Positions 1 through 64,000 of a DNA stretch of 64,000 nucleotides are shown piece by piece. The stretch spans positions 372,001 through 436,000 of the forward strand of contig MKVM01000003.1 in the NCBI GenBank assembly GCA_001898835.1, given 5' to 3'. Source of the DNA: Micrococcales bacterium 72-143. Lineage in GTDB: Bacteria > Actinomycetota > Actinomycetes > Actinomycetales > Microbacteriaceae. How positions within the stretch are numbered: the first letter of the stretch is position 1; each line of letters starts with the position of its first letter. Below the pieces are notes generated by a model. It had not been told where the DNA came from and did not search any database. It was given only the letters and a program-made list of their open reading frames with translations. A program made the translations under genes and the position numbers.

Positions 1-20
1 CCACGACACCAGGAGACGCC

Positions 21-512
21 ATGGCCGAGTACCCCGCCCTCATCGAGATCCCCAAGGGGAGCCGCAACAAGTACGAGGTCGACCACGAGACCGGCCGGGT
101 GTTCCTCGACCGGGTGCTCTTCACCGGCTTCGTCTACCCCGCCGACTACGGCTACATCGAGAACACCCTCGGCCTCGACGGCGACCCCGTCGACGTGCTC
201 GTGCTGCTCGAGTACCCCCTCTTCCCGGGCGTCGGCGTCAAGGTGCGCCCCGTCGGCGTCTTCAAGATGACCGACGACGGCGGCAGCGACGCGAAGGTCA
301 TCGCCGTGCCCGCCAAGGACCCGCGCTGGGCGCACATCCAGGACGTGAACGACATCCCGGAGTACACCCGCAAGGAGATCGAGCACTTCTTCGAGCACTA
401 CAAGGACCTCGAGCCCGGCAAGTGGGTCAAGACCGAGGGCTGGGGCGACGCGGCGGAGGCCGAGGAGATCGTGCAGGCCGGCATCGCGGCCTACGTGCCC
501 GGCGGGCACTGA
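21..512 (+). CDS. ppa: Inorganic pyrophosphatase (family I)
   Basis: Cytoplasmic soluble pyrophosphatase, 163 residues, hydrolysing PPi to two phosphates and so pulling biosynthetic reactions forward. The family I signature DGDPVDVLV, with its metal-binding aspartates, lies around residues 53-61. It is preceded by the [11 protein letters not shown] segment typical of the active site, and KDPRW follows near residue 95. The length fits the short bacterial form. An AGGAG Shine-Dalgarno at 11-15 sits six bases before the ATG. The family call is based on direct motif recognition. It is followed on the same strand, 11 bases later, by an unrelated LRR-like gene. Confidence 0.97.
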
Positions 513-523
513 GCTCAGCCGCC

Positions 524-1129
524 GTGACCGGCGACATCCGGGTCACGAAGGGCACGGTGCAGGTCACGGGCGAGCTGACGCCCGACACCGTCCGCGCCCT
601 CACGACACGTCATCGCGCGCGCACCGAGATCGAGATCTGGCGTGCCCGGATCGCGACGCTCGATGTCCTCGCCGGCATGGAGAGGATCGAGCGCCTCGCG
701 CTCGTGAACAGCCGCCTCGCCGACCCCGCCTCGTTGTCCCGGATGCCCCGGCTGCGGCGGCTGTTCCTGAACCAGCTGACCCCCGCGGGTGGGTGGGGTT
801 TCGTGGCCGGCCTCACCCAGCTCGACGAGCTCGAGCTGCTCAACATCCGCGGCCCGATCGAGCTGCCGTCGCTCGCCGAGCACCGCACTCTGTCTCGCAT
901 CCTCGTCTGGGGCTGCCGTGGGTTCGACGGCGCCGCGGAGCTCGCGAGCGCCCCCGCGCTCACCGAGCTCACGTGCGTCGACACCGGGCTCGAGCTCGAC
1001 CACCTGGCCCCGCTCCTCGCGCACCCCACACTGCGCTACCTCAACGTCCAGCTGCGCACGGTGCGGGCGAACGCGCAGCTCGACGAGCTGCTCGCTGCGA
1101 ACGGCAAGCGACGCCGCCGAGCCGACTGA
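524..1129 (+). CDS. Leucine-rich-repeat-like hypothetical protein
   Basis: About 201 residues. The frame is open further upstream (from 422), but that part lies inside ppa. The GTG at 524, giving MTGDIRVTKGTVQV, is the first start after the ppa stop. The body has repeated blocks of about 23 residues with regularly spaced leucines, such as LDELELLNIRG, LRRLFLNQL and LRYLNVQL. This pattern is typical of an LRR or LRR-like solenoid. There is no signal peptide or membrane segment, so it is probably cytoplasmic. The C-terminus ends in a basic KRRRRAD tail. It lies 11 bases downstream of ppa and could be co-transcribed. The function is unknown; a protein-binding role is an inference from the fold only. 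Confidence 0.65.
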   Translation: MTGDIRVTKGTVQVTGELTPDTVRALTTRHRARTEIEIWRARIATLDVLAGMERIERLALVNSRLADPASLSRMPRLRRLFLNQLTPAGGWGFVAGLTQLDELELLNIRGPIELPSLAEHRTLSRILVWGCRGFDGAAELASAPALTELTCVDTGLELDHLAPLLAHPTLRYLNVQLRTVRANAQLDELLAANGKRRRRAD

Positions 1130-1150
1130 ACCGTGCCGCAGCTCAGCGGT

Positions 1151-2389
1151 TCAGCCGGTGGGGCGGCCCACGTAGGGCACGAGGTCGCCGTAGCGCACGG
1201 CCACGATGCGCACCGTGAGGCCCGGATACGGCGCCTCGATCATCTGCCCGCCCCCGATGTACATCGTCACGTGGTACTTCGTGCCGCTCGTCGACCCGCC
1301 GGTCGAGTAGAACAGCAGGTCGCCCGCCTGCATCTGGTTCACCGGCACGAGCCGGCTCTGCCCGGCCAGGTAGTTGTACTGGCTCGTCGAGCCCCACGGG
1401 CCCGCGTAGACGCCGACGGATGCGTACGCCGACTTCACGAGGCCCGCGCAGTCGAACACGTCGGGCCCCATCGAGTTGCCGTAGGGCTTGCCGAGCTGCG
1501 CCCGCGCGTAGGCGATCGCGCCGTCGACGAGCGAGCTCGCGGGCGGTGCCGGGTTCGGGTCGACGCCGGGCGGCGGGTTCGCGGGCGGGGGCGGCGGCTG
1601 GGTCGCCTCCTGCTGGGCCTTCTCCCACGAGAGGCCCGCCTGGTACTGCTGCTCGAGCTCCGCCGTCGTCCCCTTGAGGCTCGCCAGCTGCGCGTACAGC
1701 ACCGCCTGGGTGGAGCTCTGCTGCGCGAGCTGCGCCTCCACGGCATCCGCGGACTGCTGCGCCTCGTCGGCGGACTGCTGCGCGGCATCCGCGAGCTTCT
1801 TGCGCTCCTGCTCGGCGACATCCGCCTCGCTCTGGAGGGAGCCCAGCGACTTCTTGTCGAAGACCGCGCGCTCCACGAGGGCGGCGGATGAGGCGCTGAG
1901 CTTCGACATCGTGCCGAGGCGGGAGAGCAGGGCGTCGGCGTCCGCCTCGGAGGAGAACGCGAGCGCCATCGACGCGTCGCCGCCGCCGGTGCGGGAGAGC
2001 CGCGCCACGAGGCCTGCGGCGAGGGCGGCCGAGTCGTCGGCGCGCTTCTGCGCGTCGGCGACCTGGCTCGCGAGCCGGGTCGACTTGGCCTCCGCGTCGG
2101 CGAGCGCCGAGCGGGCGATGGACGCGTCCTCCGCCTTCTCGAGGGCGATCTTGCCGAGCCGGTCGGCCTCCGCCTGCAGCTCGCCGACGAGCTTCTCGAT
2201 CTTGGCGACCTCGGCGCGGGTGGCGGCCTCGCTCTGCTTGGCGGCCTGCACCTCCGACCAGGTCGGGTAGTCGCCGCGCAGCATGGGCGACGCGGCGGCG
2301 CCCGGCGCCGCGCCGGTGGCGGTCAGCGCGAACGCGGCGGCGAGCGACACGGCCGCGGTGGTCGCGGTGCCGGGTCTCGGCGGGGTCAT
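1151..2389 (-). CDS. Secreted NlpC/P60 peptidoglycan hydrolase with coiled-coil stalk
   Basis: 412-residue exported cell-wall hydrolase. An N-terminal signal peptide (about 1-34) is followed by a long Ala/Glu/Gln/Lys-rich coiled coil (about 40-265) and a Pro-rich linker. An NlpC/P60 domain then begins at about 290. It shows the catalytic Cys in FDCAGLVKSAY and the catalytic His in KYHVTMYIGGG. Such enzymes cut the D-Glu/meso-DAP bond in stem peptides, and RipA-type members act in daughter-cell separation. It starts 18 bases after the stop of the M23 gene at 2408-3640, so the two are probably one operon. The mature N-termini of both start with the same DYP(T/S)W(S/A)(E/D)VQAAK motif, implying a duplicated helical scaffold with swapped enzyme domains. 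Confidence 0.9.
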   Translation of the reverse strand: MTPPRPGTATTAAVSLAAAFALTATGAAPGAAASPMLRGDYPTWSEVQAAKQSEAATRAEVAKIEKLVGELQAEADRLGKIALEKAEDASIARSALADAEAKSTRLASQVADAQKRADDSAALAAGLVARLSRTGGGDASMALAFSSEADADALLSRLGTMSKLSASSAALVERAVFDKKSLGSLQSEADVAEQERKKLADAAQQSADEAQQSADAVEAQLAQQSSTQAVLYAQLASLKGTTAELEQQYQAGLSWEKAQQEATQPPPPPANPPPGVDPNPAPPASSLVDGAIAYARAQLGKPYGNSMGPDVFDCAGLVKSAYASVGVYAGPWGSTSQYNYLAGQSRLVPVNQMQAGDLLFYSTGGSTSGTKYHVTMYIGGGQMIEAPYPGLTVRIVAVRYGDLVPYVGRPTG

Positions 2390-2407
2390 CGCCCCGCCCG
2401 CATCCGC

Positions 2408-3640
2408 TCAGCCAAGGGTGATCCCCCGGTCGCGCATGAACGGCACCGGGTCGGTGAGGTCGCCGTTGATGCGGATCATGAAGTGCAGGTGGCATCCGGT
2501 CGAGCCGCCGGTGGTGCCGACCTTGGCGATCAGCTGGCCGGGGCCGACCTGCTGGCCGATGTGCACCCCGATGCCGCCGGGCATGATGTGGCCGTAGCCC
2601 GACGAGGTGCCGTCGCCGTGGTCGATGGTGATGTAGTTGCCGAGGTCGCTGTACCAGCCGGCGTAGGTGACCGTTCCGGCGTGCGCCGCGTAGATCGGGG
2701 CGCCGCAGCCCTGGCCGGCGAGGTCGACCCCGGAGTGGCCCTTCCACACGTGGTAGATGGGGTGGTACCGCCAGCCGAAGGGGCTCGAGATGTAGCCGGA
2801 TGCGGGGCGCGCCCATCCGCTGGAACTCACCTCGCCGGCGGCGCCGGAGCCCCACTGCTGGCGGATGCCCTCGAGGTAGTCGGCCTCGGTGACCTCGCGC
2901 TTGTCGGTCAGGTAGGCGACGAGCGCCTGAGCCTTCGCCTGGGCCTCCTGCTGCGCGGCGAGCTGCGCGGCGGCCGCGGCGGCGGCATCCTGGGCGGCCT
3001 TGGCCTTGGCCTCGGCGTCCGCCTTGAGCTCGGCGAGCTTGTTCTGCTCCACCTCCTCCTGGGCGGCGAGGGACTGCGCGGTGTTCTGCAGCTGCAGCGC
3101 CTGCGCGTAGACGGCGCTGTTGCGCTCGGTGACCTTCTGCATGGTGCCGATGCGGTACAGGTAGCCGTCGGCGTCGCCGGTGTCGCTGAACAGGCCGGCG
3201 GTGAGGTCGGAGCCGCCCTGCTTGGCGAGGCTGTTGATGAGCTGCGTCGACTGCAGCTTGGCCGCGTCGGCCTCCGCCTGGGCGGCGGCCTGCTGCTCCT
3301 GGATCTTCTGCACGACGAGCGCCTGCGTGTCGTAGGCCTCCTGCGCGGCGGCGAACTCCTCGCCGCGCTTCTGGGCCTCGGCCTGGGTGCGGTCGACCGC
3401 GGCCTGGGCGGACGCGATGGCCTTGTTGAGCCGGTCGAGTTCGGCCTTCGCGGAGGCCTCGTCGCGCTTGGCGGCCTGCACGTCGGCCCAGCTCGGGTAG
3501 TCCGTGGCGGGCGCGGCGGCCGCGGGCTGCACGCCGAGCGTGACGGTGAGCAGCAGGGATGCGACGGCGGCGATCGTCGCCGTCGTGCGCGATCGTGTTT
3601 CTCCGGCGCGCGTGCGCGCCGTCCCCCGTCGATACTGCAT
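2408..3640 (-). CDS. Secreted M23 (LytM-type) metallopeptidase with coiled-coil stalk
   Basis: 410 residues: a basic N-terminus and signal peptide (about 1-43, ending AAAAPA), a long coiled coil (about 50-250), then an M23 domain from about 285. Zinc ligands are visible in HSGVDLAGQGCG (HxxxD) and the HLH of GCHLHFMIR, with GYGH between them. M23 enzymes cut peptidoglycan cross-bridges or activate amidases, and coiled-coil versions resemble EnvC/SteB-like division factors. It is first in a likely two-gene operon with the NlpC/P60 gene downstream. The ATG follows a GGGGAGAC Shine-Dalgarno. All metal ligands appear present, so it could be catalytic. An activator role is the alternative. Confidence 0.9.
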   Translation of the reverse strand: MQYRRGTARTRAGETRSRTTATIAAVASLLLTVTLGVQPAAAAPATDYPSWADVQAAKRDEASAKAELDRLNKAIASAQAAVDRTQAEAQKRGEEFAAAQEAYDTQALVVQKIQEQQAAAQAEADAAKLQSTQLINSLAKQGGSDLTAGLFSDTGDADGYLYRIGTMQKVTERNSAVYAQALQLQNTAQSLAAQEEVEQNKLAELKADAEAKAKAAQDAAAAAAAQLAAQQEAQAKAQALVAYLTDKREVTEADYLEGIRQQWGSGAAGEVSSSGWARPASGYISSPFGWRYHPIYHVWKGHSGVDLAGQGCGAPIYAAHAGTVTYAGWYSDLGNYITIDHGDGTSSGYGHIMPGGIGVHIGQQVGPGQLIAKVGTTGGSTGCHLHFMIRINGDLTDPVPFMRDRGITLG

Positions 3641-3881
3641 GTCTCCCCGTCCTCTGCGACCACCGCGGCGTTATGTCACATGAGCAACATCAACCACACT
3701 AACAACACCTCGGCGCACACTCCAGGGTGCCCCGTCGGCGGGTCAAGCCTCAACCATCAGTTGAACTTCGACGGCAGGCCACGCCCGCATCCGCGAAAGT
3801 GCGCACATCTGCGGGCTCACGACCCCCCCGGGGGACGCAGAAGCGCGTACTCCCACCGAGGGCCGGGAGCGCCGGGGCCGA
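3641..3881. other. Intergenic region upstream of the cell-wall hydrolase operon
   Basis: No credible gene lies here. The first 80 bases (3660-3710) are markedly richer in A/T than the surroundings and include ATGTCACAT, a 9-base near-palindrome at 3672-3680. This suggests a promoter/operator zone for the divergent hydrolase operon. No -35/-10 pair stands out. I looked for a ydaO/c-di-AMP-type riboswitch leader, which controls similar genes in other actinobacteria, and did not recognise one. Confidence 0.4.
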
Positions 3882-3911
3882 TTCGCGTTAAGGGCGCGGG
3901 ACACGTATGCT
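3882..3911 (+). promoter_or_regulatory. Candidate promoter for the tRNA cluster
   Basis: TTCGCG at 3882-3887 and TATGCT at 3906-3911, 18 bases apart, would start transcription near 3918, about 26 bases before tRNA-Glu. The -35 match is weak. Confidence 0.3.
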
Positions 3912-3943
3912 TGACCCTCGGTTGCTATGCGGTTCGCCGTCAT

Positions 3944-4016
3944 GGCCCCATCGTTTAGTGGCCTAGGACACCGCCCTTTCACGGCGGCAGCACGGGTTCG
4001 AATCCCGTTGGGGTCA
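3944..4016 (+). tRNA. tRNA-Glu (anticodon TTC)
   Basis: A 73-base cloverleaf with acceptor arms GGCCCCA/TGGGGTC and discriminator A. The CCA end is encoded at 4017-4019. The anticodon loop CTTTCAC reads Glu GAA/GAG, and the T arm GGGTTCGAATCCC is canonical. It is first of a Glu-Asp-Phe cluster. Confidence 0.96.
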
Positions 4017-4041
4017 CCAAACCGATCAAACTCAATAGCAA

Positions 4042-4115
4042 GGCCCTGTAGCGCAGTTGGTTAGCGTGCCGCCCTGTCACGGCGGAGGTCGCGGGTTCAA
4101 GTCCCGTCAGGGTCG
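4042..4115 (+). tRNA. tRNA-Asp (anticodon GTC)
   Basis: A 74-base cloverleaf with acceptor arms GGCCCTG/CAGGGTC and discriminator G, as expected for Asp. The anticodon loop is CTGTCAC and the T arm GGGTTCAAGTCCC. CCA is not encoded, unlike the two neighbouring tRNAs. It lies 22 bases after the CCA end of tRNA-Glu. Confidence 0.96.
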
Positions 4116-4120
4116 CTGGT

Positions 4121-4150
4121 CGAGAGCCTTTCCGAAAGGGGAGGCTCTCG
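4121..4150 (+). other. Stem-loop between tRNA-Asp and tRNA-Phe
   Basis: CGAGAGCCT (4121-4129) pairs with AGGCTCTCG (4142-4150) around a TTCCGAAAGGGG loop that can extend the stem. No T-run follows, so it is more likely a processing hairpin in the tRNA precursor than a terminator. Confidence 0.55.
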
Positions 4151-4155
4151 CACAA

Positions 4156-4173
4156 TCAGCGGCTAGCCGCTGA
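4156..4173. repeat. Perfect 18-bp palindrome before tRNA-Phe
   Basis: TCAGCGGCTAGCCGCTGA is exactly self-complementary and abuts the first base of tRNA-Phe at 4174. It could be an RNA hairpin guiding 5' processing or a DNA-binding site. Confidence 0.6.
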
Positions 4174-4246
4174 GGCTCTGTAGCTCAGTTGGTAGAGCGC
4201 ACGACTGAAAATCGTGAGGTCACGGGATCGACGCCCGTCGGAGCCA
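4174..4246 (+). tRNA. tRNA-Phe (anticodon GAA)
   Basis: 73 bases, acceptor arms GGCTCTG/CGGAGCC (one G-T pair), discriminator A, CCA encoded at 4247-4249. The anticodon loop CTGAAAA gives GAA for Phe. The T loop reads ATCGACG rather than the usual TTCGANN, so position 54 is A in place of the near-invariant T. The arm otherwise pairs well, so the gene is probably functional. Confidence 0.94.
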
Positions 4247-4253
4247 CCACGAG

Positions 4254-4279
4254 AAGCCCCCGCCCAGCCGGGGGCTTTC
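4254..4279 (+). terminator. Terminator after tRNA cluster
   Basis: AGCCCCCG (4255-4262) and CGGGGGCT (4269-4276) form a GC stem around CCCAGC, followed by a short TTC. It ends 25 bases before the chosen MATE start. Confidence 0.65.
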
Positions 4280-4303
4280 GTCATGTCACCTTTCGGAGCC
4301 CTC

Positions 4304-5806
4304 ATGTCCACCTCCCTCACCACGGGCAGCCCCTGGCGTGTCATCCTGCTGTTCTCGGCGCCCCTGCTCGTGGGCAACGTCGTGCAGCAGCTGTACCAGG
4401 TGGTCGATGCGATCGTCGTGGGCCGCTACCTCGGCATCGAGTCGCTCGCCGCGGTCGGCGCGACCGGCAGCCTGCTGTTCCTGCTGCTCGGCTTCGCCTG
4501 GGGTCTCACCTCGGGATTCGCGATCCCCACCGCCCAGGCCTTCGGCGCGGGCGACGCCGCCGGCGTGCGGCGCTCGGTGGCGTCCGGCACGATTCTCACC
4601 GCCGCCGCGACCGCGGTGCTGACGGTCGGGGCACCGCTCATCACCGAGCCGGCGCTGCGTCTCATGAACACCCCGCCCGAGTTGCTGCACGGGGCGACCG
4701 TGTTCGCGCAGATCAACTTCCTCGGCGCCGGCGCGATCATGTTCTTCAACTACCTGGCGGCGATCATCCGCGCCATCGGCGACTCCCGCACCCCGCTCGT
4801 GTTCCTCGCGATCGCGTGCGGGCTCAACGTCGGCCTCGTGATCCTCATGGTGGGACCCCTCGGCTGGGGCGTCGCCGGCGCGGCGATCGCGACCGTCGTG
4901 TCGCAGGCGGTGTCGGTGCTGCTGTGCCTCGAGTACCTGCGCCGACGCGTGCCGGCACTCCACGTGCATCGCGCCGACTGGCGGGTGAGCCGCGCCGACC
5001 TCGCCGAGCACCTGCGGCTCGGCCTGCCCATGGGATTCCAGGCCTCGATCATCGCGATCGGCACGCTCGCCGTTCAGATCCGCCTCAACGAGCTCGGCGC
5101 CGACGCGGTCGCCGCCTACACGACGGCCTCGCGGGTGGACGGACTCGCCGTCGCGCTCCTGCAGTCGCTCGGGCTCGCCGTCTCGATGTTCGTCGCCCAG
5201 AACTACGGCGGCGCGCGACCCGACCGCATCCGCCGCGGCGTGCTGCAGGGCACCTGGATGTCGCTCGGCGCGGCCGTGCTGCTGGGCGCCGTCTTCATCA
5301 CCCTCGGCACCTCGCTCGTGCGCCTGTTCGTCGGCGACGGATCGGAGGCGGTGACCGCGATGGCCGCCCAGATGCTCGTGATCAACGGCGCCACCTACGG
5401 GGTGCTGGGCGTGCTGTTCGTGCTGCGCGGAGCCCTGCAGGGCCTCGGTCACACGATGATCCCGACCGTCACCGGGGTGACCGAACTCGTCATGCGGGTG
5501 GCCGCCGCGGTGGCGCTCGGCGCCGTGTTCGGCTTCGTGGGGGTCGTCTGGAGCAACCCGCTCGCCTGGATCGGTGCGGTCGCCATCCTCGTGCCCGCCT
5601 ACGTGCGCGCGCATCGCGAGCTCGCCCGGCTGCCGATCGCCCCCGCCGTCATCACCCCGACCACGCCGATCCCGGTGGTCGGGCCCACCGATGGCTCGAT
5701 GGTGGTCGACGCGATCGTGACGCAGCCGATCACGCTGCCCGCGACCGCGGAGCGCCGCAATCTGATCCGGGTGCTCGCGCGCCGCGCACCGTCGCGACGC
5801 CGCTGA
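4304..5806 (+). CDS. MATE-family efflux transporter
   Basis: 500-residue polytopic inner-membrane protein of the multidrug and toxic compound extrusion family, exporting cations or drugs in exchange for H+ or Na+. About 12 hydrophobic segments are visible in two similar halves. The opening PWRVILLFSAPLLVGNVVQQLYQ and the VVDAIVVGRYLG stretch are typical of MATE proteins, and the second half repeats this layout from about residue 235. The frame is open back to 4214 inside tRNA-Phe. ATG 4304 is preferred over ATG 4283 because GGAG at 4295-4298 precedes it by five bases. A polar tail of about 60 residues follows the last membrane segment. The substrate cannot be inferred. Confidence 0.9.
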   Translation: MSTSLTTGSPWRVILLFSAPLLVGNVVQQLYQVVDAIVVGRYLGIESLAAVGATGSLLFLLLGFAWGLTSGFAIPTAQAFGAGDAAGVRRSVASGTILTAAATAVLTVGAPLITEPALRLMNTPPELLHGATVFAQINFLGAGAIMFFNYLAAIIRAIGDSRTPLVFLAIACGLNVGLVILMVGPLGWGVAGAAIATVVSQAVSVLLCLEYLRRRVPALHVHRADWRVSRADLAEHLRLGLPMGFQASIIAIGTLAVQIRLNELGADAVAAYTTASRVDGLAVALLQSLGLAVSMFVAQNYGGARPDRIRRGVLQGTWMSLGAAVLLGAVFITLGTSLVRLFVGDGSEAVTAMAAQMLVINGATYGVLGVLFVLRGALQGLGHTMIPTVTGVTELVMRVAAAVALGAVFGFVGVVWSNPLAWIGAVAILVPAYVRAHRELARLPIAPAVITPTTPIPVVGPTDGSMVVDAIVTQPITLPATAERRNLIRVLARRAPSRRR

Positions 5807-5816
5807 CCTGGGCGCT

Positions 5817-6728
5817 TCAGCCGTGGGCCATGGCCGGCCGCACGGCGCCCGCGCAGCGCAGGTCGCGGAGGCCGAAACCGCCCCGCGGCAGCGCCGCGCG
5901 GATGAGCTCCTCGTCGAAACGGCGATGCGGACGGACGCCGGCCGGCAGCTCGGGCGCGAACGGCTCCGGCGCGCTGACGCCCTCGGCGAGCATCCGCGCC
6001 TGCGCCTTCGCGACGAGGGGCACCTTCATCGTCCACTCCGTGAACTGCGCGAGCAGCCGGATGCTCCACACCGGCACGGCGACGAACAGGGGTCGGCGGC
6101 CGGCGACGCGCGCGATGCGGCGCACCGCCGCGCCGAGCTCGAGCTCCTCGGCTCCCATCACCGCGACCGTCGGCTCGTGGATGCGACCCTCCGCCGCCGC
6201 GAGCAGCACCTCGACCATGTCGTCGACGGGCACGGGGCGCACCGTGAGCGCGCGGTACCCGACGGTCGCGAACACGGGGAAGGTGCGCACGGCCCTGGTG
6301 ACGTGGTCGACCATGTGGTCACCGGGGCCGTAGATCATGCCCGACTTGAGGATGATGTGCTCGATGCCCGAGTCGCGGATGATCTCCTCGGCCGCCCACT
6401 TCGTCTCGTGGTACGCCGACCCGCAGTCGGGGCGGGCGCGCAGGAAGCTGAGCATCACGATCCGCCGGACCCCCGCGCGGCTGGCCGCCTCGACGACGGC
6501 GCGGGTCCCCGCCACGTGCACCCGCGCGAAGGTCTGGCCGCCGAGCTCGCGGTTGATGCCGGCGCAGTGGACGACGACCTCGCAGCCGGCGAACGCGTCG
6601 GCGAGCGCGTCGACGTCGTCGATCTCGACGCCGGTCCGGCGGGAGACGATCGCGGTCTCGGCGGGGTCGAGGCGCTCGGCGAGGTGCCGCCCGACGAAGC
6701 CGGTGCCTCCGGTGATGGCGATGCGCAT
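5817..6728 (-). CDS. NAD(P)-binding short-chain dehydrogenase/epimerase-like protein
   Basis: 303 residues with an N-terminal Rossmann nucleotide-binding motif TGGTGFVGRHLAERL (about 6-20) and an HCAGINRE segment. SAYHETKWAAEE (about 107-118) supplies the Tyr-x3-Lys active-site pair, with Lys visible in the ETKW context. The layout fits atypical/extended SDRs of the NDUFA9-like group, often annotated NAD-dependent epimerase or NAD(P)H-binding protein. The substrate is unknown. It is transcribed divergently from an arsR-type repressor gene, and its promoter contains an inverted repeat, so it is probably that regulator's target. A GGAGG Shine-Dalgarno precedes the ATG by five bases. It is convergent with the MATE gene with only 10 bases between them. 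Confidence 0.85.
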   Translation of the reverse strand: MRIAITGGTGFVGRHLAERLDPAETAIVSRRTGVEIDDVDALADAFAGCEVVVHCAGINRELGGQTFARVHVAGTRAVVEAASRAGVRRIVMLSFLRARPDCGSAYHETKWAAEEIIRDSGIEHIILKSGMIYGPGDHMVDHVTRAVRTFPVFATVGYRALTVRPVPVDDMVEVLLAAAEGRIHEPTVAVMGAEELELGAAVRRIARVAGRRPLFVAVPVWSIRLLAQFTEWTMKVPLVAKAQARMLAEGVSAPEPFAPELPAGVRPHRRFDEELIRAALPRGGFGLRDLRCAGAVRPAMAHG

Positions 6729-6766
6729 GACGGCCTCCGTATTTCGCTGATTGGCTACAGAGCTAA

Positions 6767-6796
6767 GTTATATCTAGCAATGGTGCTAAATTGCAA
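6767..6796 (-). promoter_or_regulatory. Promoter of the SDR gene
   Basis: On the minus strand, TTGCAA (6791-6796) and TATAAC (6767-6772) are 18 bases apart, a near-consensus sigma-70-type pair. The spacer contains the TAGCA/TGCTA inverted repeat. Confidence 0.6.
6775..6788. promoter_or_regulatory. Candidate ArsR-type operator
   Basis: TAGCA-N4-TGCTA sits between the -35 and -10 of the SDR gene and 11 bases before the arsR-type start codon. A repressor bound here could silence both directions. Confidence 0.55.
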
Positions 6797-6798
6797 CC

Positions 6799-7143
6799 AT
6801 GACGGATTCGGCGAGCGACATCTTCGCCGCACTCGCGCACCCGACCCGCAGGCAGATCCTCCAGGACCTCAAAGACGGCGAGCTGGCGGCGGGAGAGATC
6901 GCGGCGCGCTTCAACAGCTCCGGCCCGACGATCTCGCGGCACCTCGGCGTGCTGCGCCAGGCGGGGCTCGTGACCGAGCGACGCGACGCCAACCGCATCC
7001 TGTACTCCCTGGTGAGCGACCGCCTCGCCCTCTCGGTCGGCGACTTCCTCTCCACGGTCTGCCCCGAGCAGATCGTGTTGCGTGAGGTGCGCAAGCGCAG
7101 CACGCCGAGTGGTCGTATTCCGGCCTCTGACACCCCGGTTTAG
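6799..7143 (+). CDS. ArsR/SmtB-family winged-helix repressor
   Basis: 114 residues. The classic ArsR helix-turn-helix is seen in IFAALAHPTRRQILQDL (about 8-24) and AARFNSSGPTISRHLGVLR (about 36-54), followed by the beta-wing RRDANRILYSL. The cysteine pair of metal-sensing members (CxC in helix 3) is absent and the only Cys is near the C-terminus. This is therefore probably a non-metal member that senses another signal. TAAATT at 6787-6792 lies six bases before the ATG with no Shine-Dalgarno, suggesting a leaderless mRNA. It is divergent from the SDR gene and likely controls it and itself through TAGCA-N4-TGCTA. Confidence 0.88.
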   Translation: MTDSASDIFAALAHPTRRQILQDLKDGELAAGEIAARFNSSGPTISRHLGVLRQAGLVTERRDANRILYSLVSDRLALSVGDFLSTVCPEQIVLREVRKRSTPSGRIPASDTPV

Positions 7144-7213
7144 GGCGGGAACACGACCGCTCGGGGACGTTGGGCCCTCGCCTGCGCGCACGCTCGGCGC
7201 TAGCGTGGGCGCG

Positions 7214-7732
7214 ATGCCCCGACAGCCGCGCCGCCGCGAGATGGTCGCCGACGCGACCCTCGTCTCGCTCGCCGCCGTCCGACAGGCGGTCAAGAACCTC
7301 ATGCTCGTGCGGGCGCTGCGCGACGCCGCCGACTTCGACGAGGAGTGGTACGCGGATGCCGTGCGCCGCGAATTCGAGGTGCTCGCCTCGCAGGCGGATG
7401 CCGAGGCCGCCCGGCTCACGAAGGCGCGCGCGAAGGCGACCGGCCGCCGCGGCCGCGCCGTCACCGCCGACGACTACCACGCCGTCGACACCCGCCGGCT
7501 GCGGCGGCGCATCCGGGTGCTCGGCGAGCTCGCCGAGCAGCTGCGCGGCCTCGCGGGAGACGACGCGACGGTGGCATCCGTGATCGACGAGGCGCGCATC
7601 CAGGCCCTCGACGAGATCGCGCAGGCGGCGGCAGCGGCCCACGGGCGCGGCCGCACCAAGCCCGCGAGGGGCGTCGCCCGGTCGAAGGCGCTCCAGGCGC
7701 TGCGCGAGGAGCTCGAGGACTACGCCGACTGA
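7214..7732 (+). CDS. Uncharacterised charged helical protein
   Basis: 172 residues, unrecognised. It is rich in Ala, Arg, Glu and Asp, predicted mostly helical, and has no signal peptide, membrane segment or cysteine. A short Arg-rich start (MPRQPRRREMV) is followed by alternating helices, a basic KARAKATGRRGRA stretch near residue 80 and an acidic EELEDYAD end. The frame is open upstream to 7082, inside the arsR-type gene. ATG 7214 is preferred because TAGCGT at 7201-7206 could be a -10 placing the transcript start at this codon. A strong hairpin follows. No function is proposed. Confidence 0.6.
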   Translation: MPRQPRRREMVADATLVSLAAVRQAVKNLMLVRALRDAADFDEEWYADAVRREFEVLASQADAEAARLTKARAKATGRRGRAVTADDYHAVDTRRLRRRIRVLGELAEQLRGLAGDDATVASVIDEARIQALDEIAQAAAAAHGRGRTKPARGVARSKALQALREELEDYAD

Positions 7733-7762
7733 CCCCGGCACACCGGCCGACGCGGCTTCCCG

Positions 7763-7799
7763 CGGAGGCGGGGCGGCAACTGGTGCCGCCCCGCCTCCG
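7763..7799. terminator. Bidirectional terminator between convergent genes
   Basis: GGAGGCGGGGCGGCA (7764-7778) and its exact complement (7784-7798) form a 15-bp stem, 16 with the flanking C-G pair, around a five-base loop. It is shared by the gene ending at 7732 and the surface enzyme ending at 7806. Confidence 0.8.
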
Positions 7800-7805
7800 G
7801 CCTGA

Positions 7806-10800
7806 TCAGCCCTCCCGACGGCGCAGGCGCGAAGCGACTGCGGCAGCACCCAGCAGCAGCGCGAGCAGCGCAGCGACCGCGACCCACGGGGTGGCGGGTC
7901 CGGCGCCGGTCCCGGCGAGGCCGGTGGCCGTGACCGTCAGCGCCGCGGATGCCGTTGCGCCGGTCTGCAGGTCGGTGACGGCGAGCGTGTGCGCACCCGC
8001 CGCAGTGCCCGCCGGGATCGTGACCGTGACCTCGATCGTTCCCGCCTGGGAGGCGGTGACGGTGGCGAGGGTCACCGGGGTGGAGTGCAGCACCAGCTCC
8101 ACCTCGCCGCCCGGGGTCAGCCCGCTCGCCGTGACGACCAGGCGGCCACCGGCCGCCACCGTCTGCAAGCTCAGGGCGAGGTCGATCGGCACGAGAGCGA
8201 CCGCTCCCGCGGTGAGGGTGCGCGACCAAGCCGCATACCCTGTCGCGGACGCCGTCACCTGCACGGTGAGCAGCTTCCCGACATCGCCCGTCGCGGGCGT
8301 GAAGGCGGGGCCGGTCGCGCCGGGCACCGCGGTCCCCGCGAGGAACCACTGGTAGCCGACGGTCGCCGCCGGGGTGAAGGTGCCCACCGTGACCGCGAGC
8401 GCACCGCCCACGAGCGGCTGCCCGGTGAGCGCCGGCTCCGCCGAGACGGCCAGCAGCCCCTGCTGCACGAGCCCCAAGTCGAGCGTCGCCACGGCATCCG
8501 AACGGTTCGGGGCGGAGGCCGTCACGACGACCGTGAGCGGCAGCCCCACATCCGCGAGACCCGGCGTGAACGTCAGGCCCGTCGCCGCGGGCACCGCGAT
8601 CCCGTCGAGGTACCACTGGTAGCCCACGGTCGCCCCGGACGGCGCGTAGCTGCCGGGCACCACGGATGCCGTGCCGCCGAGGCGCGCCTCACCTGCCCGC
8701 TGCGGCGCGGTGACCGTCTCCACGGGCACCTGGATCACCGTGCCGGCGTCGAGGGTGCGCGTCCACGTCGTGTAGCCGGGGCGCGTCGCCGTGACGACGA
8801 CCGTGAGCTGCCCGCCGAGGTCGCCCACGACGGGCGTGTAGGCGGATGCCGTGGCGCCCGCGATCGCACTGCCGTCGAGCGACCACTGGTAGCCGAGCGT
8901 CGCCGCCGGGGTGAAGGTGCCTACCGTCATGTCGACCGTCTCGCCCACGACCGGCGAACCCGAGAGCGTCGGCTCGGCCGATGCCGCGAGCACCCCCGGG
9001 GCGACGTTGCCGAAGTCCAGCGGCGTCGCCGCATCCACCCAATCGCCCAGCGTGTCGCTGTACGACGCGGTCACGACCGCCGTGAGCGACAGGCCCGCAT
9101 CGGATGCGGTCGGCACGTAGCTCGCGCCCGTGCCGACGGACACGCCGTCCACGAACCACTCGTACGACTCGCTCGCCGCGGCCGGAGTGTAGGCACCGGG
9201 GATCACCGTGAGGGTGTCGTCCACGCGCGCGGTGCCGGGGCCCTGCGGCGCGGTCACCGTCTCCACGAAGGGATCCGGCACCGTCACCGGGAGCTGCTCG
9301 ATCGCCGCGAGGTTGCCCGCGACATCCGTGGCCCGCGCCTGGATGACGTAGTTGCCCGCGCCGACGAGCGTGATCGGGCCCGTGTACGGCGTCCAGGACG
9401 CGTCGCCGAGCAGCTTCCACTCGACCGAGGCGACGCCGGAGCCCGCATCCGTCGCGGTCACGGTGACCTCGGCGTGCGCGCCGTTGGCGGCGACATCCGC
9501 GGTGAGGCCCACGGTCGGGGCGACCGAGTCGACCTTGATCGCGGCGACCGCGATCGCCCCGTTCACGCCGTCGCGCGCCGCGCGCGCCTCGACCGTGTGC
9601 TCGCCGTTCGCCAGGGCGGGCAACGTGACCGCGCCCGTCGCGCTCTCGGTGAGGTCCGTCCAGGCGCCACCGTCGACGCGGTACTGGATGACGCCGGGCG
9701 TCTGCAGCAGCACCGCGGCCTGGGCCGTCACGGTCGGGCTCGCCGGGTACCAGCCGGATGCCGGTACAGCGGGCGAGGCCGAGATCATCACCGCCGGCGC
9801 CTCGGGCACCGCGAGCGCCGCGATGTCGGACGCCGAGATGCGGCTCGAGTAGACCCGCAGCTCGTCGATGCCGCCCGTGAACCAGCCGGTGCCGTAGGTC
9901 GGCGCGCTGCCGACCGAGTCGACCTCGCTCGGGGTGCCCGCGACGAGGGTGTTGGAGCTGAACGCGACGCTGACCGCGGGCTTCGCGACTCCGTCAAGGT
10001 AGAGCGTGATGGTCTTGCCCGTGTAGTCGTAGACCGCCGCGATGTGGTGCCAGCGCCCGTCGTTCGGGTAGGCGAACAGTGCGCTGCGGTAGCTGTCGCT
10101 CGCCTGCGAACGGCCGGCGATCTGCAGCTGGTTGCCCTTGAAGTTCACGTCGATCCCCGCGCCGGCGGCGTTGATCCGCAGCCCGAGCACCCAGTTGCTC
10201 TCGGCGGTTCCCGAGGTCGGCAGGTTGGTCGGACGGATCCAGGCCGCGACGGTCGTCGCGGTCGCCCCGTTGAGCGACTTCACGAGCTGGTTGACCGCTC
10301 CCGTCGGGTTCGGCTGGATGACGCCGCGCCCGTTGCCGGGGAACAGCATCGCGTTGCCGCGCGGTCCGGGAGCCGTCGCCAGCGTCGAGCCGAGCACGCG
10401 CCCGTTGCCCGAGAGGTCGGGGTAGCTGTTCGCCGCGCTCGTCGCGTCGAACGACCAGGCGCCCACGAGGCTCGTGACCGTGAGTGGCACCGAGGTCGCG
10501 GTCGCGGAGACCGCGCCCGGAGCGGATGCCGTGGCGACGACGCGCAGCACGGTTCCGGCATCCGCCGCGACGATCGCGCGCGCGGCCGAGGTCGCGCCCG
10601 CGATGTTCGTGCCGTTGCGCTGCCACTGGTAGCTCACGGTCGCGCCGGCACTGGCCGTGGCGCTCGCGGTGAGCGTCTGGCCGACCGTCGGGGTGCCCGC
10701 CACGCTCACGAAGCCGATCGTGACGGAGGGCTGCACCGGCACGGAGACGACCGCGGAGACGACCGAGGTGCTCGTGCGGCCGATCGCGGACCCGGTGACC

Positions 10801-13800
10801 TGCACCGACACCTCCGCGCCGCCGTCCGAGGCCGTGAGCGTATACGTGGCACTCGTCGCGCCCGCGATCGGGACGCCGCCGCGCAGCCACTGGTAGCCGA
10901 GCGAGGCACCCGCGGGGTCGGTCGTGCCGACCGTCGCGGCGAGCGTCTGGCCGATCGTGGGCGTGCCCGAGATCGCCGGGGTCGGCACGCCGACCGCCGG
11001 GGCCGCCGAGGTCGAGAGCACGGCGCCCGTGAACACGCCCTGATCGAGGGTCGCGGACGACAGGTTCGAGTTGGCAAACATGCCGACGTCGAGCGGGCCG
11101 GAGTCGGCGCCGACGAGCGTGAGGGTGCCGATCGTGGTCCACGCCGCCGTCACCGAGGCGCGGGCGTAGCCGACGACCGTGGCGGCGTCGGTGCGCACGA
11201 GCCGCAACTGCACGGGAGCGGTGAGGGCCGTCTTGCTGCCCTCCCAGTCGATCCAGCCGTCGCCGTTGGAGTCACGCTGCAGGAAAACGCCGTTCTGGCT
11301 CGACACGACGAGCGCGCCGTAGCCGGTCGAGGGCCCGCTCGCGCGGGACAGGTCGTTGCGCACCAGGATGCCGGCCCGGGTGTCGAGCTTGGCGAGCTGG
11401 GTCATCGAGCTGAGCGTGACCTCGAGGGCACCGCCGACGGGGAGCGCATCCGCCTGGTAGACGGTGCTCACGGCGTCGGATGCGGTCCAGAGCCCGACGT
11501 TGCCGTCGCCGATCCGGAACGAGCCGGTGCCGAGCTGGCAGAACGAGGACGCGGCGGCCGGGCCCCACGCCGCGGTGTGCCACGGTGCGGCGACCGCGCA
11601 CTGGGCGGGGGCCGGGGTGAGGTACACCGTGTAGACGGCCGAGTGGGCTCCGTCAGCCGAGCTCAGCTTGACCTTCACCTGCGACGCGGAGCTCGAGACC
11701 TCCACGACGGCGCTCGCGTCGGTGGGCGTCGCCACGACCACGGGGGCCATTCCGCTGCCGGTGATCGAGTAGGTGGTCGTCCCGGACGAGAAGCCGGGCA
11801 CGCCGACCCCGTCGAGGGTGAGCGCCTGCAGGGTCAGGTCGGCGGGCGGAGCGTCCGCGATCGTGACGGGGAGGCTCCGGAACATCAGCAGGCCGACGTG
11901 CTTGGTCGTCGCGACGGTCGGACCCGTGCCGTTGTGGCCGTAGTACGTGAGCTTCGCCGTGGTCGAGCCGAGCGGTGCCGACAGAGTGAGGCGCAGCACC
12001 CCGTTGCCGGGGGAGGCGACCGACACGATCTGCGCGGACGTGCCCTCGAGGCCGAAGTCACCGGCCGGGTTGCCCGTCACGACGAGCGGGTCGCTCGTGT
12101 TCTGCAGTTGCACCTCGATGACGTTGGAGCTCGTCATCCCGGTGACGGATGCCGGGTTGGGCGCCGAGAGCCCCGCCCCGCTGCCGCCGAAGAAGTCGCG
12201 CTGCAGCACGCCGGTCGCCTGCTCCGCGATCTGCGAGTAACCGTTGGCGTAGGGGTAGTGGCAGCCGTCGTGCTCGGCGATGCCTGAGGTCGACAGCGTC
12301 GTCAGATGGTAGCCGGGGAAGGTGGCGGAGAGGGTGCGCTGCGCCTCACGGAGGTCGATGCCCGTGGTCTGCACGGCGCAGGAGTTGCGCACCTGGAAGG
12401 CGTAGTACTGGATATTCGCCGCAGCGCCGCCGCGTGCGAAGTCGCTCGTCCAGTCCTGCAGGAGCGCTCCGAATCCGGCGGTGTGCTCCGCGGCGCGGTT
12501 CTGGTCGCTCTCGCCCTGGTAGTAGAACAGCGCGCGCACCGAGCCGAGCAGTCCGGCGTCCTTCATCCGCAGGTACAGCCGACCGTAGTTGTTCGCCGAG
12601 TTTCCGGGGTTGGCGTCGTCGCGGGCGAAGTACTCGATGGCCTGGCCGCCGCGGGCACCGTTGATGAGTGCCACGGGGATGCCGGTCGAGTTCACGAGCT
12701 GCGCGGCCGCCTGCAGTGCCCAGATGCCCACGTGCCCCGCGTTCCAGCGGGTGCCGTTGTTGGAGGTCCCGACGAAGCCTTGCGCATAGTTCCAGGAGTG
12801 CTCGCCGACGGAGATCACCGGGCTCTGGTCGGGCGTGCCGTAGGAGCGCACCCATTCGGAGAGGTAGGCGTTCGCCGCGACATCCGCCTGCTGGCGCGCG
12901 ATGGCCTCGGCGTTGGACTGACCCTGCACGACGATGACGTCTCCCGCGAGCAGCCCCGTCCACTGGCCGGCGCTCATCGTGCCGGCCGCCGTGGTGACGA
13001 GCAGCTGCGCGTCGTACCGACGGGTCTCGGCGGTGATCGGCACGCTCACGGTGAACGCGCCGCCCGCGGCGGGAGCGACGGTGGCGGTCAGCGGCGTGAC
13101 ATCGCCCTGGCGCGTCAGACGCAGCTCCACCCCGGTGACCGAGGGGTCGGCTGTTCCCCGGACGATGACATCGGCCTTATTGGTGGTCGTGTCGCGCGGG
13201 TAGAGGCGCAGGTCTTCGGGGTGCTCGGTGAGCGAGACGAGGCTCTGGTGCACGAACACCGTCAAGGTGCGCGCCGTGTACGCGGCCCCGTTCTTGGCGA
13301 AGGTCCAGTCCGGGTTGGCGCCCGCCGACTGTCCGATGCCGATGTCGAGCGGCCCCTGGTTCCAGCCGTTGACCGCGAGCACGGTCTTCGGCGCCGCGGC
13401 ACCCGCGACGCCCTCGGCGACCGAGTGCACCTGGAAGGAGCCGTAGCTGCCGGTGGCCATCGGGGTGTCATCCGCGTCGTAGAGAGTTGCGGACGCCCCG
13501 GCGACCTGCCCGCTCGCTGTCGGTGTGTAGTCGAGGTTCCACATCTCGAGGTAGCCGGACGCCTGCGGTCCGGTCGTCACGCCCGGCACATTGGACTGGA
13601 CGTCGAGCCCCGAGACCCGCTCGCGGCGGATGTCGGTCGACGCGACGGGGATGCCGAGCTTCGAGGCGTCCGAGTTGTAGGCCTGCATCGAGGCGAGCAC
13701 CCAGTCGGTGCCGCTCGGCTTGGCGAGCTCGAGGCAGTAGCCCACCCGGTCGACGGCGCCGACCGTCGCCGTCGCGTCGTAGTCGTATACGCCACTCCAG

Positions 13801-16800
13801 GCGCCGACGGGAAGCTTCGCCTGTTCCACGGCCACCATGCCCGCCGCGCTCGCGGCCGCATCGCAGGAGGTCGGCGTGAGCGTGCCACCGCTGCCGCCGC
13901 CGTCGCGCATGGCGTAGAGCGCCTGGACGTCGGATGCGCTGAGCGCCTTTCCGAGCACGCGCATGTCGTCGAGTCGACCGGTGAAGGAGAGGCCGCTGGA
14001 GGGCGAGCCGCCGATCGTCGAGGGGTTCGTCGGCGTGCCCGGCGTGTAGGAGGTAGCGCTCCAGCTCGGGGTGACCCCGTTGCCGAAGTTCGGCGTCTGC
14101 TCGACCCCGTCGAGGTAGAGGCGGATCTGCTTGTTCTGGTAGTCGAGGATGGCGGCGATGTGGTGCCAAGCACCGTCGTTCGGGTACGCGAAGCGCTTCT
14201 GCTGGTAGCTGTCGCCCGCGGCCGAGCGGCCGGCGACGCGCAGGTTCTGCCCGTCGAAGAGCACGTCGACGCCGGCGCTCTGCGCGTTGATACGGGTGCC
14301 GAAGATCACGTTGTTCTCGCCGGATGCGGCGATCGCGGTGGGGCGGATCCAGCCGGCGACGCTGATCGCCTTCGCACCGGAGAGCTGCTCGTCGAGCTGG
14401 TCGCCGAGCACGACGCGCGTGGAGCCGCCGAGAGCGATCGAGCCGCCGACGGCGCCCGCCGAGGGCGTGCCCGTCCCGGTCGCGGTGTTGCCGTACACCG
14501 AGCTGTCGCCCCAGGTGCAGCAGGCGGTCTCGTCGAACTTCCAGTGGCCGACGAGGTCGCTGGAGACGACGTCGAACACGACGGAGATATCGCGCGTGGT
14601 GCCGTCCTGGGCGGTGATCCGCGCGACGCCGGTCGGTGTCGCGTTCGTCATGACCGGCTGGCTCACGACGGTCGCGGTCGCTTTCGGCGAGCGCGGCACG
14701 AGCTGGCTGATGGTGACGGCGGCGGGCGTCTTGCCCGGGAGTGCACCCGCCGTGACGTGGTAGGTGTTCACGCCGTCGGTGGGGTAGAGGAGGACGCCGT
14801 TGGACAGCACGAGCACCGTCGCGGAGGTGCTGTGGTCGGGGGCTGCCGGACGTTTCGCGATGAATGTCTGCACGCGGTTCGTCGCGCCCTGGGTGATCGT
14901 GACGTCGATGCGCTGGGTCTGCCCCGGCTGCAACGTGACCGACTGCGAGGCGGGGCTCGCCGTGACGCCGCCTGCCGTCGCGAACGCGAGCAGGGAGTTC
15001 TCCGAGGTGACGGTGACCGTCTGCACAGCCGCGCTCGGCGTGTACGCGCGTGCGGTGCCGTTGACGGTCACCCCGCTCAGGGAGGGTTGGGTCGGCGCGT
15101 ACAGCTCCGCGATCTGCGGGCCCGTCAGCGCGGTGCGCCACACGCGGAGCTCGTCGAGGTCGGCGGGAAGCAGTGCGCCCGAGGTGGCCGAGCCGACCCG
15201 GTCGTGGGCGGTCGGGTTCGCGACCTCGTAGCTGGGCGAGCCGAAGCTGACCGTGCTGCCGGCGGCATCCACCTCCGCACCGTCGATGTAGAGGTGCAGG
15301 GCGCCACCGACCAGGTCGGCGGACATCGCGACCTGGTGCCAGGCGCCATCCGTGGGGTAGGGGATGGTGCGCACGACGGCGGCACTGCCCGCGGATGGGC
15401 GCACCTCGGCGCGCAGCGTGTTGTCGCTTCGCAGCGAGAGCTCGACGCCGGTGGTGGTGCCGTTGACGGCCGTCTGCACGATGACCCCGTTGGAGGGGAT
15501 GGTCGTGCCCGCGCGCACCCACGACGACACCGTGAGGCCGGACGCGTTCCACAGGGTCGGGTGCAGCTGGAAGCCGAGGTCGATGCCGGGGTTGGCGCCG
15601 CTGCTCGGGCGGAAGGCACCACCGGAGCTGCCGTCGACGACGGCGCTGCCCGCGACGTTCTCGGCGACGATGCTGTGGGAGGGCGTCACATCCGCGGCGA
15701 GGGTCGTGAGGTTCGTCGGGTCGTCGAAGCCGAGGTGCAGCACCTCGTCACCCCGGCCGAGCCAGGTGCGGAAGTTCGCGTAGCGATGGAACGTCATCTG
15801 GTTCGTGTCGTGATTGCTGGAGGCACCGTTGGATGCGGTGCGCGAGACCAGCAGCAGCTCGTCGCCGTCGATCTGCATCGTCGGCTGGGAGAAGGCGCTG
15901 CGCCGCACCGAGTCCTCCCAGCTGAATCGCTGGTCGTCGGTCGCGAGGTTGGTGACGAACTTCCAGCCGGTGAGGTCGTACGACTCGTAGAGGGAGAGCA
16001 CGTTGCGCTGGTGGGAAAGCCCCGAGTAGGTGTACGTCGTCTCCTGATTGCCGACCATGAGGTAGCGGTCGGAGATCGCGTCGTACAGGACGTAGAACTT
16101 GTTGATCGGCACACCCTCGGGCCAGGCGACGCCGCCCACCTCGGTGAGCGTCGTGCCGTCGTCGCTGATGCGGGCCATGAAGGCCTGCTCGGGGTGGCCG
16201 TGCCAGCGCAGGAGGTTTACGACGTGGCCGGTGCGGTCGACCACAGGGTTCCCCTCGAGCACGAGCGAGGTCGTGCCCTCGGTGGACTTCGTCCAGCTCG
16301 CCGGGTTCAGCAGGTCGGCGCCGAGGTCGGCCGAGATCGCCAGCGCGCGGAAGTTGCCCCACGATCCTCCGAGGTAGTGCTCGTAGGTCTTGTAGATGCG
16401 CCCGTTGGCGATCGCGATGGGCGTATCGCCCGTGTGGTAGGTACCCGAGAACAGCACTGTCGGCTGGGTCCAGCTGAGGCCGCCGTCGGTGCTCCGGGAG
16501 ATGACGATGTTGTCGTACTCGTCGGCGGCGCCGATGCCCATGAGGTAGACGGCATCACCGAGTTCGAAGATCGTGGCCCAGAACATCGGCTCGACCACCG
16601 CGGTGCGGGTCCAGGTGTCTCCCTTGTCGGTGCTGCGCAACACCTCCGTGTAGCGCTTGCCCCCGGGGCCGAAGCTGCTGCTACCGCTACCGAAGCGGTT
16701 GGATGCGGCGAGGTAGCTGCCATCGGCGAGCACCTCGAGGGTGGGCGAGCCGACGAAGGCGCCCGAGGACGCCGGCGAGTAGCTGAGCACCGACTCCTCG

Positions 16801-16949
16801 CTCACGCCGAAGGGCGTCGCCTCCGCGGAGCTCCCCGCGACGAACACGAGGGCGGAGACGCCGAGCGCGAGGGCGACAGTCGCGGCGGTGGCGCGCGCGA
16901 GGCGCGACCGGATGCCGACGGGTGCGGTGACCGACGTGGCTGACTTCAT
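7806..16949 (-). CDS. Giant LAXTG-anchored surface enzyme: Asp-box propeller, SGNH esterase, LamG and Ig-like repeats
   Basis: 3047 residues. Modules in order: signal peptide (1 to about 44); sialidase-like beta-propeller with Asp boxes STDKGDTW and STDGGLSW (to about 395); LamG 1 (about 400-618); a cadherin-like segment; LamG 2 (about 800-1010); a linker domain; and an SGNH/SASA-type esterase from about 1335. The esterase shows GQSNAE, NGARGG, QGESDQN and the DGCH acid-base pair near 1560. After that come a galectin-like region, two Ig-like repeats, LamG 3 (about 2160-2375), more Ig-like repeats with YQW motifs, then LAGTG at about 3009, a membrane helix and RRRREG. The start at 16949 has an AAAGGAA Shine-Dalgarno. 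The protein probably binds and trims an acylated extracellular glycan. Propeller specificity is unresolved; sialidase is only one option. Confidence 0.85.
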   Translation of the reverse strand: MKSATSVTAPVGIRSRLARATAATVALALGVSALVFVAGSSAEATPFGVSEESVLSYSPASSGAFVGSPTLEVLADGSYLAASNRFGSGSSSFGPGGKRYTEVLRSTDKGDTWTRTAVVEPMFWATIFELGDAVYLMGIGAADEYDNIVISRSTDGGLSWTQPTVLFSGTYHTGDTPIAIANGRIYKTYEHYLGGSWGNFRALAISADLGADLLNPASWTKSTEGTTSLVLEGNPVVDRTGHVVNLLRWHGHPEQAFMARISDDGTTLTEVGGVAWPEGVPINKFYVLYDAISDRYLMVGNQETTYTYSGLSHQRNVLSLYESYDLTGWKFVTNLATDDQRFSWEDSVRRSAFSQPTMQIDGDELLLVSRTASNGASSNHDTNQMTFHRYANFRTWLGRGDEVLHLGFDDPTNLTTLAADVTPSHSIVAENVAGSAVVDGSSGGAFRPSSGANPGIDLGFQLHPTLWNASGLTVSSWVRAGTTIPSNGVIVQTAVNGTTTGVELSLRSDNTLRAEVRPSAGSAAVVRTIPYPTDGAWHQVAMSADLVGGALHLYIDGAEVDAAGSTVSFGSPSYEVANPTAHDRVGSATSGALLPADLDELRVWRTALTGPQIAELYAPTQPSLSGVTVNGTARAYTPSAAVQTVTVTSENSLLAFATAGGVTASPASQSVTLQPGQTQRIDVTITQGATNRVQTFIAKRPAAPDHSTSATVLVLSNGVLLYPTDGVNTYHVTAGALPGKTPAAVTISQLVPRSPKATATVVSQPVMTNATPTGVARITAQDGTTRDISVVFDVVSSDLVGHWKFDETACCTWGDSSVYGNTATGTGTPSAGAVGGSIALGGSTRVVLGDQLDEQLSGAKAISVAGWIRPTAIAASGENNVIFGTRINAQSAGVDVLFDGQNLRVAGRSAAGDSYQQKRFAYPNDGAWHHIAAILDYQNKQIRLYLDGVEQTPNFGNGVTPSWSATSYTPGTPTNPSTIGGSPSSGLSFTGRLDDMRVLGKALSASDVQALYAMRDGGGSGGTLTPTSCDAAASAAGMVAVEQAKLPVGAWSGVYDYDATATVGAVDRVGYCLELAKPSGTDWVLASMQAYNSDASKLGIPVASTDIRRERVSGLDVQSNVPGVTTGPQASGYLEMWNLDYTPTASGQVAGASATLYDADDTPMATGSYGSFQVHSVAEGVAGAAAPKTVLAVNGWNQGPLDIGIGQSAGANPDWTFAKNGAAYTARTLTVFVHQSLVSLTEHPEDLRLYPRDTTTNKADVIVRGTADPSVTGVELRLTRQGDVTPLTATVAPAAGGAFTVSVPITAETRRYDAQLLVTTAAGTMSAGQWTGLLAGDVIVVQGQSNAEAIARQQADVAANAYLSEWVRSYGTPDQSPVISVGEHSWNYAQGFVGTSNNGTRWNAGHVGIWALQAAAQLVNSTGIPVALINGARGGQAIEYFARDDANPGNSANNYGRLYLRMKDAGLLGSVRALFYYQGESDQNRAAEHTAGFGALLQDWTSDFARGGAAANIQYYAFQVRNSCAVQTTGIDLREAQRTLSATFPGYHLTTLSTSGIAEHDGCHYPYANGYSQIAEQATGVLQRDFFGGSGAGLSAPNPASVTGMTSSNVIEVQLQNTSDPLVVTGNPAGDFGLEGTSAQIVSVASPGNGVLRLTLSAPLGSTTAKLTYYGHNGTGPTVATTKHVGLLMFRSLPVTIADAPPADLTLQALTLDGVGVPGFSSGTTTYSITGSGMAPVVVATPTDASAVVEVSSSASQVKVKLSSADGAHSAVYTVYLTPAPAQCAVAAPWHTAAWGPAAASSFCQLGTGSFRIGDGNVGLWTASDAVSTVYQADALPVGGALEVTLSSMTQLAKLDTRAGILVRNDLSRASGPSTGYGALVVSSQNGVFLQRDSNGDGWIDWEGSKTALTAPVQLRLVRTDAATVVGYARASVTAAWTTIGTLTLVGADSGPLDVGMFANSNLSSATLDQGVFTGAVLSTSAAPAVGVPTPAISGTPTIGQTLAATVGTTDPAGASLGYQWLRGGVPIAGATSATYTLTASDGGAEVSVQVTGSAIGRTSTSVVSAVVSVPVQPSVTIGFVSVAGTPTVGQTLTASATASAGATVSYQWQRNGTNIAGATSAARAIVAADAGTVLRVVATASAPGAVSATATSVPLTVTSLVGAWSFDATSAANSYPDLSGNGRVLGSTLATAPGPRGNAMLFPGNGRGVIQPNPTGAVNQLVKSLNGATATTVAAWIRPTNLPTSGTAESNWVLGLRINAAGAGIDVNFKGNQLQIAGRSQASDSYRSALFAYPNDGRWHHIAAVYDYTGKTITLYLDGVAKPAVSVAFSSNTLVAGTPSEVDSVGSAPTYGTGWFTGGIDELRVYSSRISASDIAALAVPEAPAVMISASPAVPASGWYPASPTVTAQAAVLLQTPGVIQYRVDGGAWTDLTESATGAVTLPALANGEHTVEARAARDGVNGAIAVAAIKVDSVAPTVGLTADVAANGAHAEVTVTATDAGSGVASVEWKLLGDASWTPYTGPITLVGAGNYVIQARATDVAGNLAAIEQLPVTVPDPFVETVTAPQGPGTARVDDTLTVIPGAYTPAAASESYEWFVDGVSVGTGASYVPTASDAGLSLTAVVTASYSDTLGDWVDAATPLDFGNVAPGVLAASAEPTLSGSPVVGETVDMTVGTFTPAATLGYQWSLDGSAIAGATASAYTPVVGDLGGQLTVVVTATRPGYTTWTRTLDAGTVIQVPVETVTAPQRAGEARLGGTASVVPGSYAPSGATVGYQWYLDGIAVPAATGLTFTPGLADVGLPLTVVVTASAPNRSDAVATLDLGLVQQGLLAVSAEPALTGQPLVGGALAVTVGTFTPAATVGYQWFLAGTAVPGATGPAFTPATGDVGKLLTVQVTASATGYAAWSRTLTAGAVALVPIDLALSLQTVAAGGRLVVTASGLTPGGEVELVLHSTPVTLATVTASQAGTIEVTVTIPAGTAAGAHTLAVTDLQTGATASAALTVTATGLAGTGAGPATPWVAVAALLALLLGAAAVASRLRRREG

Positions 16950-16994
16950 TGTCGTTCCTTTGGTGGTGCGGCTGTGTGGCGGGAATGTAAAGGG

Positions 16995-17008
16995 TGTTGA
17001 CGTCAACA
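16995..17008. promoter_or_regulatory. LacI-type operator 1
   Basis: TGTTGACGTCAACA, a perfect 14-bp palindrome with the central CG typical of LacI-family sites, lies 46 bases before the start codon of the 3047-residue enzyme. The same core recurs at 21687-21704. Confidence 0.75.
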
Positions 17009-17025
17009 TCTAGGGTGAATCGAGG

Positions 17026-17064
17026 GCCCGTGCCGGGTGGCCCACAGGCTCACCCGGCACGGGC
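17026..17064 (-). terminator. Terminator of the GH30 gene
   Basis: GCCCGTGCCGGGTG (17026-17039) pairs perfectly with 17051-17064 around an 11-base loop, starting five bases after the GH30 stop codon. It separates the two surface-enzyme genes, consistent with each having its own promoter and operator. Confidence 0.75.
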
Positions 17065-17069
17065 GGGGG

Positions 17070-20000
17070 TCATCGGCTCGCGGGTCCGCGACGACGGCGG
17101 ATCGCGAGCAGGGCGCCCGCGGCCAGCAGCAGCGTCGCGAGCAGCGCGGTGTCCCGCACGGTATCCGGCACGCCGGTGCCCGCGAGGTCGCCCGCCGCCG
17201 CGAGCACGGTGATCGGCGCCTCGGCCGTCGCGCTCGTCGTGAGATCGCGCACCACGATGTGGTGGGCGCCCGGCGCGGTTCCGCTCGGGATCCGCGCCGT
17301 CGCGCTCAGGGTGCCCGAGCTCGTCGCGGTGAAGGTGCCGAGCGCGACCGGGATGGAGTGCAGCTCGAGCGCAACCGCGCCGTTCGGCGTGAGCCCGCTC
17401 ACCTCCACCACGAGGGTGTCGCCGCGCGTCACCGTCGTCGCGGACAGCTCGAGGTCGAGCGTGCCCACCGGGGTGGAGGTCACGAACTCGCCCGCCGAGG
17501 AGGCGGTCGTGCCGGTGAACCCGGTGGCGGATGCCGTCACGACGACCGCGAGCCGCTTGCCCGCGTCCGAGGCGACGGGCGTGTAGCTGGCACCGTCGGC
17601 ATCCGGGACGTCGACGCCGTCGAGCGTCCACTGGTAGCCGAGCACGGCTCCGGCCGGGTCGGCGACGACGGATGCCGTGAGCGGCACCCCGACAACGGGC
17701 GCCGCGGAGAGCGCCGCCGAGAGCGCGATCTTGCGGTCGAAGCTCAGCTGGTACGTCGTCGTGGTCACGCCGTCCCACGCGGTCACCACGACGGTCGCGA
17801 CGGGCGTGCCGCCGCTCGCCTGGGTGAGCTGCACGGTGGCGTGGGCGCCCGCGGCGGTCGCCCCGACGACGGGGAACGCCGATCCGGTCACCGGCACGGT
17901 GTAGCTCGTGACCGAGGGCGAGAAGCCGTCGACCGGCTGCCCGCCGACCGTGAGGCTCGCGAGGCTCGCGTCGTGGAAGCCCGTGGGAGCCGCGATCGTC
18001 GCCGGGGTGCTCGTCGCGGTGGTGCCCGTGAAGCCGGTCTTGCTCGCCGTCACGACGACGCGGAGCACGCCGCCGGCCTGCGCCGGCGTCGGCACGTAGC
18101 TCACGGAGGTGGCCCCCGGGATGTCGACGCCGTCGAGCGTCCACTGGTAGCCGACCGTCGCATCCGAGGGGTCGAGCTCGGCGACCGCCGACACCGTGGA
18201 GCCGACCTCGACGGTGCCGGAGATCGAGGCCGCCGCCGCGACCGTGCGCGCGATCGTGAGGATGTAGCTCGCGGTCGTGCCATCCTCGGCGACCGTCGTG
18301 ATCGTCGCCACCCCGCCGTTGCCCTCACTCGGCTGCACGACGCTCACGCGCGCCTTGGTGTCGAGGGGGAAAGCCTGCACGACGGGCAGGTGGGCGCCGA
18401 TCGCGTCGAAGGTGCATGCGCTCAGCGCGAGGTTGCAGCCGGCGTCCACACCGTCCACCCGCAGCTCCGCGAGCCTCGTCAGCGACGACGTCGCGGCGAC
18501 GGGCGTGAAGATCTGCACCTCGGAGACGATCATGTGGGTGTTCGAGGTCTGCCGGGTGAGCACGACGCGGAAGCCGTCGGCCGTCACGGGCGGGAAGGTG
18601 AGGGCGACGATCGGCCCGACCGTCCCCATCCCCGAGCTGTACGGCGTGCTGAGCGCCGGGTTCGCGGTGACTGTGCCGGTCACCGTGGTCCAGGCGCCAC
18701 CCGGCACGCGGTACTGGAACTGGATCGCCGAGGGCCAGCTGTTGGTGCCGTCCGCGTAGAGGTACACCGTGCTGCCCTGGACGAGCTGCGCGGGGAAGGT
18801 GTACGTCAGCGTGTCCGAGGCGTTCTGAGTGCCGCTGCGCCAGTTCGACCAGCCCTTGTCGGTGAGGTTGTTGTTCCGCGTCCGGTCGACGCCGTAGGAG
18901 GCCGACTCGGTGTACGTCGCGGAGGCGACCGTGGTCGAGTCGGGGGCGATGTTGCGCCCCGTCGAGTCGGCCACGATGACCGAGAGCGTCGCCGGGGTGG
19001 GCACCCCGTCGAGGGACGCCGTGCCGGGCACCGTCACGATGCCGACCGAGGCGAAGGACGCGTCGCTCAGCCCGCTCCAGTTCCAGGTGACGGGGGCGGC
19101 GAAGGACAGCTCGGATGCGCCCTGCCGCGCGCGCACGGTCGTCGGCGCGCTCGCCTGCACAGCCGCGAGGCTCAGGCCCTTGACGACGGTCGCGGATGCG
19201 GGATCGACCGAGCCGAGCGTGCCGACGTCCACGAGCAGCGTCGTCGCGAACGCCCGCCCGAGCGGATCGGTCGCGGTGCCGGCGACCTCGACGCGGCCGG
19301 GGGCGTCCCACGCGGATGCGGGGATCGCATCCCACGTCACGGGGACGGCGGCGCCGGTGCCCCACAGGTAGGTGGCGGCGACGGTCGCGGGCGGCGTCAC
19401 GGGCACGCCGACGCTCGTGTGAGCGGTGACCGTGACCTGCTTCGGCGCGAGGTCGCGCACCTTCCAGCGCTGGTTGCCGCCGCCGGAGTTGCCCCACCAG
19501 CCGACGCTCGCGTTCTCGGCCGTCGAGCTGCTGCCGACATCGAGCACGCTCTCCATCGCAACATTGAGCAGGGCGATGTCCGTGCCGTTGGTCGAGGTCA
19601 CGATCCACTGGGTCTGCGGGTTCGCCGCGGCATCCGCGAGCGAGACGCCCGTTCTCAGATCGGTGTTCGAGGAGGTCGCGCCGAGTACCCGGCCGTCGCC
19701 TGCGACGACGACGAAGCGGCGGTCGCTCGCGTCGCCCACCTGGTGGAAGGTCCAGGCCTGGCCCGCCGAGGAGGAGTTGAGGGTCGTGATCCGGGTCGGC
19801 GGGTTCGTCATCGCGGTCGCGGTAAGCGCCTTGCCGCTCTGCACTCCGACGAGCTGGTAGGTGCCGCCGTCGACGATCTTCATGGCGGCGTCCGAGACGC
19901 CCGAGACGCCCGAGACGACGAAGGTCGTCACCGACTTGGCGGGCACCGTGAGCTTCGCGGATGCCGTGGTCGCGTTCACCGGGACCGCCGCGCCCTGCAC

Positions 20001-21650
20001 GAGCGCGTTCCCGGTCGGGTTCGCCGCCGAGGATGCCTGGGTCGTCACGTAAGGGGTGACGCTCGCACCCGGCGCGATGGCGCCGAACTTCGAGAGGTCG
20101 AGCGTGACATCCGCCGCCGTGGTGCCGGAGTTCGTGTACACGAGGGTCGTCGTCCGGCCGTCGGCCGACACGGCCGCCGTCGTGGAGGTGTTGTCGACCG
20201 CGATGAGCGAGTCGCCCGGGCGGATGAAGTGGGTGTAGTTGCGGATGGTGTTGTACTTCGAGTTGACCTCGACCCCGCACGCGGGCGCGCCCGTCGACAC
20301 GCCGCCCGCGGCATCCACGCGGCGCTTGGACTTCCACACCTCGACGCCGCCCTCGTCGTAGGGCTTGCAGTCGAGGTCGATGAACACCGAGCCCCAGTTG
20401 AGGTTCTCGCCCGAGGGCTGCATGTTGTAGAGGTCCTCGACCGGCTGCCAGAGCACCCAGGCCTTGGGCTGGAGCTCCCGCAGGTCGTCGTTGATCCGGC
20501 CCGCGATGCCGATGCCGTTCTCGATCGAGGTCGGGTTCCAGCCGTTGACCCAGCTGCCCTCGATCTCGCTCATCCACAGCGGCTTGTCGGCCGCGCGCGC
20601 GAAGTCGCCCACCTGGAGGCGGCCCGAGGTGCCGTAGGTGTGCACGTTGAGCTGGGAGATCGCATCCCGCACGGCCTGCGTGTAGGCGGCGTTGGTCCAG
20701 TTGGTCTTGAAGATGTCGGGGTTGGTCTCGTCCATCGCTGAGACGACGGCGTCGGTGTCCGCGCCGGCCAGGGCGGCGGCGAGCGCCTGCACGAGCGCGG
20801 CCTGGCGGGCCGGGCCTACGTGCATGCCCTCCTGGCGTCCGCCGGACGGCTGGCCGTTCGCGACGTTGGGGCCGCTCGTGCTCCAGTAGTTGGTGTTGGG
20901 CTCGTTGAGCGGGTCGATCGTGGAGAACGAGATGCCGTAGGTCGCCTCGAGGTACTCGGCGACGCGCACGAGGTACTGGGCGAACTTGTCGATCGCCGCG
21001 GGCTTGAGCTGCTCGGCCGTCGCGTTCGTGCCGCCCGAGACGTAGCCCGACTCCGTCATGAAGTAGGGCGCGGAGTTGGCGAACGCCTCCCAGTGGGTGA
21101 TCGGCTGACGCGGGTCCTCCGCGAGGCGCTGCACCCACCAGCGCTGGGTCGCATCCGCGTCGAAGTTGTACATCGAGTCGTCGGAGGAGTTCCACGCGGC
21201 GAGCAGATCGTTGCGGCTCCACCAGTTGGTGCCCACGCCGCCGTAGACGCCGTCGTCACCGTTGGGGTCCGCCTTCCACCAGCCCTGCACGGCGCCGCCC
21301 GGGCGCAGGTAGTCCCAGACCCCGGAGGCGTTGCCTCCGCCGATGTTGTAGCGGGCGATGTTGAGGTTGAGGCCGTCCTCACCGAATACGGCCTGGTACA
21401 GCTGCTCCTTGAGCGCGTCGGGGTAGCCGCCGGTCGCGTTGGCGAACCAGACGAGCGACGTGCCCCAGCCCTCGAAGTCGGGGTTCGCGTACCAGGGGTT
21501 GGGCGAGAGCGAGACCTGGGTCGGGGATGCGGCGGCAGCGGGCGCGGGAGCCTCGACCAGGCCGGTGGCCGTCACGGCCAGCACAGCGGCTGCGGCGACG
21601 GCGGTCACCCGTCGGATCAGGACCCGGGGCTTGGCGGATACGCGTGTCAC
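17070..21650 (-). CDS. LAXTG-anchored GH30 endo-beta-1,6-galactanase-like enzyme with lectin and Ig-like domains
   Basis: 1526 residues. A signal peptide (1 to about 40) is followed by a GH30 (clan A) catalytic barrel (to about 480, plus beta-sandwich to about 580). The barrel begins GWGTSLVWFANATGG and has acid/base Glu in IDPLNEPNTNYW (about 249) and nucleophile Glu in LWMSEIEGSW (about 361). Its opening resembles the galactanase subfamily. Next come a ricin-type trefoil lectin (about 593-730, two QxW motifs), two Ig-like type-4 modules, a discoidin-like module (about 900-1050), cadherin/Ig-like repeats, LAGTG (about 1489), a membrane helix and RRRRGPASR. The GTG start has AGGAG nine bases upstream. 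It likely cuts beta-1,6-galactan side chains at the cell surface. Confidence 0.87.
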   Translation of the reverse strand: MTRVSAKPRVLIRRVTAVAAAAVLAVTATGLVEAPAPAAAASPTQVSLSPNPWYANPDFEGWGTSLVWFANATGGYPDALKEQLYQAVFGEDGLNLNIARYNIGGGNASGVWDYLRPGGAVQGWWKADPNGDDGVYGGVGTNWWSRNDLLAAWNSSDDSMYNFDADATQRWWVQRLAEDPRQPITHWEAFANSAPYFMTESGYVSGGTNATAEQLKPAAIDKFAQYLVRVAEYLEATYGISFSTIDPLNEPNTNYWSTSGPNVANGQPSGGRQEGMHVGPARQAALVQALAAALAGADTDAVVSAMDETNPDIFKTNWTNAAYTQAVRDAISQLNVHTYGTSGRLQVGDFARAADKPLWMSEIEGSWVNGWNPTSIENGIGIAGRINDDLRELQPKAWVLWQPVEDLYNMQPSGENLNWGSVFIDLDCKPYDEGGVEVWKSKRRVDAAGGVSTGAPACGVEVNSKYNTIRNYTHFIRPGDSLIAVDNTSTTAAVSADGRTTTLVYTNSGTTAADVTLDLSKFGAIAPGASVTPYVTTQASSAANPTGNALVQGAAVPVNATTASAKLTVPAKSVTTFVVSGVSGVSDAAMKIVDGGTYQLVGVQSGKALTATAMTNPPTRITTLNSSSAGQAWTFHQVGDASDRRFVVVAGDGRVLGATSSNTDLRTGVSLADAAANPQTQWIVTSTNGTDIALLNVAMESVLDVGSSSTAENASVGWWGNSGGGNQRWKVRDLAPKQVTVTAHTSVGVPVTPPATVAATYLWGTGAAVPVTWDAIPASAWDAPGRVEVAGTATDPLGRAFATTLLVDVGTLGSVDPASATVVKGLSLAAVQASAPTTVRARQGASELSFAAPVTWNWSGLSDASFASVGIVTVPGTASLDGVPTPATLSVIVADSTGRNIAPDSTTVASATYTESASYGVDRTRNNNLTDKGWSNWRSGTQNASDTLTYTFPAQLVQGSTVYLYADGTNSWPSAIQFQYRVPGGAWTTVTGTVTANPALSTPYSSGMGTVGPIVALTFPPVTADGFRVVLTRQTSNTHMIVSEVQIFTPVAATSSLTRLAELRVDGVDAGCNLALSACTFDAIGAHLPVVQAFPLDTKARVSVVQPSEGNGGVATITTVAEDGTTASYILTIARTVAAAASISGTVEVGSTVSAVAELDPSDATVGYQWTLDGVDIPGATSVSYVPTPAQAGGVLRVVVTASKTGFTGTTATSTPATIAAPTGFHDASLASLTVGGQPVDGFSPSVTSYTVPVTGSAFPVVGATAAGAHATVQLTQASGGTPVATVVVTAWDGVTTTTYQLSFDRKIALSAALSAAPVVGVPLTASVVADPAGAVLGYQWTLDGVDVPDADGASYTPVASDAGKRLAVVVTASATGFTGTTASSAGEFVTSTPVGTLDLELSATTVTRGDTLVVEVSGLTPNGAVALELHSIPVALGTFTATSSGTLSATARIPSGTAPGAHHIVVRDLTTSATAEAPITVLAAAGDLAGTGVPDTVRDTALLATLLLAAGALLAIRRRRGPASR

Positions 21651-21686
21651 CTGTGACTACTCCTCGAACGGCGTCGTTGCTGCGGG

Positions 21687-21704
21687 GATGTTGACGTCAA
21701 CATC
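21687..21704. promoter_or_regulatory. LacI-type operator 2
   Basis: GATGTTGACGTCAACATC is a perfect 18-bp palindrome, 37 bases upstream of the GH30 start and in the divergent gap to the LacI gene. It shares 14 central bases with the site at 16995-17008. Confidence 0.8.
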
Positions 21705-21774
21705 GCGGAGGCGATTCAAGCACGCCGCATCACCCTTCGTCAACGCGGTGTTTCACTCGGGCGCCGGATGGTGG

Positions 21775-21831
21775 CCGAATCGTTGCAATCGGTAACCGAA
21801 TCGTTGCGAATCCAGGCGGGACCCGTACGAT
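21775..21831 (+). promoter_or_regulatory. Promoter of the LacI gene with direct repeats
   Basis: TTGCGA (21804-21809) and TACGAT (21826-21831) are 16 bases apart, and the ATG lies seven bases after the -10, so the mRNA may be leaderless. CCGAATCGTTGC occurs twice (21775-21786 and 21796-21807), the second copy overlapping the -35. Confidence 0.5.
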
Positions 21832-21838
21832 TTCGCCC

Positions 21839-22888
21839 ATGACTCATGAGGCGGAGGCTCCCCCGCGCGCCGAGCGGCGCCGATCCGGTCCGTCGATGAA
21901 CGACGTCGCCCGACTGGCCGGCGTCTCCGGCCAGACCGTCTCCCGCGTCACCAACGGATCGCAGTCCGTGCTGCCGGAGACCCGGCGCCGTGTTATCGAT
22001 GCCATGGACGCGCTCGGCTACTCCCCGAACTCGGCGGCGCGTGCGCTGCGGAGCGGGACCTTCGACACCATCGGCGTCATCGCGCACAAACTCGCACGAA
22101 CGGGCGAATCGCGCACCGTCGAGGCGGTGGTCGAGGCCGCGCGCGATCGCGGCCATACAGTGACCCTGATCGACGTCGACTCGCCCTCGACCGCGCGCCT
22201 GACCGAGGCGGCGACGCGCCTGTCGCGGCAGGCCATCGACGGGCTCGTCATCATCCGCGCAGAGGTGCGAGAGGCCGCGCGCCTCACCTTGCCTCGCGAC
22301 CTGCCTGTGGTGGTGTCCGACTCCGTCTTCATGGGCCGGCTCCCCGCGGTGAGCACCGACCAGGAGGGCGGCACGCGAGCGGTCGTGGAACACCTTCTCG
22401 AGCTCGGCCACCCCACCGTCCACCACATCGCCGGACCGAGCGACTCCCTCCCCGCCCGGGTGCGGCGACTCGCCTGGGAGCAGAACCTGCGGGCGAGGGG
22501 GCGCACGGTGCCCGAAGTGATCCAGGGCGACTGGACGTCCGAGTCCGGCTATGCCGCAGGTGCCCGGATCGCCGCGGATCCCTCGGTGACGGCGGTCTTC
22601 TGCGCCAATGACGAGATGGCGGCGGGCCTACTCGTCGCATTGCATGAGCGGAGCGTCGATGTACCCGGCGACGTGTCCGTGGCGGGCTTCGATGACGTGC
22701 CACTAGCCCGGTTCCTCTGGCCGCCGCTGACCACGGTGCGCCAGAGCTTCGACGTCATCGGGCGGCGCCTCGTCGACACCCTGATGGACCAGATCCGCGA
22801 CGGCGGCACGGTCTCCAGCTACCGCCAGCTCGTTCCGGCCGATCTGATCGTCCGCGCCAGCACGGGAGCGCATCGGCCCCGGCGGTAG
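21839..22888 (+). CDS. LacI-family transcriptional regulator of the surface glycan locus
   Basis: 349 residues. The LacI headpiece MNDVARLAGVSGQTVSRVTNG (from about residue 20) contains the DNA-recognition helix and the hinge helix PNSAARALRSG follows. A periplasmic-binding-protein-like effector domain (about 80-340) has the usual IDGLVII, HHIAGP, AVFCANDEMAAGLL and VSVAGFDD motifs. It is divergent from the GH30 gene and convergent with the corA-like gene, whose stop abuts its own. Two palindromes of LacI type lie upstream of the two surface enzymes and none of that sequence lies at its own promoter, so those enzymes are the likely targets. The effector sugar is unknown. An internal ATG at 21896 is the alternative start. 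Confidence 0.92.
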   Translation: MTHEAEAPPRAERRRSGPSMNDVARLAGVSGQTVSRVTNGSQSVLPETRRRVIDAMDALGYSPNSAARALRSGTFDTIGVIAHKLARTGESRTVEAVVEAARDRGHTVTLIDVDSPSTARLTEAATRLSRQAIDGLVIIRAEVREAARLTLPRDLPVVVSDSVFMGRLPAVSTDQEGGTRAVVEHLLELGHPTVHHIAGPSDSLPARVRRLAWEQNLRARGRTVPEVIQGDWTSESGYAAGARIAADPSVTAVFCANDEMAAGLLVALHERSVDVPGDVSVAGFDDVPLARFLWPPLTTVRQSFDVIGRRLVDTLMDQIRDGGTVSSYRQLVPADLIVRASTGAHRPRR

Positions 22889-23890
22889 CTACAGCCACCG
22901 CCTCCACTTGAAGATCGCGTACAGGCCGACGCCCAGCCCGAGCATGAGCGCGAGCGCGAAGGGGTAGCCGAGCGGCCAGTCGAGCTCCGGCATGTTGCGG
23001 AAGTTCATGCCGTAGACCGCGCCGACGAGGCTCGGGGCGAAGAGGATCGCCGCCCACGAGGTGATCTTCTTCATCTGCTCGTTCTGCTCGACGCTCGTGC
23101 GGGTCATCGCGCGCGTGACGAGCGTCGACTGCACCTGCAGGGCGTTGTCGAGCAGCGCCCGGTACGAGTCGGCCCGGTCGACGATGCGCCGCACGTGGTC
23201 GAGCACGTCGCGCAGCGAGCGCTGCAGCTCGACGTCGACCCCGTAGCGGTCGCCGCCCTTCAGCAGTGCCTCCAGCATCTCGGCGAGCGGATGCACGGCC
23301 CGCTGGAAATCGATCACCTCGCGCGAGAGGTCGTAGATGCGGCGGGCGAGGCGCTCGTCGTCGTCCTCGCCGAAGAGCTGGTCCTCGATCTCGTCGATGT
23401 CGTTCTCGAGCCCTGCGACGACCGGCAGGTACTCGTCGACGACCTCGTCGAGCACGGCGTAGAGCACCGCCTCCGGGCCGAGCGCGAGGAGCTCGGGGTT
23501 GCCCTCGAGCCGCGCCCGCACGTTCGCGAGGTCGGGCGCCTCCGAGTGGCGGATGGTGATGACGAAGTCGTCGCCGACGAACACGTGCAGCTCGCCGAAC
23601 TCCACCTCCTCCTCCGCGTCGAGGTAGCGGGCGGGGCGCAGCGCCACGAACAGGGTGTGGCCGTAGCGCTCGAGCTTCGCGCGCTGGTGACCCTTGCGGG
23701 CGTCCTCGACGGCGAGGTGGTGCAGCTCGAACTCGTCCGCGACGGATGCGAGCTCCGCATCCGTCGGGCGGTACAGGCCGATCCACGCCATCGCGCCCTC
23801 GGCGGCTGTCAGCTCGTACGTCTCGTCGAGGGTGTGCGGCGTCTGCACGCGCACGCCCTCGCGGTAGATCGCGTTGTCGATGATCGGCAC
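22889..23890 (-). CDS. corA: CorA-type magnesium/cobalt transporter
   Basis: 333 residues. A cytoplasmic alpha/beta N-terminal domain and long helices (about 170-270) are followed by two C-terminal membrane segments. The family-defining YGMNF motif ends the first, near residue 293, and a short NMPELDWP periplasmic loop precedes the second. The tail is basic (KWRRWL). CorA proteins form pentamers importing Mg2+, Co2+ or related ions. The GTG start at 23890 has GGAGG four bases upstream. The frame is open further into the kdpE region but that part is a shadow. It starts 11 bases after kdpE ends and is probably in the same transcript, which is an unusual partner for kdp. Confidence 0.9.
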   Translation of the reverse strand: MPIIDNAIYREGVRVQTPHTLDETYELTAAEGAMAWIGLYRPTDAELASVADEFELHHLAVEDARKGHQRAKLERYGHTLFVALRPARYLDAEEEVEFGELHVFVGDDFVITIRHSEAPDLANVRARLEGNPELLALGPEAVLYAVLDEVVDEYLPVVAGLENDIDEIEDQLFGEDDDERLARRIYDLSREVIDFQRAVHPLAEMLEALLKGGDRYGVDVELQRSLRDVLDHVRRIVDRADSYRALLDNALQVQSTLVTRAMTRTSVEQNEQMKKITSWAAILFAPSLVGAVYGMNFRNMPELDWPLGYPFALALMLGLGVGLYAIFKWRRWL

Positions 23891-23901
23891 GGTGCCTCCG
23901 G

Positions 23902-24594
23902 TCAGGGTTGGTCGAGCTGCAGGCGGTAGCCCATGCCCGCCTCGGTGAGCAGGTAGCGCGGATGCGCGGGGTCGGCTTCGAGCTTCTTGCGCAGCTGAGA
24001 GAGATACAGGCGAAGGTAGCCGGTGTCGGCGACGTGCGAGGAACCCCAGATGGCGGTGAGCAGGGTCTGGCGGGTCACGAGCCGGCCCGGATTCCGGATG
24101 AGCTGCTCGAGCACCTGCCACTCGGTGGGGGTGAGCCGGACGTGCTCGGTGCCCGCCGAGCCGGCCCGCGTCACGCTGTGCGCGGCGAGGTCGACGGTCA
24201 CGTCGCCGAGCCGCACGATGGGGTCGGCGTCGTCGTGCTGCAGCCGGCGGGTGAGGGCGCGGATGCGGGCCAGCAGCTCGTCGATCGAGAACGGCTTCGT
24301 GACGTAGTCGTCGGCGCCCGCGTCGAGTGCCTCCACCTTGTCGGCGGCGCCCGTGCGCCCCGACACCACGAGGATGGGCGCGCTCGACCAGCCGCGGATC
24401 GCCTCGATCACCTGCACGCCGTCGAGCCTCGGCATCCCGAGGTCGATCATGACGATGTCGGGGCGATGGTCGACGGCCGACGAGATCGCCTCCGCGCCGT
24501 CGCCGGCGGTGACCACCTCGTAGCCCTTGGCTGTGAGGGTGATGCGGAGGGCGCGCAGGATCTGGGGGTCGTCGTCGGCGATCAGGATCCTCAT
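23902..24594 (-). CDS. kdpE: KdpE response regulator
   Basis: 230 residues. The receiver domain (1 to about 120) has the acidic pocket DDDPQ, phosphoacceptor Asp in IVMIDLGMP (about 52) and Lys in YVTKPFS (about 101). The OmpR/PhoB winged-helix DNA-binding domain (about 130-228) follows, with LTPTEWQVLEQLIRNPG and GYLRLYLSQLRKKLE. It is the partner of KdpD and activates kdp transcription under K+ limitation or osmotic stress. It overlaps kdpD by four bases (ATGA), so translation is coupled. Confidence 0.95.
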   Translation of the reverse strand: MRILIADDDPQILRALRITLTAKGYEVVTAGDGAEAISSAVDHRPDIVMIDLGMPRLDGVQVIEAIRGWSSAPILVVSGRTGAADKVEALDAGADDYVTKPFSIDELLARIRALTRRLQHDDADPIVRLGDVTVDLAAHSVTRAGSAGTEHVRLTPTEWQVLEQLIRNPGRLVTRQTLLTAIWGSSHVADTGYLRLYLSQLRKKLEADPAHPRYLLTEAGMGYRLQLDQP

Positions 24595-27101
24595 CCGGCG
24601 GTTCCTCCTCCCCGTCCCGTCCCATCCTGCGCCGCCGCGGGCAACGAGACGACCATCGTGAGTCCGCCACCCGGCGTGTCCTCGGGGACGAGGGTGCCGC
24701 CCATGCCCTCGGCGAAACCCCGGGAGAGGGCGAGGCCGAGGCCGAGGCCCGCCGTGTTGTCGGTGTCGCCGTGGCGCTGGAACGGCACGAACACGTCGTC
24801 ACGCCGGTCGGGCGGGATTCCCGGTCCGTGGTCGATGACGCGCAGCTCGACCCGGTCGCCGAACGTGCTCGTCGCGACCCTCACCCGGCCGCCGGCGGGC
24901 GAGTGGCGCACGGCGTTGGCGAGCAGGTTCACGACGACGCGCTGCAGGAGCACGGGATCGGCGAGCGCGGGCGGCACCTCGGCGAGGTCGAGCTCGACAC
25001 CGCCGGGGCCGAGGCCGAGCTCATCGAGCGCGGGGAGCACCACATCCGCGGGGTCGACGGGGCTGAGCGCCACCCCGAGCACCCCGGCCTGCAGCCGGCT
25101 CACGTCGAGCAGATCGGTGATGAGCGTCGCCAGCGTGCCGAGACTCTCGTCGGCGGTCGCCAGCAGCTCCTCCCGATCCGCCGTGCTGAGCGCACCGCGC
25201 GCGGCGCGCAGCCCGCTCACCGCGGCGATCGCGGCGGCCAGCGGTCGGCGGAGGTCGTGGCTGAGTGCCGAGAGCAAGGCACCCCGCACCTTGTCGGACG
25301 CCGCGAGCGGCTCGATCCCCTCCGCCACCTGCGCGAGGTCGCTGTGTGCGAGGCTCGCCTCCAGCTGCGCGACGAGCACCGCGAGCAGGCGGCGTTCGGA
25401 CGCCGCAAGGTGGCGTCCGTGCAGCTCGAGCGTTCCGCGCGTGCCGACCGGCACGCTCGTGAACCGTCCGTCGGGCACCGGCTCGCCGGAGCCCGCCCGC
25501 GTCTCCTCGCCGATGAGGAGGCGCACGCCGGTGAGGCCGAACGCCTCCCGCGTGCGCTCGACGAGCGCCTGCACGGCGCCCTGTCCGCGCAGCACGCTGC
25601 CGGCGACCGTCTGGATGAGCTCCGATTCGGCTGCGGCGCGGCGCGCGGCCCGCGCGGTGCGGGCGGCACGGTCGACGACGTAGCTCACGAGCGCGGCGAT
25701 GACGACGTAGAGCGCGAGCGCGAGCAGGTGGATCGGCTCGGAGACGGTCACCGTGTAGAACGGCTGCACGAAGAAGAAGTCGAGCGTGACGCCCGACATG
25801 ACCGCGGCGAAGAGCGCGGGCCAGAGCCCACCGACGAGGGCGACGATCACCACGAGGAGCTGGTAGCTGAGCACGTCGCTCGTGAGCGTTTCGTCCGCGC
25901 GGAAGGCGACGAGCAACCAGGTCAGCAGCGGGCCGCCGAGCAGGGCGAGCGCGAATCCGGCGGCCCGGCGGCGCCAGGTGAGCGCCCCGCCGAGCCGCGG
26001 GAGCGTGATCCGCCCGCCCGCTGCGGCGTGGTTGACGATGTGCACGTCGATGTTGCCTGCGAGCCGGATGACCGTCGCCCCGATGCCCGGACCGGTGAGC
26101 GCGGCCTGCAGGCGGGAGCGTCGGCTCAGGCCGATCACGAGCTGGGTGGCGTTGACGGCCTTCGCGAAGTCGACGAGCGCAACCGGCACGTCCTCGCCGA
26201 CGACCTGGTGGTAGCTGCCGCCGAGCTGCTCGACGAGGGTGCGCTGCTGCGCGAGCGCTCCGGGACTCGCTTCGCGCAGTCCATCCTGGGCGGTCACGTG
26301 CACGGCGAGCAGCTCCCCGCCCGCGGAACGGGCCGCGATGCGGGCGCCGCGGCGCAGCAGCGTCTCACCCTCGGGGCCTCCCGTGAGGCTCACGACGACC
26401 CGCTCGCGGGCCTCCCATTTCGAGTCGATGCCGTGCTCGGCGCGGTAGTCCTTGAGCGCCTGGTCGACCTCGTCGGCGAGCCACAGCAGCGCGAGCTCGC
26501 GCAGGGCCGTGAGGTTGCCGAGCCGGAAATAGTTGGAGAGCGCGGCGTCGATCCGCTCGGCGGGGTAGACGAGGCCGCCCGCGAGCCGGTCGCGGAGGGC
26601 CTGGGGCGCGAGGTCGACCACCTCGACCTGGTCGGCCGCGCGCAGCACCTCGTCCGGGATCGTCTCGCGCTGCGGCACGCCGGTGATCTGCTCGACGACG
26701 TCGTTGAGCGACGCGATGTGCTGGATGTTGACGGTCGAGATCACGTCGATCCCGGCCGCCAGCAGCTCGTGGACGTCCTGCCAGCGCTTCTCGTGACGCG
26801 AGCCGGGGGCATTGGTGTGGGCGAGCTCGTCGACGAGCGCGACGTCCGGATGCCGGGCCAGCACGGCGTCCAGGTCGAGCTCCGTGAGCTCGACGCCCCG
26901 GTGCGCCACGACGCGACGCGGGATCTCCTCGAGACCCGCCGTCATCGCCGCGGTCGCCGCGCGACCGTGCGTCTCGACGATCGCCACGACGACATCCGTG
27001 CCGGACGCCGCGAGCCGGCGCCCCTCCTCGAGCATCGCGTAGGTCTTGCCGACGCCGGGGGCGGCACCGAGCAGAACGCGGAGCCGCCCCCGACCGGTCA
27101 T
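24591..27101 (-). CDS. kdpD: KdpD osmosensitive K+ channel sensor histidine kinase
   Basis: 836 residues. The N-terminal KdpD domain has Walker A GAAPGVGKT (about 12-20) and the family motif LVDELAHTNAPGSRH. A USP-like domain (about 230-350) is followed by four closely spaced membrane segments (about 390-480) and a GAF-like region. The histidine kinase core has LSALSHDLRRPLAA (phospho-His about 613), an N box NAVRHSPAGG and a DHGPG G box. It senses low K+ and phosphorylates KdpE. It follows kdpC with a two-base gap. All catalytic motifs look intact. Confidence 0.95.
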   Translation of the reverse strand: MTGRGRLRVLLGAAPGVGKTYAMLEEGRRLAASGTDVVVAIVETHGRAATAAMTAGLEEIPRRVVAHRGVELTELDLDAVLARHPDVALVDELAHTNAPGSRHEKRWQDVHELLAAGIDVISTVNIQHIASLNDVVEQITGVPQRETIPDEVLRAADQVEVVDLAPQALRDRLAGGLVYPAERIDAALSNYFRLGNLTALRELALLWLADEVDQALKDYRAEHGIDSKWEARERVVVSLTGGPEGETLLRRGARIAARSAGGELLAVHVTAQDGLREASPGALAQQRTLVEQLGGSYHQVVGEDVPVALVDFAKAVNATQLVIGLSRRSRLQAALTGPGIGATVIRLAGNIDVHIVNHAAAGGRITLPRLGGALTWRRRAAGFALALLGGPLLTWLLVAFRADETLTSDVLSYQLLVVIVALVGGLWPALFAAVMSGVTLDFFFVQPFYTVTVSEPIHLLALALYVVIAALVSYVVDRAARTARAARRAAAESELIQTVAGSVLRGQGAVQALVERTREAFGLTGVRLLIGEETRAGSGEPVPDGRFTSVPVGTRGTLELHGRHLAASERRLLAVLVAQLEASLAHSDLAQVAEGIEPLAASDKVRGALLSALSHDLRRPLAAAIAAVSGLRAARGALSTADREELLATADESLGTLATLITDLLDVSRLQAGVLGVALSPVDPADVVLPALDELGLGPGGVELDLAEVPPALADPVLLQRVVVNLLANAVRHSPAGGRVRVATSTFGDRVELRVIDHGPGIPPDRRDDVFVPFQRHGDTDNTAGLGLGLALSRGFAEGMGGTLVPEDTPGGGLTMVVSLPAAAQDGTGRGGGTAG

Positions 27102-27103
27102 GC

Positions 27104-27718
27104 TCAGCCCTTCCGCTCGTCCAGAGCCTGGTTGAGTTGTAGCACGTTCACGACGGGCTCACCGAGGTACCCGAGGTCGCGTCCCGTCGTGTGCTCCGCC
27201 ACGAGGCGGGCCACCTCCTCCGCGCTCATCCCCCGCGCCCGGGCGACGCGCGTCACCTGGATGGCCGCGTAGTCGGGGCTGATGTGGGGGTCGAGGCCGG
27301 ACCCGGACGCGGTGAGCGCGTCGGCCGGCACCTCGTCCTCCGGCACGCCGTTGAACTCGGCCAGCTGCGCGCGGCGCTCCTCGATCGCCGCGATCAGTTC
27401 GGGGTTCTCGGGACCCCGGTTCGATCCGGATGACGCGCCCGCGTCGTACCCGTCGCCCGCCGCCGAGGGGCGCGGCTGGAAGTACCCGGCAAGCGGGTCG
27501 CCTTCCGCGTCGAGGTAGCTCTGCCCGATGAGGGAGGAGCCGACGACGCGGCCGTCGGCGTCGCGCACGAGCGAGCCGTTCGCCTGCGCCGGCAGGAGCA
27601 GCTGCCCGACGCCCGTGATCAGGAGCGTGTAGGCGACGCCCAGCACGAGCGTGGACAGGATCATGGCGCGCACCGCGACCCAGACGGTGCGGCCGGTGCT
27701 GCGGGTGGAGGTGTTCAT
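27104..27718 (-). CDS. kdpC: KdpC, subunit of the K+-importing ATPase
   Basis: 204 residues, one N-terminal membrane helix (about 17-40). The conserved KdpC motifs are present: SLIGQ, the GYFQPRPSA segment, SGSNRGPENP, DALTASGSGLDPHIS and VNVLQLNQALD. KdpC stabilises the KdpFABC complex and increases ATP affinity of KdpB. It is placed between kdpB (22-base gap) and kdpD (2-base gap). Confidence 0.96.
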   Translation of the reverse strand: MNTSTRSTGRTVWVAVRAMILSTLVLGVAYTLLITGVGQLLLPAQANGSLVRDADGRVVGSSLIGQSYLDAEGDPLAGYFQPRPSAAGDGYDAGASSGSNRGPENPELIAAIEERRAQLAEFNGVPEDEVPADALTASGSGLDPHISPDYAAIQVTRVARARGMSAEEVARLVAEHTTGRDLGYLGEPVVNVLQLNQALDERKG

Positions 27719-27740
27719 GGTCGGTTCTCCGAGGTCCGGA

Positions 27741-29891
27741 TCAGAATCCGGGGATGAGGCGCACGACGAGGTCGATGAGCCAGATTCCGATGAAGGGGGT
27801 CAGGATGCCGCCGAGGCCGTAGACCAGGAGGTTGCGGCGCAGGATCGTCGAGGCGCCGGCCGCGCGGTACCGCACGCCGCGCAGCGCGAGCGGGATGAGC
27901 GCGACGATGACGATCGCGTTGAAGACGATGGCCGAGAGCACCGCGGAGGCGGGCGAATGCAGCCCCATGACGTTGAGCGCCGAGAGGCCCGGGTAGACCC
28001 CCATGAACATCGCCGGGATGATCGCGAAGTACTTCGCGATGTCGTTCGCGATGGAGAAGGTCGTGAGGGCGCCGCGGGTGATGAGCAGCTGCTTGCCGAT
28101 GCGCACGATGTCGATGAGCTTCGTCGGGTCGGAGTCGAGGTCGACCATGTTGCCGGCCTCCTTCGCCGCCGAGGTGCCGGTGTTCATGGCCACGCCGACA
28201 TCCGCCTGCGCGAGGGCGGGTGCGTCGTTGGTGCCGTCTCCCGTCATCGCGACGAGGTTGCCGCCCTCCTGCTCCGCGCGGATGTAGGCCAGCTTGTCCT
28301 CCGGCGTGGCCTCGGCGAGGAAGTCGTCGACGCCCGCCTCCCTCGCGATCGCGGCGGCGGTGAGGGGGTTGTCGCCCGTGATCATGACCGTGCGGATGCC
28401 CATGGCGCGCAGCTCGGCGAAGCGCTCGACGAGACCCTCCTTGACGATGTCCTTGAGGTGCACGACGCCGAGCACGGTGCCCGCGCCGGTCGCCGGCATC
28501 CGCGCGACGACGAGCGGGGTGCCGCCCGACTGCGAGATGTGCTCGGTGTGCTCCTCGAGCTCCGCGAGCACGCCGCTCGGGATGCGCGCGCCCTCCGACT
28601 GGAGCCATGCCGTGACCGCCGAGCCCGCGCCCTTCCGGATGCGCGTCCCGTCGGGAAGGTCGAGGCCCGACATGCGGGTCTGCGCCGTGAACGGCACGAC
28701 CTCGCCCTCGGCGTGCCCGGCGACATCGGTCGCCTCGGCCCGGGCGAGCTCGACGATCGAGCTGCCCTCCGGTGTCGGGTCGGCGAGCGAGGAGAGCGCC
28801 GCGGCGCGGATGAGCTCCTCCTCCGGCACGTCGCCGATGCGCACGAAGGCGCTCGCCCGGCGGTTGCCGTAGGTGATCGTCCCCGTCTTGTCGAGCAGCA
28901 GGGTCGTCACGTCGCCGGCGGCCTCGACCGCCCGGCCCGACATCGCGAGCACGTTGCGCTGCACGAGGCGGTCCATTCCCGCGATGCCGATGGCCGAGAG
29001 CAGCGCCCCGATCGTGGTCGGGATGAGGCAGACGAGCAGTGCGACCAGCACCGTGATGCTGGCCGGCCGGGCGGCGAACGAGGCGATCGGGTTGAGGGCC
29101 AGCACGACCACGACGAAGACGATCGAGAGGCTCGCCAGCAGGATGCCGAGGGCGATCTCGTTGGGCGTCTTCTGCCGGGAGGCGCCCTCGACGAGCGCGA
29201 TCATCCGGTCGACGAAGGTCTCGCCGGGCTTGGAGGTGATGCGCACGACGATGCGGTCCGACAGCACGCGGGTGCCGCCCGTGACCGCGGACCGGTCGCC
29301 GCCCGACTCGCGGACGACGGGTGCCGACTCGCCCGTGATGGCCGACTCGTCGACCGAGGCGATGCCCCACACGATGTCGCCGTCGCCGGGGATCAGCTCC
29401 CCCGCGGCGACCACCACGACGTCGCCGAGCGCGAGCTCGGCGGAGGAGACCTCGGCGGTCGCCGTGCGCTCGGCGCCGGCGTCCCCCGCCGCGTCGTAGT
29501 CGGCGACGCGGCGCGCCACGGTCGAGGTGCGGGTCGCGCGCAGGGTGTCGGCCTGGGCCTTGCCCCGGCCCTCGGCCACCGACTCCGCGAGGTTCGCGAA
29601 GAGCACGGTGAGCCAGAGCCACCCGGCGATGACGCCCGTGAACGACCACGGCACCGCCGTCCCGCCGGATTCCGCGGGGCCCCCGAGGAACGGCTCGGCG
29701 ATCGCGAGGGCCGTCGTGAGCGCGGCGCCGACCCAGACGAGGAACATCACCGGGTTGCGCCACTGCGCACGCGGGTCGAGCTTGCGGAACGCGCCCGGAA
29801 GCGCGGCCACGAGCTGGCTCCACGAGAACGCGCCCCTCGGCGCGCGGCTGCCGCCCTTCGCGGGAGCCGGGGTGGATGCGAGTGCGGTCAT
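27741..29891 (-). CDS. kdpB: KdpB, P-type ATPase subunit
   Basis: 716 residues. The P-type ATPase shows the actuator motif TGESAPV, the phosphorylation motif DKTGTITYG (about 343) and the hinge [16 protein letters not shown]. The membrane helices expected for KdpB are present, including the KdpB-specific [19 protein letters not shown] segment. It hydrolyses ATP to drive K+ taken up through KdpA. The ATG at 29891 begins MTALAST, five bases after the kdpA stop. The frame continues upstream through kdpA, but that translation is not a protein. Confidence 0.96.
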
Positions 29892-29896
29892 GGTGA

Positions 29897-31567
29897 TCAG
29901 AGCCCTTCCGCCAGGGGACCCAGCGCGAGAACGGGGAAGTAGGTGAGTGCTGTGACGATGACGACGACGCCCACGAGCAGCCCCACGAACAGCGGCCGAT
30001 GGGTCGGCAGCGTCCCTGAGGTCGCGGGCACCGTGTCCTGCGCCGCCAGCGAGCCGGCGAGCGCGAGCACGAAGACGATCGGCACGAAGCGGCCGAGCAG
30101 CATGGCGACGCCGAGCGCGGTGTTCAGCCAGGGGGTGTTCGCGGTGAGACCGGCGAAGGCGGAGCCGTTGTTGTTCGCCGCCGAGGTGAAGGCGTAGAGC
30201 ACCTCGCTCATGCCGTGCGCACCGGGGTTCCACACCGAGGTGCTCGCGACGTCCTCCCGCACCCCGGGCAGCGCGAAGCTGAGGGCGGTGCCGGCGAGCA
30301 CGAGGAACGGCGTCACGAGGATGTAGAGGCTCGCGAGCTTGATCTCGCGCGGCCCGATCTTCTTGCCGAGGTACTCGGGGGTGCGGCCCACGAGCAGCCC
30401 CGCGATGAACACCGCGATGACGGCGATCACGAGCATGCCGTAGAGACCGGACCCCACCCCGCCGGGGGCGAGCTCGCCGAGCATCATGTTGAGCATCGGC
30501 ATCATGCCGCCGAGCGCTGTGAACGAGTCGTGCATCGCGTTGACGGCGCCCGTCGAGGTGAGCGTCGACACCGAGCCGAAGAGCGTCGTCCCGGCGATGC
30601 CGAAGCGCGTCTCCTTGCCCTCCAGCGCACCGCCCGCGAGCTGCGGAGCGGTGCCGGCGCCGGCGAGCTCGAACGCGGTGAGCGCCGCGGTCGACGCGAG
30701 GAACAGCACGCCCATGGCGGCGAGGATCGCGTAGCCCTGACGAGCGTCGCCCACGATGCGTCCGAAGGCGCGCGGCAGGGAGAACGGGATCACGAGCATG
30801 AGCAGGACCTCGAAGAGGCTCGTCCAGCCGCTCGGGTTCTCGAACGGGTGCGCGGAGTTCGCGTTGAAGAACCCGCCGCCGTTGGTGCCGAGCAGCTTGA
30901 CGGCCTCCTGCGAGGCGACCGGGCCGCCCGGCAGCGACTGCGCGCCGCCGGCGAGCGTGGTCACGTCCTGGAAGCCGGCGAAGTTCTGGATGACGCCGCC
31001 GGCGAGCAGGACGAGCGCCGCCGCGACCGAGAACGGCAGCAGGACGCGGCCCAGCACGCGCACCAGGTCGACCCAGAAGTTGCCGATCGTGCCGGTGCGG
31101 CGGGTCGCGAAGCCGCGCACGAGCGCGACGGCGACGGCGATGCCGACCGCGGCCGAGACGAAGTTCTGCACAGCGAGACCTGCGAGCTGCACCGTGTAGC
31201 CGAGCGTCAGCTCGGGCGAGTACGACTGCCAGTTGGTATTGGTGACGAACGAGACCGCGGTGTTGAACGAGAGAGGCTCGCTCGGCGCGGGGAGGCCAAG
31301 CGAGTACGGCAGCCACTGCTGCCCGCGCTGCAGGAGATAGAGCAGCAGCACCCCGACGAGCGAGAAGGCGAGCACACCGCGCAGGTAGGCCTGCCAGGTC
31401 TGCTCGGTACGCGGGTCGACGCCGATGACGCGGTAGACGCCGCGCTCGGCGCGCCCGTGCCCGGGGGAGGTGAAGACCCATGCCAGGTAGTCGCCGAGCG
31501 GGCGGTGGAGCACCGCGAGCACGAGGGCGACGGTCGCCAGCGCGGCGCCGGCGAGAAGCCAATCCAT
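29897..31567 (-). CDS. kdpA: KdpA, K+-translocating subunit
   Basis: 556 residues, about ten membrane segments. KdpA hallmarks are seen in sequence: [34 protein letters not shown] (selectivity-filter region), [14 protein letters not shown] and [13 protein letters not shown]. These correspond to the four pore-loop repeats of the Trk/KcsA-related superfamily. Its ATG overlaps the stop of kdpF by one base, so the two are translationally coupled. Confidence 0.97.
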
Positions 31568-31656
31568 CAGAACCTCTCCGGCTTCACGAGGGCGACCACG
31601 AGATAGACGATGGCGGCGACGCCGAGCACCGCGGCGAGCAGCTCGAAGACGATCAC
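31567..31656 (-). CDS. kdpF: KdpF, small stabilising subunit
   Basis: 29 residues starting with GTG: one hydrophobic helix ending in the characteristic ALVKPERF. KdpF binds at the KdpA/KdpB interface and stabilises the complex. The start GTG overlaps the stop of a 27-residue ORF upstream (GTGA) and its stop overlaps the kdpA start. Confidence 0.92.
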
Positions 31657-31736
31657 AGCCGCTCCACCGCCCGCCCGATGAGTGCCACGAGGGCGAACAG
31701 GGCGATCACGCCCAGCACGTAGATGAGATCCAGCAC
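31653..31736 (-). CDS. 27-residue membrane peptide upstream of kdpF
   Basis: A GTG-started ORF with product [20 protein letters not shown] followed by GRAVERL: one hydrophobic helix of about 18 residues and a short charged tail. It overlaps kdpF by GTGA, which implies real translation and coupling. From memory, small hydrophobic ORFs with an (E)RL ending often precede kdpF in other bacteria, and this matches that pattern. It could be a leader peptide or an extra subunit of the pump. Confidence 0.65.
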
Positions 31737-31980
31737 GCTGCGATGCAACACCCGCGCGCGGCACCGCGGATGCCGTCCTCACGGAATCCATACGGCGACG
31801 GGCCAGATGCTCACGCGACCCTCACGCCGGGACACCGGGGCGCGCGGGCGCGATCGTGCGCGGGAACGCGGCCGAGTCCACGTGGGGCTGCCCCACGGCT
31901 CGCGCTTCGAGGCCACCGGCCGCCTCATCGAGGGGCCGGCGAGCCGCGACCTCGCGAGCCGCGAGCGCGCCTGACCGGCG
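31737..31980. other. Upstream region of the kdp operon
   Basis: This gap should contain the KdpE-controlled promoter, but no clear -35/-10 pair or direct repeat was recognised. A plus-strand frame (31808-31975) encodes an Arg-rich 55-residue peptide that resembles nothing I know and is probably chance. Confidence 0.35.
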
Positions 31981-34110
31981 TCAGCCCTTCGCGGCCTTCT
32001 GCAGGGTCTTCTCGTCCACGGGCGCCTCGCCCGAGGCGCGGAGCTCCGCGTAGTAGGCGCGCGCCTCGTCCTGGCGCTGCTGCTCGCCGCCCGAGGCGAG
32101 CGGAGCGCGCACGAGCTCGGGGGTGAGGCCGAACGCGGCGACGAGCTCGAGCGCGTGCTCGCGGATGCGGGGCAGCAGCCGGTCGTCGATGTACGCCGTG
32201 ATCGCCTCCGCACGCTGCGCCGAGAGGCGCCCGTGCGTGAGGTACCAGGCGGCGTCCTTCTCGATGAGCCCCAGCCCGAACAGGTCGCGCAGCCAGGTGA
32301 GCACCTGCTTCGTGTCGCCCTCCGGCACCTTCGCGAGCGCCCGCGTGAAGGCCTCCCACTGCAGCAGCTCGCCGTGTGCGCGCGCCGTCCTGATGAGGTC
32401 GTTCTGGTGGCGGTTGAAGAGCGCCGCCGCGTCGACCGGCGAGAGCTTGGATGCGGGGCGCAGCTTCGCGGCGAGCTCCGCCACCGCGGTGTGCACGCGG
32501 TCGGTCAGCAGCTGACGCTGGGACGCCTCGTCGCGCACGAAGCCGACCGAGCGGGCGGTGGAGCCGAAGTCGGCGATCGCCTGCCCAAGCTGACGCAGGC
32601 CCGTGCGGTTGACCGCGGCATCCCCCACCTGACCCGCCACGTACTGCGCGAGCGCGCCGGCATCCGCCTTCGCGAACTTGCGGGCGTAGTCGGTGAGCAG
32701 CCGCTTCGCGACGAGCTGGAGCAGCACGTTGTTGTCGCCCTCGAAGGTGGCGTAGATGTCGAGGTCGGCGCGCAGCTGGGTGAGGCGGTTCTCGGCCATG
32801 AATCCGGCGCCGCCGCACGCCTCGCGTGCCTCCTGCAGGATCTCGAGCCCCGCCCAGGTGGACAGCGGCTTGAGGGCGGCGGCGATCGTCTCGAGGTCCT
32901 CGCGGGTGGCGGGGGTGTCCTCGACGCCCGAGAAGACCCGGTCGAAGATGTCGAGGAACTCCTCGTGCGCGAACGACATCGCGTACGTCTGCGCGAGTCG
33001 CGGCAGCAGGCGACGCTGGTGGCGCTGGTAGTCGAGCAGCACCTCCTCGTCGCTCGTGCCGGCCGTGAACTGGCGACGCTGGCTGCCGTAGGTGATGGCG
33101 ATGTGCAGCGCCAGCTTCGAGGCGAGCGTCGAGGAGCCGTCGAGCGAGACGCGGCCCTGCACGAGCGTGCCGAGCATCGTGAAGAAGCGGCGACCGGGGC
33201 TCGCGATCGGCGAGGTGTAGCTGCCGTCCGCGTCGACGGAGCCGTAGCGGTTCAGCAGGTTGGTGCGCGGCACGCGCACGTGGTCGAAGGCGAGCTTGCC
33301 GTTGTCGATGCCGTTGAGGCCGCCCTTGAGGCCGTCGTCCTCGCTCGAGACGCCCGGAAGCAGCTGCCCGTCGGCATCCCGGATGGGCACGTAGACGGCG
33401 TGCACGCCGTAGTTGACGCCCTTCACGATGAGCTGCGCGAACACCACCGCCGCGCGCCCGTGGAGCGCCGCGTTGCCGAGGAACTCCTTCCACGCCGCAC
33501 GGAACGGGGTGTTGATCACCCACTCGTCCGTCTCCTCGTCGAAGGTCGCCGTCGTCGCGACCGAGGCGACGTCCGAGCCGTGACCGATCTCCGTCATCGC
33601 GAAGGCGCCGGGGATCTTCAGGCTCATCGCATCCGGCAGGAAGCGCTCGTGGTGCTCCTCGGTGCCGAGGTGCAGGATGGCGGCCGCGAACAGCCCCCAC
33701 TGCACGCCCGACTTGATCTGCAGCGAGGGGTCGGCGAGCACGAGCTCCTCGAAGGCGGCGATGTTGCCGCCGTGATCGTCGCGCCCTCCGAAGCGGGCCG
33801 GGAAGGCGCGGTGCACGGCGTCCTCCTCCACGAGCCGGTGCAGCTGACCCAGCACGCGCTCGCGGTGCTCGGGGTAGCTGAGCCCGCCCTGGAACCAGAA
33901 CTCCGGCCGCGCGACGACCGCGCGGGAGGCCTTGCGGTCCTCGGCCCAGCGGCCGAGCAGGTACTCGGCGAGCCAGTCGACGTCGACGGTGAGCTCGGCG
34001 GATGCGGTGGCCGCGTCGCGGGGCGTGGACACGTCGTCGGGAAGCTCGGCCGCGGGGGCCTGCGCCTCGCGGGTCTTCTCGCTGGTCGGAACGGCGTCGG
34101 TGCGCGTCAT
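31981..34110 (-). CDS. Acyl-CoA oxidase / acyl-CoA dehydrogenase-like flavoprotein
   Basis: 709 residues, larger than ordinary acyl-CoA dehydrogenases (about 380) and in the range of peroxisomal-type acyl-CoA oxidases. Motifs seen: FAMTEIGHGSDVASVATTAT (flavin/substrate region), LGTLVQGRVSLDGS, QRRQFTA, QEAREACGGAGFMAENR and TFEGDNNVLLQLVAKRLL, all characteristic of the oxidase branch. It would oxidise acyl-CoA to trans-2-enoyl-CoA with FAD, passing electrons to O2 or an electron carrier. The start at 34110 has GGAGGAC just upstream; in-frame starts further up lack this. It is single-gene and same strand as, but separated by 147 bases from, the GH3 operon. Confidence 0.88.
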   Translation of the reverse strand: MTRTDAVPTSEKTREAQAPAAELPDDVSTPRDAATASAELTVDVDWLAEYLLGRWAEDRKASRAVVARPEFWFQGGLSYPEHRERVLGQLHRLVEEDAVHRAFPARFGGRDDHGGNIAAFEELVLADPSLQIKSGVQWGLFAAAILHLGTEEHHERFLPDAMSLKIPGAFAMTEIGHGSDVASVATTATFDEETDEWVINTPFRAAWKEFLGNAALHGRAAVVFAQLIVKGVNYGVHAVYVPIRDADGQLLPGVSSEDDGLKGGLNGIDNGKLAFDHVRVPRTNLLNRYGSVDADGSYTSPIASPGRRFFTMLGTLVQGRVSLDGSSTLASKLALHIAITYGSQRRQFTAGTSDEEVLLDYQRHQRRLLPRLAQTYAMSFAHEEFLDIFDRVFSGVEDTPATREDLETIAAALKPLSTWAGLEILQEAREACGGAGFMAENRLTQLRADLDIYATFEGDNNVLLQLVAKRLLTDYARKFAKADAGALAQYVAGQVGDAAVNRTGLRQLGQAIADFGSTARSVGFVRDEASQRQLLTDRVHTAVAELAAKLRPASKLSPVDAAALFNRHQNDLIRTARAHGELLQWEAFTRALAKVPEGDTKQVLTWLRDLFGLGLIEKDAAWYLTHGRLSAQRAEAITAYIDDRLLPRIREHALELVAAFGLTPELVRAPLASGGEQQRQDEARAYYAELRASGEAPVDEKTLQKAAKG

Positions 34111-34172
34111 GGCGTCCTCCATGAGGGAGATCGAGGGGATGACCTCACGGTAGGTCGGCTCGGGCCCGGCGT

Positions 34173-34229
34173 CGACAAGCTCGTGCGGGCGCACCAACCG
34201 CCTCGGGCCACCCTCGCCGAGCCTTGTCG
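34173..34229 (-). terminator. Possible weak terminator after the GH3 operon
   Basis: CGACAAGCTCG (34173-34183) and CGAGCCTTGTCG (34218-34229) are complementary with one bulge around a long loop, just downstream of the GH3 stop. No T-run follows. Confidence 0.3.
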
Positions 34230-34257
34230 GAACCTGCCAAACGGACCCGGTGACCGT

Positions 34258-36750
34258 TCAGGAACCGGCTGCAGCGGTGAAGACCGCCCGCGGCCCGTCA
34301 GCCCCGGCGTGCGGCGCGACCATGACGGTGAACTCTCCGGGCTCGGTCTGCCAGCCGGACGCCGTCCAGTGCGAGAACGCGCGAGCGGGAATCGGCACCG
34401 ACACCACCACGGATTCGCCCGGTTCCGCCGCCACCCGCACGAACCCGACGAGCCACCGCGCGGGGTAGTCGACGGACGAGGAGCTGCGCTCGGCGTAGAG
34501 CTGGACGACGTGCCCGCCCCTGCGTGTTCCCGTGTTGCGGATCGTCACCCGCGCCTCCAGCCCGTCCGACTCCGCGGCCGGCGGGAGAAGCTCGAATCCG
34601 TCCACGGCGAACGAGGTGTACCCCGACCCTTCCCCGAACCACCAGCGCGGCGCAGTGTCGGCGCGCCACCAGGCGCGGTACCCGATATGGATCCCCTCCT
34701 CATAGCTGAGCACGCCGTCCCGAGGGCTGACGTCGAGCACCGGCACATCGGGCAGCGCCACGGGCCAGGTCGTCGGAAGGCGCCCGCCCGGCTCGGAGAC
34801 ACCGGTCAGGACGTCGCCGAGCGCCGCCCCGTACTCCTGCCCGCCGAACCACGTCAGCAGGATCGCGGCCGCGTCGTCCGCCCACGGCAACTCCACCGGC
34901 GACCCCGCGTTCACCACCACGACCGTCCGCGGATTCGCCGCCAGGACGCGCCGGGCGAGCTCGTCCTGGCGTCCCGGAAGCGCGAGAGAGCTGCGGTCGA
35001 ATCCCTCCGACTCGACGCGCGCATTGGTTCCGACGACGAGGATCACGGCATCGGCGCGGGCGGCGACCCGCGCGGCCTCCTCCAGGAGCCGCTCCGGCTC
35101 GGAGTCATCGGCCTCGACCCCGAACGAGAACGCCATCGCGCCGTCCAGAACCGAGTCACCGGTGGGACGCGTATAGCGCACCCGCAGCTCGAGCGCGACC
35201 CCCGCAGTGACCGCGAGACGTTCAGAACGCGTCGCGGGCGACAGCAACGCCGCGCCCAGGTCCTCTCCCTCGGACACGGTCTCGAGATCGAGGTGCGGGA
35301 TGCCGTCGACCTCGATCCGCACCCGTCCGACGGCCGAGAAGCCGAGGAGAACCTCGCCGGTCTCGGTCGGCGTCCAGATGGTGGTGGCCTCGAGCACCGC
35401 GGTCCGCCCGACGGGTGCGTCTCCGCCGAACCACACGAAGCCGGTGGCGAGGCGTTCCTCCACATGGATCTCCACCCCGTCCGCATCCCGGAAGGAGAGA
35501 TGGGTTCCCGGCTCTCCCGTGACCGGATTGAGGGTCTGGGCGAGCGGCAGCTCGGACAGCCCGAGCTGCACGACTGCTCCGCGGGCATAGGTCACCTCGG
35601 CCTCCGGGAACGCGGCACGCACTCCGTCGAGCGGCGAGATCACGCGCTCCGGCAGCACCGTGGCAGACCCTCCTCCCTGCGAGCGGGCCGCCTCGGCGTT
35701 GTGGCCTATGACAGCGATCCGCGCCGGACTGTCGCCGAACGGGAGGATGCCGTCATTCTGGACCATCACGATGCCGGCGGCCTCGGCGTGACGCGCGAAC
35801 CGGCGGCCGTCGACCGCCGCGGGCGGCGCGGGGAATGCGAACCCCTCCAGCGCGCCCACGCGGGCTGCGAGGAGCAGGATCCGCCGCACTTTCCGGTCGA
35901 TCGCCGTGACGTCGACGTCGCCCTTTTCGACGGCAGCGACGAGGGCGTCGCCCCAGGGCCCGACGGGCCCGGGCATCACGAGGTCCTGCGAGTAGCGCGC
36001 ACTGTCGAGGCTGCGCACCGCGGTCCAGTCCGAGACGACGACGCCGTCGAAGCCCCACTCGCTGTTCAGCGGCACCTCGAGCAACTCGTTCTCGGTCGCG
36101 GTGGCGCCGTTGATCGAGTTGTAGGAGCTCATGACGAGCCACGCACGCGCCTCGACGACCGCCGACTCGAATGCCCGCAGGTAGAGTTCGCGCAACGCAC
36201 GGTCCGTGACCCGCACATCGACGGTGAAGCGATCCGTCTCGAAGTCGTTGGCGATGTAATGCTTCGGCGTCGCGGCGACGCCGTTCTCCTGCAGCCCCTC
36301 GACGTATGCCGCCGCGAGCTCCGCGGTGAGAAGCGGGTCCTCGCTGAATGCCTCGAAGTGGCGCCCGCCGAGGGGCGAGCGGTGGAGGTTGATCGTCGGC
36401 CCGAGCACGACATCGACACCCTTGCGGCGAGCTTCGGCGGCAGCAACCGCGCCGTAGGCTCGAGCGATCGCCGTATCCCACGACGCGGACAGGGCGGATG
36501 CCGACGGCAGATTGAGCGACGGGGATCGCTCGTCCCACACCGGCCCGCGAACCCCCGAGGGCCCGTCGGACAACACCATGCTCCTCAACCCGATCTCGGG
36601 CAACGGTACGGTCGACCAGAAGTCGCGTCCGGTCAACAACTCCACCTTGCGAGCGAGCGTGAGACGGGCGAGCAGGTCATCGAGGCGGGGATCGTCGAGG
36701 TCCATGGCTGCTTTCGAGTCGAGAGAAGAGGTGCGTGCAGGGTCGGTCAT
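34258..36750 (-). CDS. GH3 beta-glycosidase with PA14 insert
   Basis: 830 residues without a signal peptide, so cytoplasmic. An N-terminal GH3 barrel (about 20-300) has nucleophile Asp in GVVVSDWTAV (about 240) and substrate-binding KHYIANDFE. A C-terminal alpha/beta domain is interrupted by a PA14-like insert (about 390-560). The likely acid/base Glu lies in ESEGFDRSSL, and a fibronectin-III-like end closes the protein. This order matches beta-glucosidases of the PA14 subgroup, which often act on aryl or oligosaccharide beta-glucosides. It is the last gene of the nine-gene operon. Its ATG overlaps the carboxylesterase stop by four bases. Which sugar is removed is unknown. Confidence 0.92.
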   Translation of the reverse strand: MTDPARTSSLDSKAAMDLDDPRLDDLLARLTLARKVELLTGRDFWSTVPLPEIGLRSMVLSDGPSGVRGPVWDERSPSLNLPSASALSASWDTAIARAYGAVAAAEARRKGVDVVLGPTINLHRSPLGGRHFEAFSEDPLLTAELAAAYVEGLQENGVAATPKHYIANDFETDRFTVDVRVTDRALRELYLRAFESAVVEARAWLVMSSYNSINGATATENELLEVPLNSEWGFDGVVVSDWTAVRSLDSARYSQDLVMPGPVGPWGDALVAAVEKGDVDVTAIDRKVRRILLLAARVGALEGFAFPAPPAAVDGRRFARHAEAAGIVMVQNDGILPFGDSPARIAVIGHNAEAARSQGGGSATVLPERVISPLDGVRAAFPEAEVTYARGAVVQLGLSELPLAQTLNPVTGEPGTHLSFRDADGVEIHVEERLATGFVWFGGDAPVGRTAVLEATTIWTPTETGEVLLGFSAVGRVRIEVDGIPHLDLETVSEGEDLGAALLSPATRSERLAVTAGVALELRVRYTRPTGDSVLDGAMAFSFGVEADDSEPERLLEEAARVAARADAVILVVGTNARVESEGFDRSSLALPGRQDELARRVLAANPRTVVVVNAGSPVELPWADDAAAILLTWFGGQEYGAALGDVLTGVSEPGGRLPTTWPVALPDVPVLDVSPRDGVLSYEEGIHIGYRAWWRADTAPRWWFGEGSGYTSFAVDGFELLPPAAESDGLEARVTIRNTGTRRGGHVVQLYAERSSSSVDYPARWLVGFVRVAAEPGESVVVSVPIPARAFSHWTASGWQTEPGEFTVMVAPHAGADGPRAVFTAAAGS

Positions 36751-38195
36751 GGCCGGTCTACACCCGACCAGTGCTCCACGACGTCCTCGTAGACGCCGCG
36801 GGGGTCATCGCCTTCGCCAGCCAGCCGCGCGTGTGCGGCGCCCGCGGCGACGGGCTCCCAGTCGAGGCCCGTCCCGTCCGCGAGATCGAGGATGGCGGAC
36901 GAGGTGAGGCGGCGGCGTTCGGACGCGGCGGGCCCCTCGTCGGGGAGCCCGTTGCCCATGATGCTCGGCATGTCGGAACCGTGCGTGGCGGGTTCATCGT
37001 CCACTCGGCCGAACAGGAGGAGATGTGCCTCTCCCCCCGCCGCGGCCTGGGCGAGGGCCATGCGTGCCGCAGGGAGCCGGTAGATCCAGTCGGTGAGCAG
37101 CTGCTCGCGGGCGACCGCCGCCGAACCCGCCCGGGCGAGTTGCCGATCTACGAGGGCGACCGCCTGCGCGTCGCCGACTCCCCATGCGACCACCTCATCG
37201 ACGAGCGAGACGCGATCGGCGTTCTCGAATAGCTCCGGCTGAGCCACCCGGAACGCGCCGATCTCGTCCGTCGTGCTCGAGAGCAGCATCCGGATGCCGC
37301 GCGTCGTCCCGCTCTCGACGACGCGCATCGGGTGCCCGCTCAATACGCCGCCCGGTACGCCTGCGTCATCGACGACCGCGAGCGCGCGGGGACGGATGCC
37401 GTTGCGCTGTGAGATCTCCTGGGTGATGACGTCCTGCATCGCGGCGTCGACCATCCCGGGAGGGGCGCTGAGCAGCGCCGCGGGGTCGGCGACACCGGTT
37501 CGCGTCACGAACTCGTCGGCGATGAGTCGCGCGCGGGGCGCGGGCATGACCCGCGACGCGCAGCCGGAGAACATCGCCGCAGCGCCGAACAGCCCCTCGG
37601 CCGCGGGGGCTGCCAGGAGCCCGGCGATCGAGAATCCACCCGCGCTCTCACCGAGCAGGGTGACTCGACCCGGGTCACCCCCGAACGCGGCGATCTCCTC
37701 GCGCACCCAGCTCAGCGCTGCGATCTGATCCCGCAACCCCAGGTTCGAGCTCGACTCGAATGGCTCCCCGAGGTGCGCCAGCTGAGCCCACCCGAAGGGG
37801 CCGAGCCGATAGTTCAGCGAGACGACCACGACCCGGCCCGTTGCTGCGTACGGGCGCCCGCTGGTCCCGACGACCGAGCTCGCACCGTGCTCGAAGCCGC
37901 CCCCGTAGATCCAGACGAGCACGGGGAGCGGAGCGTCGATGTGGCTCGGGCGCCAGATGTCCAGCTGGAGGCAGTCCTCGCCGACGTCTGCTCCGAGCTC
38001 GGCATAGAGCGGGGGGCTCTGATAGGGCGCCGGTCCCGCCGTGTCGGCATCGCGCAGCCCCTCCCAGGGCGGGGCCGGCTGGGGTGCGCCGAAGCGATCC
38101 GCCCGCGCGAACGGCACGCCGAGGAAGGCGTCTACGCCATGCGCGGCGACGCCGCGCACCGTCCCGCGCGATGTCGTCACCGTGGGTCGGGTCAC
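36747..38195 (-). CDS. Type-B carboxylesterase
   Basis: 482 residues, alpha/beta hydrolase of the carboxylesterase/cholinesterase family. Seen: FLGVPFARADRF, EDCLQLDIWRP, the oxyanion-hole YGGGF, VVVVSLNYRLGPFGW, and nucleophile elbow GESAGG (Ser about 182). A later acidic residue and His complete the triad by family expectation. There is no signal peptide. Such enzymes hydrolyse carboxylic esters of xenobiotics, plant metabolites or acylated sugars. It overlaps its neighbours by four bases on both sides, so it is tightly co-translated with the beta-lactamase-fold hydrolase and the GH3 enzyme. Confidence 0.9.
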   Translation of the reverse strand: MTRPTVTTSRGTVRGVAAHGVDAFLGVPFARADRFGAPQPAPPWEGLRDADTAGPAPYQSPPLYAELGADVGEDCLQLDIWRPSHIDAPLPVLVWIYGGGFEHGASSVVGTSGRPYAATGRVVVVSLNYRLGPFGWAQLAHLGEPFESSSNLGLRDQIAALSWVREEIAAFGGDPGRVTLLGESAGGFSIAGLLAAPAAEGLFGAAAMFSGCASRVMPAPRARLIADEFVTRTGVADPAALLSAPPGMVDAAMQDVITQEISQRNGIRPRALAVVDDAGVPGGVLSGHPMRVVESGTTRGIRMLLSSTTDEIGAFRVAQPELFENADRVSLVDEVVAWGVGDAQAVALVDRQLARAGSAAVAREQLLTDWIYRLPAARMALAQAAAGGEAHLLLFGRVDDEPATHGSDMPSIMGNGLPDEGPAASERRRLTSSAILDLADGTGLDWEPVAAGAAHARLAGEGDDPRGVYEDVVEHWSGVDRP

Positions 38196-39358
38196 GACTC
38201 CTCCAGACCGCGAACCACCTCACGGGCGACCCGGCTCAGCTCGATCGCCTTCGGGTCCGCTCCACCGGGCGCCTGCATCGGGTACGGCGTGTAGCCGAAG
38301 GCGAGCTCGTACAGCGGATCGGCGTAACCGAGGGCGCCGCCCGCCCCGTCGTGTCCGAACGCGGCGTGGCTGGCGAACGGCAGCCGGCGGGTGGGTTTCA
38401 TGAAGACCATCGCGAACGCCATCTCCGCACCGAGGACCAGATCGGTGCCGTGGCTGTGCTGCTCGGACACCCGTGCGATCGTCTCGTCGCTCAGCAGCGG
38501 CGGCACCCCGTCGACCTCGCCCACGGCGGTCGCGTAGGCCCGTGCGATCCCGCGCGCCGTACCGGTCGCCGCGTGGCCGGACCCGCCGAAGGCCCGTATC
38601 CCGGGCACGTTCGGGCTGACGTCGCCGAGTGCGCGGCCCCCGGTGCGGGCGGGGTTGTTCATCGCGACGGCTGTGAGGGTGTCGCGATTTCCCCAGTAGG
38701 CGAGCAGATCTGCGAGGTCCTCCTGAAGCGCGGGATCCGGATGCGCCGGGCGCACCGGGACGTAGCGGTGGTCCTGATCGGCTGGGAGACCGAGGAAGAC
38801 GTCGGCGCCGCGACCGATGCGGATCTCGCGGGCGTGGAACGCCTGAAGCTGCTCGCCACGGATCGCGAGGAATAGGCCCTCCATGATCATTCCGATCGTG
38901 ATGGCGTGGTACCCGAAGTCGCTTCCCGGGTGCCAATACGGCCGCGCGGCGGCGAGCTTCTCACGCGCCGAGAACCCGGTCGCCAGGTCCTCGTGCGTGA
39001 ACCCTCCCGGCACCCCGATCATGCCGGCCCGATGGCTGAGCACCGTGCGCACGGAGATGTCCGCCTTGCCCGCGGCCGCGAACTCGGGCCAGTAGTAGGC
39101 GACCGGCCGATCCAGTTCGAGCTCACCCGATTCGACGAGTGCCGCGATGCAGAGCGCCGCGATGCCCTTGCCCGCCGAGAACATCCCCGTGACCGAGTCC
39201 TCACTCGCCTCCACCCCGCCCCAGCGATCGACGACGGGGACTCCTCGCCAGTAGAGACAGAGCTGCGCGCCGTAGTCCTCGAGGCTCTCGAGATAGTGAT
39301 CGAACAGCTCGACGACGGGCTGGAATGCCGGATCGTGCCGACCGGACGATGGAGACAT
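38192..39358 (-). CDS. Beta-lactamase-fold serine hydrolase (class C / esterase EstB type)
   Basis: 388 residues, no signal peptide. The SxxK motif SAGKG (about 62-66) provides the nucleophile and base. The second motif is YHA in FGYHAITIG, where Tyr replaces part of the YxN motif of true lactamases. HDGAGG near the C-terminus stands in for the KTG box. This pattern fits EstB-like carboxylesterases and D-aminopeptidases rather than an antibiotic-resistance enzyme. The ATG at 39358 lies 14 bases after the upstream ATPase gene. Intracellular location next to a carboxylesterase and GH3 enzyme suggests de-esterification of an imported compound. Confidence 0.85.
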   Translation of the reverse strand: MSPSSGRHDPAFQPVVELFDHYLESLEDYGAQLCLYWRGVPVVDRWGGVEASEDSVTGMFSAGKGIAALCIAALVESGELELDRPVAYYWPEFAAAGKADISVRTVLSHRAGMIGVPGGFTHEDLATGFSAREKLAAARPYWHPGSDFGYHAITIGMIMEGLFLAIRGEQLQAFHAREIRIGRGADVFLGLPADQDHRYVPVRPAHPDPALQEDLADLLAYWGNRDTLTAVAMNNPARTGGRALGDVSPNVPGIRAFGGSGHAATGTARGIARAYATAVGEVDGVPPLLSDETIARVSEQHSHGTDLVLGAEMAFAMVFMKPTRRLPFASHAAFGHDGAGGALGYADPLYELAFGYTPYPMQAPGGADPKAIELSRVAREVVRGLEES

Positions 39359-39372
39359 CGGACCTCCTGGGG

Positions 39373-40263
39373 TCACAGGGATTGCTCCTCGATGACGACA
39401 TCGAGGTCTCGGGACGAGACGGGGACGGATGCCGGAGCGTCGAACTCCTCCGCCGTCGCGCGGGCGAGTTCCTCGCGTCGTGCGCGCTGCAGGACGGGGT
39501 CCGGAACCGGCGCGGCGGCGACGAGGCTGCGGGTGTACGGGTGCTGCGGCGCGTCGCACACGGCACGCGCGGGGCCCTCCTCGACGAGCTCCCCGTGACG
39601 CAGGACGATGACCCGGTCGGCGAACTCGCGCACGACGGCGAGGTCGTGGGTGATGAACAGGTATCCCACCTTCGTGCGCTGCTGGAGCTCGGCGAGCAGG
39701 CGGAGGACCTTCGCCTGGGTGGAGACGTCGAGGGCGGACGTCGGTTCGTCGCACACGATCAGCCGAGGCGCCACGGACACCGCTCGGGCTATCGCGATGC
39801 GCTGACGTTGTCCGCCCGAGAACTGGGCGGGATAGCGGTATGAGGCGGAAGCCGGCATCCCCACGCGCTCCAGAAGCTCGTCGACGATCCGCTGCGACTC
39901 GGCCCGCCCGCGGCGCTGCTGGATCCGAAGGGGCTCCGTCAGGATCTCGCCGATCGTGAGCGACGGGTTCAGGGAGCCGTACGGGTCCTGGAAGATGACC
40001 TGCAGATCGGCGGCGATCCGACGCCGCTCTGCGGCACGGAGACCGAGCAAGTTGCGACCGTCGAGCTCGACGCGGCCGCCCGATGCGGGTGTCAGCCCGA
40101 GGATCGCGCGGCCGATCGTGGTCTTGCCCGACCCGGACTCGCCGACGAGAGCGACGGTCTCCCCCTCGGCGACCTCGAAGGAGACATCCGAGATGACGGT
40201 CCGGTGCCGCCGACCGCGACCGTACCCGACCTGCAGCCGGTCCACGGTGAGCAGCGCGCTCAT
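39373..40263 (-). CDS. Peptide-type ABC importer ATPase (DppF/OppF-like)
   Basis: 296 residues. Walker [10 protein letters not shown] (about 41-49), Q-loop, signature FSGGQRQRIAIARA, Walker B LIVCDEPTSALD and H-loop ITHDLAVV are all intact. The YTRSLVAAAP C-terminal region is typical of the OppF/DppF subfamily. It overlaps the DppC-DppD fusion gene by four bases. With that protein's ATPase half it would form the heterodimeric motor of a peptide/opine/nickel-type importer. Confidence 0.93.
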   Translation of the reverse strand: MSALLTVDRLQVGYGRGRRHRTVISDVSFEVAEGETVALVGESGSGKTTIGRAILGLTPASGGRVELDGRNLLGLRAAERRRIAADLQVIFQDPYGSLNPSLTIGEILTEPLRIQQRRGRAESQRIVDELLERVGMPASASYRYPAQFSGGQRQRIAIARAVSVAPRLIVCDEPTSALDVSTQAKVLRLLAELQQRTKVGYLFITHDLAVVREFADRVIVLRHGELVEEGPARAVCDAPQHPYTRSLVAAAPVPDPVLQRARREELARATAEEFDAPASVPVSSRDLDVVIEEQSL

Positions 40264-41972
40264 GCGGCACGCTCAGCGATGCTGGGAGTCGCCCTCAGGA
40301 GTTCTCGCGTGTACTCGTGGGCGGGATGCGCATACAACTCCTCAACGTCCGCGCGCTCGACCACCGCGCCTCCGCGCATCACAACCGCACGATCGCAGAT
40401 GTCGGCGACGACCCCGAGGTCGTGGGTGACGAGGATGATCGCCATCCCCCGCTCCTGACGGATCGTACGGAGCAGCTCGAGGATCCGGGCCTGCACCGTG
40501 ACGTCGAGCGAGGTCGTCGGCTCGTCGGCGATCAGCAGCGACGGGTTCCCCGCGAGAGCGATCGCGATCGCGACGCGCTGGGCCATGCCCCCCGAGAGCT
40601 CGTGCGGGTAGCGGCGAAGGAGACTCGACGGCTCGGTGATGCGTACCTGCTCGAGCAGCTCGATCGCGATCCGCTTCGCTTCCGTACGTCCCACCCGACG
40701 ATTGGCGCGGATCGCCTCCCGAAGCACGGTGCCCACGGTGAAGCTGGGATCCAGGGCGACCATCGGCTCCTGGGAGACATAGGCGACGCCGGCGCCACGG
40801 ATCTCCTCGAGCTCACGGTAGCGCGCGGTCACCACGTCGTGTCCGCCGAACCAGATGTGGCCGCTCGCGTGGGCCGTGCTGGCGAAGAGCCCGAGGCACG
40901 CCAACGCGGTCACGGTCTTGCCGCTGCCGGATTCGCCCACGAGCCCCACGATCTCACCCTTGTCGATCGTGAGATCGAGGCGATCGACGGCGGGTCGCTC
41001 GGGATCCCCGAAGTGCACCGTGAGCTGTTCGACGGTGAGCAGGCCCGCGCCCGGCGGCGGCACGTCGGCGGAGTCCGGGCGCCGTTTCGGCACCCGGCCC
41101 GAGGAACGGCGCACCCGTGTCGCGAAGGAGTCGCGCGTGGCGTCGCCGAGCAGAGCGAACGCGATGGTGCAGAGGGCGATGATGCCGCCGGACGGGACGA
41201 GCAGCCAGGGGAAAACCTGCACGAGGAGAGAGGCCTCGCCGACCATGCCACCCCAGCTGGGGTTGGGTGGCGGAGTGCCGAGCCCGAGGAAGCCGAGTCC
41301 GGTCTGGACTCCCAGCGCGACGCCCGCGAAGAGGGCCACCTGGATGACGATCGGTCCGCTCAGGCGCGGCAGGATGTGGCGGAACAGGATGCGCAGCCCG
41401 CCGAGTCCCGACACCCGGGCGGCATCGACGTAGAGGTCTTTCGACACCTTGAGCGTCGCGGCTCGGACGACTCGGATGAGGCCGCCGGAGCCGAGCACGC
41501 CGAGCGTGATCATGGTCGCGTTGAGCGATCGGCTGAACAACGAGACGACGGCGAGCACGATGATGATCGACGGCACCGACATGAGGATCTCGACGACGAA
41601 GCTGATCACGCGATCGACGGCGCCCCCGAGGTAGCCGGCAAGGAGGCCGAGGACGACGCCGAGCACGAGGAAGACGGCGATGCACAGCCCGACCCCGGCG
41701 ATCGACGGCACGCCACCGTACATGAGTCGGCTGAGCACGTCGCGACCGAGGTTGTCCGTGCCGAGCCAATGCGCCGCACTCGGCAGTTGCCGCGCGTCCG
41801 CCAGGCTCTGCGCGAGGGGGTCGTACGGGGCGAGCCACGGCGACAGCAGGCAGGCGGAGACCACGATCGCCAGGACCGCGAGGGAGACGACGGCGAGCGG
41901 CTCATGGAGAAGGGCGTGCAGGAATCCCCGACGGGTGACGCCGGTTTCGGAGGGGCTGGAGATCGCGGTCAT
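40260..41972 (-). CDS. Fused ABC permease-ATPase (DppC-DppD)
   Basis: 570 residues. The N-terminal half (about 1-285) is a DppC-type permease with an N-terminal membrane segment, the [15 protein letters not shown] motif, about five further helices and the EAA-like loop [11 protein letters not shown]. After a polar linker (about 285-310) comes a complete DppD-type ATPase with Walker [10 protein letters not shown], signature [15 protein letters not shown], Walker [13 protein letters not shown] and H-loop VTHDLG. No stop or internal restart separates them, so one polypeptide carries both functions. The start overlaps the DppB stop by four bases. Similar fusions are known in actinobacteria, so this is unusual rather than unique. 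Confidence 0.9.
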
Positions 41973-42907
41973 CGCGTGCGCGCTTTCGGGTTGAGTGCCA
42001 GATAAGAGAGGTCGACGCAGATGTTCACGACGATGACGATGAGGGTCATCGTGAGCGCGACGCCCTGGATGACGGGGAGATCGTTCTGATTCGTCGCGCT
42101 GTAGGCGAGCGCTCCGAGCCCCGGAAGTACGAACACCTGCTCGAGGAAGACGCTGCCGGCGAGTGAACCGACGAAGATCAGGCCGACCACGGTCGCGACC
42201 TGCATTCCGGTGTTCTTGAGGATGTGCCGGAGGTAGATGGTTCGGCGCGGGATGCCCGCTGCACGCAGGGTGCGCACGTAGTCCTGGTCCATTGCCTCGA
42301 GCACGCCGTCCCTCGTGATCTTCGCGACGCCGGCGGCACCCTGGATCGCGAGTGCGGCGACCGGCAGCACGAGCGCGGTGGCCCAGCCGCCAGGGCTCGT
42401 CGCGAACGGCACATACCCGGTCGCGGGGAACCATCGGAGCGAGACGGCGAACACCGAGACCATGACGAGCGCGAGCCAGAACCCGGGCACGGCCCCGCCG
42501 ACGAGCACGAGCACGTCGAGCACCCGGCGGAGACCGCCGCGGCTCAATGCGCTCAGGTAGCCGAACGTCATCCCCGCGACGGCGCAGACGATGATGCCGG
42601 GGATCAGAAGCGACAAGGTCACGGGAAGGCGGTTCGCGATGCTTCGGATGACCGGCTCGCCCGTGAAGATCGAGGTGCCGAAGTCTCCGCTGAAGACCCG
42701 AGCGAGATAGTTCCCGTATTGGACGATGAGCGGTTGATTGAGGCCGAGCTGCTCGCGGAGCGCCTCGTACTGCTCCTGCGTGGCGGTGGTGCCGAGGATG
42801 ACGCGGGCGGCATCCGTCGGCAGGAGTGACATCAGCAGGAAGGTCAGCGCCGACACCACGAAGAGCAGCACGATCGAGGTCGCGAGCCGGGTCACGAGGA
42901 TCCGCAT
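41969..42907 (-). CDS. Peptide-type ABC importer permease (DppB-like)
   Basis: 312 residues with six membrane segments. The N-terminus MRILVTRLATSIVLLFVVSAL and the LGLNQPLIVQYGNYL motif are typical of DppB/OppB permeases, and the cytoplasmic EAA loop DYVRTLRAAGIPRRTIYLRH contacts the ATPases. It pairs with the permease half of the next gene. A GAAAGGCACCTC leader precedes the ATG. It is separated from the binding-protein gene by 61 bases containing a perfect hairpin. Confidence 0.93.
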   Translation of the reverse strand: MRILVTRLATSIVLLFVVSALTFLLMSLLPTDAARVILGTTATQEQYEALREQLGLNQPLIVQYGNYLARVFSGDFGTSIFTGEPVIRSIANRLPVTLSLLIPGIIVCAVAGMTFGYLSALSRGGLRRVLDVLVLVGGAVPGFWLALVMVSVFAVSLRWFPATGYVPFATSPGGWATALVLPVAALAIQGAAGVAKITRDGVLEAMDQDYVRTLRAAGIPRRTIYLRHILKNTGMQVATVVGLIFVGSLAGSVFLEQVFVLPGLGALAYSATNQNDLPVIQGVALTMTLIVIVVNICVDLSYLALNPKARTR

Positions 42908-42931
42908 GAGGTGCCTTTCTCGGTGGCGGAG

Positions 42932-42960
42932 AGGGCACCCGGTGCGGGACCGGGTGCCCT
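42932..42960 (-). other. Intercistronic hairpin after the binding-protein gene
   Basis: AGGGCACCCGGT (42932-42943) and its exact complement (42949-42960) form a 12-bp stem with a GCGGG loop. Such hairpins often stabilise the upstream binding-protein mRNA or attenuate downstream genes. Confidence 0.65.
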
Positions 42961-42968
42961 CGGGGTGG

Positions 42969-44522
42969 TCAGGATGCGGGGGTCCACGTCCTGATGTTGG
43001 TCAGGGCGCCTGTCGGCGTCAGCGCAACGTGGTCGAGCCGGGGCGACACGAAGAAGTTCGCGTTCGCAACGGCGACGGGCAGCGAGAGAGCCTGATCGAC
43101 GATGTACTTCTCGACCGCCTTCGCCTTCGCCGCCTGCTCCTCCGTCGGCGCGGCGACGTACTCGTCGAACAGCGCCTGCAGCTTCGGGTCGACCGCGTTG
43201 AACGGGTTGAGGCTGCCGTTGTGCAGGAAGCCCTGCGTGGCGTTCGCGAACTGGGGCTGACCACCGAAGGGCAGCGAGGTGAGCGGATACTTCAGTGAGT
43301 ACAGGTCCGTCGCATAGTCGTTGCCGCTGTTCCGGAGCTCGATCGTGATGCCGACCTCGCCGAGTTGAGCCGCCATCGCCTGGACGAGCGACTCCTGTTC
43401 CGCGGTGAAGCCACCGTAGTTGACCGTCATCGTGAGCCCGTCCGCGTAGCCGGCCGCGGCGAGCAGCTCGCGCGCCTTGTCCGGATCGTAGGGATAGGTG
43501 TCGTCGAGGCTCTCGTCGTACGCGTCCCATCCGGGCGTCTCCGGCTGGTGGGTCACGGACGCCTGTCCGCGGTAGATGGTGTCGACGATCAGCTGTCGAT
43601 CGATCGCGTAGTTCATCGCCTGGCGCACCCGCACGTCGGCGAGCGCCGGAGCGATGGTCCCGTCACGGTCGAGCAGGAAGAAGCCGTTCCAGTACAGCGG
43701 GGCGCTGAGCACCTCGGCACCGCCAGCCTTCGCAGCATCGACGGTGTTGACGTCGCCGAACACGAAGTCGACCTGCCCGGTGCTGAGCGCCTGGACCGCC
43801 GAGGTGGTCGACGTGATCACCTGGAGGGTCACCTTCTCCCACGCGATGGCGTCCTGATCCCAGTAGTTCTCGTTGGGCACATAGGTGTAGTGGTCGCCGG
43901 CGACGGTCTGCTCAGGGTCGAGCTTGTACGGTCCGGCGCCCAGGGTGGCGTTCTGCAGGGAGTCGGGGTCTGCGACACCCGCAGGCGCGATGACGTCGCC
44001 CCCCAGATAGTTCGGCGTCAGCAGCAGCGGCATGATCGGGTTGGGGGTGGCCGAGGTGAGCAGCACTGTGCTGTCGTCGACCGGCTCCGCAGTGATCCCG
44101 ACCCACGCGCCCACCGATGCCGAGTTGCCGGTGGTGAAGTAGTTGATCGAGCCTGCGACGGATGCCGCATCCATCGGCGTCCCGTCGGAGTACTTCACGC
44201 CGTCTCGCAGGGTGACCTGGAGCTGCGTATTGGTGTCACCGACGTACTCCCACGCGGTCGCGAGCCCGGGAATGAGCTCGCCGTCCTCATCGACGTCGAT
44301 GAGGGAGGCGTAGGAGAGATCGGTGACGAAGGTGATGCCGTTCGACGCCTCGGCGGGGTTGAGGCTCTTCGGCTGGCCGGCGATCACGACGGTGAGGGTC
44401 GTCTTGGGGGCGCCGCCACCCGCATCGTCGGTGCCGGTGCATGCCGACATGGTGAGCGCGAGGGCGACACTGCCCGCGAGCGTCGCCGCCGCGCGGGTGA
44501 TGCTGCGTTGACGGGATGTCAT
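42969..44522 (-). CDS. ABC transporter substrate-binding lipoprotein (family 5)
   Basis: 517 residues. A lipoprotein signal peptide ends in TMSAC (Cys about 28), followed by a flexible Gly-rich linker. The mature protein has the SBP family 5 hallmarks: SLNPAEASN, LRDGVKYSDGTPMDAASV, VRQAMNYAIDRQLIVDTIYRGQ and PYDPDKARELLAAAGY. It captures a peptide, oligosaccharide or similar ligand outside the membrane for the Dpp-type importer encoded downstream. It overlaps the small AtuA-like gene by four bases. The ligand is not predictable by eye; the enzymes in this operon suggest an acylated glycoside. Confidence 0.93.
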   Translation of the reverse strand: MTSRQRSITRAAATLAGSVALALTMSACTGTDDAGGGAPKTTLTVVIAGQPKSLNPAEASNGITFVTDLSYASLIDVDEDGELIPGLATAWEYVGDTNTQLQVTLRDGVKYSDGTPMDAASVAGSINYFTTGNSASVGAWVGITAEPVDDSTVLLTSATPNPIMPLLLTPNYLGGDVIAPAGVADPDSLQNATLGAGPYKLDPEQTVAGDHYTYVPNENYWDQDAIAWEKVTLQVITSTTSAVQALSTGQVDFVFGDVNTVDAAKAGGAEVLSAPLYWNGFFLLDRDGTIAPALADVRVRQAMNYAIDRQLIVDTIYRGQASVTHQPETPGWDAYDESLDDTYPYDPDKARELLAAAGYADGLTMTVNYGGFTAEQESLVQAMAAQLGEVGITIELRNSGNDYATDLYSLKYPLTSLPFGGQPQFANATQGFLHNGSLNPFNAVDPKLQALFDEYVAAPTEEQAAKAKAVEKYIVDQALSLPVAVANANFFVSPRLDHVALTPTGALTNIRTWTPAS

Positions 44523-44851
44523 TTCTCTTCCTTATCTCTCTGGGGTGCGGTAGGGGTGATCGGGAATTCGAGCAGGTGGGCGGACAGCGTCTTGCCGTGC
44601 GGGTCGACACCCGCGGACCGGGTGACGCCGCCATCGAGTCGGTCGCGCACCACCACGGTGACGGCGCCGAGCGCAGGCAGGGGGTGCACGTCGATGCGTG
44701 CGGGCGAGGTGGCGAAGTGCTCGGCGAGCGAGCCCACCTGAAGCGCGGCGGTCAGGACGGGCAGATCGGCCGGGTCGTAGGCGATGACCGCGAGGATCGC
44801 GGTATCGCCCTTGTCGCCCGCCCGAACGTGCGCGAGGTCTGCGAGCCGCAT
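44519..44851 (-). CDS. AtuA-like small subunit (ferredoxin-fold domain)
   Basis: 110 residues beginning MRLADLAHVRAGDKGDTAILAV. The ARAGDKG-type motif (here VRAGDKGDTA) is the mark of the C-terminal domain of AtuA/DUF1446 proteins, here a separate gene. TLSAHLLEFPI closes the domain. Its start overlaps the stop of the large AtuA-like gene (TGATG), so the two are made together and probably form a complex. The biochemical role of this family is not established to my knowledge beyond a genetic link to acyclic terpene catabolism. Confidence 0.8.
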   Translation of the reverse strand: MRLADLAHVRAGDKGDTAILAVIAYDPADLPVLTAALQVGSLAEHFATSPARIDVHPLPALGAVTVVVRDRLDGGVTRSAGVDPHGKTLSAHLLEFPITPTAPQRDKEEK

Positions 44852-46173
44852 CACAGCACCTCGACCCGATGCCGTACGGCGTCGCGGGGGATGAGGGCGG
44901 ACACCATCCCGACCGTCTCGCGGATGCTCGCGGTCGCGCCGCCGCCCCCCGAGGGGCCGTTGGTGTAGAGCGCCTCGACCTCCTCGCACAGATCGGTGGC
45001 CTCCGCGGGGTCGAAGCTGCGCACCGACATCCGCAGCCGAACCTCGCTCGGCTCCGGCACCTCGTCCCGCCACCAGGGGCGGGTCGCATCCACGCCGATC
45101 AGGGATGAGCGCAGTTCGCTCGAACGACCGAGCACCTCGACCCAGCGTTCGCGGATGATGCGTTCTGCGAGCTGGGCACGGCCCACGCATCCCGCACCGG
45201 CGTAGCTGATCTCGGCGATGGCGACATGGCCATCCCTGACGCCCACGCTCACCTTCAGATCACCGGGCACGTCGACTGCCGATGCCCCGACGACCGCGAC
45301 CGCGTCGGGGCCGACCTCGTCGACGCGGACCGCCGAGAGGTCGACGGCCACATCCGGTGTGAGGTAGCGGCGCGGGTTGTCGATCTCGTAGAGGAGCTGC
45401 TCGAGCACGGTGCGACGGTCGAGCCGCCCGCCCGTTCCCTCGACCTTGCGGTAGACGGCGGCTCCGCCGGGGGCGACGTCGGCGTAGGGGAAGCCGAGCC
45501 GGGCGAGATCGGGGACGGTCTTCCGTACGCCATCGGCGAAGTAGCCGCCGGTCAGCTGCCCGGCGCACTCCAGGAGGTGGCCCACGAGAGTCGCGTCGGC
45601 GATCCGATCGAGAGCGTCCGGGGCCCAACCATGATGGTGCCGCAGGGGCCCGACGAAGAGCGAGGCGTCCCCCACTCGCCCGGACACCACGACGTCGGCG
45701 CCAGCGTCGAGCGCATCGACGATTCCCTGGCTCCCGAGGTAGGCGTTGGCGCTCACGATGCGGTCGCCGAAGTCGCCGATCACGCCATCGGCACCGAGAA
45801 CGGGGGTCGAGGGGTCGAGGATGTCGAGGACGTCGTCCCCGGTGACGGCGGCGACGACGCGCGGTCGTCCGAGCTCGGCGGCGGCCTCACGGATCGCGAG
45901 GGCACCCCCCCGGGGATCGGCAGCGCCCGCATTTGTCACGATGATCGTGCGCGGGTCGAGCAGGGGTAGGACGGCGCTGATGCGTCGCACGATCCGGGGG
46001 TCGAACCCTCGGCCCCCACCCGCCGCGTCCCGCGCTGCGACGGCGAGCGCGATGGTGCGCTCGGCAAGGCATTCGAACACGAGGGCGTCGAGCGATGCGG
46101 ATCGCGCGAGAACCTCTGCGGGCTCGTAGCGGTCTCCCGCGAACCCCGTTCCCGCTCCGATGCGGTAGTCCAT
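44851..46173 (-). CDS. AtuA-like (acyclic terpene utilisation, DUF1446) protein
   Basis: 440 residues starting MDYRIGAGTGFAGDRYEPA. Seen: the glycine-rich GAGTGFAGDR start, IIVTNAGAADPRG, VVVSGRVGDASLFVGPLRHHHGW, ECAGQLTGGYFADG and SGGGG near the end, all matching my recollection of AtuA-family proteins. The start at 46173 is chosen because of the GAGGG just upstream; longer in-frame starts would run into the operator. It is first gene of the operon. In Pseudomonas, AtuA belongs to citronellol/geraniol catabolism. No geranyl-CoA carboxylase or CoA ligase genes occur here, so a terpene substrate is not implied. Confidence 0.83.
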   Translation of the reverse strand: MDYRIGAGTGFAGDRYEPAEVLARSASLDALVFECLAERTIALAVAARDAAGGGRGFDPRIVRRISAVLPLLDPRTIIVTNAGAADPRGGALAIREAAAELGRPRVVAAVTGDDVLDILDPSTPVLGADGVIGDFGDRIVSANAYLGSQGIVDALDAGADVVVSGRVGDASLFVGPLRHHHGWAPDALDRIADATLVGHLLECAGQLTGGYFADGVRKTVPDLARLGFPYADVAPGGAAVYRKVEGTGGRLDRRTVLEQLLYEIDNPRRYLTPDVAVDLSAVRVDEVGPDAVAVVGASAVDVPGDLKVSVGVRDGHVAIAEISYAGAGCVGRAQLAERIIRERWVEVLGRSSELRSSLIGVDATRPWWRDEVPEPSEVRLRMSVRSFDPAEATDLCEEVEALYTNGPSGGGGATASIRETVGMVSALIPRDAVRHRVEVL

Positions 46174-46195
46174 GGCGCCCTCGCCTCTCATGTGA

Positions 46196-46215
46196 ATGCA
46201 CTGTATACACCGCAT
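46196..46215. promoter_or_regulatory. GntR-type operator
   Basis: ATGC-AC-TGTATACA-CC-GCAT is a 20-bp dyad with a perfect TGTATACA core, as expected for GntR/FCD regulators. It overlaps the -10 of the operon promoter and lies 51 bases before the gntR-type start. Confidence 0.75.
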
Positions 46216-46228
46216 CCAATGTCGTCAA
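46202..46228 (-). promoter_or_regulatory. Promoter of the AtuA-to-GH3 operon
   Basis: On the minus strand TTGACG (46223-46228) and TATACA (46202-46207) are 15 bases apart. The -10 is inside the dyad, so regulator binding would block polymerase. Confidence 0.55.
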
Positions 46229-46265
46229 TGGTCTATATTCGGAGGCGGTCGTGAGAGGGGCAGCG

Positions 46266-46958
46266 ATGCAGGAGAAGTCACCGGAGAAGATCGCCGCCCT
46301 GCTGGGCCAGGCGATCCGCGAGAAGGTCTTCGCGCCCGGAGCGCCTCTCATCCAGGAGGACCTGGCGCAGCGCTTCCAGGTGAGCAGGAGCCCCGTCCGC
46401 GAGGCGCTTCGCATCCTCGCCGCGGAGGGCGTCGTCACGATGCCCCCTGGCGGCGCAGGCGCCACGGTGCGACGCCTGTCGTTGGCCGACCTGACCGAGC
46501 TCTACGACCTGCGCCTCATCCTCGAACCGGCGATCGCGCCGCTGCTCGTCGAGGGGGTCGCGGCGAATCAGGTTCGCGAGCTCCGCCAACGCGCCGAGAC
46601 GATGGTCTCGATCGACGAGGTCGAACCATGGATGCGCGCCAACTTCGAGTTCCACCTCGCGCTGTACGCGCTCTCCGGGCGCCCCCACACCGAAGGCGTG
46701 CTGCGTTCCCTGCTCTCAGCCGTCCAGCCGTACTCACTCGAGAACATCGAGCGGCTGGGGGGCCGGACGCAAGCGGACAACGAGCACCTGGAGATGGTCG
46801 ACGCGATCGAGAACGGGGACGCGCCGGCGCTCGCCGAGCTGATCCGAACGCACCTCGCCTCCGCCCGGCAACGGCTCATCGACAAATTCGCGCGCGACTC
46901 CGAGCAGCGAGAGGTCGATCCGCTGGCGATGCTGAGGACGCCCGGCGGATCGCGCTGA
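46266..46958 (+). CDS. GntR-family (FCD/FadR-type) regulator of the divergent operon
   Basis: 230 residues. The N-terminal winged helix shows LIQEDLAQRFQVSRSPVREALRIL (about 35-58), followed by the helical FCD ligand-binding domain (about 80-215). LYDLRLILEPAIA, the metal/ligand Asp-His set in ANFEFHLALY and HLEMVDAIENGD are visible. FCD regulators usually bind small carboxylic acids. It is divergent from the nine-gene operon with a 92-base shared promoter containing a matching TGTATACA dyad, so it very likely controls the operon. ATG 46266 has AGGGG five bases upstream. A TATATT at 46234-46239 could be its own -10. Confidence 0.92.
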   Translation: MQEKSPEKIAALLGQAIREKVFAPGAPLIQEDLAQRFQVSRSPVREALRILAAEGVVTMPPGGAGATVRRLSLADLTELYDLRLILEPAIAPLLVEGVAANQVRELRQRAETMVSIDEVEPWMRANFEFHLALYALSGRPHTEGVLRSLLSAVQPYSLENIERLGGRTQADNEHLEMVDAIENGDAPALAELIRTHLASARQRLIDKFARDSEQREVDPLAMLRTPGGSR

Positions 46959-46968
46959 GGAGATCCGG

Positions 46969-47844
46969 CTACAGCTTCGAGCCCGCCACGGAGAAGGTGT
47001 CGCACGCCTGCCAGGTGCCCGTGCGGCCCGCCTGGAACCACCGCTGCCGCTGCTCGCTCGAGCCGTGGGTCCATGTCTCGGGGGTGACCTGGCCCTGGGT
47101 CTGCTCCTGGATGTGGTCGTCGCCGACGGCGGATGCGGCGCTCAGCGCGTCCGCCCACGCCTGGTCGGAGAGCGGCTGGAGGAACGGCACGCCCTTGTCG
47201 TCGGTCGTCGTCTCCGCGGCGCCGAGCGCGGCGCCGGCGTAGCAGTCGGCCTGCAGCTCGAGACGCACCCCGTCGGAGTCGGGACCGGTCTGCGAGTTGT
47301 CGAGCCCGTCCATCCGGCCGGTGATGTTCTGGATGTGGTGGCCCCACTCGTGCGCGACGACGTACAGCTGGGCGGCTGGCCCCCCGCTCGAGCCGAAGCG
47401 CTCGCGGAGCTCGTCGAAGAACGCGGTGTCGAGGTAGATCGTCTCGTCGGGCGGGCAGTAGAAGGGGCCGACGGCGCTCGTGGCGCCGCCGCATCCGGTG
47501 CTCGTCGATCCCGTGAAGAGCTCGATCTGGGAGGAGCGGTAGCCGCTCTCGAACTGCCCGGCCCAGTAGTCGTCGAGGAAGGCGGCCGCGCCCTTCATGC
47601 GGCAGTCGAGGTCGTTGTTGGCGTCCTCGCCGGACTGGCAGTGCTCGAGCGACGACTCGTCGCCCCCGCCCGACCCGCCCTGCTCGAGGCCGTCGACGAG
47701 CGGCGAGAGGTCGACACCCGCGAAAACGTTCACGAGCAGCACGACGAGGCCCAGCACCCCGACCCCGCCGCCGATCGCGATGCCGCCCTTGGCGCGGCGG
47801 CTGATCCGACCCTTGCTGATGTCCGAGTCGTCGTTGAACGTCAT
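46969..47844 (-). CDS. Membrane-anchored neutral zinc metallopeptidase (YpfJ family)
   Basis: 291 residues. A basic cytoplasmic N-terminus is followed by a single membrane helix (about 20-43) and an extracytoplasmic domain. The zincin motif HEWGH is in VVAHEWGHHIQNITGR (about 164), with the third ligand probably Glu in RLELQADCYAG. The layout YCPPDETIYLDTAFF before the motif is characteristic of the YpfJ/KPN_02809 family. Cysteines are paired, fitting an oxidised exterior. The physiological substrate of the family is unknown. It is convergent with the gntR-type gene across 10 bases. Confidence 0.9.
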   Translation of the reverse strand: MTFNDDSDISKGRISRRAKGGIAIGGGVGVLGLVVLLVNVFAGVDLSPLVDGLEQGGSGGGDESSLEHCQSGEDANNDLDCRMKGAAAFLDDYWAGQFESGYRSSQIELFTGSTSTGCGGATSAVGPFYCPPDETIYLDTAFFDELRERFGSSGGPAAQLYVVAHEWGHHIQNITGRMDGLDNSQTGPDSDGVRLELQADCYAGAALGAAETTTDDKGVPFLQPLSDQAWADALSAASAVGDDHIQEQTQGQVTPETWTHGSSEQRQRWFQAGRTGTWQACDTFSVAGSKL

Positions 47845-47915
47845 GCGACGACGTTAGTGCGCGCCGGGGTGCGCCGCCCACCCGCGTGCGGCGGACGCCG
47901 TCGTCGTGGCAGCGC

Positions 47916-48620
47916 TCAGCGCCGCTCCGGATGCAGGATGCGGCTCACGCGTTCGCGCACGTTCGCGGGCGGCGGCTCGTTGTAGACGCCCGCCTCCTCC
48001 TGACCGGAGAGGCGCTGGATGGCGGTCATCACGGCATCCGTCGCCTCGCGCCTCGCGCGGCCGGAGGTGGCGGGGCCGAAGCCGGAGAGGTCGATCGGCT
48101 CGCCGAAGCGCACCGTGACGCGTGCGAAGCGGATGCGTCCCTTGCCGCCCGGCTGCATCTCGTCGGTGCCGACGAGGCCGACCGGCACCACCGGCACGCC
48201 CGCCGTGAGGGCGAGCCAGGCGACGCCGGTGCGGCCACGGTAGAGGCGTCCGTCGCGCGACCGGGTGCCCCCGGGGTAGATCGAGAACGCCTCGCCCGTC
48301 TGCAGCACCCGCAGGCCGGCGTCGAGAGCGTCTTGGGCGGCGGACCCCGCGCCGCGCTCCACGGGGACCGCGCCCACGCCGCCGAAGAAGGCGCGCTGGA
48401 TGCCGCCCCTCACCCCGCGCCCGGTGAAGTATGCGGACTTCGCCATGAACGAGACGGAGCGTCGCGCGACGAGGGTCAGCACGATGCTGTCGATGAACGC
48501 GAGGTGGTTGGAGGCGATGAGAACACCGCCGCGCCTCGGCACGTTGCGCCGCCCGATCACCCGGGGGCGGAACAGCAGCCGGGCGATCGGCGCGAGCAGC
48601 AGCCGGCTGAGGAAACGCAC
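47916..48620 (-). CDS. 1-acyl-sn-glycerol-3-phosphate acyltransferase (PlsC-like)
   Basis: About 234 residues. The acyltransferase motif I appears in SNHLAFIDS, a variant of the HX4D block with His and Asp kept. FSIYPGGTRSRDG supplies the EGTR-like motif, with Gly in place of Glu, and VPVVPVGLVG matches motif IV. The family transfers acyl groups to lysophosphatidic acid or related acceptors at the membrane. The GTG at 48620 gives MRFLSRLLLAP; ATG 48644 is an alternative start. The PGGTR variant is seen in many actinobacterial members. Confidence 0.83.
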   Translation of the reverse strand: MRFLSRLLLAPIARLLFRPRVIGRRNVPRRGGVLIASNHLAFIDSIVLTLVARRSVSFMAKSAYFTGRGVRGGIQRAFFGGVGAVPVERGAGSAAQDALDAGLRVLQTGEAFSIYPGGTRSRDGRLYRGRTGVAWLALTAGVPVVPVGLVGTDEMQPGGKGRIRFARVTVRFGEPIDLSGFGPATSGRARREATDAVMTAIQRLSGQEEAGVYNEPPPANVRERVSRILHPERR

Positions 48621-48838
48621 CCGCCCACCCTCGCATCCGCCCATGCCGCCCCCCGCATGCGCCCCTGCGAGCCCCGGGCCACACGGTCCGGCCCAAGCGC
48701 AGCGGGGGTGGCGGATCGCTTCCGGGACGCTGGCATCGGGACGGGCGGGAGCGCGCCGCCGACAGGCGGCACGCGGGGGCATGCGGCCCGTAAGCGATCC
48801 GTCGCCTCCGCGAAGCGCCGCGCGAGGGGAGATGTGCC

Positions 48839-48868
48839 CTGACACAGCCGTGAGGCGGCCCATAGACT
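48839..48868 (+). promoter_or_regulatory. Promoter of the nfeD-flotillin pair
   Basis: CTGACA (48839-48844) and TAGACT (48863-48868) are 18 bases apart. Transcription would start at about 48875, the A of the ATG, so the mRNA may be leaderless. Confidence 0.5.
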
Positions 48869-48874
48869 CGGGGC

Positions 48875-49369
48875 ATGCTCCCCTTCCTCATCGTCGGCGG
48901 AATCGGACTGCTGCTGGTTCTGGTGTCGCTCGTGTTCGACGAGATCGTCGACTTCCTCGACGGCGCGCTGTCGGGCACCGCGGTGGGGAGCGCGCTCGTG
49001 GTGTTCGGCGCCTCGGGCGCGATCGCGGTGGCGAACGGCCTGCCCGACTGGTCGGCGTACCTCATCTCGGCCGTGGTCGGCATCCTGGTGTTCGTCGGGG
49101 TGCAGCTGGTGATCCGCAGCCTCAAGCGCAGCGAGGACGGCACCCCCAGCTCCCCTGTGGGGCTGTTCGGCGTGACCCGCTCGACCGTCACCACCACCTC
49201 GGGCGAGGTGAGCCTCGACGGTCCGCACGAGATCGAGACGCGGCTCGCGTTCGCCGACGAGGTGATCCCGCGCGACACCCGCATCCGGGTGATCGAGCTG
49301 CAGGGGTCGCGCGTGCGCGTCGAGCGCGCCGTGCCCGCCCCCGACGCGTCGCCCGTATCCGAGACCTGA
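48875..49369 (+). CDS. NfeD-like membrane protein
   Basis: 164 residues. Three hydrophobic segments (about 3-22, 33-55 and 60-85) are followed by a soluble beta-rich C-terminal domain, about 95-160. That domain contains GLFGVTRSTV and IRVIELQGSRVRVER, which match the OB-fold of NfeD-like proteins (IGVTGVA/VRVVGVEGLTLVVEP type). NfeD partners are usually encoded next to flotillins and act in membrane microdomain organisation. The flotillin gene follows 34 bases downstream. Assignment rests on the neighbour plus the OB-fold ending. Confidence 0.75.
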   Translation: MLPFLIVGGIGLLLVLVSLVFDEIVDFLDGALSGTAVGSALVVFGASGAIAVANGLPDWSAYLISAVVGILVFVGVQLVIRSLKRSEDGTPSSPVGLFGVTRSTVTTTSGEVSLDGPHEIETRLAFADEVIPRDTRIRVIELQGSRVRVERAVPAPDASPVSET

Positions 49370-49403
49370 TCCACCCCCACACCACCCCGAAAGGCACGCT
49401 CCC

Positions 49404-50903
49404 GTGAACTTCTTCAGCGAGAACGTCACCGTCTTCGCCGTGATCGCCCTCATCGTCGTCGCGCTCGCGATCTTCGCGTTCATCGCGGGCCGCATCAAGC
49501 GCGTCCCGCCGAACTCCGCCATGGTGGTGGTCGGCCGCGGCGCCGGCGGCAAGGTCGCGGAGCCGGATGCCGGTCAGCGTGTCGTCATCGGCGGGCGCGT
49601 CTTCATCTGGCCGATCCTGCAGCAGGGCTTCCTCGTGTCGCTCGAGCAGCGCCAGATCGGCATCGTCGTGGAGGGCGTCGACAAGAACTTCATCAAGCTC
49701 GCCATCCAGGCGTCGGTGAACTTCAAGGTCTCGGGCACGGCCGAGGGCGTGCGGCGCGCGGCCCAGCGCTTCCTGTCGCAGCAGGACTCGCTGACCCAGA
49801 TCATCCAGCAGTCGCTGGAGGGCTCGCTGCGCTCCATCATCGGCAACATGCCGATCCAGGAGATCATCTCCAACCGCAACGCGCTGTCGGAGGCCGTGGT
49901 CGAGGCGACGAAGGCCGACCTCGCCGAGCAGGGTCTGCAGGTGGACCTGCTGAACATCTCCGACATCTCGACTCCGGGCACGAGCTACCTCGCCGACCTG
50001 GGTCGCGCAGAGGCCGCCCTCGCCCGGCAGAACGCCGAGGTGAAGGAGGCGGAGACGCAGCGTGCGTCCGAGTTCGCCCGCATCGACGCGGCGGAGCAGA
50101 TCGCGGAGCGGCAGAAGGCGCTGAGCCTGAAGCAGGCCGCCATCAAGGCGGAGACCGACAAGGCGAACGCGGAGGCGAACGCGGCCGGTCAGCTCGCGAC
50201 GGCCGAGCAGGACAAGATCGTCGCGGTGCAGCAGCGCGACGCCCTCGCCGAGCAGGCCCGCGTGGAGCAGGAGCGCCTCGACATCAGCGTCCGTAAGCCC
50301 GCGGAGGCGTCGGCGTACGCGACGGTCCAGGCGGCGACCGCCGAGCGCGACGCGGCGAACGCCGCGACCGAGGCGGACGCGTTCAAGCGCACCAAGATCG
50401 CCGAGGCGAACAAGGTGGCGGCGGTGCAGGATGCGGAGGCCGCCGCCGAGGCGGTGCGCCTGGCCGGTAACGCCGAGCGCGACAAGCAGGTGGCGCTGGC
50501 GGCCGGTATCAAGGCGGAGGGTGAGGCGCGCGCCGCGGCGGTGGCCGCGGAGGGTCTCGCCGAGGCGCAGGCGATCGACGCGAAGGCGGAGGCGCTGAAG
50601 AAGTATGGCGAGGCGGCCCTCGCGCAGGAGATCATCGGCCGCCTCCCGGAGATCACCCGCGCCGTCGCGGAGCCGCTCTCGGCGATCAAGAACCTGACGG
50701 TCATCTCGAACGACGGCGCCTCGGCGATCACGAAGACGGTCGGCGAGGTCGCGAGCGAGGTGCCCGCGGTGGTGAAGAACCTGACCGGCCTGGACCTGTC
50801 GGCGCTGCTCGGCGGCGCGGCGGGTGCTGCGCTCGGGGGCTCGGATGCGGCTGCCGCGGTGAGGAAGGCTGCGGCCCCGAAGGCGAAGCCCGCCGCGGAG
50901 TAG
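49404..50903 (+). CDS. Flotillin (SPFH/band-7 scaffold protein)
   Basis: 499 residues. An N-terminal membrane segment (about 5-27) is followed by an SPFH domain (about 30-210, with PPNSAMVVVGRGAGG and FLSQQDSLTQIIQQSLEGSLRSIIG). A long Ala/Glu/Lys-rich coiled coil (about 215-400, repeated EAE/AEA motifs) mediates oligomerisation. The end is an Ala-rich C-terminal tail. Flotillins scaffold detergent-resistant membrane domains and affect fluidity and division. It pairs with the NfeD-like gene just upstream. Confidence 0.93.
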   Translation: MNFFSENVTVFAVIALIVVALAIFAFIAGRIKRVPPNSAMVVVGRGAGGKVAEPDAGQRVVIGGRVFIWPILQQGFLVSLEQRQIGIVVEGVDKNFIKLAIQASVNFKVSGTAEGVRRAAQRFLSQQDSLTQIIQQSLEGSLRSIIGNMPIQEIISNRNALSEAVVEATKADLAEQGLQVDLLNISDISTPGTSYLADLGRAEAALARQNAEVKEAETQRASEFARIDAAEQIAERQKALSLKQAAIKAETDKANAEANAAGQLATAEQDKIVAVQQRDALAEQARVEQERLDISVRKPAEASAYATVQAATAERDAANAATEADAFKRTKIAEANKVAAVQDAEAAAEAVRLAGNAERDKQVALAAGIKAEGEARAAAVAAEGLAEAQAIDAKAEALKKYGEAALAQEIIGRLPEITRAVAEPLSAIKNLTVISNDGASAITKTVGEVASEVPAVVKNLTGLDLSALLGGAAGAALGGSDAAAAVRKAAAPKAKPAAE

Positions 50904-50956
50904 CCGGCGCCGGGCAGCGATCCGCGGAGGCGTCGCGTCTCCGCGCTCAGGCCATG

Positions 50957-51105
50957 CGGCGGGAGCAACTGCAGCATCGGCGGGAGTAACCGCACGCGCA
51001 GGCGGAGATGGAGCCACGCGGCGGGAGCAGTTACTCCCGCCGGGTGAGGATTACGCCGCCCGCGCATGCGGTTTACTCCCGCCGATGCTGCAGTTGCCCC
51101 CGCCG
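50957..51105. repeat. Large imperfect inverted repeat with inner hairpin
   Basis: Left arm 50957-50999 and right arm 51062-51105 are complementary over about 43 bases with two mismatches and one single-base gap. The arms carry GGCGGGAGTAAC and CAACTGCAGCATCGG. Inside the loop GGCGGGAG (51020-51027) and CTCCCGCC (51034-51041) form a further stem, so the GGCGGGAG unit is present several times in both orientations. It sits between the flotillin and recQ 3' ends. No protein-coding potential was recognised. Confidence 0.8.
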
Positions 51106-51179
51106 ACGGGCCGTGCCGCGATCGAGCGGCGCAAGGCGGTCTCGCGACGCGGCGGCGGCGCTCCTCGGCCAGCTCGGAT

Positions 51180-51233
51180 GCGGCGGTCCAGGTCTGTGCG
51201 GCGGCGCAGGTCTGTGCGGCGGCCCAGGTCGAA
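51180..51233. repeat. Three tandem 18-bp repeats
   Basis: GCGGCGGTCCAGGTCTGT and two close variants run head to tail (51180-51197, 51198-51215, 51216-51233) in the 3' flank of recQ. Confidence 0.75.
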
Positions 51234-51262
51234 GGGCGACGGCCCCGTCGGAATGCGGCGGA

Positions 51263-53260
51263 TCAGTCGAAGGGCGGGGGTGCGTCGCCATCGGTGAGGG
51301 GCGGGATGTCGTCGCGGGGCGCGGGTGATGCGGCGCGCGGAGGCGCAGGAGCGGATGCGCGAACGGCGCGAGCCGGCGGGGCGGACGCGGGCGAGGAGGC
51401 GACCGCGGGAGCGGACGCGGATGCGGGAGTCGGTGCTGCGGTCGGTGCCGCCACCTCCGGCTCCTCGCCCCGCACGAGGGCGAGCACGGCCTCCCCGTAG
51501 GCCTCGAGCTTCTTCTCACCGACGCCCGAAACCGTGGCGAGCTGCTCGAGGGTCGTCGGCTCGGTGACGGCGATGCCGCGGAGGGTGGCGTCGCCGAAGA
51601 CGATGTAGGCGGGCACCCCCTGCTCGCGCGCCACCTCGGACCGCCAGGCGCGGAGGCGCTCGAAGAGCGGCTGCGCCGCCTCGGGCAGCTCGGCGCCCGC
51701 CGTGCGCTTGGCCTTCTTGGCGGCACGCTCGGGCTCGCGCCGCAGCATCACCTGACGTGAGCCGTCGAGCACGGCGGCGGATGCCTCGGTGATCACGAGG
51801 GTGCCGTAGCCGTCGGTGTTCACCGCGAGCAGCCCCTGCGCGAGCAGCTGCCGCACGACGCCCCGCCACTCCTGCTCGGTGAGCTCGCCGCCGATGCCGT
51901 AGGTGCGCAGCTCGTCGTGCCGCTGCTGCCGCACCCTCTCCGTCTCGCGACCGAGCAGGATGTCGATGAGGTGCCCGGCGCCGAACCGCTGGTTGCGCTC
52001 GCGGTGCAGCCGCACGATCGTCGAGAGCAGCTTCTGGGCGGGGACGGTGCCATCCCACGCCTCCGGCGGCGCGAGGCAGGTGTCGCAGTTGCCGCACGGC
52101 TCGGAGGCCTGACCGAAGTAGTTCAGCAGCTGCACGCGGCGACACTCGACCGTCTCGCAGAGGGCGAGCATCGCATCCAGGTGCTGGGATGCGCGGCGCT
52201 TGAACGCGGCGTCGCCCTCCGACTCCTGGATCATGCGGCGCTGCTGCACGACGTCCTGCAGGCCGTAGGCGAGCCAGGCCGTCGACGGCAGCCCGTCGCG
52301 GCCGGCGCGGCCGGTCTCCTGGTAGTAGCCCTCGACGGACTTCGGCAGGTCGAGGTGTGCGACGAACCGCACATCCGGCTTGTCGATGCCCATGCCGAAG
52401 GCGATCGTCGCGACCATGACGATGCCGTCCTCGCGCAGGAAGCGCGCCTGGTTGCGGGCCCGCACCCCCGCATCCAGACCCGCGTGGTACGGCAGGGCGG
52501 GAACCCCCTCGGCGACGAGCGCCTCGGCCGTCTTCTCGACGGATGCGCGCGAGAGGCAGTAGACGATGCCCGCGTCGCCCGGGTGCTCGGTGCGGATGAG
52601 CTGCAGCAACTGCGCGAGCGGCTGGTTCTTGGGCTCGATGCGGTACTGGATGTTGGGGCGGTCGAAGCTCGACACGAACTCGCGGGCGGTGCCGAGGTCG
52701 AGACGCTCGACGATCTCGCGGCGGGTGGCGTCGGTGGCCGTCGCGGTGAGCGCGATACGCGGCACGGAGGGCCAGCGCTCATGCAGCACCGAGAGGCCGA
52801 GGTAGTCGGGGCGGAAGTCGTGACCCCACTGCGAGACGCAGTGGGCCTCGTCGATCGCGAACAGCGCGACGGGTGCCCGGTCGAGCAGGGCGAGCGAGCT
52901 CTCGAGCTTGAGTCGCTCCGGTGCGAGGTACAGCAGGTCGAGCTCGCCGGCGAGCAGCTGCTGCTCGACGAGCCGGCGCGCATCCGGATCCTGCGTGGAG
53001 TTGAGGAACGCGGCGCGCACCCCGAGGGCCTCGAGCGCGTCGACCTGGTCCTGCATGAGGGCGATGAGCGGGGAGACGACGACGCCCGTGCCCGGGCGCA
53101 CGAGCGCGGGGATCTGGTAGCAGAGCGACTTGCCGCCACCCGTCGGCATGAGCACGACCGCGTCGCCGCCGCCCACGACCTGATCGATGATCGCGGCCTG
53201 CTCGCCGCGGAAGTCGTCGTAACCGAACACACGGTGGAGCACGTCGAGGGGGGCGGGCAT
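51263..53260 (-). CDS. recQ: RecQ-family ATP-dependent DNA helicase
   Basis: 665 residues. Helicase motifs: FRGEQAAIIDQV (motif 0), Walker A PTGGGKS, DEAH in AIDEAHCVSQWGHDFRPDY, SAT-like TATA, and QETGRAGRDGLPS (motif VI). A zinc-binding RQC region follows (CETVECRR...CGNCDTC, four Cys), then a winged helix and an HRDC domain (about 520-600). The last 70 residues are a low-complexity Ala/Pro tail. It unwinds DNA 3'-5' in recombination and fork repair. ATG 53260 starts MPAPLDVLHRVFGYDDF; an upstream in-frame ATG would add a poorly conserved leader. Confidence 0.93.
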   Translation of the reverse strand: MPAPLDVLHRVFGYDDFRGEQAAIIDQVVGGGDAVVLMPTGGGKSLCYQIPALVRPGTGVVVSPLIALMQDQVDALEALGVRAAFLNSTQDPDARRLVEQQLLAGELDLLYLAPERLKLESSLALLDRAPVALFAIDEAHCVSQWGHDFRPDYLGLSVLHERWPSVPRIALTATATDATRREIVERLDLGTAREFVSSFDRPNIQYRIEPKNQPLAQLLQLIRTEHPGDAGIVYCLSRASVEKTAEALVAEGVPALPYHAGLDAGVRARNQARFLREDGIVMVATIAFGMGIDKPDVRFVAHLDLPKSVEGYYQETGRAGRDGLPSTAWLAYGLQDVVQQRRMIQESEGDAAFKRRASQHLDAMLALCETVECRRVQLLNYFGQASEPCGNCDTCLAPPEAWDGTVPAQKLLSTIVRLHRERNQRFGAGHLIDILLGRETERVRQQRHDELRTYGIGGELTEQEWRGVVRQLLAQGLLAVNTDGYGTLVITEASAAVLDGSRQVMLRREPERAAKKAKRTAGAELPEAAQPLFERLRAWRSEVAREQGVPAYIVFGDATLRGIAVTEPTTLEQLATVSGVGEKKLEAYGEAVLALVRGEEPEVAAPTAAPTPASASAPAVASSPASAPPARAVRASAPAPPRAASPAPRDDIPPLTDGDAPPPFD

Positions 53261-53403
53261 GCGCCTACGGTACCCGGAGGTGGGGACGTCGGCCGGGGCC
53301 GGACGCACGGCTGTGGATCACCGCGCGCCGCCGAGGGTGTGAACGTGAACACCCCCGCACGGGTGCCCCCCCTTCGGGGTCGTCGCGCTCCGCTTACCGA
53401 ATC

Positions 53404-53483
53404 GTTACCTTCGTCACAAGGTAACCGGATGTCTGGGGGGAATCCGGAGCGGGGGATCGCCGTCGGGGGGCGGCGACCCCCGC
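53404..53483 (+). other. Three consecutive stem-loops, candidate structured RNA
   Basis: Stem 1: GTTACCTT (53404-53411)/AAGGTAAC (53418-53425). Stem 2: CCGGAT (53425-53430)/ATCCGG (53442-53447). Stem 3: GCGGGGG-TCGCCG (53449-53462)/CGGCGACCCCCGC (53471-53483) with one bulged A. Stem 3 is followed on the plus strand by CCTTTATTTATG, which resembles a terminator tail. No gene lies on the plus strand here. Confidence 0.5.
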
Positions 53484-53527
53484 ACCTTTATTTATGCCCC
53501 AGAACCCCACGCGGTGCACGGCCGCGC

Positions 53528-53568
53528 AGCGGCCCGCAGGCACCAGTGGGATGGACCTGCGGGCCGCT
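53528..53568 (-). terminator. Terminator of the nuclease/nucleotidase gene
   Basis: AGCGGCCCGCAGG (53528-53540) pairs exactly with 53556-53568 around a 15-base loop, 20 bases downstream of the stop at 53588 on the minus strand. Confidence 0.7.
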
Positions 53569-53587
53569 TTCGTGCGACGGGGTGCGG

Positions 53588-56500
53588 CTACAGCACGATC
53601 ACCGGTGACGGCCAGCTGAGCGAGGGATCGAATCCGTCGCCGCTGAACTGCGCCGTCAGCAGGTGGATGCCGCGCTTGAGCTTGCCGAGCTTCACCGTGA
53701 CCTTGCCGTTGTCGGCCGCCGTCAGCTGCACGGTCGCCACCGTCTTCAGCCCGTCGCGGATGACGAGCGTGCCCACGGCGGGCGACCCGTCGTCGGTGCG
53801 CACCGTGACCTTGTAGTTCACGGGGCTGCCCCAGACCAGCAGCGGCGCCGAGCCGCTCGTGCGGGTGCCGACGGGCTCCTGCGGCTCGGACGACTCCGCG
53901 ACCTCGATCGGGAGGGTCACCTCGGTGCCGCCCGGACCCGCGATCGTGAGGGTCTGCGCCCCCTCGACCCCGGCGGGGATCGTGAAGGTCACCGTCGCCG
54001 TGCCCTGCTCGTCGGTCGTGTCGACGATCTGCAGGGTGGTGGCGCCCGTGCCGAGCACCTGTCCGCCGAGGCTGATCGTCGCGTCGCCCGACGCGGGCCC
54101 GCCCGTGCTGAACAGCAGCGACGACAGCTGCGCCGTCACCTGCTCGCCCGCGCGGTACGCCGTGCCGTCGGCGGGAGCCGAGAGCCTGGCGCCGACCGCC
54201 CGCTGGGCGGTGTCCGGGGCGACCGGCGAGTTCTCGCCGATGTAGGCGACGAACGCGTCGAGGTCGATGCGCCCGGAGTCGGCGACGCCCGTGCCCTGCG
54301 TGAAGGCGCCGAAGTTGTCGCCGCCGGAGGCGAGGAACGAGTTGGTCACGACCTTGATCACCTGGTCGTCGGTCACCGGCTCGCCGTTCAGCGTGATCGC
54401 GGTGATGTGCGATCCCGCCGCCGCGGCCGGGTCGTAGACGTACTCGAGCCCGTGGGACAGCCCGAGCTTCAGGAACGGACGCGCCGCGCCCGCGGGCTGC
54501 CACTGCTGCTCGAGCACGGCCTTCAGCTGCGCCCCCGTCAGGTTCATCGTCACGAGCGTGTTGGCGAACGGCTGGATGAGCGCCGCCTCCGCGTAGGTGA
54601 CGTTGCCGTCCGGGTCGCCCGCACCGGAGCTCGCGTAGACCAGGTCGGCACGGATGCCGCCCGGGTTCATGATGGCCACCTGCGTCGACAGGTCCTCGGT
54701 CGCCGCGAGCTGCGCGTCGGAGATCAGGTTGCCGATCGTCGACTCGCCGCCGCGGTTCTCGGAGCCGTTCGTCTGCACCGCACGCCGGATGTCCTGCGTG
54801 ATCGAGCCGAGCGAGACGGAGCCGAGCTCCTTCGCGACCTCCACCGCATCCGCGACGATCGCGGCGACCGCGGGGTCGGGCGGGAACGCGCCGATGAGGT
54901 TGAGGTTCTCGGTGTCGATCGTGAGGGCCTCGGTCGCCGGGTCGTAGACGATGCGCGAGTGGCCGTACATCGCCCCGTACTGTCCGGACGAGATCACCGG
55001 CCGCGTGCGGTCGGTGCCCGGGATCGGCACGTCGAAGTCGTACGCGAGGTGCGTGTGCCCCGAGATGATCATGTCGATGTCGGGGTCGGCCCCGTTCACG
55101 ATGCGCCCGAAGTTGGAGTCGTCGGTCGCGCTCGAGATGTCGGTCGTGGCCGCGCCCTCGTGGACGAGCAGCACGAGGATGTCGGCCTCGCCGTTCGACG
55201 GGTCGCCGTCGGAGAGCTGCGCAGCGACCCGATTGACCTCGGGCACGACCTCCTTGACCTCGAGGCTCGCGATGCCCGCGGGGCTCACGAGCTCGGTGAG
55301 GTCCTCCGTGACGGCGCCGATGAAGCCGATGGTCACGCCCTCGAACTCGCGCAGCTCGTACTCCTGGTAGGCCGGCTTGCCGGTCGCACGGTCGTAGAGG
55401 TTGGCGGCGAGGTACGGCCAGTCGGCGTGCTCCAGGATGCGGTCGTCCACATCCGCGCGGCCCTTGTCGAACTCGTGGTTGCCGAACGAGCTCGCGTCGA
55501 GCCCGATCTCGTTGAGCGCGGCGATCGTCGGCTCGTCGTCCTGGATGAAGGAGGTGAAGGTCGACGCGCCGATGAGGTCGCCCGCGCCCACGAACAGCGT
55601 GTTGGCGTTCTGGGCCTCGTAGGAGCGCACCATGCCGCCGAGCACCGCGGCGCCCGCGGTCGTCGACGACGCCTCGAGCCGACCGTGGAAGTCGTTGATG
55701 CTCAGCAGGTCGATCGTCACGGGCGGCTTCGCGGCGGTGACGCCGACGACGACCGGGTCGTGGTCGCTCGAGCGGTAGGGGCTCGTGCCGTCGGTGGCGG
55801 CGTACGCGTAGCCGCGGTCGCTCCACTCGGCGGAGTTGATGCCCCACACGCCGACCCCGGTGACGGATGCCGCGAGCGACGGGGTCACGAGAGCGTGGTC
55901 GAGCGATCCGAGCTCGCCGTTGAAGGTGTAGGTGTACTGGCCCGGCGCCTTCGTCGGCACGAGGTCGACGAAGCCCGCCGCGGTGAGCGCCTGCACCGGG
56001 TCCTCCTGGCCGTAGGCGTTGAAGTCGCCCAGCAGGATGACGTCGGGGCCCTTCTGCGGGTCGGAGGTGATGCCGTCCACGAACGTCGCGAGGCGCTGGG
56101 CCTGGGCGACGCGCTCCGCGTTGAAGAAGCCCTGCCCGTCGGCCGGCTCGGGCGCGGTGTTGCCGCTCGGCGGGCTCTTCGACTTGAGGTGGTTCGCCAC
56201 CACGGTCACGAGGCGGTCCGCGCCGACGTCGAAGGTCTGGGCGATCGGCTTGCGCGCGATGCTCCACGCGGCGTCGGCGTCGGCGAAGCTGTCGCCCACG
56301 GGCGTCACGACGGACGGCTTGTAGATGATGGCCGTCGTGATGACGTCGTTGCCGGCGCCGTTCACGGCGTCGGGAGTCGGCACGAAGTCCCAGGTTCCCG
56401 CGCCGGCCGCGGCGTTGAGGCCCGCGACGAGGTCGCCGAGCGCCTCGTCGGGCGTCTCGCCGAGCACCGCCGAGTTCTCGATCTCCTCGAGCGCCACGAC

Positions 56501-57583
56501 GTCGGCGCCGAGGCCGTTGATCGCCGCGACCACCTTGGCCTTCTGCTTCGCGAACTGCTCCGCGTTCGCAGCGCCGCGGGCGGCGCCGCCGAAGGTCGTG
56601 AAGTAGTTGAAGACGTTGAAGCTGCCGAACTGCACGTCGCCGCCGACCTCGGGGGCCGCCGCGGGACGCGGGTTGAGCGTCTCGAAGGTGGGCTTGTACT
56701 CGGCCGGGCTGGCGTCCGTGAGCGGCACCTGCGGCTGCAGGCGCCAGTTGTCGAAGCCGTAGCCGAGCACCATCGCCTTCGCCGGCGGCACGAAGCGGTC
56801 GCCGTTGCGCACGACCGTGCCCGCGGTGAAGTACGGCTGGTCGCCGACGTGCGCGCTGTTGTCGACGCGGATCGAGTAGCCGTCGTCGACGATGAGGCGC
56901 CGGGCGAGGTTCGCCGCGGCGATCGCGTTCGCGGCGTCGCCGGCATCCGTCGTCTCGGTCGACTTGACGAGCTCGCCACCGGCCGAGAGCCACAGCGAGC
57001 CGAAGTTGTACAGCTCGTGGCTCGAGGCGAGACGGTAGTCGCCCGTGGGCTGCACGAGCATGCCCTCGAGCGCCTCGCGGTCGCCGCCCAGCAGGGTGTC
57101 GGGCAGCGGGGTGGCGGCGGGGAGGCCCGCGCCCGCCTGCAGCAGTTCGAACGCGGATGCGGTGGTCGCGGTGATCTGGGTCTGCCCGCTGTTCTCGCCC
57201 GCGGTGCCGGTGACCCGGATCAGGTCGCCGACGGCGACCTTCGGGTAGGCCTGGTTGAAGTAGACGAAGAGCCCGTCGCTCGCCCCGGGCGTCGCGTCGG
57301 TCTCACCCCCCGATCCGGCGGTCTGCAGGTACAGCCCGCGGTAGTTGGAGGGGGCCGCGTAGTAGCCGGTGACGACGCCCTCGACGGTGACGGTCTGGCC
57401 GTTCAGCGGGGTGGTCGCGCCGGTGCCCTGCACCTCGGCGATCGTATGGGTGGTGTCGGCCGCGAGCGCGGGGGTCGCGCTCAGCGAGGCCAGCCCGAGG
57501 GCTGCGATGGCCGTCGCGGCGACGACGGCGAGGCGACGGCGCGCGCTGGGGCGCGACCGGTCGAGGGGTGTGGGAGTTGTCAT
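53588..57583 (-). CDS. Secreted ExeM/NucH-type nuclease fused to UshA-type 5'-nucleotidase
   Basis: 1331 residues. A signal peptide (about 1-45, ending PALAADT) is followed by an OB-fold-like module (about 45-150, TVTVEGVVTGYY). An endonuclease/exonuclease/phosphatase domain follows (about 315-615) with FGSFNVFNYF, EEIENS, LGDFNAYGQEDP and SSDHDPVVV. A metallophosphatase then starts at about 620 with LLSINDFHGRLE, FGNHEFDKG and ISGHTHLAYDF. It is joined to the 5'-nucleotidase C-terminal domain (about 925-1130, SFLASGGDNF) and two Ig-like modules. It could degrade DNA to nucleotides and then to nucleosides plus phosphate outside the cell. All metal and catalytic motifs look intact. There is no LAXTG or membrane anchor at the end. 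Confidence 0.9.
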   Translation of the reverse strand: MTTPTPLDRSRPSARRRLAVVAATAIAALGLASLSATPALAADTTHTIAEVQGTGATTPLNGQTVTVEGVVTGYYAAPSNYRGLYLQTAGSGGETDATPGASDGLFVYFNQAYPKVAVGDLIRVTGTAGENSGQTQITATTASAFELLQAGAGLPAATPLPDTLLGGDREALEGMLVQPTGDYRLASSHELYNFGSLWLSAGGELVKSTETTDAGDAANAIAAANLARRLIVDDGYSIRVDNSAHVGDQPYFTAGTVVRNGDRFVPPAKAMVLGYGFDNWRLQPQVPLTDASPAEYKPTFETLNPRPAAAPEVGGDVQFGSFNVFNYFTTFGGAARGAANAEQFAKQKAKVVAAINGLGADVVALEEIENSAVLGETPDEALGDLVAGLNAAAGAGTWDFVPTPDAVNGAGNDVITTAIIYKPSVVTPVGDSFADADAAWSIARKPIAQTFDVGADRLVTVVANHLKSKSPPSGNTAPEPADGQGFFNAERVAQAQRLATFVDGITSDPQKGPDVILLGDFNAYGQEDPVQALTAAGFVDLVPTKAPGQYTYTFNGELGSLDHALVTPSLAASVTGVGVWGINSAEWSDRGYAYAATDGTSPYRSSDHDPVVVGVTAAKPPVTIDLLSINDFHGRLEASSTTAGAAVLGGMVRSYEAQNANTLFVGAGDLIGASTFTSFIQDDEPTIAALNEIGLDASSFGNHEFDKGRADVDDRILEHADWPYLAANLYDRATGKPAYQEYELREFEGVTIGFIGAVTEDLTELVSPAGIASLEVKEVVPEVNRVAAQLSDGDPSNGEADILVLLVHEGAATTDISSATDDSNFGRIVNGADPDIDMIISGHTHLAYDFDVPIPGTDRTRPVISSGQYGAMYGHSRIVYDPATEALTIDTENLNLIGAFPPDPAVAAIVADAVEVAKELGSVSLGSITQDIRRAVQTNGSENRGGESTIGNLISDAQLAATEDLSTQVAIMNPGGIRADLVYASSGAGDPDGNVTYAEAALIQPFANTLVTMNLTGAQLKAVLEQQWQPAGAARPFLKLGLSHGLEYVYDPAAAAGSHITAITLNGEPVTDDQVIKVVTNSFLASGGDNFGAFTQGTGVADSGRIDLDAFVAYIGENSPVAPDTAQRAVGARLSAPADGTAYRAGEQVTAQLSSLLFSTGGPASGDATISLGGQVLGTGATTLQIVDTTDEQGTATVTFTIPAGVEGAQTLTIAGPGGTEVTLPIEVAESSEPQEPVGTRTSGSAPLLVWGSPVNYKVTVRTDDGSPAVGTLVIRDGLKTVATVQLTAADNGKVTVKLGKLKRGIHLLTAQFSGDGFDPSLSWPSPVIVL

Positions 57584-57872
57584 GACGCGCGGTGCTCCGT
57601 TGTTCGAAGGGGACAGCGTTGGTCGGGTTACCCCCCGTTTGGGGGCCGACTCATCCCTATCGCGGGCGGCGGACACCGCGCAACCCCTCGCGCATCCGCG
57701 TCATCGGATGTTCATGCCCTGCTCACATGAGCACGCCCGCCGCCTCGTCGCTTTTGTGCCGGAGATCGGCCGCGCCGGCCAAGCGCCGCCCCGCCGAATT
57801 GCTGGCCTCGACGCGGGCCCCCGCACATCAACCGCAGGCTTCCTGCACGACAGCGCGAGGGGTGCCCGCGAT
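57584..57872. other. Divergent intergenic region between nuclease and padR-type genes
   Basis: No convincing gene. A C/G stretch at 57630-57647 can fold into a small hairpin in the nuclease leader. A weak GGTTACC-like half-site at 57626-57632 is present, but no complete phosphate-box direct repeat was found. Confidence 0.35.
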
Positions 57873-57889
57873 TACATACCCGGTATGTA
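57873..57889. promoter_or_regulatory. PadR-type operator
   Basis: TACATACC-C-GGTATGTA is a perfect 17-bp dyad abutting TATACT (57890-57895), a likely -10 for the padR operon. A second partial copy (ATACTCGGCAGGTAT) follows at 57891-57905. Confidence 0.7.
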
Positions 57890-57921
57890 TATACTCGGCA
57901 GGTATCGACGGACGGAGCGAC

Positions 57922-58499
57922 ATGAGCGTGCGACAGGGCCTGCTGGCGGTGCTCGAGCTGGGGCCGAACTACGGCTACCAGCTGCGGGCCGAGTTCGAGA
58001 GCCGCACCGGCGGAACCTGGCCGCTCAACATCGGCCAGGTCTACACGACCCTCGACCGCCTCGAGCGCGACGGCCTCGCCCGCCGCGGCGACGAGACCCC
58101 GGAGGGCCAGGTGCTCTACGAGATCACGAACGCCGGGCGCGCGGAAGCGGACGCCTGGCTCTCCCGGCCCGTCGTCCGCGAGCGCGCGGGGCGCGATGAG
58201 CTCGCGATCAAGCTCGCCCTCGCGGTCACGCTTCCGGGCGTCGACGTGCCCGCCCTCATCCAGGCGCAGCGCACCGCGACGCTCGGCGCGCTACAGGATC
58301 TCACCCGGCTCAAGATGGCCGACGAGCGCGACCTCGCCTGGGAGCTCGTGCTCGAGTCGATGATCTTCCAGCTCGAGGCCGAGGCCCGCTGGCTCGACCA
58401 CACGGAGGCGCGACTCGCGCGGATCCGGGACGGACGGGATCCGCGGCCCGCGGCACCCCCCGCCGCTGCATCCGTCCCGGCCGAGCGGGAGGCGACCCG

Positions 58500-58503
<4 letters not shown>
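57922..58503 (+). CDS. PadR-family transcriptional repressor
   Basis: 193 residues. The PadR winged helix shows QGLLAVLELGPNYGYQLRAEF, then INIGQVYTTLDRLERDGL-type recognition (here LNIGQVYTTLDRLERDGL, about 37-54). A C-terminal helical domain (Vir_Reg type) reaches about 170 and ends in a Pro/Ala tail. PadR repressors usually sense drugs or phenolics and control adjacent exporters. The dyad TACATACC-C-GGTATGTA lies 32 bases upstream. It overlaps the next ABC ATPase gene by four bases, so the three genes form one autoregulated unit. GGAG precedes the ATG. Confidence 0.92.
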
Positions 58504-59218
<715 letters not shown>

Positions 59219-59222
<4 letters not shown>

Positions 59223-62053
59223 CACGCACCGCGGACGCGATCCCGTCGCGCTCGAAGCGCGCGGGGCGGGTGGCGGCGCGGATCGCCTGGCGCACGGCGC
59301 TGCGGCGTCCGGGGCGCAGCGCGCTCATCGTGACACTCGTCGCGCTGCCGACGATCGGGCTCGCCGCGGGCACGGTGCTCATCGCGAGCACCGTGCCGAC
59401 GACCGAGGAGAAGCTGAGCTACACCCTCGGGAGGACCGAGGCGATGGTGCAGGTGTTCTCGCCGCCCGACCCGACGCTCGACCAGTCGCCGACCGAGCCC
59501 GGATGGGCGCAGGCCGCCGTCGACGAGAACTTCGAGCCCACCGGCTACGGCCCGGACGACGTGCCGCTGACGCCCGAGGAGGTCTTCCCCGCGGGCACCC
59601 GCATCCTGTCGATCACGCAGTCGACCGCGACCGTGCGCACGGCCGCCGGCATCGACGCGCTGGATGTGGTCGAGGGCGACGCGGGCGACCCCGCGCTCGA
59701 GGGCCGCTACCACCTCGTCGAGGGACGCCAGCCGCGCGGCGACGGCGAGGTCGCGCTCTCGCCCGCGGCGCTCACCCGGCTCGGCGTCGGGCTCGGCGGC
59801 ACCGTCCGGATCACCGAGCCGCGCGCCCTGACGGTGACCGTCGTCGGGGCGATCGCGGACCAGGCCCGGTCGAACACGGATGCGGCGATCTTCGCCCGCG
59901 ATGGGGCCATCACCGGGGTCCGCGCGGACGACGAGCCGACGCGGGCGTTCTACTACCTCCCCGACACCGCGCTCGACTGGGACGCGGTGCGGGCGCTCAA
60001 CCACCAGGGGCTCATCGCCTACTCGCGGGAGGTGGTCGAGCATCCGCCCGCGCCCGGTGACTACAGCGTCGGCGGCACCGGATCGTGGACCGACTCGATC
60101 AACTCCGGCTACATCTCGCTCCTCCTCCTGCTCGGCGGCTTCGTCGTGTTCGAGGTGTGCCTGCTCGCGGGCGCCGCGTTCGTCGTCGGCATGCGCGCCG
60201 ACCAACGCGCGCTCGCGACCGTCGCGAGCGTCGGCGGGGAGCCGCGGCTCATCGCGCGCATCGTCTCGATGGGCGGCGTCGTGCTCGGCGGCACCGGCGG
60301 CCTCGCGGGGATCGGGCTCGGGGTGATCGCCGCCTGGGGGTACTACGCCATCGTGGACGACGGCAATGCGGTCACACTGCCCGGCTTCCACCCCTGGCCG
60401 CTCGTGCTGCTGCCGGTGCTCGCCGTCGCCGTGCTGGCCGGCTGGATCGCGGCGCTCGCGGCCGCCCGCGGGGCGCGCAGGATCGATGTAGTCGCCGCAC
60501 TGCGCGGCTCGCGGCGGCCGCAGCCCGCCCGTGCCCGGCGGGTGGTGGCGGGCGTCGTCGTGGTCGTCGTGGGTGCCGGGCTGCTCGCGGTCGGCGGCGC
60601 GGTCGCCGTGTTCGGCTACTGGCCCGAGTACGACGCGAACCTCGTCGTGCTCGCGATGGCGGCCCTCGTGGTCGGCGCGGTCGTGCTGCAGCTCGGTCTC
60701 GTGCTCACGACGCCGGCGCTGCTCGCGCTCGCCTCCCGCATCCTGGGCCGCCTCGGCGAAGCGGCGCGGCTCGCGAGCCGGGACGCGAGCCGCAACCACG
60801 CGCGCTCGGTGCCGGCCGCCGCTGCGGTCATGAGCACGGTGTTCGTGGCGGTGTTCCTCATGACCTACATGTCGTCGTACCAGAAGACGCTCGACGACGG
60901 GTGGCACTACGAGGGGCCGATCGGAACGGTGAGCGGTTCGCTCGTGCCGTCGGCGCCCGACGGGTCGCGGGCGTTCCCGAGCGACGCTCAGGCGCGAGAC
61001 ATGCGGGAGCTGTTCGAGGGCGTGCTCGACGGCTCCGAGGTGCGCGTCCTGCGCGCGGTGCTCGATCCGCACTCCTCCACCCCGGCGATCGAGGGCGCGG
61101 AGTGGGTGATCCCGCGCGTCCACGGCGAGCCCCCGTGCGAGACGGACGGCTACGGCAACCCGATCGGGCAATGCACCCAGCCGTTCCCGTTCGGGCAGAA
61201 CGCGAACGAATCATTGTACGTGGGCGACGCCGACGACCTGGCGATGATCCTCGGGCACGCCCCGGGAGCGGATGCCGTCCGGATGCTCGACGGCGGCGGC
61301 GCGATCGCGTTCTGGCCGGAGTACGTCGACGACGGGAGGCTCACGCTCGACACCTGGACGGACGCGCAGCTGCACGACGGGGCCCTCGCCACCGGCACCT
61401 CGCCGGAGCGCAGCACGACCATCCCCGCGCTCTACCTGGATCCGGGGTTCGCGCTGTTCTACGGCGTGATGGTCTCGCCCGCCGCCGCGGACGCCCTCGG
61501 CCTCGATTACGGCCCGGTGCGCATCATCGCCGACACCGGGGCCATGCCCACCGACCAGCAGTACCAGGCCCTCTGGGCCGGCATGCCGGCGATCATCGAG
61601 AACACCTCCGCCCGATACGAGGCGGGCCCGCCGCAGCTCGGCGAGGGCTTCGCGTGGGCGCTCCTCGGACTCACGACGCTCATCACCTTCGCCGCGGCAT
61701 CCGTCGCGATCGGCCTCGCCCGGGCCGACGGGCGCCGCGACGAGGAGGTGCTGGATGCCATCGGTGCACCTCCGCGGCTGCGACGCGGGGTGGCGTTCTG
61801 GCAGGCGGTCGTGGTCGCCGGGATCGGCACCCTGCTGGGCGCGGTCGTCGGGCTGCTGCCCGCGCTCGCCCTCTACCTCGCGACGACGCTCTCCGCGACG
61901 CAGGAGCCCCGGATGGGCGGCGGCCCGCTCGAGGACTTCGCACCGCCGTGGCTGCAGCTCGGCCTCGTCGTGCTCGCCGTGCCGCTGCTCATCGCGGTGG
62001 GCTCGTGGATCACCGCGGCCCGCCGGAGGGTGGCCGTGCGGCGGGTCGCGTAG
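59219..62053 (+). CDS. FtsX-family ABC permease
   Basis: 944 residues starting at GTG 59219, which overlaps the ATPase stop (GTGA). The first membrane segment (about 35-58) is followed by a large extracytoplasmic domain (about 60-285). A bundle of hydrophobic segments follows (about 295-560). A second extracytoplasmic domain (about 575-800) contains two Cys flanking ETDGYGNPIGQ, and the last three helices (about 810-940) end with RRRVAVRRVA. This two-FtsX-domain layout fits antibiotic- or lipid-handling exporters of the MacB/BceB type, which move substrates from or across the membrane rather than through a channel. The substrate is unknown. PadR control suggests a toxic inducer. Confidence 0.9.
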
Positions 62054-62071
62054 GGGGGTCGCCCCTCGCCA

Positions 62072-62205
62072 TTCCGCTGTTGTGCAGGAGTTCCGCTATT
62101 GTGCAGGAGCCTTCCGAACGGCGCCCGCACACTCGTCCGGATTTCCGGGCCTCGCGGCAGGAGCTCCTGCTCAACCGCACAGAGGCTCCTGCGCAACAGC
62201 AACAG
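62072..62205. repeat. Tandem and inverted repeat element
   Basis: TTCCGCTGTTGTGCAGGAG (62072-62090) is immediately repeated with one change (62091-62109). Complementary units CTCCTGCTCAACCGC (62164-62178) and CTCCTGCGCAACAGC (62186-62200) follow, so two direct copies face two inverted copies across a 54-base spacer. It lies between the FtsX-like gene and the ABC exporter gene. Confidence 0.75.
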
Positions 62206-62321
62206 CACGCGCTTTTGACGACGTCGGAGGCACGTGCAACGCTGATCCACGCGCGGCTTCGCGACCGCTCCGCCGCATCCGTCTCCGACCTCCTCCTCCG
62301 TCCGCAACAGAGAAGACCGCC

Positions 62322-64000
62322 ATGCTCGGAAAGCTCCTCCTCCGCTACCTCAAGCCGTACCGCTGGCTGCTCCTCGGCGTGCTCGTGTTCCAGTTCGCGT
62401 CCGCGCTCGCCTCGCTCTACCTGCCGAGCCTCAACGCAGACATCATCAACAAGGGCGTCGCCACGGGCGACACCGCCTACATCTGGACCACCGGCGGGTT
62501 CATGCTCGCGGTGTCGCTGGGGCAGATCGTCACCTCGATCGTCGCGACCTACTTCGCGGCGAAGGCGGCGATGCGGGCCGGCCGCGACATCCGCGACGAC
62601 GTCTTCGAGAAGGTGAGCGCCTTCTCCGAGCGCGAGGTGTCGCACTTCGGGCCGGGATCGCTCATCACCCGCAACACCAACGACGTGCAGCAGGTGCAGA
62701 TGCTCGCGATGATGGGCGCGACGATGCTGGTCTCGGCGCCGCTGCTCGCGATCGGCGGCATCATCATGGCCCTGCGCCAGGACCTGGGGCTGAGCTGGCT
62801 GATCGGCGTCGCCGTGCCCGCGATCCTCCTCATGGCCGGCCTGATCATCGGCCGGATGGTGCCGCTGTTCCGCAGCTACCAGCACCGGCTCGACAACGTG
62901 AACCGCATCATGCGCGAGCAGCTCACGGGCGTGCGCGTCGTGCGCGCGTTCGTGCGCGAGAGCATCGAGGAGGCGCGGTTCCGCGTTGCGAACGCCGACA
63001 TCATGGACGTCGGCCGCCGCGTGGGGTCGCTCTTCGTGCTGCTGTTCCCGCTCGCGATGCTCATCCTCAACGTCACGATCGTGGGCGTCATCTGGTTCGG
63101 CGGCATCCAGGTCGACGCGGGCCACGTCGAGATCGGCACCCTGTTCGCCTTCATGCAGTACGTCGGCCAGATCCTCATGGGCGTGCTCATGGCGAGCTTC
63201 ATGACGATGATGATCCCCCGCGCCGCCGTCTCGGCCGAGCGCATCTCGGAGGTGCTCGACCAGCCCTCGACCCTCGCCCGACCCGCCGATCCGGTGCGCG
63301 AGTTCCCCACACCCGGCACGGTCGAGTTCGTCGACGCGTCCTTCACCTACCCCGGCGCCGAGCACGCGGTGCTCGACGGCATCAGCTTCACCGCCGCGCG
63401 CGGCCAGACGGTCGCGATCGTGGGATCCACGGGTGCCGGCAAGACGACGCTCGTCTCCCTCATCCCACGCCTCTTCGACGTGACGGGCGGCGCCGTCCTG
63501 GTCGGCGGCGTGGATGTGCGCGAGGCCGACCTCGACGCGCTGTGGGCGAGCATCGGGCTCGTGCCGCAGCGTCCGTTCCTGTTCTCCGGCACGGTCGCCA
63601 GCAACCTCCGCTTCGGCCGCGAGGAGGCCACCGACGAGGACCTCTGGCACGCGCTCGAGATCGCCCAGGGCCGCGACTTCGTCGCCGCGATGGACGGCGG
63701 CCTCGACGCGCGCATCGCGCAGGGCGGCACCAACGTCTCGGGTGGGCAGCGGCAGCGTCTCGCCATCGCGCGGGCCATCGCGCACCGCCCCGAGATCCTC
63801 GTCTTCGACGACTCGTTCTCGGCGCTCGACCTCACGACGGACGCGCGGCTGCGGCAAGCGCTCTGGCGGGAGCTGCCGGAGGTGACGAAGATCGTCGTCG
63901 CCCAGCGCATCTCCACCATCACCGACGCCGACCGCATCATCGTCATCGAGGACGGGGCGATGGTCGGCAGCGGCACGCACGAGGAGCTGCTGGCCGGCAA
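62322..64000 (+). CDS. Half ABC exporter with degenerate ATP site (partial, runs off window)
   Basis: 559 residues are visible and the stop lies beyond the window. It starts MLGKLLLRYLKPYRWLLLG. Six membrane segments (to about 310) are followed by an ATPase domain with Walker A GSTGAGKTT and signature NVSGGQRQRLAIARA. Two key residues differ from active exporters. The Walker B reads ILVFDDSFSALD, with Asp where the catalytic Glu should be. The H-loop reads VVAQRIST, with Gln where His should be. This combination is typical of the degenerate half of heterodimeric exporters (TM287/288 type), so the partner half is probably the next gene downstream. The substrate is unknown. Confidence 0.9.
   Translation, partial: MLGKLLLRYLKPYRWLLLGVLVFQFASALASLYLPSLNADIINKGVATGDTAYIWTTGGFMLAVSLGQIVTSIVATYFAAKAAMRAGRDIRDDVFEKVSAFSEREVSHFGPGSLITRNTNDVQQVQMLAMMGATMLVSAPLLAIGGIIMALRQDLGLSWLIGVAVPAILLMAGLIIGRMVPLFRSYQHRLDNVNRIMREQLTGVRVVRAFVRESIEEARFRVANADIMDVGRRVGSLFVLLFPLAMLILNVTIVGVIWFGGIQVDAGHVEIGTLFAFMQYVGQILMGVLMASFMTMMIPRAAVSAERISEVLDQPSTLARPADPVREFPTPGTVEFVDASFTYPGAEHAVLDGISFTAARGQTVAIVGSTGAGKTTLVSLIPRLFDVTGGAVLVGGVDVREADLDALWASIGLVPQRPFLFSGTVASNLRFGREEATDEDLWHALEIAQGRDFVAAMDGGLDARIAQGGTNVSGGQRQRLAIARAIAHRPEILVFDDSFSALDLTTDARLRQALWRELPEVTKIVVAQRISTITDADRIIVIEDGAMVGSGTHEELLAG

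What the first reader, a model, noticed from the sequence alone, without database searches (positions are those of the whole stretch)
16949..22888. LacI regulon of two giant surface glycan enzymes marked by the same palindrome
TGTTGACGTCAACA occurs at 16995-17008 and inside the 18-bp palindrome at 21687-21704. Each copy lies within 50 bases of the start of one of two LAXTG-anchored enzymes, and a LacI regulator is divergent from the second. A perfect 14-bp match at both genes is unlikely by chance. I infer one small regulon for attack on a galactan-type, possibly acylated, polymer at the cell surface.
Basis: partly seen in the sequence, partly recalled or inferred. Interest (0 to 1): 0.75.

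Follow-up and report, generated by a model that had tools for sequence, protein, structure and literature searches.

The report
LacI-controlled surface galactan-degrading enzyme pair
Two very large surface enzymes, one of them a plant-galactan cutter, share one DNA switch next to a sugar-sensing repressor gene, and many related bacteria carry the same switch at the same cutter and repressor genes, so this looks like a real but fairly conventional sugar-use regulon.

Summary
TGTTGACGTCAACA occurs at 16995-17008 and 21689-21702 and nowhere else in the 3.33-Mb genome within one mismatch. The regulon reading is well supported for the galactanase gene. The 17070-21650 protein matches a solved GH30_5 endo-beta-1,6-galactanase, and 64 of 78 relatives of its catalytic domain carry TGTTNACGTNAACA (at most 1 mismatch) upstream, against 0 of 78 for the reversed pattern. 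Of LacI genes in the fetched loci, 72 of 76 with the S-x-Q-TVSR recognition helix have such a site at their own promoter, against 0 of 23 with another helix. Best reading: this LacI represses both giant genes and a galactoside releases it. The 7806-16949 gene is the weak point: its propeller is rare (2 of 398 family genomes, own included), and its two homologous loci closest in sequence lack the palindrome, so footprinting does not test its operator. Its parts match two neighbouring genes beside a galactanase in Actinomyces polynesiensis, which argues for a shared substrate. Unlike several relatives, this regulon has no transporter or GH35 enzyme; a LacZ/ABC cluster with its own LacI lies about 28 kb away. 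New member of a known kind.

The parts
16995..17008 (.). operator 1, TGTTGACGTCAACA, 45 bp before the start codon of the 3047-aa gene
   Evidence: on the - strand TACATT (16984-16989), a possible -10, lies 5 bp downstream of it (by eye; consensus scan found no promoter)
21687..21704 (.). operator 2, 18-bp palindrome GATGTTGACGTCAACATC, 14-mer core 21689-21702, 38 bp before the galactanase start codon, in the divergent region shared with lacI
   Evidence: relatives have their proximal site at a similar distance
17070..21650 (-). 1526-aa anchored GH30_5-like endo-beta-1,6-galactanase with RicinB lectin and Big_4 modules
20170..21530 (-). galactanase catalytic region; E250 and E362 are the expected acid/base and nucleophile
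7806..16949 (-). 3047-aa anchored protein: BNR propeller, three Laminin_G_3 stretches, SASA esterase domain
15750..16832 (-). propeller domain (residues 40-400) of the 3047-aa protein
12384..12941 (-). SASA esterase domain (residues 1337-1522), with GQSN and GESD motifs
21839..22888 (+). LacI-family regulator, recognition helix GVSGQTVSRV
7905..7919 (-). LAGTG sorting motif of the 3047-aa protein
17172..17186 (-). LAGTG sorting motif of the galactanase

Best explanation
A local LacI-type repressor, encoded at 21839-22888, binds TGTTGACGTCAACA as a dimer and shuts off two genes: the divergent endo-beta-1,6-galactanase and the giant accessory protein beyond it. Operator 2 sits about where transcription of the galactanase gene should start; operator 1 sits just upstream of a possible -10 element. 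When galacto-oligosaccharides cut from a beta-1,6-galactan (side chains of type II arabinogalactan) reach the cytoplasm, a galactoside binds the repressor and both surface enzymes are made. Shown here: the two sites, their uniqueness in the genome, the recurring trio of this regulator class, this palindrome and this galactanase, and the conserved catalytic residues. Inferred: the binding itself, repression rather than activation, the galactoside inducer, the natural substrate, the role of the 3047-aa protein as debranching and deacetylating partner, and uptake of the inducer by a transporter outside this regulon.
For: Only two places in the genome within 1 mismatch, reversed control 0. 56 of 78 galactanase relatives have an exact TGTTNACGTNAACA upstream and 64 of 78 one with at most 1 mismatch; reversed control 0 of 78. 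One representative per 80% identity cluster: 15 of 24 with a site. LacI genes with the S-x-Q-TVSR helix, the window's own included: 72 of 76 with a site at their own promoter; other helices 0 of 23. Of 859 other gene starts in the same loci 111 have a site, 103 of them lacI or its close neighbour. The window's LacI is the only one of this genome with both that helix and that site. In the alignment to lac repressor six sugar-pocket positions are the same (the list of contacts is recalled). Even palindrome with central CG, placed 30-140 bp before the start codon, is what PMC4052901 reports for most LacI-family sites (passages).
Against: No binding or expression data. Only one site at each gene, whereas many relatives have two. 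14 of 78 relatives have no site; six of these (L050, L055, L059, L061, L063, L064) have neither a site nor a LacI of this class in the locus. The operator of the 3047-aa gene has no footprint support: its homologues in L064 and L176 lack it. Counts include many congeners; at 70% clustering 5 of 10. The promoter elements are read by eye; the consensus scan found none.
Confidence: 0.8

Rival explanations
1. Only the galactanase gene is under this LacI; the palindrome before the 3047-aa gene is a chance or relic site, and the two enzymes are not one regulon.
For: The homologues of the 3047-aa protein in L064 and L176 show no such palindrome, and the gene is too rare to footprint (2 of 398). The flanks of the two sites differ, so one is not a copy of the other with its surroundings.
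Against: An exact copy of the consensus 45 bp before that start codon, in a genome with no third copy even at 1 mismatch, two genes away from its regulator; the same protein parts sit beside a galactanase in Actinomyces polynesiensis.
Confidence: 0.12
2. The palindromes are read by another LacI paralogue of the genome (of the LacZ/ABC cluster, GLSLQTVSRV, or L152, GVSHQTVSRV), alone or together with the local one.
For: These two paralogues share the S-x-Q-TVSR helix, and the LacZ/ABC cluster has a related double site, TGGTGACGTTAACA and TGTGAACGTCACCA.
Against: Neither has an exact site at its own promoter; in relatives the site goes with the 45-64% identical LacI next to the galactanase.
Confidence: 0.1
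3. The 3047-aa protein is a sialidase with sialate O-acetylesterase, and the pair attacks a sialylated glycan rather than plant galactan.
For: Fold matches to sialidases (8gn6, E=3.8e-12), a SASA domain, and the closest homologue found in an Actinomyces.
Against: Where sialidases have Arg-Ile-Pro (recalled, placed by eye) all seven aligned homologues read Gly-Ser-Pro. The fold matches GH93 arabinofuranosidase 2w5n just as well (TM 0.66 both ways), and the best sequence match among solved structures is an arabinofuranosidase, though weak (E=0.0011).
Confidence: 0.08

Closest known systems
Local LacI-family carbohydrate regulons (Ravcheev et al. 2014, PMC4052901; passages seen)
   Same: LacI regulator, even CG-centred palindrome 30-140 bp before the start codon, few target genes next to the regulator
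   Different: Targets here are only two giant anchored enzymes; the cited passages name no GH30 galactanase regulon
LacI/galactanase loci of related actinobacteria found here, e.g. Cellulomonas telluris L057
   Same: LacI of the same helix class, same palindrome, homologous galactanase
   Different: L057 adds two transporter-permease-like genes, a binding protein and a GH35 enzyme; the window's genome has no GH35 and its best match to that binding protein is 28% identical
GosR (earlier GalR) galactan regulator of bifidobacteria (PMC4746261; passages seen)
   Same: Local regulator of galactan use in Actinobacteria
   Different: Its sequence and motif were not compared here; beta-1,4-type galactan is the recalled substrate
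Endo-beta-1,6-galactanase Sa16Gal30A, GH30_5 (24td; PMC13431644, passages seen)
   Same: Catalytic region homologous at E=8e-25 with the catalytic glutamates kept
   Different: The window's protein is about three times longer, with lectin and Ig-like modules and a LAGTG anchor

Membership tests
LacI-family local regulon | LacI HTH plus sugar-binding domain in the regulator | tested here: met
   PF00356 5.9e-17, PF13377 6e-35
LacI-family local regulon | palindromic operator at the target promoters, rare elsewhere in the genome | tested here: met
   two places within 1 mismatch
LacI-family local regulon | operator conserved at orthologous targets | tested here: met
   galactanase 64 of 78; for the 3047-aa gene not met in the two homologous loci read
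LacI-family local regulon | binding and ligand-dependent release | not testable with these tools
   needs EMSA and expression data
GH30_5 endo-beta-1,6-galactanase | sequence match to characterised members | tested here: met
   24td, E=8e-25; note that Pfam gave no GH30 hit for the protein
GH30_5 endo-beta-1,6-galactanase | acid/base and nucleophile Glu | tested here: met
   E250 and E362 by the alignment, paper numbering Glu217/Glu320, positions
GH33 sialidase (propeller of the 3047-aa protein) | Arg-Ile-Pro motif with the first arginine of the triad | tested here: not met
   Gly-Ser-Pro in all 7 aligned sequences; motif recalled and placed by eye
GH33 sialidase (propeller of the 3047-aa protein) | sialidase-type propeller fold | tested here: met
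   the fold is shared with GH93 (2w5n)
SASA esterase | Pfam family match above the curated cut-off | tested here: met
   PF03629 43.9 bits, cut-off 24.8; solved-structure matches only weak
sortase-anchored surface protein | LAXTG, hydrophobic stretch, basic tail | tested here: met
   both C-termini
sortase-anchored surface protein | cognate sortase in the genome | not tested
   no search made

The most novel reading that the evidence does not exclude
The 3047-aa protein is a new kind of arabinogalactan-active multi-enzyme: a propeller hydrolase without the sialidase arginine, joined in one chain to an O-acetylesterase that is a separate gene in Actinomyces polynesiensis. It was gained horizontally and wired into the local galactan regulon by an operator that arose at its promoter, which would make it a traceable case of a regulon gaining a member.
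Probability: 0.3. Interest if true: 0.55.

Novelty: new member of a known kind. Interest (0 to 1): 0.4.

Why it matters
It gives a directly testable regulator, operator and enzyme assignment for beta-1,6-galactan (type II arabinogalactan) breakdown across Microbacteriaceae and several other actinobacterial genera. The listings of my searches for such a regulon or for the 14-mer show no title or abstract opening that describes one; few of the listed papers were opened. It also puts a rare giant propeller, lectin and esterase protein of unknown activity into a defined substrate context.

Tried and rejected
Larger regulon from loose matches: at 3 mismatches there are 65 places in the genome against 9 for the control, many of them GTCGAC-type palindromes. 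With positions 5 and 10 free and 1 mismatch only three extra places remain: about 37 bp before a gene at L147:3893-5467 that looks like a sugar kinase with another LacI beside it (by eye), before the LacZ/ABC cluster, and about 77 bp before the gene starting at 53260 (RecQ-like by eye). I did not add them to this regulon.

Sialidase reading of the propeller: lowered after the alignment. Pfam gives no GH30 hit for the galactanase; the assignment rests on the solved-structure search. NCBIfam named nothing for the galactanase; for the 3047-aa protein only an OmpL47-type domain passed its cut-off. Consensus promoter scans found nothing. The solved-structure search with the esterase region gave only weak matches (best E=0.0052 to an unrelated FimH chain; sialic acid acetylesterase at 0.28). 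The lac repressor pocket comparison uses contact residues from recall.

Rows dropped before counts. L099 of 79 loci (upstream too short). LacI hits spanning fewer than 200 query residues or starting after query residue 60, and repeats with an identical core; 7 LacI without a helix call are in neither the 76 nor the 23. The galactanase loci are the best 80 kept of 415 candidates, many of them congeners, so counts are not independent; by cluster at 90, 80 and 70% identity the numbers are 35 of 45, 15 of 24 and 5 of 10. Gene calls outside the window come from my own codon-usage script, not from an annotation.
Full report
The observation. TGTTGACGTCAACA is present exactly at 16995-17008 and 21689-21702; nothing else in the window comes within 2 mismatches, and 0 of 100 shuffles gave two. 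The assembly that holds the window (3,330,479 bases, 6 contigs) has no third place with up to 1 mismatch, and the reversed pattern gives 0. With positions 5 and 10 left free and 1 mismatch allowed, three further places appear; at 3 mismatches there are 65, against 9 for the control.

The genes. The galactanase gene (17070-21650, -) encodes 1526 aa. Pfam sees accessory modules only (Big_4 and RicinB above cut-off; F5/8C and Cadherin-like below). The catalytic region matches the solved secreted endo-beta-1,6-galactanase 24td at E=8e-25. The paper on that structure places the catalytic pair at Glu217 and Glu320 (passages); counting along the alignment these are E250 and E362 here. The 3047-aa gene (7806-16949, -) has an N-terminal BNR propeller, three Laminin_G_3 stretches and a SASA esterase domain. 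Both proteins end in LAGTG, a hydrophobic stretch and a basic tail. The regulator (21839-22888, +) is a complete LacI-family protein; its best solved relatives are an entry named ancestral LacI transcription factor and then lac repressor.

Footprinting. The scan of named genomes with the galactanase catalytic region found 415 candidates, of which the best 80 (79 loci) were kept. They are mostly Microbacteriaceae but include Cellulomonas, Georgenia, Arthrobacter, Actinomyces and a Streptomyces. In the 78 with enough upstream sequence, 56 have an exact TGTTNACGTNAACA and 64 one with up to 1 mismatch; the reversed pattern occurs in 0. Many have two sites; of 41 successive pairs 18 are 14 bp apart, 7 are 20-22, 10 are 34-36 and 6 have other spacings. 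One representative per 80% identity cluster gives 15 of 24 with a site. Of the 14 loci without a site, in four whose gene order I read (L057, L060, L112, L121) the galactanase lies downstream of transporter-like genes and the site is between them and a divergent LacI. L113 and L117 also have sites beside a LacI, and L122 and L123 have one before a LacI just upstream. The other six (L050, L055, L059, L061, L063, L064) have neither a site nor a LacI of this class in the locus, so the wiring is not universal.

Regulator and operator go together. Among 106 non-identical LacI genes in the fetched loci, 72 of 76 with an S-x-Q-TVSR helix have a site (at most 1 mismatch) at their own promoter, 0 of 23 with another helix, and 7 had no helix call. 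The window's own regulator is one of the 72. The four exceptions are L133, L177 and two paralogues of the window's own genome, L152 and L156. Of 859 other gene starts in the galactanase loci 111 carry a site, and 103 of those are lacI or its close neighbour. In six whole genomes the exact degenerate pattern occurs 2, 0, 4, 5, 2 and 4 times (G000, G029, G045, G116, G102, G050), with no reversed match. By position, all places in G050 and G102, three of four in G045 and three of five in G116 fall in the LacI/galactanase locus.

What the relatives add. In Cellulomonas telluris (L057; LacI 64% identical) the site lies between LacI and a run of two permease-like genes, an SBP_bac_1 binding protein, a GH35 enzyme and the galactanase (the permeases by sequence start only). 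Some Microbacterium and Agromyces loci look alike and add a gene resembling a GH51 arabinofuranosidase (by sequence start only). The window's genome has no GH35, and its best match to that binding protein is 28% identical (E=5.5e-19). About 28 kb from the galactanase promoter it has a cluster of LacI (42% to the window's), a LacZ-type GH2 enzyme, two permeases and a binding protein, with the double site TGGTGACGTTAACA/TGTGAACGTCACCA before the binding protein gene. My reading is that uptake and cytosolic hydrolysis are left to that cluster while the window's regulator keeps the surface enzymes. This is inference.

The 3047-aa protein. Its propeller domain is rare: 2 of 398 genomes of the family and 5 of 396 of the order, each count including the window's genome. 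The galactanase too is absent from the other 8 genomes of the genus (1 of 9). The closest propeller homologue (70%) lies in Actinomyces polynesiensis (L064), directly after a galactanase gene and before an esterase homologue. There the propeller-laminin part and the esterase are separate reading frames; in the window they are one chain. Another homologue (67%) is in G029, which has a galactanase on a different contig. Of the four more distant genomes one, G467, has a galactanase. Neither L064 nor the G029 contig shows the palindrome. The AlphaFold2 model (mean pLDDT 81.8, pTM 0.85) matches sialidases (down to E=3.8e-12) and the GH93 arabinofuranosidase 2w5n (TM 0.66 both ways). The place of the sialidase Arg-Ile-Pro motif reads Gly-Ser-Pro in all seven homologues (motif recalled, placed by eye). 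I favour an arabinofuranosidase-like debranching role over sialidase, at low confidence.

Mechanism. In five relatives whose upstream sequence I printed (L046, L047, L052, L053, L065) the distal palindrome is followed after 2 bp by a TANNNT, and in the four of them with a second site it begins 50-66 bp before the start codon (elements read by eye). That suits a repressor that blocks the promoter and the early transcript. The window's operator 2 begins 52 bp before the start codon, like the proximal site, with TTGACG, 18 bp and TTGAAT upstream of it; operator 1 has TACATT 5 bp downstream. Both are readings by eye, and the consensus scans found no promoter. Six sugar-pocket positions equal those of lac repressor (contacts recalled), so a galactoside inducer is likely.

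Literature. Passages only were read of PMC7889515, PMC4052901, PMC8424115, PMC13431644, PMC4746261 and PMC5928203; other papers were seen as listings. The 14-mer itself is in 0 papers of the library, which lacks most subscription journals.

Verdict. A real, well-supported local regulon, ordinary in kind. The unusual parts are its reduction to two giant surface enzymes and the rare fused protein.

Noticed in passing
window 21770-21807: A 17-nt direct repeat, GGTGGCCGAATCGTTGC and GGTAACCGAATCGTTGC, 21 bp apart, lies between operator 2 and the lacI start; its 12-base core occurs exactly only there in the window. It may be a second regulator's site.
   Followed up: partly
L145 2960-10282 (G000:C3:357959-365282): LacI, LacZ-type GH2 enzyme, two permeases and a binding protein with an abutting double site before the binding protein gene, a candidate beta-galactoside uptake cluster.
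   Followed up: partly
L147 5505-5518 (G000:C1:1209504-1209517): TGTTCACGTTAACG lies about 37 bp before a sugar-kinase-like gene (by eye) with a LacI of helix GVSHITVSRV next to it, probably a different LacI regulon with a similar motif.
   Followed up: no
galactanase loci L046-L124: Paired operators occur at a few preferred spacings: 14 bp (abutting), 20-22 and 34-36 bp, perhaps for side-by-side or looped repressor dimers.
   Followed up: no
L068: A 3.8-kb contig filed as Stenotrophomonas maltophilia carries an actinobacterial-type galactanase (60%) with the palindrome; likely contamination of that assembly.
   Followed up: no
window 53588-57583: Another large secreted-looking protein, 1331 aa on the - strand, not examined.
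   Followed up: no
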